Shown here in pieces: positions 1 through 47,245 of a stretch of DNA of 47,245 nucleotides. Both the position numbers and the translations under genes were made by a program. Under the pieces are notes generated by a model. That model did not search any database. It had not been told where the DNA came from and was given only the letters and a program-made list of their open reading frames with translations. Numbering within the stretch: the stretch's first letter is position 1; every line of letters begins with the position of its first letter. Origin of the DNA: Sphingorhabdus sp. EL138 (GTDB lineage: Bacteria; Pseudomonadota; Alphaproteobacteria; Sphingomonadales; Sphingomonadaceae); assembly GCF_945862485.1 (NCBI RefSeq), contig NZ_CAMAYF010000014.1:1-47245 (forward strand), read 5' to 3'.

Positions 1-121
1 GGCCCTTTTAAAAGGCAGAAGCAAACACCCTATCGCGCCGGCCGTGCCAGCATGTTTCCACGCCAGCGTTCCCATCATCCCGACCCACGTTCTAGACCGC
101 AGCCTGCATGACGCGAATCAG

Positions 122-138
122 ATAACCTATCTGGTTAT
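122..138. repeat. Short inverted repeat downstream of amtB
   Basis: ATAACC and GGTTAT form a 6-bp inverted repeat around a 5-nt spacer. It lies beyond the amtB terminator, in the gene-free first 170 bases. It could be an operator or the weak stem of a terminator for something left of the window. I see no gene in 1-169. Confidence 0.3.
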
Positions 139-169
139 TTGTAGGAAAGCAGTTTTTGCGCGGCGCATG

Positions 170-200
170 AAAAAGGCCCGAACCATTGCGGGTCCGGGCC
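170..200 (-). terminator. Rho-independent terminator of glnK-amtB
   Basis: Read on the minus strand, a GC-rich stem (GGCCCGgACC paired with GGTTCGGGCC, loop around CGCAAT) is followed directly by TTTTT. It lies about 90 nt past the amtB stop. It would end the glnK-amtB transcript and any small RNA made from the amtB 3' UTR. Confidence 0.8.
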
Positions 201-285
201 ATGAGTTGGATGTTCGCGGGAGGAACATCGGGAGGCGGCGGGGCGTAAAAGGAGAGGAGAGAACGCCCCGCCGCCAAGTCGTAAA
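170..285 (-). ncRNA. Candidate 3' UTR small RNA with anti-Shine-Dalgarno loops
   Basis: Between the amtB stop and its terminator the minus strand can form two consecutive hairpins. The first (234-275) has a perfect 12-bp stem GGCGGCGGGGCG/CGCCCCGCCGCC and an 18-nt pyrimidine loop containing CUCUCCUCUCC. The second (209-229) has a 7-bp stem GATGTTC/GAACATC and loop CUCCCGC. Both loops complement Shine-Dalgarno sequence. Two CU-rich loops ahead of a terminator is the layout described for alphaproteobacterial anti-SD small RNAs such as the alpha-r14/NfeR1 and cuckoo groups. That this is a separate RNA is inference. Confidence 0.5.
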
Positions 286-287
286 AC

Positions 288-1778
288 TCAATAGTTGTAA
301 GCCCGCTCACCATGCTCGGTGATGTCGAGGCCTTCACGCTCGGCGTCTTCGGTTGGACGAAGGCCAGTGGTGAATTTCAATCCGTAGAACAGAACAGCGG
401 AAACTATAGCGGTCCACAAAACTGTGGTCCCCACAGCCCAAAGCTGGGTGATGACTTGGCCAGCCATATCATATTCGCCGGGGATCGCCGGGAACACAGT
501 ATAGTCGATCCAACCCTGACCGCCCAAGGCCGGATCCGCCACAATGCCGACGCCAATTGCACCGACAATACCGCCAATGCCGTGGACGCCAAAGACGTCT
601 AGCGTATCGTCATAGCCAAGCTTGTTCTTCACATAAGCGACGAACACATAGCACAGGCCCGATGCCGCAAAGCCAAGCAGGATGGAGGTCATGGGCGCAG
701 CAAATCCGCTGGCCGGCGTAATGGCGACAAGGCCCGCAACGGCGCCGGTGACTGCGCCCAGCAAGGATGGCTTACCATGGTGGAATTGTTCAATCAGGCA
801 CCATGCCACCGCAGCCGCAGCCGTCGCAACAAAAGTGTTAATGAACGCCAGAGCGGCCAGGCCATTGGCTTCCAAATTGGAACCAGCGTTAAAGCCGAAC
901 CAGCCCACCCACAAAAGCGACGCGCCAATCATCGTCATCGTCATCGAATGTGGCGGTGTGGCTTCTTTGCCATGGCCAACGCGCTTGCCGATGATAAGGC
1001 AGCCGACAAGCCCCGCGATACCCGCGTTGATGTGCACGACAGTACCGCCCGCAAAATCCAGCGCGCCCCAGCCCCACAACAGGCCCATATCCGTTGGTGC
1101 GTCGACCAAGAAGTCGGGCCCTGCCCAATACCAAACCATATGCGCGATCGGGAAATAAGCGAATGTTAGCCACAAAACCGTGAAGATCATCAACGGTGTG
1201 AACTTGATCCGCTCTGCAAATGCGCCAACGATCAACGCCGGCGTGATGCAGGCAAAGGTCATCTGGAACACCACAAAGGCATATTCGGGGATGTAGACAT
1301 TGTTGCTAAACGTCGCCGCATATGTCGTCGCATCGACCCCTTGCAGAAATAGCTTAGAGAAGCCGCCAATGAAGGCATTGCCGCTGGTGAAGGACAGGCT
1401 GTAGCCATAAGTGACCCAGACAAGCGCTGCGACCGACACGATCATGAATACCTGCATTAACAGGCTCAACATATTCTTTGTGCGGACAAGGCCGCCGTAA
1501 AATAATGCCAAGGCTGGGATCGACATCAGCAGTACCAAAGCGGAGCTGATCAGCATCCAGGTCGTATCGCCCTTGTCGACCATGCCAGCCATTTGTTCGA
1601 CCGTTGGGGCCTTAATCGGGCCGTCGGCAACAGCGGCTATGGTCGCAACTTCCGCCACAGCAGCGCCAGCCGCCGCCGCGCCGTCGGCTGCTTTCTCTAC
1701 AGCCTCCTGCGCAAAGGAGGGCAAGGCGGCGAACATTGTCGCCCCCGCCGCGCCCAAAAATTTCAGTGTCTTTGACAT
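288..1778 (-). CDS. amtB: Ammonium transporter AmtB
   Basis: Inner-membrane ammonium channel of the Amt/Mep/Rh family, 496 aa. A signal-like N-terminus (MSKTLKFLGAAGATMFAALPSFAQ) and an alanine-rich periplasmic stretch precede eleven predicted membrane helices, so it is longer than the roughly 430-residue E. coli protein. DFAGGTVVH carries the conserved Asp and the first pore histidine, and GVHGIGGIVG carries the second. The C-terminal tail ends TEDAEREGLDITEHGERAY, the region that meets GlnK. It lies 31 nt behind glnK on the same strand, preceded by an AGGGGA ribosome site, and should share the glnK sigma-54 promoter. Confidence 0.97.
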   Translation of the reverse strand: MSKTLKFLGAAGATMFAALPSFAQEAVEKAADGAAAAGAAVAEVATIAAVADGPIKAPTVEQMAGMVDKGDTTWMLISSALVLLMSIPALALFYGGLVRTKNMLSLLMQVFMIVSVAALVWVTYGYSLSFTSGNAFIGGFSKLFLQGVDATTYAATFSNNVYIPEYAFVVFQMTFACITPALIVGAFAERIKFTPLMIFTVLWLTFAYFPIAHMVWYWAGPDFLVDAPTDMGLLWGWGALDFAGGTVVHINAGIAGLVGCLIIGKRVGHGKEATPPHSMTMTMIGASLLWVGWFGFNAGSNLEANGLAALAFINTFVATAAAAVAWCLIEQFHHGKPSLLGAVTGAVAGLVAITPASGFAAPMTSILLGFAASGLCYVFVAYVKNKLGYDDTLDVFGVHGIGGIVGAIGVGIVADPALGGQGWIDYTVFPAIPGEYDMAGQVITQLWAVGTTVLWTAIVSAVLFYGLKFTTGLRPTEDAEREGLDITEHGERAYNY

Positions 1779-1809
1779 TATCTGGTTCCCCTAGCTTGAT
1801 GTGATCGCG

Positions 1810-2148
1810 TCAAAGCGCGGTTTCGTTGGTATCGCCGGTGCGGATGCGTAAGGCACCCGCAAGATCGAATTCGAAAATTTTGCCATCGCCAATCGCGCCC
1901 GTTTCGGCGGCATGCTGAATGGCCTCAATGACCGCAGGGGCTTGATCAGACGCGCATGCGACCTCAATCTTTACCTTGGGCACCATATTGGTTGCATATT
2001 CGGCCCCACGGTAGATTTCGGTCTGACCCTTTTGCCGACCAAAACCCTTAACCTCGGTCACGGTCATGCCCGACACGCCCAGCGCCGTCAGCGCCTCGCG
2101 AACCGGATCCAGCTTGTGCGGTTTAATCACGGCGATAATATATTTCAT
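1810..2148 (-). CDS. glnK: P-II nitrogen regulatory protein GlnK
   Basis: 112-aa P-II signal protein that reports 2-oxoglutarate, ATP/ADP and glutamine status and blocks AmtB when nitrogen is plentiful. It begins MKYIIAVIKPHKLDPV. The T-loop GFGRQKGQTEIYRGAEY places the uridylylated tyrosine at Tyr51. The B-loop/C-loop region TGAIGDGKIF and RIRTGD follow. The frame is open further upstream, but the start at 2148 is chosen because it gives the normal family N-terminus, has an AGGGGG ribosome site, and lies just downstream of a sigma-54 promoter that sits inside the longer frame. glnE at 5.8 kb belongs to the same nitrogen circuit. Confidence 0.97.
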   Translation of the reverse strand: MKYIIAVIKPHKLDPVREALTALGVSGMTVTEVKGFGRQKGQTEIYRGAEYATNMVPKVKIEVACASDQAPAVIEAIQHAAETGAIGDGKIFEFDLAGALRIRTGDTNETAL

Positions 2149-2180
2149 GCAGAACCCCCTGATGTTATTGCAGTGCAATA

Positions 2181-2196
2181 TGCAAACGCCGTGCCA
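2181..2196 (-). promoter_or_regulatory. Sigma-54 (RpoN) promoter of glnK-amtB
   Basis: On the minus strand this reads TGGCACGGCGTTTGCA, an exact match to the -24/-12 consensus TGGCACG-N4-TTGCW. Transcription would start near 2170, giving a leader of about 20 nt before the glnK start at 2148. It implies NtrC-type activation under nitrogen limitation. I did not find a convincing NtrC site upstream. Confidence 0.9.
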
Positions 2197-2271
2197 GAAC
2201 GCGAAAATAACGCAAAAGCGACGGTCTTGGAGCATTTGGGTCATAATGCCGCGCGCCGCGGACATGATATA

Positions 2272-2317
2272 TGCCTATTATTTAATCAGTGTTTTTTGAC
2301 TGCTTAATAATTAGGCA
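2272..2317 (-). terminator. AT-rich imperfect hairpin between the EEP gene and glnK
   Basis: TGCCTA and TAGGCA bracket a 19-nt imperfect inverted repeat (15 of 19 positions pair) around the loop GTTTTTTG. It starts 2 nt past the stop of the gene at 2319-3023 and ends before the glnK promoter. A terminator or insulator is plausible. There is no clean GC stem with a T-run, so confidence is modest. Confidence 0.4.
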
Positions 2318-2318
2318 A

Positions 2319-3023
2319 TTAACCAATCTGCATGCTGGCCCATATCGGCAGATGATCCGACGCCTGTTTCGACAAGGCCGAAATATGACAATCGGCAGCG
2401 GTGACCGTGACCTCATGGCTGACAATGATGCGGTCAAGACATGCCACGGGGCGCGACGTGTGAAAGCTTTTGGGCGTTTGCACCAATCGGTGATGGTGAA
2501 AGGCCAACTCGCTCAGCGCGCCTTTGTCCGACCATTGGTTGAAATCACCCATCATGACCGTGGGCATATGTCGCGGGCTGGCATCAATGGCGGCCAATAA
2601 AGCGCGAATTTGCTTACGCCGCCACAGGCCCGACAAGTCAAGATGCACACCAATCACGCGCAAGCTATGCCCGTTTACGGACAGTTCCGCCATCACTGCG
2701 CCGCGCGGTTCCAGCGTGGGCATGTCGATGGGCTGGGCATGACGCACCTCAATGCCCTTGCGCAATAATATCGCATTGCCGTGCCAGCCAATGGCGGCGG
2801 GGCGAAAGTTCAACGGCACGGGCACATAAGGCGAATCCGCCTCCAGCATCGCCAAGGGTATCGCGCTGACGCGCGCGCCAAAGCGGCGGTCCACCTCTTG
2901 CAACGCAACGATATCCGCGTCGATTTCATTGAGCACTGACAGTATGCGCGCCGGATTGCGGCGTTGATCCAACCCCACCGCCTTGCGGATATTATAGGTC
3001 GCAACCTTGAACGCGTGGCTCAT
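2319..3023 (-). CDS. Endonuclease/exonuclease/phosphatase family protein
   Basis: 234-aa protein of the EEP (DNase I-like) fold. The order of conserved elements is complete: ATYNIRKAVG near the N-terminus, ALQEVDRRFG with the metal-binding Glu, HLDLSG in the middle, MGDFNQW, and ASDHLPIWASM with the catalytic Asp-His at the C-terminus. No signal peptide is visible, so it is probably cytoplasmic. The family includes nucleases, phosphoinositide phosphatases and sphingomyelinases, and the substrate cannot be read here. It lies 56 nt downstream of tldD on the same strand and may be co-transcribed with it. Confidence 0.85.
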   Translation of the reverse strand: MSHAFKVATYNIRKAVGLDQRRNPARILSVLNEIDADIVALQEVDRRFGARVSAIPLAMLEADSPYVPVPLNFRPAAIGWHGNAILLRKGIEVRHAQPIDMPTLEPRGAVMAELSVNGHSLRVIGVHLDLSGLWRRKQIRALLAAIDASPRHMPTVMMGDFNQWSDKGALSELAFHHHRLVQTPKSFHTSRPVACLDRIIVSHEVTVTAADCHISALSKQASDHLPIWASMQIG

Positions 3024-3079
3024 ATCCGGATCATAGTGTTGGTCCGGCCATAGAGGTTTGCGGGCCGCATAAGCACCGA

Positions 3080-4507
3080 TTAACCAGCCGTCCCGCCCAC
3101 CGTCAACGCGCTGACCAATGTGGTGGGTTGCCCGACACCCGCAGGCACGCTTTGCCCCGCCTTACCGCAGACGCCAACGCCTTCATCCAGCGCCATGTCA
3201 TTGCCAAGGCCAATGACCTTATTAAGCGCAGTTGGGCCATCGCCAATCAACGTCGCGCCCTTGATCGGGTCGCCCAGCTTGCCGTTCTTGACCAAATAGG
3301 CCTCGGTGCAGCTAAATACGAATTTGCCCGACACAATGTCCACCTGCCCACCGCCAAAGCTTTTGGCGAAAATGCCATTTTTGACGCGGCTCAGCAGTTC
3401 GGCGGGATCATCATTGCCGCTGCGCATGAAGGTGTTGGTCATGCGCGGCATCGGGGCATGGGCGAAACTTTCCCGGCGGCCATTGCCTGTGGGCTCCACG
3501 CCCATCAGGCGGGCATTCATGCGGTCCTGCATATAGGCGCGCAATATGCCGTCTTCGATCAGGACATTTTCCTGAGTCGGCGTGCCTTCGTCATCAATCG
3601 ACAGGGAACCGCGCCGGTTTTGCATCGTGCCGTCATCGACCACTGTAACGCCGGGCGCGGCGACGCGCTGCCCGATTTTACCGGAGAATGCGCTGCTACC
3701 CTTGCGGTTGAAATCACCCTCCAGGCCATGGCCAACTGCCTCATGCAGCAAGACGCCCGGCCAGCCAGGCCCAAGCAACACGGTCATTTCACCAGCAGGT
3801 GCCGCGACCGAACGCAAATTGGTCAGCGCCTGCGCCAATGCGACGTCAATCGCATGTTCCCATTCCTGTTCTTCAAATAATTTGTCGTACAGATAGCGCC
3901 CGCCAAAACCGTAGTTTCCGGTTTCGCGGCGTTCGCCATCTTGCGCGACGATGCCAACATTGAGACGCACCAAGGGCCGGACATCAGTGGCGACAAAGCC
4001 ATCGGCGCGGACGATTTCGACGACGCTCCAGCTACCCGACAGGCTGACGCTGACTTGCGCGACACGCGGGTCACGCGCACGCGCGGCGGCGTCGATTTGT
4101 TGGCACAGAGCCACCTTTTGCGCGAAAGGCACCAGCTCCAACGGGTTGCCATCGGTGTATAAATGCCGGTTGTTCTGGCGCGGTGGCGGCGCGGGTTGAT
4201 CCTTAGTGGGATCAAGCAGCTTCAACGTCTCACCCGCACGGCGGATTGCGGCCTCGCTCATGTCATTGGCGTGGCTGAACCCTGTCATCTCGCCCGAAAC
4301 GCCGCGCAAGCCGAAACCCGATCCGGTCGAATAATCCGCCATTTTCAGACGGCCATCGTCAAAACCAAAGCTCTCGGTCGCGCTATATTGAAGGTAAAGC
4401 TCGCCATCATCGCAGGCTTTCAACGCATCCCGTGTAATGCGCTGCGCCGCGTCGGGGTCCAGCAGGCCAGGTTGGTAAAGATAAGAACGTGGGTCTGTAT
4501 AAGTCAT
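3080..4507 (-). CDS. tldD: Metalloprotease TldD
   Basis: 475-aa zinc metalloprotease of the TldD/PmbA family, which forms a TldD-TldE heterodimer that cleaves small unfolded peptides and matures some modified peptides. The active-site motif HEAVGHGLEGD (HExxxH) is intact and is followed by the conserved glycine-rich C-terminal half (KSFGGGQVDIVSGKFVF, GVGVCGKAGQSVPAGVGQPT). Length matches the family (about 480). The partner TldE/PmbA is not in the window. It is transcribed away from tgt, leaving a 144-bp divergent intergenic region. Confidence 0.95.
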   Translation of the reverse strand: MTYTDPRSYLYQPGLLDPDAAQRITRDALKACDDGELYLQYSATESFGFDDGRLKMADYSTGSGFGLRGVSGEMTGFSHANDMSEAAIRRAGETLKLLDPTKDQPAPPPRQNNRHLYTDGNPLELVPFAQKVALCQQIDAAARARDPRVAQVSVSLSGSWSVVEIVRADGFVATDVRPLVRLNVGIVAQDGERRETGNYGFGGRYLYDKLFEEQEWEHAIDVALAQALTNLRSVAAPAGEMTVLLGPGWPGVLLHEAVGHGLEGDFNRKGSSAFSGKIGQRVAAPGVTVVDDGTMQNRRGSLSIDDEGTPTQENVLIEDGILRAYMQDRMNARLMGVEPTGNGRRESFAHAPMPRMTNTFMRSGNDDPAELLSRVKNGIFAKSFGGGQVDIVSGKFVFSCTEAYLVKNGKLGDPIKGATLIGDGPTALNKVIGLGNDMALDEGVGVCGKAGQSVPAGVGQPTTLVSALTVGGTAG

Positions 4508-4651
4508 GGCACCTATATGGGCTGGTGCGGCGGCGGTTGAAAGGGCAATTTGTATATTTGCACACCAATTCCTTCCCAGATGGTATCAAACACAATCCGC
4601 CACCCCGAAGGCAGGAATGACAAATCGGTTATCAGCCCCTAAAGCCTCCCC

Positions 4652-5779
4652 ATGACCAAGCGATTCCAGTTTTCGATTTCCGCCAAGGATGGCAAAGCCC
4701 GCACAGGCAGCATTCAAATGCTGCGCGGCGAAATTCGTACGCCGGCCTTTATGCCCGTGGGCACCGCCGCCACGGTTAAGGCGATGCGCCCTGCCGAAGT
4801 GCGGGCGACGGGTGCGGACATCATATTGGGCAATACCTATCATCTGATGCTGCGTCCGGGCGCGGAGCGGGTGGCGCGATTGGGCGGCTTGCATCAATTT
4901 TCGGGCTGGGACCGGCCGATCCTGACCGATAGCGGCGGGTATCAGGTGATGAGCCTGTCGGCCTTACGCAAAATCACCGAAGAGGGCGTATCATTCCAAA
5001 GCCATTTGGACGGGTCGAAACATATGCTGTCACCCGAACGCTCCATGGAAATTCAGCGTCTATTGGGGTCCGACATCGTCATGGCGTTTGACGAATGTCC
5101 CGCCAATGGCGTGTCGCGGGACGAAGCCATCAAATCAATGGAGCTTTCGATGCGCTGGGCCAAAAGATCACGCGACGGCTTTGACAGCGGCGGCGAACAT
5201 GCAGCGCGCGCGGCTTTGTTCGGCATTCAACAAGGGTCATTGGACGAAGAATTGCGCAAGCGGTCCGCCGATGCGCTGATCGACATTGGCTTTGACGGTT
5301 ATGCCATAGGCGGCCTTGCGGTGGGTGAAGGGCAAGAGGCGATGTTCGGTTGTCTCGATTATGCGCCTGACCAATTGCCCGCCGACCGGCCACGCTATTT
5401 GATGGGCGTTGGCAAGCCCGACGATTTAGTCGGCGCGGTGGAGCGCGGTATCGATATGTTCGATTGCGTGCTGCCGACCCGTTCTGGCCGCAATGGGCAA
5501 GCCTTTACCCATCATGGCCCCATCAACATCCGCAACGCCAAATTTGCCGAAGACCAAGGGCCGATTGATGACCGCTGCACGTGCCCCGTATGCGCCACAT
5601 GGACGCGGGCTTATGTCCATCATTTGATCCGTTCGGGCGAGATATTGGGCGCGATGCTGATGACGCAGCACAATCTGCATTATTACCAGATGCTGATGGC
5701 CGACATGCGCGCGGCCATTTCGGAAGGACGCTTTGCCTCGTTCGCGCACGATTTCCGGCGGGATTATCTCAAAGCATGA
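4652..5779 (+). CDS. tgt: tRNA-guanine transglycosylase (queuine tRNA-ribosyltransferase)
   Basis: 375-aa enzyme that swaps guanine-34 for preQ1 in tRNAs with GUN anticodons, during queuosine synthesis. Visible signatures: [11 protein letters not shown] with the general-acid Asp, [17 protein letters not shown] with the nucleophile Asp, and the zinc site CTCPVC followed by a distal His in [11 protein letters not shown]. Length equals E. coli Tgt (375). The gene ends in an ATGA overlap with glnE, so the two are translationally coupled. Confidence 0.97.
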
Positions 5780-8466
5780 GCGCTGCGTCGATCAACGATG
5801 CACTGAAACGCGCGCAAACCCATAGCCCGTTCTTGGCTGGCCTGATGGATCGTAACGCGGACCTTATGCCGCTCATCCACGCGGGCGATTTTGACGCGGC
5901 GCTCGCAAACGCCCTCGCCCGCAGCGCTGTGTCTGTTGGCACGGCATTGCGGAAGCAGCGCCAAGGCGTTGCGCTTGTGACGGCCATCGCCGACCTTGCC
6001 GGAATTTGGGACCTGACGCGCGTGACGCGCATCCTCTCCGACTTTGCTGACCATGCGCTCGATCAAGCTATCGCCGCCGCGATTGAAGAACGCTTGCCGG
6101 GTGCGCCAAACCAAGGCTTTGCTGTCATCGCATTGGGCAAGCATGGCGGGCGGGAGTTAAATTATTCGTCGGATATTGACCCGATATTCCTGTTCGACCC
6201 CAAAACCCTGCCCCACCGCGAACGCGATGATGTGGCGGAGGCAGCGGTGCGTTATGGCAGGCGGGTGATTGAACTGCTCTCCGCGCTGGACGGGGATGGT
6301 TATGTCTTTCGCGTCGACATGCGGTTGCGTCCGTCGCCGGAAGTCAGCCCTATCGTTCTGCCGGTGGAGGCAGCTATCGGCTATTATGAATCGTCCGCCT
6401 TGGCGTGGGAGCAAGCGGCCTTCATCCGGTCACGGGTCAGCGCAGGCGACCGCGCGTTGGGCGATTATTTCCTAAATGCTATACAGCCGTTCATCTGGCG
6501 CAAATCGCTCGATTTTGGGCAGTTGAAGAATATCACCGCGATGACCGCGCAAATCCGCGACCATTATGCCAAGGGGCAGAAAATGGGCCTCGGCTTTGAT
6601 CTGAAACGTGGTCATGGCGGCATAAGGGAATGCGAATTTTTTGCCCAAGCGCATCAGCTTATCCATGGTGGCCGCGACCCTGTGTTGCGAATCGCAGACA
6701 CGCGTGCGGCCTTATCGGTGCTGGCAGCGGCTGGACCGATCAGCGCGCAAGAGGCGGAGATCTTGTCCTCGGCTTATACCCAGTTGCGGATGTTCGAACA
6801 TCGCTTGCAAATGCACAGCGACCGGCAAACGCATGAGATACCCGCCAATCGCGACACCGCCGATGCTGTTGCGCGATTACATGGCCTAGCCGATGCCGAC
6901 GCGTTGATTGCGGCGATTGCGCCGATCACGGCGCAGGTGGCAGCCATCTATGACCGCATGGTCGATGCAGGGGGTAGCGAGGGGCCGCGTTTGGCGGACG
7001 AAGGTCTACCGCTGGAGGAACAGCTCACTGATCTCGGCTATGCCGACCCTGCCGCTGTGATGCAGCGATTGGCCCGATGGCGCAGCGGCAAAATCCGCGC
7101 GATTCGTAGCCCATCGGCGCGCGATGCCTTTGAGGCCGTGTTGCCCGCGATCATGGCGGCATTGGCGCAAGCACCCGATTCGGACCGCGCCATCGCCCGT
7201 TTCGACAATATGATTGAGGCGATGCCCAGCGCGATAAACGTCTTCCGCTTGCTGGAGGCGCGACCCGGCCTTGTGCAACTGGTCGCGGATATCTTAAGCT
7301 ACGCGCCGACTTTGGCCGACGATCTGGGCCGTCAAAGCCGCTATCTCGATGCGTTGATTGATACCAGCGCCATGCATTTGCCCGGCGACGTATCGGCATT
7401 GCAGGACGCGATGCAGCGCCGGATTGGCACCGCCGATTATCAATCCACCCTCGACATCGTCCGCGATTATGTCGGCGAAAAACGCTTTGCGCTGGGCGTG
7501 CAGTTGATTGAGGGACGCAGCGATGCGCTCGACATATCCCGTAGCTATGCCCATCTGGCCGAAGCATCTTTGCAGATGTTGACGGCCGCAACAGTGACCG
7601 AATTTGAAAAAGCACATGGCACAATAAAGGGCAGCGAACTCATCATTCTCGCTTTAGGCAGGCTGGGTGGTGAAGCGTTAACGCACGCATCGGACTTAGA
7701 CATCATCCTGCTGTTCACGGGCAACCATCTGGCAGAATCGGATGGGCCGCGCAGTCTTGGCGCAACGCAATATTTCAACCGGCTGGCGCAACGGGTGATT
7801 GCGGCAATGTCCGTGGCAACCGCTTCGGGTGCCTTATATGAGATTGATACACGCCTTCGGCCATCGGGTGCAGATGGGCTATTGTGCGCGTCGGTCAAAA
7901 GCTTCGATCAATATCAACGCGAGAACGCATGGACGTGGGAGCATATGGCGCTCACTCGGGCACGCGTACTTTTTGGATCAGCCGGCGCGCGCGGCCAAGT
8001 CGCCGACATCATCCGCGATGTTTTGCATACACCGCGCGACACCGAGAAGTTGCGCCAGGATATTGCAACGATGCGCAAGGACATGGCCGCGCACAAGCCG
8101 CCAAAAGGTGCGCTGGATGTAAAGCTGTTGCCCGGCGGATTGGTAGATATGGAGTTCATCATCCACGCGCTGCAGTTGGAAACGCATGATGGCATGCAAC
8201 CCCAGCTTGGCTCCGCGATTGATGCGTTGGTCGCAGCGGGGCACCTGCACGCTGACTTTGTCAAAGCCTTTGCCTTGATGGCGCGGTTGTTGGTCATGGT
8301 GCGCCTGATCGCGCCGGATTGCGCAGCGCCGCCCGAGGCGGCACAAAAGCTGATTGCGCACAGCTTAGGCTTTGACGATTGTGATGGATTGATGGACGCA
8401 CTTAGGGATTATCGCGGGGTTGTCATGACCCAATGGCAGAGCCTATTTGGCCCACGCGATTTTTGA
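5776..8466 (+). CDS. glnE: Bifunctional glutamine synthetase adenylyltransferase/deadenylase GlnE
   Basis: 896-aa enzyme that adenylylates and deadenylylates glutamine synthetase in response to glutamine and P-II. Two nucleotidyltransferase cores are present: [18 protein letters not shown] in the N-half and [21 protein letters not shown] in the C-half, each followed by a GlnD-type regulatory segment ([24 protein letters not shown]). The start is the ATG overlapping the tgt stop (ATGA). The frame is open further 5' inside tgt, but that stretch is a shadow of tgt. The protein is slightly shorter than E. coli GlnE (about 946). Functionally it pairs with glnK-amtB 4 kb to the left. Confidence 0.96.
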
Positions 8467-8479
8467 AAAGGAACGACAC

Positions 8480-8938
8480 ATGACCGATGTTAACGACACG
8501 CTGCCCAACGTGACCGTCGCCGATAGCGCAGGCAATCCGGTCAATCTGGCCGAGCTTTCCGGGCCGTTCGTGCTCTATTTCTACCCTAAGGCGGACACGC
8601 CCGGTTGCACCAATGAGGCGAAGGATTTTACAGAATTAGCAGCTGAATTTGCGGCGCTGAACTGCCCCATTTACGGCATGTCAAAGGACAAGCCTGCGAA
8701 GCTCGCCAAATTTGCCGCGAAATATGCGCTAAAGGTTGATTTGCTATCGGACGAAGCGAGTGATGCCACTGAACAAATGGGCGCTTGGGTCGAAAAATCC
8801 ATGTACGGCAAACTCTATATGGGCATTGACCGGTCGACCTATCTGGTCGGTAAGGACAGCAAAGTGGCGCAGGTCTGGCGCAAGGTGAAGGTCAAAGACC
8901 ATGCAGCGGAAGTCTTGGCTGCGGCGAAGGCTTTATAG
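8480..8938 (+). CDS. bcp: Thioredoxin-dependent peroxiredoxin, Bcp/PrxQ type
   Basis: 152-aa thiol peroxidase reducing H2O2 and organic hydroperoxides. The active site YPKADTPGCTNEAKDF has peroxidatic Cys43. The resolving cysteine that many Bcp proteins carry five residues later is replaced by Lys48. One other Cys (Cys62, ALNCPIYG) is present. The start at 8480 is preceded by AAAAGGA. The frame opens slightly earlier, inside glnE. The 13-nt gap suggests co-transcription with glnE. Confidence 0.93.
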   Translation: MTDVNDTLPNVTVADSAGNPVNLAELSGPFVLYFYPKADTPGCTNEAKDFTELAAEFAALNCPIYGMSKDKPAKLAKFAAKYALKVDLLSDEASDATEQMGAWVEKSMYGKLYMGIDRSTYLVGKDSKVAQVWRKVKVKDHAAEVLAAAKAL

Positions 8939-9260
8939 GGTCACGCCCCCGAAAGGGACTTCGAACATGCAGCACGCATAAGCCGAATCCCTTTCATCAC
9001 CTGCGGCGCGGCCGGAACAAATCGGCGCTGGCCGCGTTAAAAACATCGATAAACCGTCATTTTGTCAGGCGCCATAGCCTCAATTCAACGACTCAACGCG
9101 TTTGAGCGGCGGCTTGTCCCGCGATTATTCCACAGAACTTGCATTCATGTGAGCCATCGGACACCACCCTTTTATTAAGAAGTGGGCAGATTATCTGCCT
9201 TGGGTAATTTCGGGGCTGCGCCAAAATCGGTGCGGATCGCAACAAAAGGTAACGAAACAC
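8939..9260. other. Gene-free 322-bp spacer before the M23 peptidase gene
   Basis: No convincing coding sequence or RNA gene is seen on either strand. The only clear structure is the palindrome at 9185-9199. The promoter of the downstream peptidase gene should lie here, but I could not fix a -35/-10 pair with confidence. Confidence 0.5.
9185..9199. promoter_or_regulatory. 15-bp palindrome upstream of the M23 peptidase gene
   Basis: GGCAGATTATCTGCC is a perfect inverted repeat (7-bp arms, 1-nt centre), 62 nt before the peptidase start. The position fits an operator or regulator site. The regulator is unknown. Confidence 0.4.
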
Positions 9261-9992
9261 ATGGTATCCAGCGCTTTGGCTTCGTGCCAATCACTGATCC
9301 TGAAAGCTGCCTCTGCGATTGGCATCTTGGTCGCTGTTGCCGCCGCAACGCCTGCTGTTGCAAATTCGTCCGCCGCTTCCTCCGACACTTTCCGCATTTC
9401 CCCCGAAGATTTGAAGGCAAACCAAACCGCGCTCGGCGTTTCGGACCCTGAATTTCGCGCATTGAACGACAGCTGGGGCAGCATCAACGGTGCCGTTAAC
9501 AAGGTTGTCGTTGCCGTTCCTTCGATCAACCCTGTTGAGACCATGAAATTCTCCAGCGGTTTCGGCTTTCGTAATGCCCCCACACGTGGCGCCAGCCGCA
9601 ACCATAAGGGCATCGACATTCCTGGTCCTGTGGGCACGCCCATTTTTGCGACCGAAGACGGCATCATCGGCCGCGCCGAATGGGTTGGTGGCTATGGCAA
9701 ATTTGTTGAAGTCAACCATGGCAACGCGGTGCAGACCCGTTATGGCCATTTGTCGGCGATGAACGTGACCCCCGGCCAACGCATCCGCAAGGGCGACATT
9801 TTGGGCTATATGGGTTCAACTGGTCGCTCCACCGGAAGCCATCTGCATTATGAAGTGCGCATCGCTGGTGAAGCGATCAACCCAATTGCCTTCCTCGCTC
9901 CACAGCCATCAGACCCAACTGGCGCAAAATTCTTGCTTGCCTCAAAAACTGCTGATAGCAAAGCCATTGGCGGTCCTGCTGAAGGTGAGTAA
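9261..9992 (+). CDS. Secreted M23 family peptidase (LytM-type)
   Basis: 243-aa exported protein with a hydrophobic signal segment (about residues 11-34, IGILVAVAAATPAVANS), a short linker and a C-terminal M23/LytM domain. The zinc site is intact: NHKGIDIPG supplies His and Asp, YGHLSAM an accessory His, and SHLHYEVR the HxH pair. Such enzymes cut peptidoglycan cross-bridges or activate amidases; an intact site argues for active hydrolysis. AAAAGG lies about 12 nt before the ATG. A hairpin terminator follows the stop. Confidence 0.92.
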   Translation: MVSSALASCQSLILKAASAIGILVAVAAATPAVANSSAASSDTFRISPEDLKANQTALGVSDPEFRALNDSWGSINGAVNKVVVAVPSINPVETMKFSSGFGFRNAPTRGASRNHKGIDIPGPVGTPIFATEDGIIGRAEWVGGYGKFVEVNHGNAVQTRYGHLSAMNVTPGQRIRKGDILGYMGSTGRSTGSHLHYEVRIAGEAINPIAFLAPQPSDPTGAKFLLASKTADSKAIGGPAEGE

Positions 9993-10035
9993 GCGGACAG
10001 GCTAACGCATCACCTTTGGGAGAGGGTGTAATCTT

Positions 10036-10073
10036 GGGGGCTGGCATGGGATACTTTGCCGCCCCTTTTCTTT
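10036..10073 (+). terminator. Terminator of the M23 peptidase gene
   Basis: GGGGgCtGGC pairs with GCCGCCCC through two single-base bulges, and TTTTCTTT follows. It lies 43 nt after the peptidase stop and about 30 nt before the next gene. Confidence 0.55.
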
Positions 10074-10100
10074 ATGTGCGGCATGGCCTACATGAGCTTT

Positions 10101-10436
10101 ATGACCGATACTGAAGTCATCTCGATGACCCCCAACGCCGCGCGCCGCGTGGCCGAAATTGCCACCAAATTGGGCAAAGATCCTGTGCTGCGCCTGTCGG
10201 TTGAAGGGGGCGGCTGTTCGGGCTTTCAATATCGCTTTGGTTTGGCCGACTCGATTGAGGCCGACGACATTCAAGCGCAAGGTGACGGTGCATCGCTGGT
10301 TATCGATCCCATGAGCCTTGATCTCGTGCGCGGGTCTGCTGTGGACTTCGTAGAATCGCTTGGCGGCAAAAGCTTCAAGGTGACCAACCCGCAAGCCCAA
10401 GCGGGTTGTGGCTGCGGATCCAGCTTTTCAGTTTAG
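10101..10436 (+). CDS. erpA: A-type iron-sulfur carrier (ErpA/IscA/HesB family)
   Basis: 111-aa HesB/IscA-fold protein that passes [Fe-S] clusters to apo-enzymes. The three ligand cysteines are present: Cys in EGGGCSGFQYRF and the C-terminal CGC in AGCGCGSSFSV. Several in-frame ATGs (10056, 10074, 10083, 10092, 10101, 10128) are possible. I chose 10101, giving MTDTEVISMTPNAARRV, because it matches the family N-terminus and clears the upstream terminator. None of them has a strong ribosome site. The family is certain; the choice of ErpA over IscA is by resemblance. IspG, encoded at 39 kb, is a typical client. Confidence 0.88.
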   Translation: MTDTEVISMTPNAARRVAEIATKLGKDPVLRLSVEGGGCSGFQYRFGLADSIEADDIQAQGDGASLVIDPMSLDLVRGSAVDFVESLGGKSFKVTNPQAQAGCGCGSSFSV

Positions 10437-10477
10437 GCGGGCGTGGCCCATTAACGCCACAGTTAACTCCACACACA

Positions 10478-10568
10478 ACTTCACCCTGAACTCGTTTCAG
10501 GGTCCATTTCGCCGATCAGCTCAGGTCTTTGCTGCACAATGGATGCTGAAACAAGTTCAGCATGACGT
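10478..10568. repeat. Paired-hairpin intergenic repeat, copy 1
   Basis: Two short hairpins face each other: CCCTGAA/TTCAGGG (10484-10502) and ATGCTGAA/TTCAGCAT (10543-10563). Each begins or ends with TCA or TGA flanks and GGTCC or GGATC-like inner edges, so one half is an inverted, diverged copy of the other. A mirrored second copy lies at 37270-37360. Such REP-like pairs are common between genes in sphingomonads. A role in mRNA 3' ends is possible. Confidence 0.8.
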
Positions 10569-10619
10569 AAGGGTGAGAAAGTAGGTTCAGTGTGAAAGCG
10601 TATTGCGCTACGAGGCCTC

Positions 10620-11393
10620 ATGCGTATTGCGACTTACAATATTAACGGCGTCAAGGCGCGCCTGCCCCGATTGCTCGAATGGCTGGAGGAAACGCAGCCC
10701 GACATTGCCTGTTTGCAAGAGGTGAAGTCGCAAGATGAGGGCTTTCCCATCGCCGACTTTGAACGCGCTGGCTATGGCGCGATCTGGCATGGGCAAAAAT
10801 CGTTCAATGGCGTCGCCATCCTCGCCAAAGGCGCGCAACCGATTGAGGCGCAGCGCACTTTGCCCGGCGATCCCTTGGACGAGCATGCCCGTTATTTGGA
10901 GGCCGATATTTTTGGCATCCGCGTCGCGAGCATTTATTTGCCCAATGGCAACCCGCAACCCGGCCCCAAATTTGACTATAAGCTGGCATGGATGCAGCGG
11001 TTATTTGCCCGAGGGGCAGAATTGCTGGCGGCGGAAATCCCTATGGTTCTGGCAGGTGACTATAATGTCATCCCACATGCACATGATATCTGGGCGCCGG
11101 CTGCGATGTTGGACGATGCGCTGCGTCAGCCTGAGAGCATAGCCGCCTATCGCGCATTGCTTGGTCAAGGCTGGACCGATGCGCTCGCCACACATTATCC
11201 GCATGGCGGCGTGTGGACCTTCTGGGATTTTCAGGCCGGCGCATGGCAACGCGACCATGGCTTTCGCATCGACCATCTGTTGTTAAGCCCCGCCATAGCC
11301 GACCGCCTCCATAGCTGCGGCGTCGACAAGGAGCATCGCGGACGGGAAAAGGCGAGCGACCATGCCCCGACTTGGGTGGAACTGGCAGATTAA
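10620..11393 (+). CDS. xthA: Exodeoxyribonuclease III
   Basis: 257-aa AP endonuclease and 3'-5' exonuclease of base-excision repair. Conserved elements in order: ATYNINGVKARL, CLQEVKSQ with the metal Glu, VLAGDYNV, WTFWDFQAGAWQRDHGFRIDHLL and SDHAPTWVEL with the catalytic His. Length matches XthA (about 260). No upstream gene is close, because repeat copy 1 lies in the spacer. Confidence 0.95.
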   Translation: MRIATYNINGVKARLPRLLEWLEETQPDIACLQEVKSQDEGFPIADFERAGYGAIWHGQKSFNGVAILAKGAQPIEAQRTLPGDPLDEHARYLEADIFGIRVASIYLPNGNPQPGPKFDYKLAWMQRLFARGAELLAAEIPMVLAGDYNVIPHAHDIWAPAAMLDDALRQPESIAAYRALLGQGWTDALATHYPHGGVWTFWDFQAGAWQRDHGFRIDHLLLSPAIADRLHSCGVDKEHRGREKASDHAPTWVELAD

Positions 11394-11457
11394 AACGGAT
11401 ATTGTAGCACTCGCTACATTTTCTTATAAGGACGCTTCCAGATTTAGGAGCCGAACC

Positions 11458-11808
11458 ATGACTTTGTTCCGTATATTTCTTGTCACCATCATTGCCGTTA
11501 TCGGTGCCTACACCGGCATTGTCATCACGAACCATGGCATGGGGCTATATCCAATATTTTTCGGCGACATTGCGGATATGACATGGCGCGGGCAGTTTAA
11601 CCTCGACTTTTTGGGCTTCCTTATCATGTCTGGCGCCTGGGTCGCGTGGCGGCATGCATTTTCGGTGGGCGGTCTAATTTTGGGATTTGCGGCGTTCAAC
11701 CTTGGCGCACCGTTTTTGGCGGCTTACCTGCTTGTCGAAAGCATCCGAAATAAAGGCGACAGCGCCGCCATTTTATTGGGCAAAGCACGGGCCGCAAACC
11801 GGCGTTAA
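11458..11808 (+). CDS. Small integral membrane protein of unknown function
   Basis: 116 aa with about three membrane helices (residues about 4-24, 45-63, 68-92) joined by a conserved-looking loop HGMGLYPIFFGDIADMTWRGQFNLDF. The start at 11458 follows TTAGGAG at good spacing. The frame is open upstream into xthA, but that part is shadow. It vaguely resembles the small DUF2834/DUF1475-like membrane proteins; I do not assign it. Its stop overlaps the stop of the convergent TetR gene. Confidence 0.75.
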   Translation: MTLFRIFLVTIIAVIGAYTGIVITNHGMGLYPIFFGDIADMTWRGQFNLDFLGFLIMSGAWVAWRHAFSVGGLILGFAAFNLGAPFLAAYLLVESIRNKGDSAAILLGKARAANRR

Positions 11809-12329
11809 AGCGCCTTGGCGTTTACGTCATCCAACCCAATGCTTTTCAGAAACAGCATGCCTTCCATGCTGACCAGCAGGCGCGCGGCATCTACTTCCAG
11901 TTGCTCCGCGCTGTCCGCTTTTAACTGCATTTTGCCCCAGTCCAGAAAACCACGGCCAATCTGTTCGCCGACGCCACGATAAAAGGCATCCCCCATCGCC
12001 GCACGCGCCGCAACCTGAAGCCAGATGCGCATATACGGCCATAACGCGTCCTCAAACAAAAGCGCGGATAATTGGCGGCGCAGTTCCTCCAGCGGCAATG
12101 GCGCAGACGCGGTCCGTTCGGACATCAGCGCCACCAACCGCGCCGAAATTTGCTCTAGCACCGCGGTGATAATCTCCGCCTTGTCGGTAAAATAATAGAG
12201 CAGCATCCGGTCGCTCGTCCCCGCCGCCTTAGCCAATGGACGCAGGCTCGCCGCCGACAATCCCTCTGTCAGGACATAATCGGTCAATCGCTGGATAATC
12301 TCCGCGCGGCGGGTGTCGTTTTTGGTCAC
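11805..12329 (-). CDS. TetR family transcriptional regulator
   Basis: 174-aa one-domain repressor-like protein. The N-terminal helix-turn-helix ([18 protein letters not shown] followed by [20 protein letters not shown]) is typical TetR, and the C-terminal ligand domain is unrecognised. The start is GTG at 12329 ([11 protein letters not shown]), because the frame runs on through guaA without a sensible upstream start. There is no ribosome site, and a promoter -10 sits 6 nt before the GTG, so the mRNA may be leaderless. It is divergent from guaA (73-bp gap) and convergent with the small membrane protein. Confidence 0.85.
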
Positions 12330-12335
12330 GCGCAC

Positions 12336-12365
12336 AGCATAGCGCGTCAAAGGCAAAGGTGGCAA
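12336..12365 (-). promoter_or_regulatory. Candidate promoter of the TetR gene
   Basis: On the minus strand TTGCCA, an 18-nt spacer and TATGCT resemble -35 and -10 elements. The predicted start of transcription coincides with the GTG start codon at 12329. It lies within the short region shared with the divergent guaA gene. Confidence 0.5.
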
Positions 12366-12401
12366 CTGGACAGCACGCGCCAGTATCTCTATCGGCAGAC
12401 C

Positions 12402-13976
12402 ATGCCAGAATCCAAAACACAAGCGCGCCCTTCGGACTCCATCCTGATCATCGATTTCGGATCGCAAGTCACACAGCTTATCGCCCGCCGCGTGCGTGAA
12501 GCCGGCGTCTATTCCGAAATCGCCCCATTCAATAATGCCGAGGCGGCGTTCGCGCGGATGCAGCCAAAGGGCATCATCTTGTCGGGTGGCCCAGCGTCCA
12601 CCACGCAGGCCGGCTCGCCGCGCGCGCCGCAAGTCGTGTTCGACAGCGGCCTCCCCATTCTTGGCATTTGCTATGGCCAGCAAACGATGATGATGCAGCT
12701 CGGCGGTCATGTTAGCGAAGGTGATGGGGGCGAATTTGGCCGTGCGTTTATTGAGGTCGAAAAACCTTGCGCCTTGTTCGATGGCCTTTGGCAGACGGAC
12801 GAAAAGCATCAGGTATGGATGAGCCATGGCGACAAGGTGACCAGCCTTGCCCCGGGCTTTGAAGTTGTCGCCACCAGCGATGGCGCGCCTTATGCCTTTA
12901 TCGCCGACGAAGCGCGGCAATATTATGGCATTCAATTCCACCCCGAAGTCGTGCACACCCCCGATGGGGCAAAGCTGATCTCCAACTTTGTGCATAAGGT
13001 CTGCGGGCTGGCTGGCGATTGGACGATGGCGGAATTCCGCGCAACGAAAATCGCCGAGATCCGCGCGCAGGTCGGCTCCGGCCGCGTTATTTGCGGTCTT
13101 TCGGGCGGCGTCGATAGCTCGGTCGCCGCGATCCTGATACATGAAGCCATTGGCGATCAACTCACCTGCGTCTTCGTCGACCATGGCTTGCTGCGCATGA
13201 ACGAACGCGCACAGGTCGAAACGCTGTTTCGCGACCATTATAATATCCCGCTTGTTGTTGTGGACGCCGAAGAACGCTTTATGGCGGGCCTATCCGGCGT
13301 CACGGACCCCGAAAAGAAACGCAAATTCATCGGCGGCGAATTCATCAACGTCTTTGAAGAAGAAGCGAAGAAAATCGGCGGCGCGGATTTCTTGGCGCAA
13401 GGCACGCTCTACCCCGATGTGATCGAAAGCGTCAGCTTCACCGGCGGGCCATCGGTCACGATCAAAAGCCACCATAATGTCGGCGGCTTGCCCGCGCGGA
13501 TGAATATGCAACTGGTCGAACCCTTGCGCGAATTGTTCAAGGATGAAGTCCGCGTTCTGGGCCGTGAGCTTGGCCTGAACGACCAGTTCGTCGGCCGCCA
13601 CCCCTTCCCTGGCCCTGGCCTTGCGATCCGCATTCCGGGCGAAGTGACCAAGGAACGTTGCGACGTGTTGCGCAAGGCGGACGCGGTCTATCTCGAAGAA
13701 ATCCGCAATGCGGGTCTATATGACGCGATTTGGCAGGCATTCGCCGTTCTCCTCCCCGTCCGCACCGTGGGCGTGATGGGCGATGGCCGCACCTATGACA
13801 ATGTTTGCGCCTTGCGCGCGGTGACCTCCAGCGACGGCATGACGGCGGACATTTATCCGTTCGAAAGTGCCTTCCTAAGCCGTGTCTCTACGCGCATCAT
13901 CAATGAGGTGAAGGGCATCAACCGCGTGGTGTATGATTACACGTCGAAGCCACCCGGAACGATTGAGTGGGAATAA
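12402..13976 (+). CDS. guaA: GMP synthase (glutamine-hydrolysing)
   Basis: 524-aa enzyme converting XMP to GMP with glutamine as amine donor. The N-terminal class I amidotransferase domain has nucleophile Cys90 in ILGICYGQQ and the His/Glu in IQFHPEV. The ATP pyrophosphatase domain carries the P-loop [12 protein letters not shown]. The C-terminal dimerisation domain ends in the conserved [13 protein letters not shown]. Length is normal (525 in E. coli). A small gene follows after 13 nt. Confidence 0.98.
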
Positions 13977-13989
13977 GCGGTAAACCGAA

Positions 13990-14199
13990 ATGCCTAGCCC
14001 GCTGTCACCCGCGCAGATAAGCGAGATCGTCGAAATGGCGCTGTCCGACCATATCAGCTTCACCCAGATTTCGGCGCAGCACGGAGTCACGCCCGACGAG
14101 ATTAAAGTCATCATGCGCACCGAATTAAAAACCGGAAGCTATCGCGCATGGCGCAAGCGTGTCCGCGATTTCGGTGACCGACGCGCGCATTATAAATGA
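13990..14199 (+). CDS. TIGR03643/DUF2805 family small protein
   Basis: 69-aa conserved small protein beginning MPSPLSPAQISEIVEMAL, with helix-turn-helix-like spacing (FTQISAQHGVTPDEIKVIM) and a basic C-terminus (AWRKRVRDFGDRRAHYK). I recognise it as the TIGR03643 family, whose function is unknown. It is 13 nt behind guaA and 28 nt before the ArsC-like gene, so probably part of the same transcript. Confidence 0.8.
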   Translation: MPSPLSPAQISEIVEMALSDHISFTQISAQHGVTPDEIKVIMRTELKTGSYRAWRKRVRDFGDRRAHYK

Positions 14200-14227
14200 T
14201 ATCCATGGCACATAACGGACCCAGCAA

Positions 14228-14581
14228 ATGACCTTAACTCTCTACGGCATCCCCAATTGCGACACTGTCAAAAAGGCACGCAATTATCTTGAGGCGCGCG
14301 GCCTGAGCTATCAGTTCCACGATTATAAAAAGGCGGGGGTGACGGCGGCGGACTTGGAACGCTGGAGCGACGTTGTTGGCTGGGAAAAGCTGCTCAACAA
14401 GGCGGGCACCACGTTTAAGAAGCTGTCCGATGCCGATAAGGCCGACATAGATGCGGCCAAGGCGATTGCGTTGATGGTCGCCAACCCGTCGATGATCAAA
14501 CGGCCGGTAGTTGAGGGCAGCAAGACTTTGCTCGTCGGCTTTAATCCAACCGAATGGGACGCGCTTTTGTCGCAGAATTGA
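14228..14581 (+). CDS. ArsC/Spx family reductase-like protein (YffB type)
   Basis: 117-aa thioredoxin-fold protein of the ArsC family. It has one N-terminal cysteine (YGIPNCDTVKKAR) and the family signature PSMIKRPVVEG near the C-terminus. The GIPNCDTVKKA form is typical of the YffB subgroup, glutathione-dependent reductase-like proteins not shown to act on arsenate. No ars genes are nearby, so arsenate reduction is unlikely. Confidence 0.88.
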   Translation: MTLTLYGIPNCDTVKKARNYLEARGLSYQFHDYKKAGVTAADLERWSDVVGWEKLLNKAGTTFKKLSDADKADIDAAKAIALMVANPSMIKRPVVEGSKTLLVGFNPTEWDALLSQN

Positions 14582-14606
14582 AACGTCGCGGGAGCAAAGG
14601 GGCATT

Positions 14607-15674
14607 ATGAGACACCTACACACCCTCTTGATCGCCACCCTCTTATTGTCGCCCTTCTCCATTTCGGAAAGCCACGCCATGGAACAACCGCTTGAAGGCA
14701 ACGTCATCGTCATCGCCCATCGCGGCGCGAGTGGCGAGCGGCCCGAACATACGCTGGCCAGCTACCGCCTCGCGATTGAACAGGGCGCCGATTATATTGA
14801 GCCGGACTTGGTGCTGACCAAGGATGGCGTTTTGGTCGCGCGGCATGAGAATGAGATTTCGGAAACCACCGACGTTGCGGACAAGGCGAAATTTGCCGAC
14901 CGCAAAACCACCAAGACCATTGATGGCCAGAAAATAACGGGCTGGTTTACCGAAGACTTTACCCTCGCCGAATTGAAGACGCTGCGCGCGAAAGAACGTC
15001 TGCCGCAATTGCGTAAGGCCAACATGGCCTTTGACGGGCAGTTTGAGATACCGACCTTTGACGAAGTCCTGGCGCTGGCCAAAGAGGCAAGCGGCACGAC
15101 GGGTCGGACGATTGGCGTCTATCCTGAAACCAAGCATCCCAGCTATTTCACCGCTATTGGCTTGCCGCATGAGGGCCCGTTATTGGCAGCGCTCGCCAAA
15201 TATGGCCATGTCGCAAAAAGCGCGCCTGTGTTCATTCAATCGTTCGAGGTCGATAATCTGAAGGCTTTGCGACCCAAGACGAAATTGCGCCTGATCCAGC
15301 TGATGGCGGAAACAGGCAGCCCGCCCGACCGCAGCGACCTGACCTATGCCGCGATGGCGACGGCAGAGGGTTTGAAAATTGTCGCAACTTATGCCGATGG
15401 CATCGGCCCCAATAAGGCACTCGTCATCCCGCGCACTGTACTCGGTAATCTGGGCGATCCGACGCCCCTTGTCGCGGATGCACATAAGGTCGGTCTTGCG
15501 GTCCACCCCTGGACATTCCGCCGCGAAAATTACTTCCTGCCATTGGCCCAAAAATCCGGCATCGATCCGCATGGGACAGGCGATTTGGACACAGAGATAA
15601 AAGCCTTCTTGGCCACCGGTGTCGACGGCATTTTCAGCGACAATGTGACAGAGGCGGTCGCAGCGCGTCAATAA
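14607..15674 (+). CDS. glpQ: Periplasmic glycerophosphodiester phosphodiesterase
   Basis: 355-aa GDPD, TIM-barrel fold, hydrolysing deacylated phospholipids to glycerol-3-phosphate and alcohol. It has a signal peptide (residues 1 to about 24, ending ISESHA) and the catalytic AHRGASGERPEHT, followed by EPDLVLTKDGVLVARHE with metal ligands. The mid region (ETTDVADKAKFADR, TEDFTLAELKTLRAKERL) matches long GlpQ-type enzymes. Start 14607 follows GGAGCAAAGGGG. The earlier open frame overlaps the ArsC-like gene. The gene symbol is by resemblance. Confidence 0.92.
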   Translation: MRHLHTLLIATLLLSPFSISESHAMEQPLEGNVIVIAHRGASGERPEHTLASYRLAIEQGADYIEPDLVLTKDGVLVARHENEISETTDVADKAKFADRKTTKTIDGQKITGWFTEDFTLAELKTLRAKERLPQLRKANMAFDGQFEIPTFDEVLALAKEASGTTGRTIGVYPETKHPSYFTAIGLPHEGPLLAALAKYGHVAKSAPVFIQSFEVDNLKALRPKTKLRLIQLMAETGSPPDRSDLTYAAMATAEGLKIVATYADGIGPNKALVIPRTVLGNLGDPTPLVADAHKVGLAVHPWTFRRENYFLPLAQKSGIDPHGTGDLDTEIKAFLATGVDGIFSDNVTEAVAARQ

Positions 15675-15729
15675 GGCGGGGACTCTATTTGCTTTTGCCC
15701 ACGGCGTTTAGCGGCTAAGCCATTGCGCT

Positions 15730-16596
15730 ATGTCTACACATCCTAAAACGCTCACTTTCGATACCTCCACCAGCCGTGCGAACCCGACGCCGTCGCCTAT
15801 GAAGCGCCTGACGGTGCCGCGCATCCGGCAGCAAAAGGGCAAGGAACCGCTGGTGATGTTGACGGCCTATACTGTCCGCATGGCGCAGTTGATGGACCCG
15901 CATTGCGACATGCTGCTGGTTGGTGATTCGCTGGGGCAAGTGATTTACGGCCTGCCGCACACGGTTGCGGTGACGATGGAAATGATGGCGGCGCATGGCG
16001 CGGCGGTTGTGCGCGGCAGCTATCACGCCGCTGTCATCGTCGATATGCCCTTTGGCTCCTATGAAGCCTCGCCGGAGCAGGCATTTGTTAACGCATCGCG
16101 GCTATTGAAAGAAACCGGCGCGGCAGCGGTGAAGCTAGAGGGCGGCAAAGTGCTCGCGCCCACGGTGGAATTCCTGACCTCCCGCGGCATTCCGGTGATG
16201 GCGCATGTGGGGTTGACCCCACAGGCAGTGAACATATTGGGCGGCTATGGCGTGCGCGGCAAAAGCCCGGAAGAAGCGAAATCGATTGTCGATGATGCGG
16301 TTGCCATGTCGGACGCGGGTGCTTTTGCGATGGTTATTGAAGGCGTGCTGGAACATATCGCCATCGAAATCACGCAGAAAATCGTCTGCCCAACCATTGG
16401 TATTGGCGCATCGGCACAATGCGACGGCCAAGTATTGGTGGCCGAAGACATGCTGGGCCTGTTTGACCGCGTGCCGAAATTCGTCAAAAAATTCGGTGAG
16501 ATGGGTGTTGGCGTCGAAGACGCCGTGCGCGCTTATGCCGCTGGCGTCCGTGACCGCAGCTTCCCCGGACCCGACCAGCTGTATCAGCCTGTATAA
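15730..16596 (+). CDS. panB: 3-methyl-2-oxobutanoate hydroxymethyltransferase
   Basis: 288-aa pantothenate-pathway enzyme making ketopantoate from 2-oxoisovalerate and methylene-THF. Signatures: LLVGDSLGQVIYG with the Mg-binding Asp, VDMPFGSYE, AAVKLEGG, GIPVMAHVGLTPQ and IGIGASAQCDGQVLV. About 20 residues precede the family core (MKRLTVPRI); the internal ATG at 15799 is an alternative start. Its substrate links it to valine metabolism, as does mmsAB at the right end. Confidence 0.96.
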   Translation: MSTHPKTLTFDTSTSRANPTPSPMKRLTVPRIRQQKGKEPLVMLTAYTVRMAQLMDPHCDMLLVGDSLGQVIYGLPHTVAVTMEMMAAHGAAVVRGSYHAAVIVDMPFGSYEASPEQAFVNASRLLKETGAAAVKLEGGKVLAPTVEFLTSRGIPVMAHVGLTPQAVNILGGYGVRGKSPEEAKSIVDDAVAMSDAGAFAMVIEGVLEHIAIEITQKIVCPTIGIGASAQCDGQVLVAEDMLGLFDRVPKFVKKFGEMGVGVEDAVRAYAAGVRDRSFPGPDQLYQPV

Positions 16597-16673
16597 AGCA
16601 GGCTGGCCTATCGGTCCGAGTCGGGCTAAGGACGGCTCTAACCAGTTTTGACTAAACAAATTCGGAGGCCCTT

Positions 16674-17438
16674 TTGGCTTTGACACCGACTGAAAAGCCC
16701 GCGGATAAAGACCGGAGCGGCAGTGACGAGGCATTTTTGCGTGAGGTGGACGATGCCGTCCGCGCAAGTGACCTCAGCAGTTTTTGGACACGTTATGGCC
16801 GCTGGCTTGTGGCGGCGGTGGCGGCCGGGCTTTTGGCTTTTGCTGGCTGGATCGTCTATCAGAACCAAGTGCAGGCCGCCGCAGACTTACAAAGCGAAGA
16901 ATTTGTCGACGCGATGGACAAGTTGCGCGCCGGGCAAGAAAAAGAGGCGCGCGCCAAATTGGCAGTGCTCGCCAAAGCCGATCAAGCCGGATATCGCGCG
17001 ATGGCGCAATTGGTGGAGGCAAATCTTCTGGGCGAAGATGGCGAAACCAAGAAGGCCATTGCCATTTATGCAAAGGTTGCAGGCGACGACAGCCTACCAC
17101 AGACGTTCCGCGATCTGGCCCTTATCCGCCAAGTGAGCGCAGAGTTTGATGCGATCCCGCCGCAGCAAGTGATCGACCGGCTGAAGCCCTTGGCCACCGC
17201 TGGCCACCCTTTTTTCGGCAGCGCAGGCGAATTAACCGCCTTAGCCTATATGAAAATGGGTAAGGACAATTTGGCTGGCCCCATTTTTGCGCAGATCGCA
17301 AAGCAGGAAGACGCGCCGCAAACCTTGCGCAGCCGTGCACAGCAAATGGCAGGTGCGCTTGGTATTGATACCGTTCAGCTTGACGCAAACCGCAATGCGA
17401 CATCGAAGGCTGGCGCTACCGCGGCCAAAGGAGAGTGA
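16674..17438 (+). CDS. TPR protein with one membrane anchor, YfgM-like
   Basis: 254-aa protein: a charged cytoplasmic start, one helix at about residues 44-62 (LVAAVAAGLLAFAGWIVYQ) and a periplasmic TPR-like domain. YfgM-type proteins act as periplasmic chaperone partners of the Sec translocon and BAM complex. The gene begins with TTG (MALTPTEKPADK), 5 nt after a GGAGGC ribosome site. It overlaps or abuts bamB, and the YfgM-BamB-Der order is also seen in gammaproteobacteria, which supports the call. Confidence 0.88.
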   Translation: MALTPTEKPADKDRSGSDEAFLREVDDAVRASDLSSFWTRYGRWLVAAVAAGLLAFAGWIVYQNQVQAAADLQSEEFVDAMDKLRAGQEKEARAKLAVLAKADQAGYRAMAQLVEANLLGEDGETKKAIAIYAKVAGDDSLPQTFRDLALIRQVSAEFDAIPPQQVIDRLKPLATAGHPFFGSAGELTALAYMKMGKDNLAGPIFAQIAKQEDAPQTLRSRAQQMAGALGIDTVQLDANRNATSKAGATAAKGE

Positions 17439-17440
17439 CT

Positions 17441-18784
17441 TTGAAGACCCTATCCAAATTGCTTCTGGCGCTCGCCGTGACAACTTCGCTTGGTGGCTGC
17501 GCCGTCCTTGACGGTGTGCGTGGTGATGCCGGTAAGAAAAACAACACACCAACCGTCGGCGCACGCGTTAGCATCTTGGGTACAGAGCGTGACACCGAAG
17601 TCGATGCGTCCTTGGTGGATGTAGCCGTCACCTTACCGCCCGCGTCGGTTAACGAAGCATGGGCACAGCCCGGCGGTAATGCATCAAAATCGCCCGGCCA
17701 TGTCGCACTTGGTCAAAACCTGACGCGCATTTGGACCGCAGATGTAACCGGCGCCAACCCGCGCGCACGCCTTGCAGCGAGCCCGGTGATGAGCGATGGC
17801 CGCGTCTATGTGGTCGACACCACCGCCCGCGTTACGGCATTTGATGCGAACACGGGCGCACAAATATGGTCGAACGCGCTTGAGGTTGACAGCGACGGCA
17901 AGCCTTCCCGTTATGGTGGCGGCGTGAGTGCCACCAGCAACAATGTTTTTGCCACCAATGGCGTCGGCGATGTCGCCGCGCTTGCGGCGGACACTGGCGC
18001 GCTTGTGTGGAAAAAGCGGCCAGCTGGCCCATTGCGTGGTGCCCCGACATTGTCCAACGGCAACCTATATGTGATGACGCAGGACAACCAGATTTACGCG
18101 CTGCGCCAAAGCGATGGTGAGCCACAATGGAAAGAAGCCGGTCCTGTGGCGGCATCGGGCATATTCGGCGTTGGCGCCCCTGCCGCGGCGCAAGGCACGG
18201 TCATCGCTGGCTATTCCAGTGGTGAGCTGGCCGCCTATCGCTATGAAAATGGCCGCAGCCTGTGGAATGATACCTTGTCGCGCACCGCGATGTCGACATC
18301 GGTGTCGACGCTGACCGATATTGATGCCGACCCTGTCATCGACCGCGGCCGCGTCTTCGCATTGGGCAAAGGCGGACGCATGGCGTCCTATGAGCTGGTA
18401 ACTGGCCAGCGCATTTGGGAAATCAACATTGCGGGCATTTCGACACCCGTGACGGCGGGCGAATGGGTATTCGTCATGACCGACGAAGCACGGTTGCTGA
18501 GCGTATCCCGTTCCAGCGGTAAAATCCGCTGGATTGCGAAGCTGCAGCGTTACAATAATGAAAAGAAGAAAAAGGGCCCGATGAGCTGGTATGGCCCGAT
18601 ACTCGCAGGCGGTCGTTTGATTATTGCCAATTCGCGTGGCGCAATCTGGACGGTGGCGCCGGAAGATGGCACCGCGACTGAGGTTGCCGACCTGAAATCC
18701 GATGTGTCGCTTGCGCCAATTGTCGCGAACAACACCTTATATATTCTGGATGATTCGGGCCGTATTTCTGCGTTTCGCGGCTAA
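17441..18784 (+). CDS. bamB: Outer membrane assembly lipoprotein BamB
   Basis: 447-aa PQQ-repeat beta-propeller lipoprotein of the BAM complex. The signal peptide ends in lipobox SLGGC, making Cys20 the lipidated residue. Repeated blade motifs include TRIWTADVTGANP, GAQIWSNALEVD, GALVWKKRPAG, GQRIWEINIAG and SGKIRWIAKLQ. I chose TTG at 17441 because AAAGGAG lies 7 nt upstream. A GTG at 17435 overlaps the previous stop (GTGA) but sits directly on the ribosome site. It is followed after 21 nt by der. Confidence 0.92.
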   Translation: MKTLSKLLLALAVTTSLGGCAVLDGVRGDAGKKNNTPTVGARVSILGTERDTEVDASLVDVAVTLPPASVNEAWAQPGGNASKSPGHVALGQNLTRIWTADVTGANPRARLAASPVMSDGRVYVVDTTARVTAFDANTGAQIWSNALEVDSDGKPSRYGGGVSATSNNVFATNGVGDVAALAADTGALVWKKRPAGPLRGAPTLSNGNLYVMTQDNQIYALRQSDGEPQWKEAGPVAASGIFGVGAPAAAQGTVIAGYSSGELAAYRYENGRSLWNDTLSRTAMSTSVSTLTDIDADPVIDRGRVFALGKGGRMASYELVTGQRIWEINIAGISTPVTAGEWVFVMTDEARLLSVSRSSGKIRWIAKLQRYNNEKKKKGPMSWYGPILAGGRLIIANSRGAIWTVAPEDGTATEVADLKSDVSLAPIVANNTLYILDDSGRISAFRG

Positions 18785-18805
18785 GCCCTAAAGGAGAGTG
18801 CCGGC

Positions 18806-20209
18806 ATGTTGCCGACGGTAGCCATTATTGGTCGGCCTAATGTCGGCAAGTCGACTTTGTTCAACCGGCTGGTTGGCAAGAAACTCGCGCTGGTAGATGA
18901 CACGCCGGGCGTCACGCGGGATCGTCGTGAAGGCGAAGGCCGCTTGTTCGATTTGGAATTCACCATCGTCGATACGGCGGGTTATGAGGATGAAGATCCT
19001 GACACCCTGCCCGGCAGAATGCGGATGCAAACGGAAGCGGCAATTTCGGGCGCGCAAGTTGCCTTGTTCCTGATCGACGGCCGCGTTGGCGTGACCCCGC
19101 TTGATGAAGAAATCGCCCGCTGGTTGCGGAGCAGCTCAACACCGGTCGTACTTGCGGTCAATAAGGCCGAAGGCAAGCAGGGCGATAATGGCATATTGGA
19201 AAGCTACGCGCTTGGCTTTGGTGACCCCATTGCCATCAGCGGCGAGCATGGCGAAGGCATGGCCGACCTGTTTCAATCTTTGCTGCCGCATATTGACGGC
19301 GGCGCTTTCGAAGTGCCTGACCCCGAAGCGCCCGACGCCATTTTAAAGCTGGCGATTGTGGGGCGCCCTAATGCCGGTAAGTCGACGCTGATCAACAAAT
19401 TATTGGGCGAAAACCGCCTGATTACCGGCCCTGAAGCCGGCATTACCCGCGACAGTATTTCGGTGGACTGGATCTGGGCAGACCCAAGTCCCAAGCAAGG
19501 CGAGCCCGATGAAGAGGGCAATATTCCGCCATTGCTAACCGAGCGCCGCGTGCGCTTGATTGATACCGCCGGTATGCGCAAGCGCGCCAAGGTGCAGGAC
19601 AAGTTGGAAAAGCTTTCAGTCGCCGACGCGCGCCATGCGATCGACTTTGCCGAAGTGGTCGTGCTGCTGCTCGATGCGACCAAGGGTTTGGAAGTGCAGG
19701 ATCTGAAAATCGCCGACCATGTTATTCAAGAGGGCCGCGCGCTGATCATCGCGATCAACAAATGGGATGTTGCGGTTGATGGCAGCGGGCTGTTCAAAGG
19801 CATTCGTGCTGCGTTGGAAGAAGGCCTATCGCAGTTGAAGGGCGTTCCGATGATCGCTGTCTCGGCCTTGACGGGCAAAGGCCTAGACCAAATGATTTCC
19901 GCCGCGTTCGATGCGCGGGAGGCTTGGAACAAGCGCGTGCCAACGGGCATATTGAACCGCTGGTTCGAAGCCGCAATTTCGGCAAATCCGCCACCGGCCC
20001 CTGGCGGTAAACGCATTAAGCTGCGGTACATGACGCAAGCGCGTAACCGTCCGCCGACCTTTGTCATCTTTGGCAACCGGACCGACGAACTGCCCGCCAG
20101 CTATGCGCGCTATTTGCTCAACGGTATCCGCCGCGATTTGGATTTTGGCGCTGTTCCTGTGCGGATCAACTTCCGCTCGTCGAAGAATCCTTTTGCCGAC
20201 AATGGCTAA
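18806..20209 (+). CDS. der: Ribosome biogenesis GTPase Der
   Basis: 467-aa essential GTPase with two tandem G domains and a KH-like C-terminus, acting in 50S subunit maturation. G1 motifs are GRPNVGKSTLFN (about residue 8) and GRPNAGKSTLIN; G3 motifs are DTAGYED and DTAGMRK; G4 are NKAE and NKWD. The second G domain carries an insertion of roughly 18 polar residues (ADPSPKQGEPDEEGNIPP) before DTAGMRK that is absent from E. coli Der. AAGGAG lies 9 nt upstream of the ATG. Confidence 0.97.
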   Translation: MLPTVAIIGRPNVGKSTLFNRLVGKKLALVDDTPGVTRDRREGEGRLFDLEFTIVDTAGYEDEDPDTLPGRMRMQTEAAISGAQVALFLIDGRVGVTPLDEEIARWLRSSSTPVVLAVNKAEGKQGDNGILESYALGFGDPIAISGEHGEGMADLFQSLLPHIDGGAFEVPDPEAPDAILKLAIVGRPNAGKSTLINKLLGENRLITGPEAGITRDSISVDWIWADPSPKQGEPDEEGNIPPLLTERRVRLIDTAGMRKRAKVQDKLEKLSVADARHAIDFAEVVVLLLDATKGLEVQDLKIADHVIQEGRALIIAINKWDVAVDGSGLFKGIRAALEEGLSQLKGVPMIAVSALTGKGLDQMISAAFDAREAWNKRVPTGILNRWFEAAISANPPPAPGGKRIKLRYMTQARNRPPTFVIFGNRTDELPASYARYLLNGIRRDLDFGAVPVRINFRSSKNPFADNG

Positions 20210-20227
20210 CCGTGCCCCGATTTAAGT

Positions 20228-20713
20228 TCAGTCCTCTATAGGTTTTGACTGCAGCTGGACGTAGTTCTCGATGCCCATGCGCGCAATCAAGTCGAACTGC
20301 TTTTCCAGCATATCGACATGCTCTTCTTCGCTTTCCAATATGGACGCAAACAGATCGCGACTGACATAGTCGCGAACGCTTTCGCTGTGCGCTATGGCAT
20401 CCTTCAACAGAGGTAGCGCTTCATATTCGAGCTCAAGGTCGGCTTTCAGGATTTCCTCAACGGTCTCGCCAATGCGCAAACGACCAAGCAATTGGAAATT
20501 GGGCAAGCCATCCAGAAATAAGATGCGCTCCGACAATTTGTCGGCATGCTTCATCTCGTCAATTGATTCGTGCCGTTCAAAATGTGCCAGACGCGAGACG
20601 CCCCAATTGTCGAGCATGCGGTAATGCAGCCAATATTGATTGACCGCAGTCAGTTCATTCTTGAGCGCCTCGTTCAAAAATTCGATGACTTTTGCATCAC
20701 CCTTCATCGCCAT
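20228..20713 (-). CDS. bfr: Bacterioferritin
   Basis: 161-aa haem-containing ferritin that oxidises and stores iron in a 24-mer. Ferroxidase ligands are visible: Glu20, the E-x-x-H pair in IDEMKHADK (Glu53, His56), Glu in LELEYEALP and the E-x-x-H in ESEEEHVDM. Met54 is the haem-axial position. Length matches E. coli Bfr (158). Its ferredoxin partner bfd lies 94 nt upstream on the same strand, and the gene is tail-to-tail with der. Confidence 0.96.
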   Translation of the reverse strand: MAMKGDAKVIEFLNEALKNELTAVNQYWLHYRMLDNWGVSRLAHFERHESIDEMKHADKLSERILFLDGLPNFQLLGRLRIGETVEEILKADLELEYEALPLLKDAIAHSESVRDYVSRDLFASILESEEEHVDMLEKQFDLIARMGIENYVQLQSKPIED

Positions 20714-20807
20714 GTCCTTTAGGTTAGGTGCGCCTATGTTAGCGCGTTAATGAATGACCGTGAAGGCGGAAAATGGCTGAAAAGCTTATTTTTTCGACGC
20801 GCTATTG

Positions 20808-20978
20808 CTAAGCGGTTGCAGGTCCAGAGCTGATAATGTTTCGCGCGAACGTCAGGCACTGGCCGCATTTTGGCTTACGCCCAAGGCGCGCATATACGTC
20901 ATTCGGACGTTCCGAGACACAACGCACCGCAGCGCGAAGGTCTTTTTCCTTGATAGCATTACAGATGCAAACGACCAT
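20808..20978 (-). CDS. bfd: Bacterioferritin-associated ferredoxin Bfd
   Basis: 56-aa [2Fe-2S] protein that binds bacterioferritin and delivers electrons to release stored iron. It starts MVVCICNAIKEKDLRAAV and contains KPKCGQC. The four cysteines fall at 4, 6, 38 and 41, the spacing of E. coli Bfd. The ATG at 20978 is preceded by AGGAGTT. It was found by reading the spacer upstream of bfr, and is short enough to be missed by length cut-offs. Its position next to bfr supports the call. Confidence 0.93.
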   Translation of the reverse strand: MVVCICNAIKEKDLRAAVRCVSERPNDVYARLGRKPKCGQCLTFARNIISSGPATA

Positions 20979-21011
20979 GGATTAACTCCTATGGCATAGC
21001 CTTACCGTTAA

Positions 21012-21026
21012 TGCGAACTGATTGCA
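21012..21026 (-). promoter_or_regulatory. Candidate Fur-type operator of bfd-bfr
   Basis: On the minus strand TGCAATCAGTTCGCA is a near-perfect inverted repeat (TGC-A/G-A arms) about 35 nt upstream of the bfd start. It resembles TGCAA-N5-TTGCA-like Fur/Mur sites of alphaproteobacteria. Iron control of bfd would be expected, but this site is only inferred. Confidence 0.4.
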
Positions 21027-21032
21027 ATGGCA

Positions 21033-22268
21033 TTAACGACGCATAGCTTGAATTTTTCCACGCGCTAAGCTCCGCCACAGCCATTCCAACGGGCCGTAAT
21101 GAAATGTCATCAAACATTGTTTTGACCACAGCAACATCACGGCCCACGCGCCCAGCACAAACAGCCACAATCCTGCACGGCCAACATTGCCAAAAAGGCC
21201 AAAGCCATAGCCATAGAAAATTGTTGTCATGGCGATACTGGTGCCGAGATAGTTGCTGAACGCGGCGCGGCCAGCTGCGGCGACCCGCGCGAGCATCGGA
21301 TGGTTGCGATAGTGATCAATGAGCAGAAGCAAGAGCGCCGCATAGCCAATCGTCAGCAACATACGCGGTATCCCGCCCCAAAAGTAAAAAATCGCCAGCG
21401 CAGTGATCCGGTCAAAGTCAACCGCGACCATCCAAACGGCCAGGGCCAGCGTCAGCAGCAACCCAACTGGGACCATCCGCATAGCCCAGCGCCGGTAATC
21501 GGCCACAGCCCACGCACCGGTCAGGAAGCCGCTTTTTTGCATCGCCATTCCGATCATCATCAGCGGCAAAGTTTCACTCGCCGACTGAACCACCAAAAGG
21601 AGTGGCTCGGCCCAATCGGCGAGCTTGCTCATTGTTATCGCGGCATAGCTGCCCCGATGCAAGGCGAGGTCAGGCGCAACATTAAACGCAAGGTCCGCAC
21701 TGTCCATCAGCTCGCGAAACTGGCGGGCCATGTCTGCGCTCGCATCGGCCCGTGTTGCGAAATATTGAAAGAGCTGCAGCCCGCCAAATTGTAAGCCCCA
21801 AAGCGCCAGCCCAAGCACAAAGATTATGAGAGCAACCTTGATCAGCTTTGCTGGCGCCCAATTTCGGAAGCGAAAGGCGATCATGCCAATGATTGCATAG
21901 AGAAACAGGATGTCACCGAACCAGATGAAGAAATAATGCGCGAGACCAAATAAAGCGAGCCACGCCATGCGGCGATAATGAATCTGCGCCGCACTCTCCC
22001 CCTTTGCCGCGGCGCGGTCGATGATGAGCATCATACTCGCGCCGAACAAAAGCGAGAATAGCCCACGCATTTTGCCGTCTATAAGGACGAACGAAAATGC
22101 CCATGCAATTTTGTCAGCCAAGGTGTCGGTGCCATAGGCCGCGGGCGAGATATAGGCCCATTCGGGCATCGCAAAGCCGATGATGTTCATCGCCAATATG
22201 CCCATCACCGCAAAGCCGCGCATCGCGTCCAAGCTGATGTGCCGTTGTTCTGAATTCTGCATGGCCAA
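21033..22268 (-). CDS. DUF418 family membrane protein
   Basis: 411-aa polytopic inner-membrane protein with about ten helices. The N-terminus RHISLDAMRGFAVMGILAMNIIGFAMP is the acyltransferase-3-like start of this group, and the C-terminal half has the DUF418 signature (GRAAFSNYLGTSIAMTTIFYGYGFGLFG and FHYGPLEWLWRSLARGK). The family includes E. coli YeiB; the function is unknown. A GGGAG ribosome site precedes the ATG at 22268. It is divergent from coq4. Confidence 0.9.
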   Translation of the reverse strand: MAMQNSEQRHISLDAMRGFAVMGILAMNIIGFAMPEWAYISPAAYGTDTLADKIAWAFSFVLIDGKMRGLFSLLFGASMMLIIDRAAAKGESAAQIHYRRMAWLALFGLAHYFFIWFGDILFLYAIIGMIAFRFRNWAPAKLIKVALIIFVLGLALWGLQFGGLQLFQYFATRADASADMARQFRELMDSADLAFNVAPDLALHRGSYAAITMSKLADWAEPLLLVVQSASETLPLMMIGMAMQKSGFLTGAWAVADYRRWAMRMVPVGLLLTLALAVWMVAVDFDRITALAIFYFWGGIPRMLLTIGYAALLLLLIDHYRNHPMLARVAAAGRAAFSNYLGTSIAMTTIFYGYGFGLFGNVGRAGLWLFVLGAWAVMLLWSKQCLMTFHYGPLEWLWRSLARGKIQAMRR

Positions 22269-22333
22269 CTCCCTGAATTACAATATTAATACAGGGGGTT
22301 GGCATGCACGTCCAGTGCGTTTAATGTTTCTTA

Positions 22334-22362
22334 TTGACACTGGTGTAGGTAGTTTTTATCTC
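22334..22362 (+). promoter_or_regulatory. Sigma-70-type promoter of coq4
   Basis: TTGACA and TATCTC are separated by exactly 17 nt; the -35 is a perfect consensus. The predicted start near 22369 gives a short leader of about 20 nt before the ATG at 22390. This supports the downstream start and argues against the longer open frame. Confidence 0.7.
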
Positions 22363-22389
22363 AAACTTAACTCTAGTGTTGGATTTGAC

Positions 22390-23166
22390 ATGACTGAACT
22401 ATATTTTTCGCACCCTGACCGCCCGACCGCCAAAATGCAGCCGCTAAAAGCGTGGCGTCATTTTCGCAAGCTTATAGCCAATAAAGAAGACACTGAGCAG
22501 GTCTTTCACATCATTGCGGCCTTAAGCGGCCGCAAGTTCGCAAAGATGGCGCAGAAATTTTGGCAAACGCCCAAGGGCAGAGCGTTGCTTGAAAGCAATG
22601 AGCGCCTGATTGACATGCTCGATGATCATGACAGCATTAAGAAGCTTCCCGCGGATACGGTTGGCCGCGCTTATGTTGAGTTCATGGAGCGCGAAGGTCT
22701 GAGCGCTGCGGGTCTTGAGGCCGAATATGCCCAGTTCCGGACGACCTATCCTGTGTTTGGCGATGTGGTTGAACGCTATGGCGACCGCTTGCGCGACACG
22801 CATGATATGCTGCACATCCTCACCGGCTATGGCCGCGACGCGCTGGGCGAACAATGTGTGCTGGGCTTTACCTATGCGCAGAACCACAATCTTGGCGTCG
22901 GCTTCATCGCCTATGCTGGGGGATTAGAGTTGAAATACCGCGTTACGAAATCGGCGCCGATTATGAAAGCAGTACACGAAGGCTATCGTATCGGCAAAGC
23001 GGCGAAGAACATCGCTCAGGAAGACATCGCAGCCTTATTGCGCGAACCGCTGGTCGATGCACGCAAGCGCTTGGGGATTGCCGAACCAGTGACCTACAAA
23101 GCGGCCCATGCCGCGATGCGGTCCGAAGGTATCGATCCGTATAATTTGCTGGCTGCGGCGGCATAA
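22390..23166 (+). CDS. coq4: COQ4-family ubiquinone biosynthesis protein
   Basis: 258-aa COQ4 homologue. The hallmark metal-binding motif HDMLHILTGYGRDALGEQ (HDxxH followed by Glu) is intact. COQ4 supports ubiquinone synthesis and is reported to act in C1 decarboxylation and hydroxylation of the ring. The N-terminus MTELYFSHPDRPTAKMQPLKAWRHFRKL is soluble, with no signal. The start at 22390 was preferred because a strong promoter lies just upstream, although no clear ribosome site is seen. It is convergent with purL. Confidence 0.9.
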   Translation: MTELYFSHPDRPTAKMQPLKAWRHFRKLIANKEDTEQVFHIIAALSGRKFAKMAQKFWQTPKGRALLESNERLIDMLDDHDSIKKLPADTVGRAYVEFMEREGLSAAGLEAEYAQFRTTYPVFGDVVERYGDRLRDTHDMLHILTGYGRDALGEQCVLGFTYAQNHNLGVGFIAYAGGLELKYRVTKSAPIMKAVHEGYRIGKAAKNIAQEDIAALLREPLVDARKRLGIAEPVTYKAAHAAMRSEGIDPYNLLAAAA

Positions 23167-23170
23167 AAGC

Positions 23171-23207
23171 AAGGTTTAAAAGCCTTCGTCGCCTGCGGCG
23201 GGGGCTT
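23171..23207 (-). terminator. Possible terminator of purL
   Basis: On the minus strand AAGCC and GGCTT enclose a small inner stem GCC-gca-GGC, and TTTAAACC follows. It sits in the 45-bp gap between the convergent purL and coq4 stops. The stem is weak. Confidence 0.35.
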
Positions 23208-23211
23208 GCCC

Positions 23212-25410
23212 TTAGCTTTCCATCCAGTCCTTGAAGAAGCTTTCATGCGCCGCGCGTAATTCCGCGACGGCGACGGAAAACCGGGGTCCAGCGACAGCGT
23301 CACCGCTTACGGTACCGATGCGTGTCATTGGAATGCCCGCCGCCTGAATGTGATCGGCATGCGCGCTGGTGACAACATAGCGCGCCTGATCTTCACCAAA
23401 GGCCGTAAAGGCATCGCCGATTTCCTGAAGCACGCAGCCACGACCGCTAGCGAGCGCCATTTCAGTGAGCGCAACCAGCAAGCCGCCATCGGCAACATCA
23501 TGCACAGCGTTCACCTTGCCGTCCTGAATAAGGCGGCGGACGAGTTCTGCATGCGCGCGCTCTTTGGCGAGATCGACAGGCGGCGGCGCGCCGTCTTCGC
23601 GGCCATGTAATTCACGCAGCCATAAGGATTGGCCGAGATGCCCGTTGCTATCGCCAATGACGAAAATGCCGTCGCCTTCGTTCTTGAACGCGATTGTCGC
23701 CATCTTGCTGACATCTTCCAGCACACCCACGCCGCCAATAGCAGGCGTTGGCAAAATCGCACTGCCACCGCCGGTGGCCTTGCTTTCATTGTATAAAGAC
23801 ACATTGCCCGAGACGATGGGGTAATCGAGCGCGCGGCAGGCGTCGCCCATGCCGTCCAAACAGCCAACAATCTGCGCCATGATTTCGGGGCGCTGCGGGT
23901 TGGCGAAGTTCAGGCAGTTGGTGATTGCCAGTGGCGTTGCACCAACCGCGCTGATGTTACGATAGGTTTCGGCAACTGCTTGCTTGCCGCCTTCATATGG
24001 ATCGGCATAGCAATAACGCGGCGTGCAATCTGTGCTCATCGCTAGTGCGCGGTTGGTGCCATGAATACGCACCACGGCGGCGTCCCCGCCCGAAAGCTGC
24101 GCCGTGTCGCCCCCGACTTGGCTATCATATTGCTGCCAGATCCAAGCGCGGCTCGCAAGATCCGGGCAGGCCATGAGCTTGAGCAAATCCGCGCCAAGGT
24201 CATGGCTGGCGGGAACGTCACTCAGTGGCTGAACCTTGGCCCATGCCTTATATTCATCCTTTGACGCGGCGGGACGGTCATACAAAGGCGCGTCTTCCGC
24301 CAATGGCCCAAGCGGGATGTCGCATACAATTTCGCCCTTCCACATTAGAACCATATGACCCGTGTCGGTGACTTCGCCGATGACCGCGAAATCCAGTTCC
24401 CATTTGTCGAAAATTGCCTTGGCAAATTCTTCACGGCCGGGCTTGAGCACCATGAGCATACGCTCCTGGCTTTCGGATAGCATCATTTCATAGGGCGTCA
24501 TGCCTTCCTCGCGGCACGGCACCTTGTCCATGTCGAGGATGATACCCGCCTTGCCATTGGTCGCCATTTCGACACTGGAGGACGTCAAGCCCGCCGCGCC
24601 CATATCCTGAATCGCAACGATGGCGTCCGACGCCATCAGTTCAAGGCACGCCTCAATCAGCAACTTTTCCGTGAAGGGGTCGCCCACCTGCACCGTTGGC
24701 CGCTTCTCCTCAATATCCGCGCCAAAATCCGCAGATGCCATTGTCGCGCCATGAATACCGTCGCGACCGGTCTTTGACCCGACATAGACGATGGGGTTGC
24801 CGAGGCCCGTGGCCGCAGAATAAAAAATCTTATCTTGGTCCGCGACGCCAACGGTCATTGCGTTCACGAGGATGTTACCATCATAAGCTGGGTGGAAATT
24901 GGTCTCACCACCAACGGTCGGCACGCCTACGCAATTGCCATAGCCGCCAATGCCCGCAACGACGCCTTGCACCAAATGCTTCATCTTCGGATGGTCGGGC
25001 CGTCCGAAACGCAGCGCATTCATATTGGCTACGGGCCGCGCGCCCATGGTGAACACGTCGCGCAATATACCGCCCACGCCCGTCGCCGCGCCTTGATAGG
25101 GTTCAATGTAAGACGGGTGATTATGCGATTCCATTTTGAAGATAGCGGCAAGCTTGGTGCCATTTGGACCGTCACCAATGTCGATCACGCCGGCATTTTC
25201 GCCGGGACCGCAAATGACCCAAGGGGCCTCAGTCGGCAATTTCTTCAGATGGATGCGTGAAGATTTATAAGAGCAATGCTCCGACCACATCACGGAAAAT
25301 ATACCAAGCTCTATTATGTTGGGCTCGCGCCCCACGGCGCGCAAGATGCGCGCATATTCTTCTTCATTTAGACCATGGTCGGCGACGATTTGGGGCGTGA
25401 TTTCGGACAT
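23212..25410 (-). CDS. purL: Phosphoribosylformylglycinamidine synthase subunit PurL
   Basis: 732-aa small-type PurL, making FGAM from FGAR in purine synthesis together with PurQ and PurS, which are not in the window. Signatures: [63 protein letters not shown] in the middle, and [17 protein letters not shown] near the C-terminus. The length fits small PurL (about 730) rather than the 1,300-residue fused form. About 725 bp without a clear gene lie upstream. Confidence 0.97.
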
Positions 25411-25446
25411 CAGAGGGCTTTAGCGAGACCGCGGTTTGTACGCCAC

Positions 25447-25485
25447 ATAAAATAAATGGGCGCTGGCATCGCTACCAGCGCCCAC
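25447..25485 (-). terminator. Strong hairpin with T-rich tail upstream of purL
   Basis: A perfect 10-bp stem TGGGCGCTGG/CCAGCGCCCA around an 8-nt loop is followed on the minus strand by TTTATTTTATG. It looks like a Rho-independent terminator, yet no minus-strand gene ends just to its right. It may close an unrecognised transcript in 25485-25860 or attenuate purL. Confidence 0.6.
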
Positions 25486-25860
25486 TGCGTCTGACTTTGG
25501 AAATCCGTGGCCACAGGGACCATTTTTTCCTCTATCTGACGTCCAGCTCCCCAATGTCACCCGAGGGTTTCTTTGGTTTGCCTTGGTACCTTGGGTATCC
25601 TATCCGGCGTTGCGTCACTTGCGTGATGCCGCACTCGATATTCGTTTTCTTCGTACCCACCATCTTGGCTACATCTCCTGTCTTGCGACCGGCTGCCATC
25701 CAATTTGGCGATCCTGCTTTCTGTCTCCTCCGCTCCGCTTTCCCGTTTCCGGTCTGGCTTTGCTTCAAAGCATTCCTGCCTGATGCGTTGAAGGTCTCAT
25801 AACTTTCGAGTCGCGCAAAGCGTGATTTGCTGAGTTATCCACAGAAGGCATATTTCGTGG
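25485..25860. other. Unexplained 375-bp stretch, possibly transcribed on the minus strand
   Basis: I recognise no gene here. A 78-codon minus-strand frame (25532-25768, TTG start, Lys/Arg-rich) and a 101-codon plus-strand frame exist, but neither looks like a protein family I know. I looked for tmRNA, RNase P RNA, SRP RNA and 6S RNA landmarks and found none convincing. The stretch ends at a strong minus-strand terminator. TTATCCACA at 25835-25843 is a perfect single DnaA box. Confidence 0.4.
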
Positions 25861-25887
25861 TGGACAAAATGGAGGACAAGTTTGGAG

Positions 25888-26005
25888 CCCAAAACGATAC
25901 GGCCCCCATGCAGTGCATGGAGGCCGTAAAAATTGTCCGGGGGCGAGGGAGAGAGGAGGAGAGAGCCGCCCGGTCAATGAGTTTCGGCAATCACTTGCCG
26001 TTGAC
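25888..26005 (-). ncRNA. Candidate small RNA with anti-Shine-Dalgarno loop
   Basis: Reading the minus strand, three hairpins follow one another: CGGCAA-gtga-TTGCCG (25985-26000); a GC stem CCGGGCGGC/GCCCCCGG (25937-25973) whose 20-nt loop is all pyrimidine and contains CTCTCCTCCTCTC; and a terminator-like stem TACGGCC...GGCCGTA (25898-25928) followed by TCGTTTT. A weak promoter (TTGCAG, 17 nt, TATTTG) lies just upstream. The loop resembles the one in the amtB 3' UTR. No protein-coding frame explains this order. Confidence 0.5.
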
Positions 26006-26040
26006 GTCCAAATAGAGACAGGACAAAAATGCTGCAATTG

Positions 26041-26080
26041 CGAAAAGAAAAGGGCCAGTTGCGCGTTTTGCAACTAGCCC
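26041..26080 (-). terminator. Terminator of the left-arm catabolic genes
   Basis: On the minus strand GGGCTAGTTGC pairs with GCAACTGGCCC (one mismatch) around a 7-nt loop, followed by TTTTCTTTTCG. It lies about 55 nt beyond the stop of the SDR gene at 26136 and would end the acyl-CoA dehydrogenase/SDR transcript. Confidence 0.75.
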
Positions 26081-26135
26081 TATTTCTGTTGGAAACGCGT
26101 TAATTGCGGTTCCAAATCATACCAAAACTTGTCAA

Positions 26136-26930
26136 TTAAGGCGCAATTCCATTACCTGGCAGCGACGCATTGACGATGCCGCCATCGCAGGCGATGGTTT
26201 CGCCCACAATATAATCGCCAGCGCGCGCCGCGAGGAAGACAGCAAGCCCAGCCATATCCGCCGGCGTTCCGACCCGTGGAAACGGGATATTCTTGCCCAC
26301 CGCTTCTGCATGGTCGCGGGCATCCTTGTTCATGTCCGACTGGAATGCGCCCGGCGCAATGCTCGAAACCAAGATATTGTCTTTGACGAGCTCAGCGGCC
26401 AGGCGGCGCGTCAATTGGATGACCGCGGCTTTCGAGGCCTGATAGCTATAGGTTTGCCACGGGTTGATGCGCAGGCCATCGATCGATGCAATGTTAATGA
26501 CCTTACCGGGACGATCAAAGGTTGCGGCCGCCTTCAACTGCGGGTGCAAAGCTTGCGTCAAAAAGAACAAAGATTTGACGTTCAGATCCATCACACGGTC
26601 CCAACCGCTTTCGGGAAACTGACCAAATTCCGCACCCCATGCGGCCCCGGCATTATTCACCAGAATGTCCAACTTTTCCTCACGCGCCGCAATTTGTTCG
26701 GCAAGCGACAGGCAGCCGTCCACAGTCGACAAGTCGCAAGGCAGACCGATGACCTGATTGCCGAATTCAGCGACGGTTTCCTCAATCTGGTCGATCTTAC
26801 GCGCGCTGATATACACGCGTGCTGCGCCAGCCTTGAGATAGCCTTCGACGATCATCTTGCCGATGCCGCGCGATCCACCGGTGACCAACGCCACGCGGCC
26901 ATTGAGGTTGAATAAGGTTTGAATGTCCAT
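26136..26930 (-). CDS. SDR family oxidoreductase, RhlG/3-oxoacyl reductase-like
   Basis: 264-aa short-chain dehydrogenase. The NAD(P) loop is GGSRGIG, the structural NNAG motif is present, a catalytic Ser lies in NIASIDG, and the YxxxK is SYQASKAAV. The N-terminus MDIQTLFNLNGRVALVTGG and the VYISARK segment after beta-2 resemble RhlG-type NADPH-dependent reductases. It is 13 nt downstream of the acyl-CoA dehydrogenase gene at 26944 and so is the third gene of the left arm. The substrate is unknown; a beta-hydroxyacyl or keto intermediate is likely. Confidence 0.9.
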   Translation of the reverse strand: MDIQTLFNLNGRVALVTGGSRGIGKMIVEGYLKAGAARVYISARKIDQIEETVAEFGNQVIGLPCDLSTVDGCLSLAEQIAAREEKLDILVNNAGAAWGAEFGQFPESGWDRVMDLNVKSLFFLTQALHPQLKAAATFDRPGKVINIASIDGLRINPWQTYSYQASKAAVIQLTRRLAAELVKDNILVSSIAPGAFQSDMNKDARDHAEAVGKNIPFPRVGTPADMAGLAVFLAARAGDYIVGETIACDGGIVNASLPGNGIAP

Positions 26931-26943
26931 TTGCGGTTTCCTT

Positions 26944-28080
26944 TTAATAACCGTTCATCGTCGCCACGCGGTCTGCGTGGTAATAAGCATCGCCGAAAAA
27001 CTCGTTCAAGCTGCGGTCGCGCTTCATATACAGGCCGATGTCATATTCATCGGTCATGCCAATACCGCCATGCATTTGCACGCCTTCCCGCACCGAAAGA
27101 TTGCAGGCAAGTCCAGCTTTCGCCTTGGCCGCAGCGACATAAAGTTCGGCTTTTGCATGGCCTTCGTCCATTAAGGATTGCGCCTTCAGCACAATCGAAC
27201 GCGCGCCTTCCATTTCACCATAAAGATGCGCAGCGCGGTGTTGAAGCGCCTGAAATTCGCCAATGACGCGGTCGAATTGCTTGCGCGTCTTGAGATATTC
27301 AAAAGTCATGTCCATCGCGCCCGTGCCAACACCGACCATTTCGGCGGCAGCGCCCACGCGTCCGGCGTCGAGCATCTTGGACAACACCGCCCAGCCGCCA
27401 TCGACTTCGCCAATCACGGCGTCGGCATCCACCTGAACACCGTCCAAATTCACATGTGCAGCGACTGCAGAATCGACAAGCCGCGCCGCCTCCATCGATA
27501 GGCCCGCCGCGTCCTTGTCCACCGCGAACAAGGTCAGGCCATCGGTTTCGCCAGCGGCGCCAGCGGTACGCGCCGCGACAATGAGCATGTCCGATGATGC
27601 GCCTTGCACAACAAATTGCTTTTGGCCTGTCAGCTTAAAGCCATTGCCGCTGCGTTCCGCAACGCAGGCGATTTTCTCGGGCCGGTGCTTGACGCCTTCT
27701 TCGATCGCGATGCCGATCACGGTTTCGCCCGCCAAGATGCCGGGGAACCAGCGGTCACGCATCGCCTTGTCCGCCAGCTTCAACGCCTCAACGGCCGCCA
27801 CTGCTGTGGTCAGGAAAGGGGATGGCGACAAGTTACGGCCAATTTCTTCCAGCACGATTCCCGCCTCAATCTGCCCCATGCCCATGCCGCCATCGGCCTC
27901 GGGAATCAGAATTCCGGTGAAGCCCAATTCGGCGAATTGCTTCCACAAGCCATGGCTGAAACCGTCCTTGCACCCCATGTCACGAAATTTGCGGAAATGG
28001 GTGACGGGCGCTTCGCTCGCCATGAAATCGCGCGCGGTGTCACGTAGCATATTTTGGTCATCGGTTAAGGTCATTGCCAT
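26944..28080 (-). CDS. Acyl-CoA dehydrogenase, probable beta (non-catalytic-type) subunit
   Basis: 378-aa FAD-dependent acyl-CoA dehydrogenase fold (N-terminal helical domain, beta-barrel around KLTGQKQFVVQGASSD, C-terminal four-helix bundle ending AMQMHGGIGMTDEYD-like). The C-terminal segment reads YMKRDRSLNEFFGDAYYHADRVA and lacks the EGTSE-type Glu motif. That resembles the beta subunits of split alpha2beta2 enzymes such as the FadE26-FadE27 and FadE28-FadE29 pairs of steroid side-chain breakdown. Its partner is the gene at 28191. A repeat of two hairpins lies between them. Confidence 0.9.
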   Translation of the reverse strand: MAMTLTDDQNMLRDTARDFMASEAPVTHFRKFRDMGCKDGFSHGLWKQFAELGFTGILIPEADGGMGMGQIEAGIVLEEIGRNLSPSPFLTTAVAAVEALKLADKAMRDRWFPGILAGETVIGIAIEEGVKHRPEKIACVAERSGNGFKLTGQKQFVVQGASSDMLIVAARTAGAAGETDGLTLFAVDKDAAGLSMEAARLVDSAVAAHVNLDGVQVDADAVIGEVDGGWAVLSKMLDAGRVGAAAEMVGVGTGAMDMTFEYLKTRKQFDRVIGEFQALQHRAAHLYGEMEGARSIVLKAQSLMDEGHAKAELYVAAAKAKAGLACNLSVREGVQMHGGIGMTDEYDIGLYMKRDRSLNEFFGDAYYHADRVATMNGY

Positions 28081-28100
28081 GTTAAATACCCTTATTCATA

Positions 28101-28188
28101 TCCTCGCCCCAGCGCAGGCTGGGGCCTATGTCGTCTCTCGGTCACGACTAAAATGCGTGATGGGCTCCAGCCTCAGCCGGAGCGACGA
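28101..28188. repeat. Paired-hairpin intergenic repeat, second type
   Basis: CCCCAGC-gcag-GCTGGGG (28107-28124) and GCTCC...GGAGC (28164-28183) form two GC-rich hairpins about 40 nt apart. They fill the spacer between the two acyl-CoA dehydrogenase genes. The sequence is unrelated to the CTGAA-type pairs at 10.5 and 37.3 kb but has the same layout. Confidence 0.65.
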
Positions 28189-28190
28189 TA

Positions 28191-29351
28191 TCAACCGCCC
28201 GGCATCTCAAGAATGCGCTTCGACACGACGTTCAGCATCACTTCGCTGGTCCCGCCCTCAATCGAGTTCGCCTTAGTCCGCAGCCAATTGCGTGCCTTTG
28301 ACCCGCCATTGGTGCGTTCGCTTTCCCACTCAAGCGCTTGGCTGCCGCCGATCGACATGACCAGTTCATTGCGTTTTTTGTTCAATTCGGTCCCGACATA
28401 TTTCATCAGGTTGGAATAAGCGGGGTGCGCCTTACCCGTTTTCCATTCGTCCATGAAACGTTCGCCATGGGCGCGGAAGGTCAGGTTATCGACATCGAAC
28501 AACGCCATTTGCGCGCGCAGCACCGGTTCTTCGGCCAAGGTCGCCTTCATCGCCGCGCCAATCGAGGTGACGCCGCCATCCCCGCCCATGCCGGAGATCA
28601 TCTCGCGCTCATGACCAAGCAGATATTTCGCCACATCCCAGCCACGATTGATTTCGCCAACAACTTGATCCTTCGGCACGACCACATTGTCGAAAAATGT
28701 TTCGCAGAAGGGCGAGTTGCCCGAAATCAGCTTAATTGGTTTTGTGGAGACACCGGGCGTTTCCATGTCGAACAACAGGAAGCTGATGCCGTGATATTTG
28801 TTCGCCTTGTCTGTGCGGACCAAGCAGAAAATCCAGTCGGCCTTGTCAGCGTAAGACGTCCAGATTTTCTGGCCGTTGACGACCCAATGGTCACCTTTGT
28901 CTTCGCCAAAGGTCTGCATCGACACAAGGTCGCTGCCTGAGCCTGGCTCGGAGTATCCCTGACACCAGCGGATTTCGCCCCGCGCGATCTGGCCCATATA
29001 ATGTACTTTTTGTTCTTCAGTGCCAAATTTCAGCAGGGCCGGGCCAAGCATCCAGATGCCGAAACTGTTGAGCGGCGAGCGGCAGCCAAGCTTTGCCATT
29101 TCCTGACGCAGTATTTTTGTTTCCTGCGGGGAAAGACCAGCGCCGCCATACGCCTTGGGCCAATCAGGCACGGTGTAGCCCTTTGCGACGCAGCGTTCTA
29201 GCCAGACCTTCTGCGCTTCGGATTGAAAAACAAAATTGCGTCCGCCCCAGCAGACGTCTTCGTCACCTTTGGCCGGTATGCGCATTTCGGCGGGGCAGTT
29301 TTCCTCCAGCCAAGTGCGCGCCTCGGCGCGGAATGTTTCAAGGTCGGACAT
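28191..29351 (-). CDS. Acyl-CoA dehydrogenase, probable alpha subunit
   Basis: 386-aa acyl-CoA dehydrogenase. It has the FAD/substrate motif CQGYSEPGSGSDL, WVVNGQKIWTSYADKADW in the barrel, and the C-terminal SIEGGTSEVMLNVVSKRIL that carries the conserved Glu. The long first helix region and AYGGAGLSPQE match proteins that pair with a smaller partner. The start at 29351 follows CAGGAGAG; an earlier in-frame start lacks support. It is first in the left arm and is divergent from the MFS gene. Confidence 0.92.
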   Translation of the reverse strand: MSDLETFRAEARTWLEENCPAEMRIPAKGDEDVCWGGRNFVFQSEAQKVWLERCVAKGYTVPDWPKAYGGAGLSPQETKILRQEMAKLGCRSPLNSFGIWMLGPALLKFGTEEQKVHYMGQIARGEIRWCQGYSEPGSGSDLVSMQTFGEDKGDHWVVNGQKIWTSYADKADWIFCLVRTDKANKYHGISFLLFDMETPGVSTKPIKLISGNSPFCETFFDNVVVPKDQVVGEINRGWDVAKYLLGHEREMISGMGGDGGVTSIGAAMKATLAEEPVLRAQMALFDVDNLTFRAHGERFMDEWKTGKAHPAYSNLMKYVGTELNKKRNELVMSIGGSQALEWESERTNGGSKARNWLRTKANSIEGGTSEVMLNVVSKRILEMPGG

Positions 29352-29511
29352 GACGCTCTCCTGTTTAATTGCTTGATGAATTTTTGGGCGGTCACGCACC
29401 GAAACGCAAGTCTTTATCGGTGAGCGATGCATGCCGTAACGTCATTTGCATCCCGATTGACAGGCTGGGTAGCGCGCCTAGCATAAGGGTGGGATATAGG
29501 AGAGAAACATC

Positions 29512-29556
29512 GTGCGATTCGCCGGAAAACACGCCTTTTCGCATTTTGTGATTTAA
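29512..29556 (+). CDS. Possible 14-codon leader peptide ahead of the MFS gene
   Basis: GTG at 29512 opens MRFAGKHAFSHFVI and stops at TAA 29554-29556. A good ribosome site (TATAGGAGAGA) lies 5-8 nt before it, whereas the MFS ATG 6 nt after the stop has none. The frame is the same as the MFS gene, so the stop codon is the only thing separating them. It may couple translation, or mark a former longer start. Confidence 0.35.
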   Translation: MRFAGKHAFSHFVI

Positions 29557-29562
29557 CCCGAT

Positions 29563-30978
29563 ATGGCACCCGTCGTCGCGCTTCCCCGATCGTTAAAAGT
29601 CATGCACGGCCTTGGCTCGGTTGCCTATGGCGTAAAGGACAATGGCTTTTCCGTATTTCTGCTGATTTTTTATAATCAGGTGCTTGGGATTGATGCGGGA
29701 ATCGTTGGCACCGTCATCATGGCCGCGCTGATATTCGATGCCTTTGCCGACCCGATTATTGGCGAATTGTCCGACCGCACACAAAGCAAATGGGGCAGGC
29801 GCCTGCCATGGCTATACGCCGCCGCCATTCCACTTGGCATTATCTGGCTGCTGCTGTGGCATCCGCCCGCAATGGGCCAGACAGGCACAATCATCTGGCT
29901 GTTCTGCACAGCGGTCTTGGCGCGCACCTTGGTAGCGATGTGTGAAGTGCCGTCCATCGCTCTCGTGCCCGAGCTGACCGGCGATTATGACGAACGCACG
30001 CGGTTGATGCGCTATCGTTTCCTGTTTGGCTGGGCGGGTGGATTGCTCATGCTGATCTTTGCCTATGGCATTTTCTTCACGGGCGAAAAGGGCGTGAGCG
30101 ACCCTGCGGGGTATGATTCCTATTCTGTGTGGGGCGCGCTGATGATGAGCGGCGCAGTACTCATCTCCGCGCTTGGGCAACATCGGCACATCGCTAAGCC
30201 ATCCCCCCCTGCCCCGCGTGGTGCTGGCCTTGGTCATGCTTTTGCTGAAGTTAAAGCGACGCTCTCCAATCGTGCGTTTCTGTGGCTCGTCTCCGCGGCT
30301 TTATTCGGGCTCATCAACCAAGGGATGACCTTTGCGCTCACCAATTACCAGCTCGCCTTTCTTTGGCAGCTGCAACAGATGGAAATGCTCTATTATGCGT
30401 TAACTCTATTTTCGACGGTCATCATTGCTTTCATCATTGTTCCCCCTGTCTCGGCGCGATTGGGCAAGAAGCGCGCTGCGATCCTATTCGCGATTATCTC
30501 GCTGACCTTCACGGCGGCATTATACGGTAGCTGGCTGCTCGACCTTGTGCCCGGGGCGCCAGCGGACCCTTCAATCCTGTTCATGTTTGGCTTAATGACC
30601 ATCGCCAATAGCGCGGCGGTGAGTATGATGATGCTGACATCCTCGATGATGGCCGATGTGGTGGAGGCATCGCAGCAGGAAACCGGTAGGCGTTCGGAAG
30701 GGCTATTCTTTGCGGGCTATTTCTTCATGCAGAAATGTGCCGTTGGCATCGGCACCTTTGCCGCCGGTATGATCCTGAGCTTTGCCCGTTTTCCACAAGA
30801 TGCCGCGCCCGGCGAAGTCGATGTCGCCGTCCTCGATGGGCTGGCGCTTTATTATATGGGCACGGTGGTAGTCATTGGCATTATCGGTATTCTGATCCTG
30901 CGCCATTTCCCGATTTCGCGCGAAAGTCACAATGAACGCTTGCGCGCCTTGAACACGATGACAGAGTCTGCCAGTTAA
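29563..30978 (+). CDS. MFS transporter, GPH (glycoside-pentoside-hexuronide:cation) type
   Basis: 471-aa permease with 12 predicted helices. The N-terminus [28 protein letters not shown] and the loop [32 protein letters not shown] are signatures of the GPH/MelB branch. In sphingomonads many GPH members sit in catabolic clusters for non-sugar substrates, so a sugar should not be assumed. It opens the right arm and probably imports the cluster substrate. Confidence 0.9.
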
Positions 30979-31010
30979 CCAGTCAATTAAATTTGAAAGA
31001 GGAATGTGTC

Positions 31011-32294
31011 ATGGATTTCGATCTCAACGATAAGCAAACATATTGGCGGGACCGTATCCGCGACCATAATGAACGCTTCTTGCGTCCACGCGTTGCCGAT
31101 TATTATGCCGAGCAGGCAGTAGGCGACCGATGGAAAGTGCTGCAAGTCGTTGAAGAGGAAAAGGCACGGGCCAAGGCTGCAGGCCTTTGGAATCTCTTCA
31201 TGCCGCCAACGTCGGGCCGCGTGCATGTCGATGACAGCGTGCATTTTGATGGCCCGGGCCTCACCAACATGGAATATGCCCTGTGCGCCGAAGAAATGGG
31301 CCGCATCGGCTTTGCATCCGAAGTCTATAATTGTTCGGCACCGGACACGGGCAATATGGAAGTGTTCCTGCGCTATGGCACGGCGGAACAAAAAGAAAAA
31401 TGGATGATCCCGTTAATGAACGGCGAAATCCGTTCAGCATTTTTGATGACGGAGCCCGCGGTTGCGTCATCTGATGCCACCAACATCGAAACCTCGATTC
31501 GTCGTGAAGGCGATGAATATGTCCTCAACGGCGTGAAATGGTGGTCATCCGGTGCAGGCGACCCGCGCTGCAAAATCGCGATTGTCATGGGCAAGACCGA
31601 TTTTGAAGCCAAGCGCCATGCGCAGCAATCGATGGTGCTGATGGAGCTGGATTCCCCCGGCGTGAAAATTCTGCGCCATCTGCCGGTCTTTGGTTATGAC
31701 GACGCGCCGCATGGTCATATGGAAATCGCATTGAAGGATGTCCGTATTCCAGCATCGAACATGTTGCTGGGCGAGGGTCGCGGGTTCGAGATCGCGCAAG
31801 GCCGCCTTGGACCAGGCCGCATCCACCATTGCATGCGCACCATCGGTGTTGCCGAAGAAGCACTGGAGAAAATGTGCAAGCGCCTGCAATCGCGCGTCGC
31901 CTTTGGCAAGACCGTTGCCGAGCATAGCGTCTGGGAAGAGCGCATTGCCCGTGCCCGTATCGACATTGAAATGACCCGTCTGCTCTGCCTGAAGGCAGCA
32001 GATATGATGGACAAGGTCGGTAACAAGGCGGCGGCGGCGGAAATCGCGATGATCAAGGTGCAGGCACCTAATATGGCCTTGAGCATCATCGACAATGCTA
32101 TCCAAGCCCATGGCGGCGGCGGCGTGTCCGACGATTTCGGTCTCGCCTCGGCTTGGGCGCATCAGCGCACCTTGCGTCTGGCCGATGGCCCCGACGAAGT
32201 GCACGCCCGCGCCATCGCACGCATGGAATTGGGCAAGCATGGCGGCCGTGGCAAAGACGGCATGTCCAGCGGCGATATGGGGGCAACACGGTGA
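31011..32294 (+). CDS. ACAD10/11-like acyl-CoA dehydrogenase
   Basis: 427-aa acyl-CoA dehydrogenase. It differs from the left-arm pair: it carries [35 protein letters not shown], and the C-terminal [27 protein letters not shown], which closely recall the dehydrogenase domain of animal ACAD10 and ACAD11. In those, the domain removes phosphate from a 4-phosphoacyl-CoA to give an enoyl-CoA. The start 31011 follows AAAGAGGA. It overlaps the next gene by GTGA, and the matching kinase is two genes on. Confidence 0.93.
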
Positions 32295-33379
32295 AGGCTG
32301 CCGTCCTGATTGAAGCGGGCAAACCGCTTCAGATTGAGCAAATCCATATCGCCAATCCCGGGCCGCATGAGGTGCTGATCCGCACTGCGGCCTGCGGATT
32401 GTGCCATAGCGACTTGCACTTTATCGAAGGCACCTATCCGCACCCCCTTCCCGCGATCCCCGGGCATGAGGCGGCAGGTATTGTCGAAGCCGTGGGCAGT
32501 GAAGTGCGCACGGTGAAGGTGGGCGATGCCGTTGTCACCTGCCTCAGCGCTTTTTGTGGCCATTGCGAATATTGCGTCACTGGGCGCATGTCCTTGTGCC
32601 TTGGCGGCGACACACGGCGCAAAGCAGGTGAGGCTCCGCGTCTCACGCGGCCCGATGGTAGCATCGTCAATCAGATGCTCAACCTATCGGCTTATGCCGA
32701 AATGATGTTGGTGCACGAACATGCCTGCGTCGCGATCCATCCGGATATGCCATTGCCACAAGCGTCCGTTATCGGCTGCGCGGTGACCACGGGTGCAGGC
32801 ACAATTTTCAACGCATGCAAAGTAACGCCCGGTGAAACCGTTGCCGTTATCGGCTGCGGCGGTGTTGGCCTTGCCACGATCAATGCGGCCAAAATTGCTG
32901 GCGCTGGCCGCATCATTGCTGCTGATCCAATGCCGGAAAAGCGGGCGCTTGCAATGAAGCTGGGTGCGACGGATGTTATCGATCCAATGGATGCTGATGC
33001 AGCCAAGCAAATTCAGGAATTGACAAAAGGCGGTGTCGATCATGCGATTGAGGCTGTAGGTCGTCCCGCGTCGGGCGAGCTTGCTGTCAAGTCGCTGAAG
33101 CGCGGCGGGACAGCCACAATCCTTGGTATGATGCCTTTACAGCATTCGGTTGGCCTATCTGCGATGGACCTGTTGTCGGGTAAGAAATTGCAAGGCGCGA
33201 TCATGGGTGGCAACCGCTTCCCTGTGGATATTCCGCGTCTTGTGGATTTTTATATGCGTGGCCTTTTGGACCTCGACACCATCATTTCGGAGACCATTCC
33301 GCTGGAGCGGATTAACGAGGGCTTTGAACAAATGAAGCGCGGCGATTCGGCGCGTTCGGTCATCGTTTTTGATCAATGA
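32291..33379 (+). CDS. Zinc-dependent alcohol dehydrogenase (medium-chain)
   Basis: 362-aa MDR enzyme. The catalytic zinc ligand is in [13 protein letters not shown], with [12 protein letters not shown] next; the structural zinc site is [15 protein letters not shown] (four Cys); the Rossmann fold is [20 protein letters not shown] followed by AADP. It is related to class III-type alcohol dehydrogenases. The GTG start overlaps the preceding TGA stop, and its own stop overlaps the next ATG (ATGA), so three genes are translationally coupled. It probably oxidises a hydroxyl group of the pathway substrate. Confidence 0.93.
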
Positions 33380-34458
33380 GCGCAGCCCCCACCCCGATTG
33401 ACGCGCAAAGGGCCTTTACCGGCACCGTTGCGCCGACCGGAACCGACATCCTCGACGCCGAAAAATTGGCGGCATGGATGTCGGATAACGTCACAGGCTT
33501 CGAAGGCCCGGTCGAGGTTCTGAAATTCGCCGGTGGGCAGTCAAACCCGACCTATCGGTTGAACGCCAAAAGCGGTTCCTACGTCCTGCGCCGTAAGCCG
33601 TTTGGCGTGCTATTGCCTAGCGCGCACGCGGTTGACCGTGAGTATAAAGTCATTGCTAGCCTATATCCCACGGGTTTCCCGGTAGCCAAGCCCTTTGGCC
33701 TGTGCACCGACGACAATGTCGCGGGTTCCATGTTCTACATCATGGACATGGTTGAGGGTCGCACTATTTGGGACGGCGCCATGCCCGGGTCAAACCCGCC
33801 TGAGCGCCGCGCCACTTATGAGGCGATGATTGATACCCTCGCGGCATTACATAATGTCGATGTCGAAGGTGCTGGCTTGTCCGACTTTGGCAAACCCGGC
33901 AATTATTTCGGGCGGCAGGTGGAACGCTGGACGAAGCAATATCAGCTCGCCGAAACCGAGACGATGCCCGAAATGGAGCGGCTGATCGAATGGTTGCCGA
34001 AGACTTTGCCCGAGCAAACACGGACTAGCGTCGTGCATGGTGATTATCGCATCGACAACATGATCTTCGATGCCAAAGAGGCAAAGGTCGTCGCGGTGTT
34101 GGATTGGGAATTGTCCACCTTGGGCGACCCGCTGGCCGATTTCACTTATGTCGCAATGGCATGGGTGACACAAAATGAAGGCCGGTCGGGCGTTATGGAT
34201 TTAGACCGCGCCGCTTTGGGTATTCCCGAACTCGATGCGATGGTGGAACGTTATTGTGCTGCCACAGGTCGCGACGGCGTGCCCGACATGAACTGGTATT
34301 TTGCCTATAATTTCTTCCGCCTCGCGGGGATTATTCAGGGCATTAAAAAACGCGTCATCGACGGCACCGCAAGTTCGTCCCATGCGCAAGCCATGGCCGA
34401 GCGCGTTTTCCCGTTGGCGGAATCGGCATGGAAGTTTGCCGAGAAGGCCGGGGCGTAA
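33376..34458 (+). CDS. APH-fold phosphotransferase, ACAD10/11 kinase-like
   Basis: 360-aa aminoglycoside-phosphotransferase-fold kinase. The catalytic loop VHGDYRIDNMIF (about residue 220) and the metal motif AVLDWELSTLGDPLADF (about 243) match the kinase domain fused to ACAD10 and ACAD11 in animals. FAGGQSNPTYRL serves as the nucleotide-binding start. Known members phosphorylate the 4-hydroxyl of 4-hydroxyacyl-CoA, as does LvaA of Pseudomonas putida. With the dehydrogenase at 31011 it forms a split version of the same pair. An antibiotic-resistance role is unlikely given the context. Confidence 0.93.
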   Translation: MSAAPTPIDAQRAFTGTVAPTGTDILDAEKLAAWMSDNVTGFEGPVEVLKFAGGQSNPTYRLNAKSGSYVLRRKPFGVLLPSAHAVDREYKVIASLYPTGFPVAKPFGLCTDDNVAGSMFYIMDMVEGRTIWDGAMPGSNPPERRATYEAMIDTLAALHNVDVEGAGLSDFGKPGNYFGRQVERWTKQYQLAETETMPEMERLIEWLPKTLPEQTRTSVVHGDYRIDNMIFDAKEAKVVAVLDWELSTLGDPLADFTYVAMAWVTQNEGRSGVMDLDRAALGIPELDAMVERYCAATGRDGVPDMNWYFAYNFFRLAGIIQGIKKRVIDGTASSSHAQAMAERVFPLAESAWKFAEKAGA

Positions 34459-34481
34459 GTTAGCTTAAATGGGGGAGTGCG

Positions 34482-35264
34482 ATGTCGTTATTTGACATGA
34501 GAGGGCAGGTCGCGGTTATCACCGGATCATCGCGCGGCATCGGCAAGGCAATCGCCGAAGAAATGGCCGAGCAGGGCGCGAAGGTGGTCATATCCAGCCG
34601 CAAGCTTGATGTGTGCGATGAAGTTGCCGCAGCGCTTAATGCGAAATATGGGGAAGGCACAGCAGTCGCTATGGCCGCCAATATTTCGTCCAAGGAAAGT
34701 CTGCAGGCTTTGGTTGATGGCAGTCGCAAGGCATTTGGTAAAATTACTGCTTTGGTCTGCAATGCGGCCTCAAACCCTTATTACGGTCCGATGGCGGACA
34801 TTGGCGATGATGCGTTCAGCAAGATCCTGACCAACAATATCGTCGCCAACAACTGGCTCATTTCGATGGTTGTGCCAGAGATGATCGAACGCGGCGAAGG
34901 GTCAGTTACGATTATATCTTCAATCGGCGGCCTGAAAGGATCGTCAGTCATTGGCGCTTATTGCATTTCCAAAGCAGTGGACATGCAGCTGGCACGCAAT
35001 CTGGCGGACGAATATGGACCAAAAGGTGTGCGTGTGAACTGCATCGCGCCAGGGTTGATCAAGACCGATTTTGCAAAAGCACTGTGGGACAACCCGGAAA
35101 CATTGAAACGCTCGACATCGACCGCATCGCTAAAGCGTATTGGTCAGCCCCACGAAATTGCAGGCGCAGCAGTATTTCTAGCTTCTCAGGCTGGCGGGTT
35201 TATGACGGGGCAGACAATGGTAATTGACGGCGGCGTAACAAGCGGCGGCGGAGGAGTGGGTTAA
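34482..35264 (+). CDS. SDR family oxidoreductase
   Basis: 260-aa short-chain dehydrogenase with [18 protein letters not shown] in place of NNAG, catalytic IISSIGG and YCISKAVDM. The start ([16 protein letters not shown]) has GGGGGAG upstream. The next gene begins in its stop codon (TAATG). The [10 protein letters not shown] segment is typical of a subgroup next to acyl-CoA dehydrogenases. The substrate is not readable; a keto/hydroxy interconversion as for LvaD is plausible. Confidence 0.9.
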
Positions 35265-36058
35265 TGAGCGCATTAACAGGCAAAGTAGCGATCATCACCG
35301 GCGCTGGCTCAGGCATTGGCCGTGCATCCGCCATCCGCTTTGCGGCCGAGGGTGCCAAGGTCGTTTTGGGCGACATGGCCGCTTCCGTCCATGACACCGC
35401 CGCGATGATCGGTGATGCGGCTACCGCCGTGCAAATGGACGCAGGCGATGAGGCTGATGTCGCGGCTTTGGTCGCCAAGGCCATCACGCTACATGGCCAT
35501 CTCGACATCGCTTTTGCCAATGCGGGCATTTCCGGCGGCATGGAGGGGATTTTCGACAACACCGTGGAAAATTTCACCAGCGTCCTGCGCGTCAACCTCA
35601 TCGGCCCATGGCTGATGGTGAAACATGCCGGCAAGGTCATGGCCGATGCAGGCAAGGGCGGTTCGATCATCCTGACGGCAAGCGTTGCTGGCATCCGTTC
35701 AGGGGCCGGCGGTCCGCCTTATTCGGCGTCAAAGGCGGGCGTCATCAATCTGGCGCAGGTCAGCGCGCAGCAATTGTCGGGCACGAATGTCCGGTGCAAC
35801 GCGATTTGCCCGGGCCTGACCGAAACTGGCATGACCAAGCCGACTTTCGATTATGCCCGCGAAAAGGGCGTGACAGAAAAAATCGGTCGCCTGAATCCCT
35901 TGCGCCGCGGCGCACAGCCGGAGGAACTGGCGAATGTCGCCTTGTTCCTCGCCAGCGACCAAGCCTCTTATGTCAACGGCCAAGCCATTGCCGTTGACGG
36001 CGGGCTGTCGAGCTCGCACCCGGTAACGCGTCAGCTAACAGGACAAACCGCAGTATGA
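35264..36058 (+). CDS. SDR family oxidoreductase
   Basis: 264-aa short-chain dehydrogenase with [30 protein letters not shown] and [11 protein letters not shown]. The acidic GDMAAS after beta-2 favours NAD over NADP. It starts within the previous stop and ends in ATGA overlap with the hydrolase gene, so it is the fifth coupled gene of the right arm. With the other SDR and the zinc ADH, the operon encodes three separate alcohol/ketone oxidoreductases. Confidence 0.9.
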
Positions 36059-37245
36059 GTGCCAAAGACCTAGGTTTCGTTCCCGACCGCCTCGCGCGGA
36101 TACCCGCATTTATTCAGGCCAATTATCTCGACAATGGCAAATTGCCCTTTGCGTCGGTGCTCGTTGGGCGTGGCGACGATATCGCGTTGCAATGGAGCTC
36201 GGGCGTTGCCGAAGATGCTATCTTCCGTATCGCGTCAATGACCAAGCCGATCACTTCAGTCGCGTTCATGCAGTTGGTGGAACAGGGCAAGGTCGCGCTG
36301 ACCGATCCGGTCGCCAAATATATTCCTGAATTTGCGAAATTGGGTGTGTTTGTGGGCGGCGGCGGCAATGTGCCGTTTATGACGCGCGCACCATCCACCC
36401 AAATGCGGGTGGTTGACTTGTTGCGGCATACAGCCGGATTCACCTATAGCTTTCAGGAACAAGGCAATATCGATGCGGCCTATCGCAAGACCGATGTTGA
36501 AAGCTGGACCAAAAATACATCGCAAAGCGTGATTAATACACTCGCGCAAATCCCGCTGGAATTCGACCCGGGCACGCAGTGGAATTATTCAGTTGCCACT
36601 GACATAGTCGGCATATTGGTAGAACGGATTAGCGGACTATCCCTGCCCGAATATTTCCAGACACATATTTTTGCACCCATGGGCATGATCGATACATTTT
36701 TCCACGTGCCCGCCGACAAGGCAGCACGAATCCCCGAAGGCTTTGGCTTTGACCCCGAAGCGAAAATGAAACTGCTCGACAAGGCCGGAGCCGACAGCAT
36801 GTGGGCAAAGGGCTGGTCATTTAACTCCGGCGGTGGCGGCCTTGCGTCGAGCGTTGCGGACTATCATCGTTTCTGCCGGATGCTGCTGAACGGCGGCGCG
36901 CTTGATGGGGCACAAATCCTCAGCCCCAAGACGATAGAATTGATGACCGCCAACCATATTCCAGGCGGCCAAGACCTGACGCAAATGTCGAAATCTTTGT
37001 TCAGCGAGGCCGAAATGGCCGGCATTGGCTTTGGCCTTGGCTTTGCCACGACGATCGACAGCGCCGCGACACTTGCGCCTTGCTCCAACGGCGATTTTTA
37101 TTGGGGCGGCATGTATTCCACCGCCTTTTTCGTCGATCCAGTTGAGGACATCATCATGATTTTCATGACGCAATTGCTGCCGTCAACCACCTACCCCGTG
37201 CGCCGCGAGATCAAGACGATGATTTATTCCGCGCTGGCGGCGTAG
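36055..37245 (+). CDS. Serine hydrolase, class C beta-lactamase fold (EstB-like)
   Basis: 396-aa serine hydrolase. The nucleophile motif SMTK sits at residues 61-64 (FRIASMTKP), the Tyr of YxN-type WNYSVATDI at about 178, and the third motif is the WGG of [10 protein letters not shown], as in EstB esterases rather than the KTG of true AmpC. There is no signal peptide, so it is cytoplasmic. As last gene of the right arm it may hydrolyse an ester or lactone to release a hydroxy acid. Antibiotic hydrolysis is improbable. Confidence 0.9.
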
Positions 37246-37269
37246 ACTAACGGTTCTGCACATAAACCA

Positions 37270-37360
37270 CGTCATGCTGAACTTGGTTCAGCATCCATCG
37301 TGCCACGCGAGCCGAAGGGTCTAGAGGTAAAATGGACCCTGAAACAAGTTCAGGGTGACG
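37270..37360. repeat. Paired-hairpin intergenic repeat, copy 2 (inverted relative to copy 1)
   Basis: ATGCTGAA/TTCAGCAT (37274-37294) is followed by CCCTGAA/TTCAGGG (37337-37355). The order of the two hairpin types is the reverse of that at 10478-10568, so this is the same element turned over. It lies between two convergent transcripts and may serve at both 3' ends. Confidence 0.8.
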
Positions 37361-37401
37361 CAGCCATGGGTTAGCAAAAAAGCTTTCGGCACACCCCCGC
37401 T

Positions 37402-38304
37402 CTAAACCGTCGCAATCTCCACCTGCTTGACGGGCTCCGGCTTTGCTCGTGCCGCAATCAGGCTTCCGGCTACGATCAATGCCGTGCCCAAAAGCACAGG
37501 CCATGTCACTGGTTCGGCAAAAAACAACCAGCCGAAAAATGCAGCCCAGACAAAGCCGGTATATTCGACCGGAATCAAAATCTGTGCTTCCGCGCGGGCA
37601 TAGGCCCAGCTCAGGAACAATAACGATATAATCGCCAAGGCAGCCGCGCCGCCAATCATCGGGGCATCGGTCAGGCCGATGGGCTGCAAAAACCATGGCG
37701 CGACAAGGCCAAGCGTTGCCGCCACAAACAGATTCTGGAAAAAGGCGATTTCAATGGGCCCAGCAACCTGCGCCTGCCGCCGTGCCAAAATCAGATTATA
37801 CGCAAACACCACGGCCGAAAATAACACCGCCGCAGCGCCCCAGAGATGCCCGCTGGTATAATGTCCGCTCAACCGGCCAGCCATGATGATGGCGACCCCA
37901 CCAAGCCCCGCCAGCGACGCCCAGATGGCCGGACGGCCGATCGTTTCCCCCAGCATAACGGCGGCGAGATATAGCGCGATAACAGGTGCGATGAAACTCA
38001 GCCCAATGGCCTCGGCCAGTGGCAATTGCGTCAACGACCAGAAAAAGCTGACCGCCATGATCGACACGATTATGCTGCGCCATATATGCATTTTAAGGAT
38101 ATTGACTGGCGGCCATTTCTGCCGCGTTCCGACAAACAATAGCGCCATGAATAATGTGCCCAAGCAATTGCGCCACATCACCGCGTTATAGGCCCCAAGC
38201 GATAAAGCGATGTCTTTCATCATCGCATCCATCAGGGAAAATGTAGCAATGCCTGCCGCCGCCATCATGAACGGGATGAACGGACGCGGATGCAGTTCAG
38301 CCAT
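37402..38304 (-). CDS. EamA/DMT family transporter
   Basis: 300-aa inner-membrane protein with ten helices in two EamA repeats (RNCLGTLFMALLF and AFFGWLFFAEPVTWPVLLGTALIVAGSLIAARAKPEP). It belongs to the drug/metabolite transporter superfamily; the RhaT-like group often exports amino acids or metabolites. The substrate is unknown. It follows the GNAT gene by 2 nt in a three-gene minus-strand unit with ispG. Confidence 0.9.
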   Translation of the reverse strand: MAELHPRPFIPFMMAAAGIATFSLMDAMMKDIALSLGAYNAVMWRNCLGTLFMALLFVGTRQKWPPVNILKMHIWRSIIVSIMAVSFFWSLTQLPLAEAIGLSFIAPVIALYLAAVMLGETIGRPAIWASLAGLGGVAIIMAGRLSGHYTSGHLWGAAAVLFSAVVFAYNLILARRQAQVAGPIEIAFFQNLFVAATLGLVAPWFLQPIGLTDAPMIGGAAALAIISLLFLSWAYARAEAQILIPVEYTGFVWAAFFGWLFFAEPVTWPVLLGTALIVAGSLIAARAKPEPVKQVEIATV

Positions 38305-38306
38305 GC

Positions 38307-38792
38307 TTACACGCTATGCGTGGCAAGGGTTTTGAGCGCCGCGTTGTCAACGCGATAGACGGTCCATTCGTCCATCGGTACAGCCCCCAGCGCCTTATAA
38401 AAATCAATCGCGGGTGTATTCCAGTCCAGCACTGACCATTCGAGCCGCGCACAATCACGCTCAACCGCAAGCGCCGCAAGCTTACCCAGCAACGCCTTGC
38501 CAAGCCCCGAGCCGCGTGCATCGGGCCGGACAAACAAATCCTCGAGATAGATGCCCGGCCGTCCTTCGAAGGTTGAGAAATTGTGGAAGAACAAGGCAAA
38601 CCCTTGCGCTTCGCCGTCAATCTCGCCAATCAAAACCTCGGCATAAGGCCGCGGCCCAAACAGCTTTTGCGCCATCACCGCTTCATCAAAACGCACGGCA
38701 TGGGCCAGCTTTTCATATTCCGCGAGGTCGCGGATGAACTGGCCAATGAGCGAGATGTCCGCTGGCGTTGCCGCCCGTATCGAGAGGCTCAA
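38307..38792 (-). CDS. GNAT family N-acetyltransferase
   Basis: 161-aa acetyltransferase. [25 protein letters not shown] is the acetyl-CoA binding motif A, and [21 protein letters not shown] is motif B. It resembles diamine/thialysine acetyltransferase-type GNATs ([20 protein letters not shown]), but the substrate cannot be assigned firmly. Its ATG overlaps the ispG stop by 4 nt. Confidence 0.9.
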
Positions 38793-39928
38793 GCCGCTTT
38801 CCCGTGCAGCGTATCCATGCTGACGCTGGTGCCCGCGTCAATCTCTGCGGCTTTGGCTTCGACCAGACGCACGATGTGGCTTATCATGTCGTCATCCTCG
38901 ACATGATGGTCGGTGACGCCCGACAGATAGACCATATGCTTACCATTGCCGCCACCCGTGATTCCGATGTCGGTCTCGCGCGCTTCGCCGGGGCCATTGA
39001 CGACGCAGCCAAGGACCGAGAGCGACATGGGTGTCTTGATATGGCCAAGCGCATCCTCCAGCTTTTGCACCGTGCGGATGACGTCAAAGCCTTGGCGGGC
39101 GCAGCTTGGGCAGCTGACGACGCGGACGCCGCGTGTGCGCAAGCCCAGCGCTTTTAAAATTTCATAGCCGACGCGGACTTCTTCTTCAGGCTCGGCAGAC
39201 AGGCTGACGCGGATAGTGTCGCCAATCCCTGCCCACAACAAATTGCCCATGCCGATCGAGGATTTGACGGTTCCGCCAATCAACCCGCCCGCTTCGGTGA
39301 TGCCCAAATGCAAAGGGCAATCAACGGCGTCGGCCAAGCCCATATAGGCGGCAACAGCCAAGAAGACGTCAGACGCCTTCACCGCGACTTTAAATTCGTG
39401 GAAATCATGATCCTGCAACAGCTTGATATGGTCAAGCGCGCTTTCAATCAGCGCCTCTGGGCAGGGTTCGCCATATTTTTCGAGCAGGTCTTTTTCTAAG
39501 CTGCCGGCATTCACGCCGATCCGGATGGCACAGCCATTGGCTTTGGCGGCGTTGACAACTTCCTTCACACGTTCCGATGAACCGATATTGCCGGGGTTGA
39601 TCCGCAAGCACGCCGCGCCTGCATCCGCCGCCTCAAGTGCGCGTTTATAATGAAAATGAATATCGGCGACGATGGGTACATTGGCCGCGCGGACAATCTG
39701 TTTCAGCGCCGCTGTGCTCTCCACATCGGGGCAGGATACGCGGATGATATTGACACCCGCATCCTCACACCGGCGGATCTGGTCAATCGTAGCAGCAGCA
39801 TCGCTGGTCAGCGTATTGGTCATGGTTTGCACCGAGATCGGGGCATTGCCACCGACAGGGACTTTACCGACCATGATCTGGCGGGACTGACGGCGCGCAA
39901 TGTCGCGCCAAGGGCGAATAGAAGACAT
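38789..39928 (-). CDS. ispG: 4-hydroxy-3-methylbut-2-enyl diphosphate synthase (flavodoxin/ferredoxin)
   Basis: 379-aa [4Fe-4S] enzyme of the MEP isoprenoid pathway. The TIM-barrel part includes [15 protein letters not shown] and RVSCPDVES; cluster ligands lie in [12 protein letters not shown] and [11 protein letters not shown]. Length fits the bacterial two-domain type. The start at 39928 ([21 protein letters not shown]) follows the family. An in-frame ATG at 39970 with a weak CAGG site is the alternative. Confidence 0.95.
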
Positions 39929-40004
39929 GAAGGTGATATAGGCGGCTTGGGATTTTCCCGCAATCATCATCCTGCACTGTTTTTAGGACGACGCTATACC
40001 TTAA

Positions 40005-40928
40005 TCAGTCCAGACCGCCGAACCACGCCAGCGCTTGCGCTGCGGCGATACTCCCTACCTCGGCTAGCACAGCCTGATCGGCGTCGCGGGTCTGTTCATA
40101 TTTTCCGTCCGCTTCATAAAAGGCCGTCACAATGACCGGAGGCCGCGCGGATGGCCAGAAAATGGCAACATCATTAATCTTGTTGTTGAAATATGCGCTG
40201 TTGGCGGTTCCGGTTTTATCGCCACTTTTCCAAGAGGCGGGGATGCCGCCTCGAATCCGCTTCATGCCGGTAGCGGTATCGACCATCCATTGGATCAACA
40301 AATCACGCGACGCCGGTTTCAATAAACGGTCTCCGGTCAAAAGCGCTGCCATCGTCCGCGCAAATGCGCGCGGCGTGGTCGTATCGCGAACCTCACCGGG
40401 CGGGACATTGTTCAAATCCGGCTCGTACCGGTCAAGGCGCGTGACGTCATCGCCCCAACTACGGAAAATGGCGGTAATGGCGGCTGGTCCGCCCAGATGT
40501 TTAATCAAAAGATTGGCCGCCACATTATCGCTGGTCTTTTGCGTAGCTTCGGCCAAATCGATGATGCGCATCGCACCTTTTGCCAAATTCGGCCCTGTGA
40601 TGGGGGCATGCGCAACCATATCCGCTTGCGAATAAGGCAACGCCGCATCAAGTTTCAGCCTGCCTTGATCCGCCTGTTGCAGAACAGCTGCGGCGAGCGC
40701 GAGCTTGAAGGTGGAACACATGGCAAAGGCTTCATCATAATGATGCCCCGTCATACGCCCCGATGCCGTGTCGAGCACCAACGCCCCTAGCCGCCCAGCA
40801 ACGCGCGCCTCCAGTGCCGCCAACGCAGCATTGGCGGAAACGGACGGGATCACTTGCCGCGGCCCAGCGCAGCCTGCGATCGTCAACGCCGCAGCACCTG
40901 CCATGAGCCCGCGTCTATCAATATCCAT
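40005..40928 (-). CDS. bla: Class A beta-lactamase, probable Tat-exported lipoprotein
   Basis: 307-aa class A serine beta-lactamase with every catalytic motif: STFK (Ser72, Lys75), SDN (133-135), the omega-loop ExxLN (Glu169 to Asn173) and KTG (238-240). The N-terminus MDIDRRGLMAGAAALTIAGC has a twin-arginine followed by a lipobox ending in Cys20, so it may be Tat-exported and lipidated. GGGAGGCGGG precedes the ATG at 40928. It is a chromosomal-looking gene with no mobile element nearby. Spectrum cannot be read. Confidence 0.93.
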   Translation of the reverse strand: MDIDRRGLMAGAAALTIAGCAGPRQVIPSVSANAALAALEARVAGRLGALVLDTASGRMTGHHYDEAFAMCSTFKLALAAAVLQQADQGRLKLDAALPYSQADMVAHAPITGPNLAKGAMRIIDLAEATQKTSDNVAANLLIKHLGGPAAITAIFRSWGDDVTRLDRYEPDLNNVPPGEVRDTTTPRAFARTMAALLTGDRLLKPASRDLLIQWMVDTATGMKRIRGGIPASWKSGDKTGTANSAYFNNKINDVAIFWPSARPPVIVTAFYEADGKYEQTRDADQAVLAEVGSIAAAQALAWFGGLD

Positions 40929-41022
40929 CGCCCGCCTCCCAATGTTTTCGCTAGTGGCACCAAATCGCAATGCATGCGCCTACCGCTTTGATTTACGCAT
41001 GGATACAAACTAAGACGCACTT

Positions 41023-41859
41023 ATGAAACGCTTCCTTATTTCGATCGCCCTTTTGTTCGCACCATTGGCGCCTGCCCAGGCATATTGGGAATATGGCCAT
41101 GAAACAGTGGCGCACATTGCCCAAGCCAACATGTCGTCCAAAGCACGCGCGCATATGCAGCGCCTGTTGCGCGCGGCACCGATGCTTGGCACACCGAAAT
41201 GCCCAATGCGCAATATCGCGGACGCGAGCGTTTGGGCGGATTGTATCAAGGGCGACAGAGTTCGCTGGGGCTACACCAACAGCTGGCATTACCAAAATGT
41301 CGACATCTGCAAGCCGTTCGATTTGAAAAGCGCCTGTGCCGATGGCAATTGCGTTTCCGCGCAGATTGACCGCAACTTCGCCCTTTTATCAAACAAGGCG
41401 CTGCCTGCGCATGTCCGGTTGGAGGCGCTTGCCTTCCTGATCCATTTTGTCGGCGACATACATCAGCCATTACATGCTGGTGACCGCGCCGATCGCGGCG
41501 GAAATGACCTAAAAACCACTTATGGGGTGATGCCAGGATATAATCTCCATTCGGTGTGGGACGGGCTTTTGGCGGACCGTGCACTGTCCGGAGCGCCTGC
41601 TATTGTCCGCCCATTTTCGCCCGCGGAGAAAGCCGCAATCGCACAAGGCAATGTGCGCAGCTGGAGTGAGGAGAATTGGGCCGTATCAAAGAACCTTGCC
41701 TATCCGCGCGCTATGGATAGCGACGCCTGTGGCGCGAAACCAACCACAGCCGTCGTCATTGACGAAGCCGACGTTGCGGCGTCGCGTGGGGCGTTGCGGC
41801 AACAGGTCGAACGCGGTGGTATTCGTTTGGCCCGGTTGTTGGAGCAAGCTTTGAGCTAA
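41023..41859 (+). CDS. Secreted S1/P1 nuclease
   Basis: 278-aa zinc-dependent nuclease for single-stranded nucleic acids. A signal peptide (about 1-20, ending PAQA) exposes a Trp near the mature N-terminus (YWEYGHE), a zinc ligand in the family. Further ligands lie in SWHYQNVDICKP, in LIHFVGDIHQPLH and in GGNDLKTTY followed by HSVWDGLL. Cysteines suggest disulphides, fitting the periplasm or outside. It could scavenge phosphate or nucleosides. It is divergent from the beta-lactamase gene. Confidence 0.93.
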   Translation: MKRFLISIALLFAPLAPAQAYWEYGHETVAHIAQANMSSKARAHMQRLLRAAPMLGTPKCPMRNIADASVWADCIKGDRVRWGYTNSWHYQNVDICKPFDLKSACADGNCVSAQIDRNFALLSNKALPAHVRLEALAFLIHFVGDIHQPLHAGDRADRGGNDLKTTYGVMPGYNLHSVWDGLLADRALSGAPAIVRPFSPAEKAAIAQGNVRSWSEENWAVSKNLAYPRAMDSDACGAKPTTAVVIDEADVAASRGALRQQVERGGIRLARLLEQALS

Positions 41860-41862
41860 GCC

Positions 41863-42204
41863 TTAAACTTGGCCTCTGCGTCTCTTCTTGGCCTCTTGCG
41901 CGCGCTTTAGTTTTAAAAGACTGTCCATATCGACAATCTCGCTTCGCGCTTTCATATACCGGATCATGGCAAAAACCCAAATGGCGGTCACAAGCAAAAA
42001 TGGCAAAGTAAGAAATAGTAGTATTTTGCTATCTCCCCAACCCGCACTGTCAGCGGCAACAGTCACCCAAACAAAAATGCCCGTTGCACCAAAGAATGCA
42101 ACCATCCAGACAGCAAATGCCCGCCAGCCAGCGGCGTTGCGTGGGGATATTTTAAAGCCAGATCCCGTCTTGTAATAGACAAAGGGCTTATCTTCATCGC
42201 GCAT
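41863..42204 (-). CDS. Small two-helix membrane protein of unknown function
   Basis: 113 aa with two membrane helices (about residues 28-50 and 60-82) and a highly basic C-terminal tail (LKLKRAQEAKKRRRGQV). I do not recognise the family. It starts 1 nt after the stop of the RHH gene, so it is the third gene of the SPFH operon. It is tail-to-tail with the nuclease gene (3-nt gap). Confidence 0.8.
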   Translation of the reverse strand: MRDEDKPFVYYKTGSGFKISPRNAAGWRAFAVWMVAFFGATGIFVWVTVAADSAGWGDSKILLFLTLPFLLVTAIWVFAMIRYMKARSEIVDMDSLLKLKRAQEAKKRRRGQV

Positions 42205-42205
42205 T

Positions 42206-42406
42206 TCAACTCTCCTTCGGTGGTCGCCCGCGTTTTGGCGTTTCGCTGACCCCGACCTTCACGCCGCGCTTGGCCAATGCCTCCCGCAACAGCACCTCAA
42301 TTTCGGCATTAGCGCTCCGGAAATCGGCAGCCGCGCACCGTTCGATGCAGGCAAATAATGCCGGATCGAGACGGAGCGGAAAAGCCTTTTTCGATGGAGC
42401 GGTCAC
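42206..42406 (-). CDS. Arc-type ribbon-helix-helix DNA-binding protein
   Basis: 66-aa protein: a beta strand KAFPLRLDP, helix A (ALFACIERCAAADF) and helix B (SANAEIEVLLREALAKRG), the RHH fold of Arc and of some antitoxins, with a basic tail PKRGRPPKES. No toxin gene with known features lies beside it. It sits between the SPFH gene (9 nt) and the small membrane protein gene (1 nt). It may bind the 18-bp palindrome at the operon promoter. Confidence 0.85.
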   Translation of the reverse strand: MTAPSKKAFPLRLDPALFACIERCAAADFRSANAEIEVLLREALAKRGVKVGVSETPKRGRPPKES

Positions 42407-42415
42407 GCCGGCGAC

Positions 42416-43315
42416 CTAGCTGTACAATGTACCGGCGTTGACCACTGGCTGCGTATCGCGTTCACCGCACAGGACCACCATGAGGTTGGAGACCATCGCC
42501 GCGCGGCGTTCGTCGTCCAGTTCAACCACATTTTTCGCCGACAGCATTTCGAGCGCCATTTCGACCATGCCAACGGCGCCCTCGACTAAGGTCTTGCGCG
42601 CCGCGACCACTGCCTCTGCCTGTTGGCGGCGGAGCATGGCACCCGCTATTTCCTGCGCATATGCCAAATGGGTGAAGCCGCATTCGTCGACGGTAATGCC
42701 CGCAACGCGCAAGCGCTCCATCAACTCCAGACGCAATTCGCCACCGACTTGATCGTGATTGCCGCGCAGCGTCACTTCCTGATGCGTAAAGTCATCATAA
42801 GGGTAGCGTGCGCCGATGGTGCGAACCGCTGCCTCGATTTGCGCAAGCACGAATGCCTTATAATCATCGACATCAAACAAAGCCTGCGCCGTATCCGTCA
42901 CACGCCAGACCACTTGCGCGGCCATCTCAATTGGGTTGCCGCGCAGATCGTTGACCTTAATTTTTTCGGAGATCAAATTGTTTGCGCGCAGCGACACCTT
43001 GGCTTTGCCCATCCATGGCCATGCCCAGCGCAGCCCTTCATTCCGGTCTGTGCCTTTATAGGCCCCGAACAAGGTCAACGCGACGCCTTGGTTTGGCTGC
43101 AGCATATAAAAGCCTGCGGAAACAAATGTGAAAATGGCGATACTCAGGCCCATACCGAGGAAATCAGCATTTGGACCACCGGGTATGACCGAGGTCATCG
43201 CCCAACCGAACCACAACATGCTGCCCAAAATCACAAGTAACATCAAATAGCCGTTGAAACTGCGCGCTGCAATTTCTCGGCTCGCATTGAGTAGGTTATT
43301 CGAATCGTCTGTCAT
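42416..43315 (-). CDS. SPFH/stomatin-like membrane protein
   Basis: 299-aa protein with two N-terminal membrane helices (about 18-40 and 47-68) and an SPFH/band 7 domain ([69 protein letters not shown]). SPFH proteins assemble into membrane microdomain rings. The start at 43315 is fixed by GGAGGT 5-6 nt upstream. An earlier in-frame ATG lies in the operator. It heads a compact three-gene operon. Confidence 0.92.
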
Positions 43316-43328
43316 TAAGACCTCCATA

Positions 43329-43346
43329 AAATATGATATCATATTT
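43329..43346 (-). promoter_or_regulatory. 18-bp perfect palindrome at the SPFH operon promoter
   Basis: AAATATGATATCATATTT is a perfect 18-bp inverted repeat between the ribosome site and a TTGACT -35-like hexamer. TTGACTTGCGTCAA, also an inverted repeat, overlaps the -35. The position suggests an operator, possibly for the RHH protein encoded in the same operon. Confidence 0.65.
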
Positions 43347-43370
43347 ATATCTTATTTGACGCAAGTCAAC

Positions 43371-43412
43371 AAAAAGAGCGGCGCAGATTATTGCCTGCGC
43401 CGCTCCCTTTTT
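43371..43412. terminator. Bidirectional terminator left of the truncated winged-helix gene
   Basis: A perfect 11-bp stem GAGCGGCGCAG/CTGCGCCGCTC with an 8-nt loop is flanked by TTTTT on both strands. It isolates the SPFH operon promoter from the tRNA side. It directly abuts the remaining part of the winged-helix gene. Confidence 0.8.
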
Positions 43413-43414
43413 GA

Positions 43415-43705
43415 TGCAATTACAGTGTCTTATTCGCCGATCCGGCATGGGATATCCTGCTTGATCTCAAGGCGGCGGCGCAAGAGGGGCAGCGCGTATC
43501 GGTATCCAGCCTCTGTATCGCCGCTGCGGTGCCGCCGACGACGGCTTTGCGATGGATTTCTGCCATGACCGAAAGCGGCATGCTCTTGCGTCGGCAGGAC
43601 CCAGCCGACGCACGGCGCGTGTTTATTGAGCTTTCCTCCGAAACTTCCGCAAAAATGGATGATTATTTTGCAGCGATCAGCACCCGTTTTGCGCCAATCA
43701 TCTAA
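43415..43705 (+). pseudogene. 5'-truncated MarR-like winged-helix regulator remnant
   Basis: An open frame from the stop at 43412 to TAA 43703-43705 encodes VLFADPAWDILLDLKAAAQ, then VSVSSLCIAAAVPPTTALRW (recognition helix region) and MLLRRQDPADARRVFIELS (wing). It is a recognisable sphingomonad winged-helix group, but no ATG, GTG or TTG occurs before the helix-turn-helix, and the N-terminal 30-60 residues are missing. A terminator sits where the start should be. A rare start codon cannot be excluded. Confidence 0.7.
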
Positions 43706-43707
43706 AT

Positions 43708-43742
43708 GGCCTTGCCAAATGTGATTCGGTTTGGCAAAGGCC
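43708..43742 (+). terminator. Hairpin after the winged-helix remnant
   Basis: GGCCTTGCCAAA pairs with TTTGGCAaAGGCC through one bulge, around a 10-nt loop. There is no T-run. It lies 3 nt after the remnant stop and just before tRNA-Val, so it may be an end structure or a tRNA leader element. Confidence 0.45.
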
Positions 43743-43754
43743 CGTCTCCCGAGA

Positions 43755-43830
43755 GGGCGCTTAGCTCAGTTGGTAGAGCATCTCGTTTACACCGAGAGGG
43801 TCAGCGGTTCGAGCCCGTTAGCGCCCACCA
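43755..43830 (+). tRNA. tRNA-Val (anticodon TAC)
   Basis: 76 nt including an encoded CCA. The acceptor stem GGGCGCT/AGCGCCC is perfect, followed by a D arm AGCTCAGTTGGTAGAGC, an anticodon stem TCTCG/CGAGA with loop TTTACAC (anticodon TAC), a 5-nt variable region, and a T arm with GGTTCGAGCCC. No integrase or attachment-site duplication is seen next to its 3' end. Confidence 0.97.
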
Positions 43831-44047
43831 TATTTTCAATGGCGTAACTGCCATTATCTGCGCAATTCGCAGCGAAATTTCATTTTTAGCAATAATCATG
43901 CAAGGCGCCCGCCATCTTTTGATACGGCTATGATTTGACGTCACGGCTTTGGTCGCTCGGCGTCACGCCGATTCGCGTTCCCATATCTTAGCCAGCGCAG
44001 CGTTCCGGTTCAGCTTTGCGTTGCCTTAGGTCGGACACCTTGCAGCT

Positions 44048-44081
44048 CAAAACGCCGCCCGGCGCATCGTGCGGCGCCGGG
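44048..44081 (-). terminator. Likely terminator of the fadJ-like gene
   Basis: CCCGGCGC and GCGCCGGG form a perfect 8-bp stem with an 8-nt loop, followed on the minus strand by GGCGTTTTGAG. It is 17-50 nt past the stop of the gene at 44098. Confidence 0.5.
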
Positions 44082-44097
44082 TGTGTTACCGCAAATA

Positions 44098-46104
44098 TCA
44101 GGTTTTGGCTTTCAAGCTCTCTGCGGCTGCGACCCCATGCCGCTCAAGCGCTTCAACGATTTTGCCTGCGCCTTCCAACTCGCCCCAAAACATGGGGCCG
44201 CCGCGATAAATCGGCCAGCCATAGCCATAGATCCACACCACATCGATGTCAGACGCGCGCTGGGCTTTGCCTTCTTCGAGAATTTTATAGCCTTCATTGA
44301 CCATAGGATAGAGCGTGCGTTCGACGATTTCCTGATCGCTGATCTCGCGCTTGGGCAGGTTTGAGGTGGCGCGAAATTCCTCAATGATCGCCAATGCTTC
44401 GGCACTAGGCGTACCCACACGCTTTTCATCATAATCGTAAAAGCCCTTGCTGTTCTTCTGACCAAAACGGCCAGCGGCACACAGCGCATCGCGGATGGTC
44501 TCGACCTTTGCCGGGTCACGGTGCCAGCCAATGTCGAGGCCAGCCAAATCGCTCATCTGGAACGGGCCCATGGGCATGCCGAAATCGGTATGCACCTTGT
44601 CAATCTGCGCAGGTGCTGCACCCTCCAACAGCAATTGCATCGCTGGCTGCTGCCGCGTGGACAGCATCCGGTTGCCGATAAAGCCATGGCAAACACCAGC
44701 GACCACAGCCACCTTGCCGATTTTCTTGCCAATCGCCATGGCCGTAGCGAGCACATCCGGCGCGGTTTTGTCGCCGCGCACGACCTCCAGCAATTTCATG
44801 ACATTGGCAGGCGAGAAGAAATGCATACCGACCACATCTTGCGGACGCGCGGTGCTCGCGGCAATTTCGTCAATGTCGAGATAGGATGTGTTCGAAGCCA
44901 AAATTGCGCCGGGCTTACAAATGGCGTCCAGCTTTCCAAACACCTCTTTTTTGACGTCCATGCTTTCATAGACCGCTTCGATGACCAGATCGCAGTCGGC
45001 GAGATCATCCAGTGTCAACGACGGCGTCAGCAAAGCCATCATTCCCTCGACGTGTTCTAGCGAGAAGCGGCCCTTCGCGGCGCTATTTTCGTAATTTTTG
45101 CGGATAACGCCAATGCCGCGGTCCAGATTTTCCTGCACCATTTCGACGATGGTCACAGGGATACCCTTGGACAGAAAATTCATCGAAATCCCGCCGCCCA
45201 TAGTGCCCGCACCAATCACGCCGACCTTCTTAATGTCGCGCAGCGCAATGTCTTTGGCCAATCCATCAATCTTTGCAGCCTGACGTTCGGCAAAGAACAT
45301 GTGACGCTGGGCCGCTGATTGTGATCCGCCCATCAGCTTCACAAACTCTGCGCGTTCAAACTTCATGCCTTCTTCAAAGGGCAACCGCGTTGCCGCCTCA
45401 ACACAGGCAAGATTGGCATAAGGCGCGTCAAAGCCTTTCCACTTCTTGGCATTGGCCGCCTTCAATTGTTCAATGATCCCGATATCACCACCCAGCGGAC
45501 GATCCCGCGTTGGCCGTGGGCCAATAGCGATCAATTCGCGTGCATAGGCAATGGCGTCGTCAGCCAGGCTGTCTTCACCTGCCAAACGGTCGACCAAACC
45601 AATCGACGCCGCCTTCGTCGCCGACAAAGGTTCGCCAAGCGCACACATTGTAGCAGCGGCCTCGATACCCACGACGCGCGGCAGCCTTTGCGTCCCTCCA
45701 GCGCCCGGCAAAAGGCCAAGCTTGACCTCTGGCACGCCAAGCCGCGCGGACGGCACAGCAATGCGGTAATGGCACACCAAGGCGGTTTCCAGACCGCCAC
45801 CCAGCGCCGTGCCATGAATGGCAGCGACAACGGGTTTGCCGGCAGCTTCAATCATGTTCAACACGGCGTTGAAATCCGGACCTTGCGGCGGCTTGCCAAA
45901 TTCGGTGATGTCGGCACCTGCGATGAAGGTCGACCCTGCACAGCGCAGCACAATGGCCTTTACGCTTTCGTCCGATAGTCCCTGTTCAAAACTGTCGTTC
46001 AACCCCTGACGGACATGCCAAGACAAAGCGTTGACGGGGGGATTGTCGACAAGCACCACAAGGACGTCGTTAAATTTCTGCGTGGTTACTGATTGCACGG
46101 GCAA
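44098..46104 (-). CDS. fadJ: Bifunctional enoyl-CoA hydratase/3-hydroxyacyl-CoA dehydrogenase
   Basis: 668-aa multifunctional beta-oxidation enzyme. The N-terminal crotonase domain has the oxyanion motifs [10 protein letters not shown] and [13 protein letters not shown], then [18 protein letters not shown] with the catalytic Glu. The NAD domain starts [18 protein letters not shown], with [12 protein letters not shown] and [17 protein letters not shown], and a C-terminal repeated 3HAD domain. It is shorter than E. coli FadJ (714). The thiolase partner is not adjacent. It can process enoyl-CoA made by the central catabolic cluster. Confidence 0.94.
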
Positions 46105-46229
46105 CTCCTAATTTTTAAGGTTCGGCGCGTTTGCCGGTTGTCGAGTGATGAAGGAACTGGCGGCAGTTCTAATATGTTTTCTGCAGGCTTTGCAATCCTG
46201 CTGCTCCAAGCTTTCCGGCGTTGTGCGTT

Positions 46230-47111
46230 TTACGCCTGGTCTTTAAGGGTTTGGATGATTGCCGAAAAATCAAGGGTGCCGTTTCCAGCTTCGTCAAATT
46301 GCGCATATAATTCTGCCGCGCGTGCACCCATCGGCACGTCGGCATGCACCGATATCGCGGCCTCCATCGCCAATTTCAAATCCTTGAGCATCAAAGCTGT
46401 GGCAAAGCCGCCTTGATAAGCATTATCCGCAGGGGTCGTTGGCCCAACGCCGGGAACCGGGCAATAGCTGGTCATCGACCAGTTCTGACCCGACGCCTTT
46501 GATGAAATATCGTAAAAGGTTTGGAGGTCCAGCCCCAGCTTTTCGGCCATGGCAAAAGTCTCGCAGGTCGCAATCATCGACGCGCCAAGCAGCATATTGT
46601 TGCAAATTTTGGCCGCCTGGCCTGCGCCGGATGTGCCGGCATGAATAACCGCCTTGCCCATATCGGACAATATCGGTTCCGCGCGGGCAAAGGCGGCGTC
46701 CGTGCCGCCCACCATGAAGGTCAACGTGCCTGCATTTGCCGCGGCGATGCCGCCCGAAACGGGTGCATCGACCATGGCATAGCCAGCAGCGACAGCATCC
46801 GCCGTCACCTGCCGCGCGGCACCAACGTCAATCGTTGAACAGTCCAACAATATCGCGCCTTGCGGAGCTTGCCCCAAAACGTCGTCGGCAAAAACACGCG
46901 CGACAATTTCACCATTGGGCAACATCGATACCACGGCGTCGACGCCAGCCACAGCGTCGCGCACAGAGGTAAACATGGCGCAGCCGCTTTCCTGCGCGCG
47001 AGACAGAGCCTCGGCAGACAGGTCAAAGGCGTTGACCGCATGCCCCGCCCTGACAAGGTTTGCGGCCATGCCGCCGCCCATATTGCCAAGTCCGATAAAT
47101 GCGATCTTCAT
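46230..47111 (-). CDS. mmsB: 3-hydroxyisobutyrate dehydrogenase
   Basis: 293-aa NAD-dependent enzyme of valine breakdown. FIGLGNMGGGMAANLVRAGHAVNAFD is the nucleotide-binding start, DAPVSGGIAAANAGTLTFMVGG the substrate-binding loop and GQAAKICNNMLLGASMI the segment with the catalytic Lys. The start at 47111 (MKIAFIGLGNMG) is the family start. It follows mmsA by 5 nt, which fits the mmsA-mmsB operon. Confidence 0.95.
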   Translation of the reverse strand: MKIAFIGLGNMGGGMAANLVRAGHAVNAFDLSAEALSRAQESGCAMFTSVRDAVAGVDAVVSMLPNGEIVARVFADDVLGQAPQGAILLDCSTIDVGAARQVTADAVAAGYAMVDAPVSGGIAAANAGTLTFMVGGTDAAFARAEPILSDMGKAVIHAGTSGAGQAAKICNNMLLGASMIATCETFAMAEKLGLDLQTFYDISSKASGQNWSMTSYCPVPGVGPTTPADNAYQGGFATALMLKDLKLAMEAAISVHADVPMGARAAELYAQFDEAGNGTLDFSAIIQTLKDQA

Positions 47112-47116
47112 CTGGC

Positions 47117-47245
47117 TTATCCCATAGTCGGAATGACGAAGGCGTTGCCGCCGTCGGGCGATCCGTCCGGCCAACGTTGCGTGATTGTCTTGACCTTGGT
47201 CCAGAATTTGACACCTTCCATGCCATGCTGGTTGGTGTCGCCAAA
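47117..47245 (-). CDS. mmsA: Methylmalonate-semialdehyde dehydrogenase, C-terminal fragment
   Basis: Only the last 42 residues lie in the window; the gene continues beyond the right edge. The end, GVKFWTKVKTITQRWPDG followed by NAFVIPTMG, is the characteristic C-terminus of MmsA, the CoA-acylating aldehyde dehydrogenase that turns methylmalonate semialdehyde into propionyl-CoA. It is 5 nt upstream of mmsB. Confidence 0.9.
   Translation of the reverse strand, partial: FGDTNQHGMEGVKFWTKVKTITQRWPDGSPDGGNAFVIPTMG

Follow-up and report, generated by a model that had tools for sequence, protein, structure and literature searches.

A conserved gene cluster in Sphingorhabdus sp. EL138 probably breaks down a 4-hydroxy acid. 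The cluster lies in the window analyzed here, a stretch of 47,245 nucleotides, and probably forms a catabolic island of two divergent operons in which a kinase and an ACAD11-type acyl-CoA dehydrogenase take 4-hydroxyacyl-CoA to beta-oxidation. On sequence grounds, each half of ACAD10/ACAD11 corresponds here to a gene of its own, the dehydrogenase half to 31011-32294 and the kinase half to 33376-34458. The ORFs reported in a first-pass annotation of this DNA were all located where it had placed them, and the features of the island are as follows.

26136..26930, minus strand: SDR oxidoreductase 3, in the divergent operon, with a YQASK motif (PF00106, E 7e-48)
26944..28080, minus strand: small subunit of an acyl-CoA dehydrogenase, predicted to pair with the large one (PDB 6wy8_A)
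28191..29351, minus strand: acyl-CoA dehydrogenase large subunit (inferred start; the ORF opens at 29432)
29457..29484, plus strand: sigma-70-like promoter candidate before the transporter gene, TTGACA-16-TAGCAT (consensus match only)
29563..30978, plus strand: MFS_2 transporter, whose gene is predicted to open the operon (PF13347, E 4.7e-108)
31011..32294, plus strand: ACAD10/ACAD11/LvaC-type acyl-CoA dehydrogenase, 427 aa (identity, residues, tree)
32291..33379, plus strand: zinc-dependent medium-chain alcohol dehydrogenase (ADH), 362 aa (PF08240/PF00107, longer ORF)
33376..34458, plus strand: APH-fold kinase of the ACAD10/11/LvaA type, 360 aa (identity, residues, tree)
34482..35264, plus strand: SDR oxidoreductase 1, accessory, YCISK motif (PF13561, E 3.9e-56)
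35264..36058, plus strand: SDR oxidoreductase 2, accessory, YSASK motif (PF13561, E 1.6e-56)
36055..37245, plus strand: PF00144 serine hydrolase, esterase-like, accessory, SMTK motif (PDB 7pp3)

The dehydrogenase is 58.7% identical to mouse ACAD11 over 366 aligned residues. Mouse ACAD11 (8v3u) was its top PDB match (E 3.5e-131), and four ACAD11-type chains headed the search, the next match having an E value of 8e-38. Alignment places H236, R265, R270, H273, R276 and D392 opposite mouse H597, R626, R631, H634, R637 and D753. R265, H273 and R276 thereby correspond to the phosphate-binding R626, H634 and R637 of ACAD11, and D392 to its catalytic D753, as these sites are given in PMC12440821. The motifs quoted in the first-pass annotation were recovered and contain such published functional sites: in mouse numbering, R626, H634 and R637 fall in a 14-residue motif of the dehydrogenase and D753 in ADGPDEVH. 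R626, R631, H634, R637 and D753 are kept in 153/153 dehydrogenase segments and H597 in 152/153. In the tree the dehydrogenase joins mouse ACAD11 and 4hr3 in a clade of 48 rows (support 100/99), outside which fall seven other ACADs of the same genome. Residues and tree together exclude a conventional fatty acyl-CoA dehydrogenase at 31011..32294. A further ACAD of this genome, L004, carries all six mapped positions at 34% identity and no APH match was found on its contig; thus the dehydrogenase residues alone are no proof of pairing with a kinase.

The kinase shows 41.6% identity to the mouse ACAD11 kinase over 320 residues. PDB searches matched it to the ACAD11 kinase domain at E 1.4e-76 and to 3dxp, a protein presumably from Cupriavidus, at E 4.4e-115 (51.0% identity over 345 residues). 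Its R180, D223 and N228 align with mouse R176, D220 and N225, giving counterparts of the CoA-contacting R176 and of the catalytic D220 and N225, the latter two within the motif VHGDYRIDN; all three are kept in 196/196 kinase segments. For the published CoA-contacting R86, position 86 of the mouse chain is Phe when the numbering is set to match D220 and N225. A branch with support 99/98 groups the window kinase with mouse ACAD11 (a long-branched row) and 3dxp, separate from the 9o56 group. The two trees, built without LvaA, LvaC and ACAD10, do not place either protein with unrelated ACADs or APH kinases, the grouping that the first-pass annotation had named as counting against its idea.

A search of 249 Pseudomonadota genomes found the kinase in every genome that bears the dehydrogenase (86/86) and in 3 of the 163 that do not (Fisher p 4e-64, uncorrected for shared ancestry); in several genomes the two genes lie apart from each other. 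Identity, residues, trees and co-occurrence thus uphold the ACAD10/11-type separate-gene pair proposed earlier. Pfam labels the kinase 'APH' and the dehydrogenase only generically, which would suit an antibiotic phosphotransferase and a conventional fatty acyl-CoA dehydrogenase that are neighbors by chance. This is highly improbable given the co-occurrence, the residues, the trees and a score against the NCBIfam APH(3') model of 35.4 bits versus a cut-off of 205; scores for the five further NCBIfam APH families listed likewise fell short. On the model cut-offs and the linkage to the dehydrogenase, an antibiotic-resistance kinase is rejected. Some relatives of the kinase, for example in Sphingobium, are annotated as aminoglycoside phosphotransferases; more likely these are acyl-CoA kinases, and the cluster bears on the annotation of proteins so labeled. 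The best reading, by analogy with characterized orthologs, is that the kinase is predicted to phosphorylate 4-hydroxyacyl-CoA to 4-phosphoacyl-CoA, from which the dehydrogenase would eliminate phosphate to give 2-enoyl-CoA.

Genes for a CoA ligase, a hydratase/3-hydroxyacyl-CoA dehydrogenase or a thiolase occur near the pair in some other genomes, in agreement with the entry into beta-oxidation that had been suggested. The Sphingorhabdus genome itself has 18 stretches, not all of them separate genes, that match a CoA ligase found next to the pair in another genome (best 55%). Within 1.5-kb flanks, kinases of the order that are less closely related (L035-L039) had no ADH or ACAD11-type match. 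A search by the lva order of kinase, small gene and dehydrogenase recovered no LvaA/LvaC: L175, L187 and L188 have the kinase just upstream of the dehydrogenase, with a gap of less than 100 nt.

The first-pass annotation placed the pair in one operon with stop-start overlaps, alongside a zinc ADH, two SDRs and a serine hydrolase. Profile matches support each of these families, and ORF coordinates and DNA show 4-nt overlaps for ACAD/ADH, ADH/kinase and SDR2/hydrolase and a 1-nt overlap for SDR1/SDR2; a 23-nt gap separates the kinase from SDR1. The operon is predicted to start earlier, with the MFS_2 gene, which lies on the same strand 32 nt before the dehydrogenase. This gene had been overlooked, as had the divergent two-subunit dehydrogenase. 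Gaps between operon genes are at most 32 nt. The MFS_2 product scores 157.6 bits against a GPH symporter model, under its cut-off of 231.35. For the ADH, which carries a CGHCEYC..C cysteine motif and has alcohol dehydrogenase 1hdy as top PDB match (E 2.2e-77), the start is most likely the GTG at 32291. SDR1 exceeds the cut-off of NCBIfam PRK07231 'glucose 1-dehydrogenase' (237.7 versus 215 bits) and SDR2 scores 214.8 against the same cut-off. Scans for promoters in 29000-37500 (8 sites, shuffle mean 5.2) and for terminators (8 versus 10.8) were both close to chance.

Conservation differs among these genes. Among the 62 sphingomonad loci with enough flank, both divergent dehydrogenase subunits accompany the ACAD11-type gene in all 62, the ADH in 61, and the MFS_2 gene and SDR3 in 57 each. 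Over 72 loci, SDR1 is present in 53 and absent from 19, while SDR2 and the hydrolase are each present in 56 and absent together from 16. Genes following the kinase in Novosphingobium and Tsuneonella loci encode subtilases, M16 peptidases, other families or none. These counts weigh on the earlier proposal that the hydrolase opens a lactone or ester, the oxidoreductases adjust the hydroxyl and the pair feeds beta-oxidation. The start of the hydrolase gene overlaps the SDR2 stop, the top PDB match of the hydrolase is named an esterase (7pp3, E 3.6e-107), and an SMP-30/gluconolactonase-family gene lies beside the pair in L189. However, the core persists in loci lacking hydrolase and SDR2 or SDR1 (copies elsewhere being possible), and no lactonase name appears among the 60 structures listed of the 106 matching the hydrolase, which include esterases, carboxylesterases, beta-lactamase-type and other hydrolases. 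With the SDRs and hydrolase so often missing, the core of the pathway is unlikely to involve the opening of a lactone, and we do not retain this as the first step; the route as a whole seems quite unlikely.

The divergent genes at 26136-29351 belong to the conserved unit, and the two-subunit dehydrogenase is kept with the pair more than the SDRs or the hydrolase are. Its adjacent genes match different subunits of one heteromeric structure: the large subunit (searched as 28191-29363) matches Tcur3483 (6wy9, E 6.5e-41; 6wy8_B, E 7.7e-41) and the small subunit Tcur3481 (6wy8_A, E 6.1e-40). The phosphate-binding residue set is missing from both. 6wy8 is a steroid-CoA enzyme, and a bulky steroid- or terpenoid-derived acid might be the substrate, with the two-subunit dehydrogenase desaturating a side chain and the pair removing a 4-hydroxyl group that would otherwise stop the following round. 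Retention of both subunits in every locus with enough flank is consistent with this. So is the fact that four less closely related genomes (L189, L196, L199 and L201) also have genes for a two-subunit dehydrogenase close to the pair. The similarity to the structural relatives is nevertheless moderate (E about 1e-40), the subunits of L196, L199 and L201 are only 32-36% identical to those of the window and so may be other families, and Pfam finds no oxygenase among the ten genes. Such a substrate is rather unlikely.

Levulinate (4-oxopentanoate) or a short 4-oxo acid, degraded by a route unlike lva only in the genes it contains, is about equally doubtful. The two key enzyme types are the same, and the SDRs or the ADH could stand in for LvaD. 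However, the transporter is MFS_2 and not ActP-like, no operon gap exceeds 32 nt and so there is no room for an LvaB gene, and a C5 acid has no obvious need of a second acyl-CoA dehydrogenase. Pfam analysis of the ten genes of 26136-37245 also found no CoA ligase, thiolase, hydratase or regulator family, and the next gene (37402-38304) had no ligase or regulator family match, in accord with the earlier statement that the gene set differs from lva.

For the 4-hydroxy acid island that we favor, the roles of the ADH, SDRs, transporter and two-subunit dehydrogenase are inferred from gene order and family only. The MFS_2 protein would import the substrate or a precursor, and a ligase encoded elsewhere would form the CoA ester. 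The kinase would then use ATP to place phosphate on the acyl-CoA 4-hydroxyl and the ACAD11-type flavoenzyme would remove it to form 2-enoyl-CoA, both steps having been shown for orthologs. The zinc ADH, with the SDRs where present, may interconvert 4-oxo and 4-hydroxy forms, either to produce the hydroxy form or to give it the stereochemistry that the kinase needs. The divergent enzyme may be a conventional acyl-CoA dehydrogenase that handles this same chain, probably a bulky or branched one, on either side of the kinase/ACAD11-type step, and general beta-oxidation enzymes would complete the breakdown. The serine hydrolase appears optional; if involved, it might cleave an ester to free the acid or alcohol. 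Tentatively, this could be an undescribed pathway in which a single bulky natural 4-hydroxy acid is acted on successively by the heteromeric dehydrogenase and the phosphate-eliminating pair, while the ADH and SDRs convert an unusable stereoisomer, via the 4-ketone, to the form that the kinase accepts.

The enzyme pair itself is not new, since separate bacterial pairs have been published (LvaA/LvaC, and Burkholderia orthologs in vitro), and the bacterial 'split' is a known state. The surrounding cluster may not have been described before: the accessible open-licence literature, searched for the cluster and for bacterial relatives, yielded no description of it. The main text of PMC12882949, on Caenibius tardaugens bile-salt genes, contains neither 'kinase' nor 'phosphotransferase', so no link to those genes is drawn. 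In the literature available to the search, the lva genes of Pseudomonas were the only bacterial pathway found described with such a pair. The sphingomonad cluster, a second conserved context, gives a way to test which 4-hydroxy acids bacteria encounter in nature, and its partner genes offer leads on uncharacterized steps, inversion of stereochemistry among them.

The function of ACAD10 and ACAD11 was reported in 2024-2025; in that work, Burkholderia proteins replaced ACAD10 domains in vitro and the ACAD10 kinase prefers the R form (PMC11342911, PMC12440821). The mammalian proteins share both domain types and the mapped catalytic and phosphate-binding residues with the window pair. They are fused, whereas the window has two genes in a bacterial operon, dehydrogenase first, with the ADH gene between them and no HAD domain match in the kinase gene. 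The LvaA/LvaC orthologs of Burkholderia pseudomallei, nearer to ACAD10 than those of P. putida according to PMC11342911, are likewise separate kinase and dehydrogenase genes. The lva operon resembles the locus in its separate kinase and dehydrogenase genes, an SDR in the operon and the expected 4-phosphoacyl-CoA intermediate. An lva operon is defined by lvaB, lvaE and lvaR in the locus, a definition that does not describe the cluster, where no counterpart of LvaB, LvaE, LvaR or LvaF/G was seen and MFS_2, the zinc ADH, the hydrolase and the divergent two-subunit dehydrogenase are added. The 3dxp kinase is 51% identical to that of the window. Tcur3481/Tcur3483 (6wy8) and 4x28 are heteromeric acyl-CoA dehydrogenases, and the window subunits best match the two subunits of 6wy8; the similarity is moderate, and the window genes, in contrast, are encoded with a phospho-pathway pair.

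The window comes from a 2.18-Mb draft genome (55 contigs, completeness 96.6%), and the nearest named relatives by kinase sequence, among the matches listed, are Sphingorhabdus genomes (93-97% identity). All genes reported in the first-pass annotation were found at their assigned positions; the start of the zinc alcohol dehydrogenase (ADH) is most likely the GTG at 32291, overlapping the dehydrogenase stop. The locus should be widened to 26136-37245, with the following features:

26136-26930, reverse strand, short-chain dehydrogenase (SDR), divergent
26944-28080, reverse strand, small acyl-CoA dehydrogenase (ACAD) subunit, divergent
28191-29351, reverse strand, large ACAD subunit, divergent
29563-30978, forward strand as for the dehydrogenase, MFS_2 transporter, 32 nt 5' of the dehydrogenase
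31011-32294, forward strand, ACAD11-type dehydrogenase
32291-33379, forward strand, zinc ADH
33376-34458, forward strand, APH-fold kinase
34482-35264, forward strand, SDR1
35264-36058, forward strand, SDR2
36055-37245, forward strand, PF00144 serine hydrolase

The window also encodes a beta-lactamase-like protein at 40005-40970 on the reverse strand (PF13354, E 1e-44).

In a PDB search the dehydrogenase matched mouse ACAD11 with E 3.5e-131 (58.7% identity over 366 aligned residues), and the next structure below the four ACAD11-type chains scored E 8e-38. The kinase shares 41.6% identity with the kinase domain of mouse ACAD11 (320 residues) and 51.0% with the structure 3dxp (345 residues). PMC12440821 assigns binding of the 4-phosphate in mouse ACAD11 to R626, H634 and R637 and catalysis to D753, treats R631 as a residue general to ACADs, and places the kinase site at D220/N225. 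The first five correspond to R265, H273, R276, D392 and R270 of the window dehydrogenase, and mouse D220, N225 and R176 to D223, N228 and R180 of the kinase; the published kinase residue R86 was unmappable with the numbering offset used. In the best tblastn segment per locus, R626, R631, H634, R637 and D753 are kept in 153/153 dehydrogenase segments, H597 in 152/153, and R176, D220 and N225 in 196/196 kinase segments, counts made after removal of segments with stops or low coverage and including the window's own loci and many rows that are close relatives or one gene in two loci. As controls, both divergent dehydrogenase subunits lack the phosphate-binding residue set. In the genome's seven remaining ACADs, the mapped positions are reduced to R631 in L006-L010 (with H597 as well in L008) and to R626, R631 and D753 in L005; all six are present in L004.

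Trees of the kind proposed in the first-pass annotation group the pair with ACAD11, and not with the genome's other ACADs or the group of the structure 9o56. A 48-row clade (100/99) of the 55-row dehydrogenase tree contains the window protein, mouse ACAD11 and the structure 4hr3; all seven other ACADs fall outside, with L004 and L005 joining nearest to it on long branches. In the kinase tree (64 rows from chosen loci, near-copies omitted), the window row groups with other sphingomonad kinases and then with 3dxp (96/98), and a 55-row set including the window and mouse ACAD11 (99/98) is separate from an 8-row 9o56 group (100/98), the exact placement of the mouse and 9o56 rows being unsure because of long branches. 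Neither tree includes LvaA, LvaC or ACAD10, and the window pair is thus unplaced relative to these.

Two further genes of this genome resemble members of the pair. The L004 gene (L232:8780-10003, reverse strand, contig C4) is 34% identical to the window dehydrogenase and shows all six mapped residues of ACAD11, which is also its best PDB match (E 1.3e-50). Its contig yielded no APH gene when the draft genome was searched with PF01636; Pfam identifies a MaoC-like gene nearby, and inspection by eye alone suggests aldehyde dehydrogenase and Rieske-type genes there as well. L004 may represent a second type of ACAD acting by leaving-group elimination. A second APH-fold kinase, 28% identical (L237, contig C12), lies within a same-strand run (3314-11240, reverse) with a flavin monooxygenase-like gene (FMO-like and pyridine-nucleotide oxidoreductase matches), a CoA ligase, a putative cyclase and an acetyl-CoA hydrolase/transferase-like gene. 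This run is a possible further acyl-CoA kinase pathway.

We searched 249 Pseudomonadota genomes, apparently one common sample, with both proteins, scoring at most 7-8 candidates per genome. The dehydrogenase was found in 86 (E <= 1e-115) and the kinase in 89 (E <= 1e-40); the kinase accompanies the dehydrogenase in all 86, three genomes have the kinase alone and 160 have neither (Fisher p 4e-64, uncorrected for shared ancestry). Within the taxonomic order, the kinase is present in 59 of the 118 genomes sampled (E <= 1e-60). The pair is not always adjacent, occupying separate regions in six genomes (G170, L182/L183; G174, L184/L185; G258, L194/L195; G336, L203/L204; G318, L205/L206; G053, L225/L226). 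Several Sphingobium/Sphingomonas strains (TomMM15, MM-1, MI1205, TKS and indicum B90A), some of them lindane degraders, carry plasmid-borne relatives (H5-H9) that are 70-71% identical to the window dehydrogenase.

Gene content was compared across the best 80 of at least 582 confirmed kinase relatives, presence being a match of at least 40% identity oriented as in the window. These loci are related, some being near-copies, and the counts are therefore not independent. The ACAD11-type gene and both the large and small subunits occur in every one of the 62 loci that extend 8 kb or more upstream of the kinase; 61 of these have the ADH, and MFS_2 and the divergent SDR are each present in 57. Where at least 4 kb lies downstream (72 loci), SDR1 occurs in 53, and SDR2 and the hydrolase in 56 each. 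The ADH adjoins the kinase in 24 of 29 loci from the search of the taxonomic order (L011-L039, 1.5-kb flanks), and in the five least similar kinases (L035-L039, 52-57%) it is not adjacent within those flanks. More divergent members keep their partners after rearrangement: L219 has kinase, ADH and two-subunit dehydrogenase divergent to MFS_2, ACAD11-type gene and SDR, and L214-L217 and L230 have the two-subunit dehydrogenase genes past the kinase end of the operon. Four more distant genomes also carry two-subunit dehydrogenase genes near the pair; one subunit is clearly close (61%) in L189 only, and both are 32-36% identical in L196, L199 and L201. The 60 compared regions were hand-chosen from matches and therefore show occurrence, not frequency. 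SDR1 occurs in two forms among close relatives: L042, L051 and L054 have one that is 91-98% identical to that of the window, and L041, L043, L048 and L052 one at 67-69%, although in all seven the ADH, kinase and SDR2 reach 90-99% identity; this looks like gene replacement within the operon.

The best structure matches of the large and small subunits are Tcur3483 and Tcur3481, the two chains of 6wy8, whose substrates are steroid CoA esters. In other genomes, ORFs selected by hand in the neighbourhood of the pair or of the two-subunit dehydrogenase were searched against Pfam. The families found include AMP-binding CoA ligases (L178, L186, L202), hydratase/3-hydroxyacyl-CoA dehydrogenase genes (L083, L224, L199, L196), the 3-hydroxyacyl-CoA dehydrogenase part alone in the ORFs read (L079, L201, L214), a thiolase (L201) and TesB-type thioesterases (L214, L215, L216). 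TetR (L199, L214, L215) and IclR (L196, L201) regulators, a histidine phosphatase (L189) and SurE (L178, L186) were also found; the remaining ORFs gave unrelated families or none. The nearby ligase, hydratase/dehydrogenase and thiolase genes support entry into beta-oxidation. The window's own genome has 18 stretches matching the L202 ligase (best 55%), some being pieces of one gene, so the ligase can be supplied from outside the locus. In P. putida, growth on levulinate persists in an lvaE mutant (PMC6692424).

ACAD11 identity, mapped residues, trees and the 86-of-86 co-occurrence support the earlier interpretation of the pair as ACAD10/11-type enzymes; its proposal of a lactone substrate is unsupported. 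For orthologues, PMC11342911 and PMC12440821 report that the kinase step was demonstrated, that phosphate elimination requires redox-active FAD without added electron acceptor, and that the ACAD10 kinase prefers the R form. By analogy, the window kinase and dehydrogenase would perform the same chemistry. The ADH and SDRs may interconvert 4-oxo and 4-hydroxy forms, possibly correcting stereochemistry, and the two-subunit dehydrogenase may work on the same carbon chain. MFS_2 would be the importer and the hydrolase an optional ester-cleaving step.

Bacterial separate-gene pairs are already known, and therefore the pair itself is not new. According to PMC11342911, LvaA is only 29% identical to ACAD10/11 kinases, and related bacterial kinases of up to 51% and 38% are mentioned. 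In the open-licence papers searched, we found no description of the sphingomonad cluster, with its zinc ADH between the pair and its conserved two-subunit dehydrogenase. This cluster falls outside the definition of the lva operon, and appears to place well-supported known chemistry within a conserved and apparently undescribed setting.
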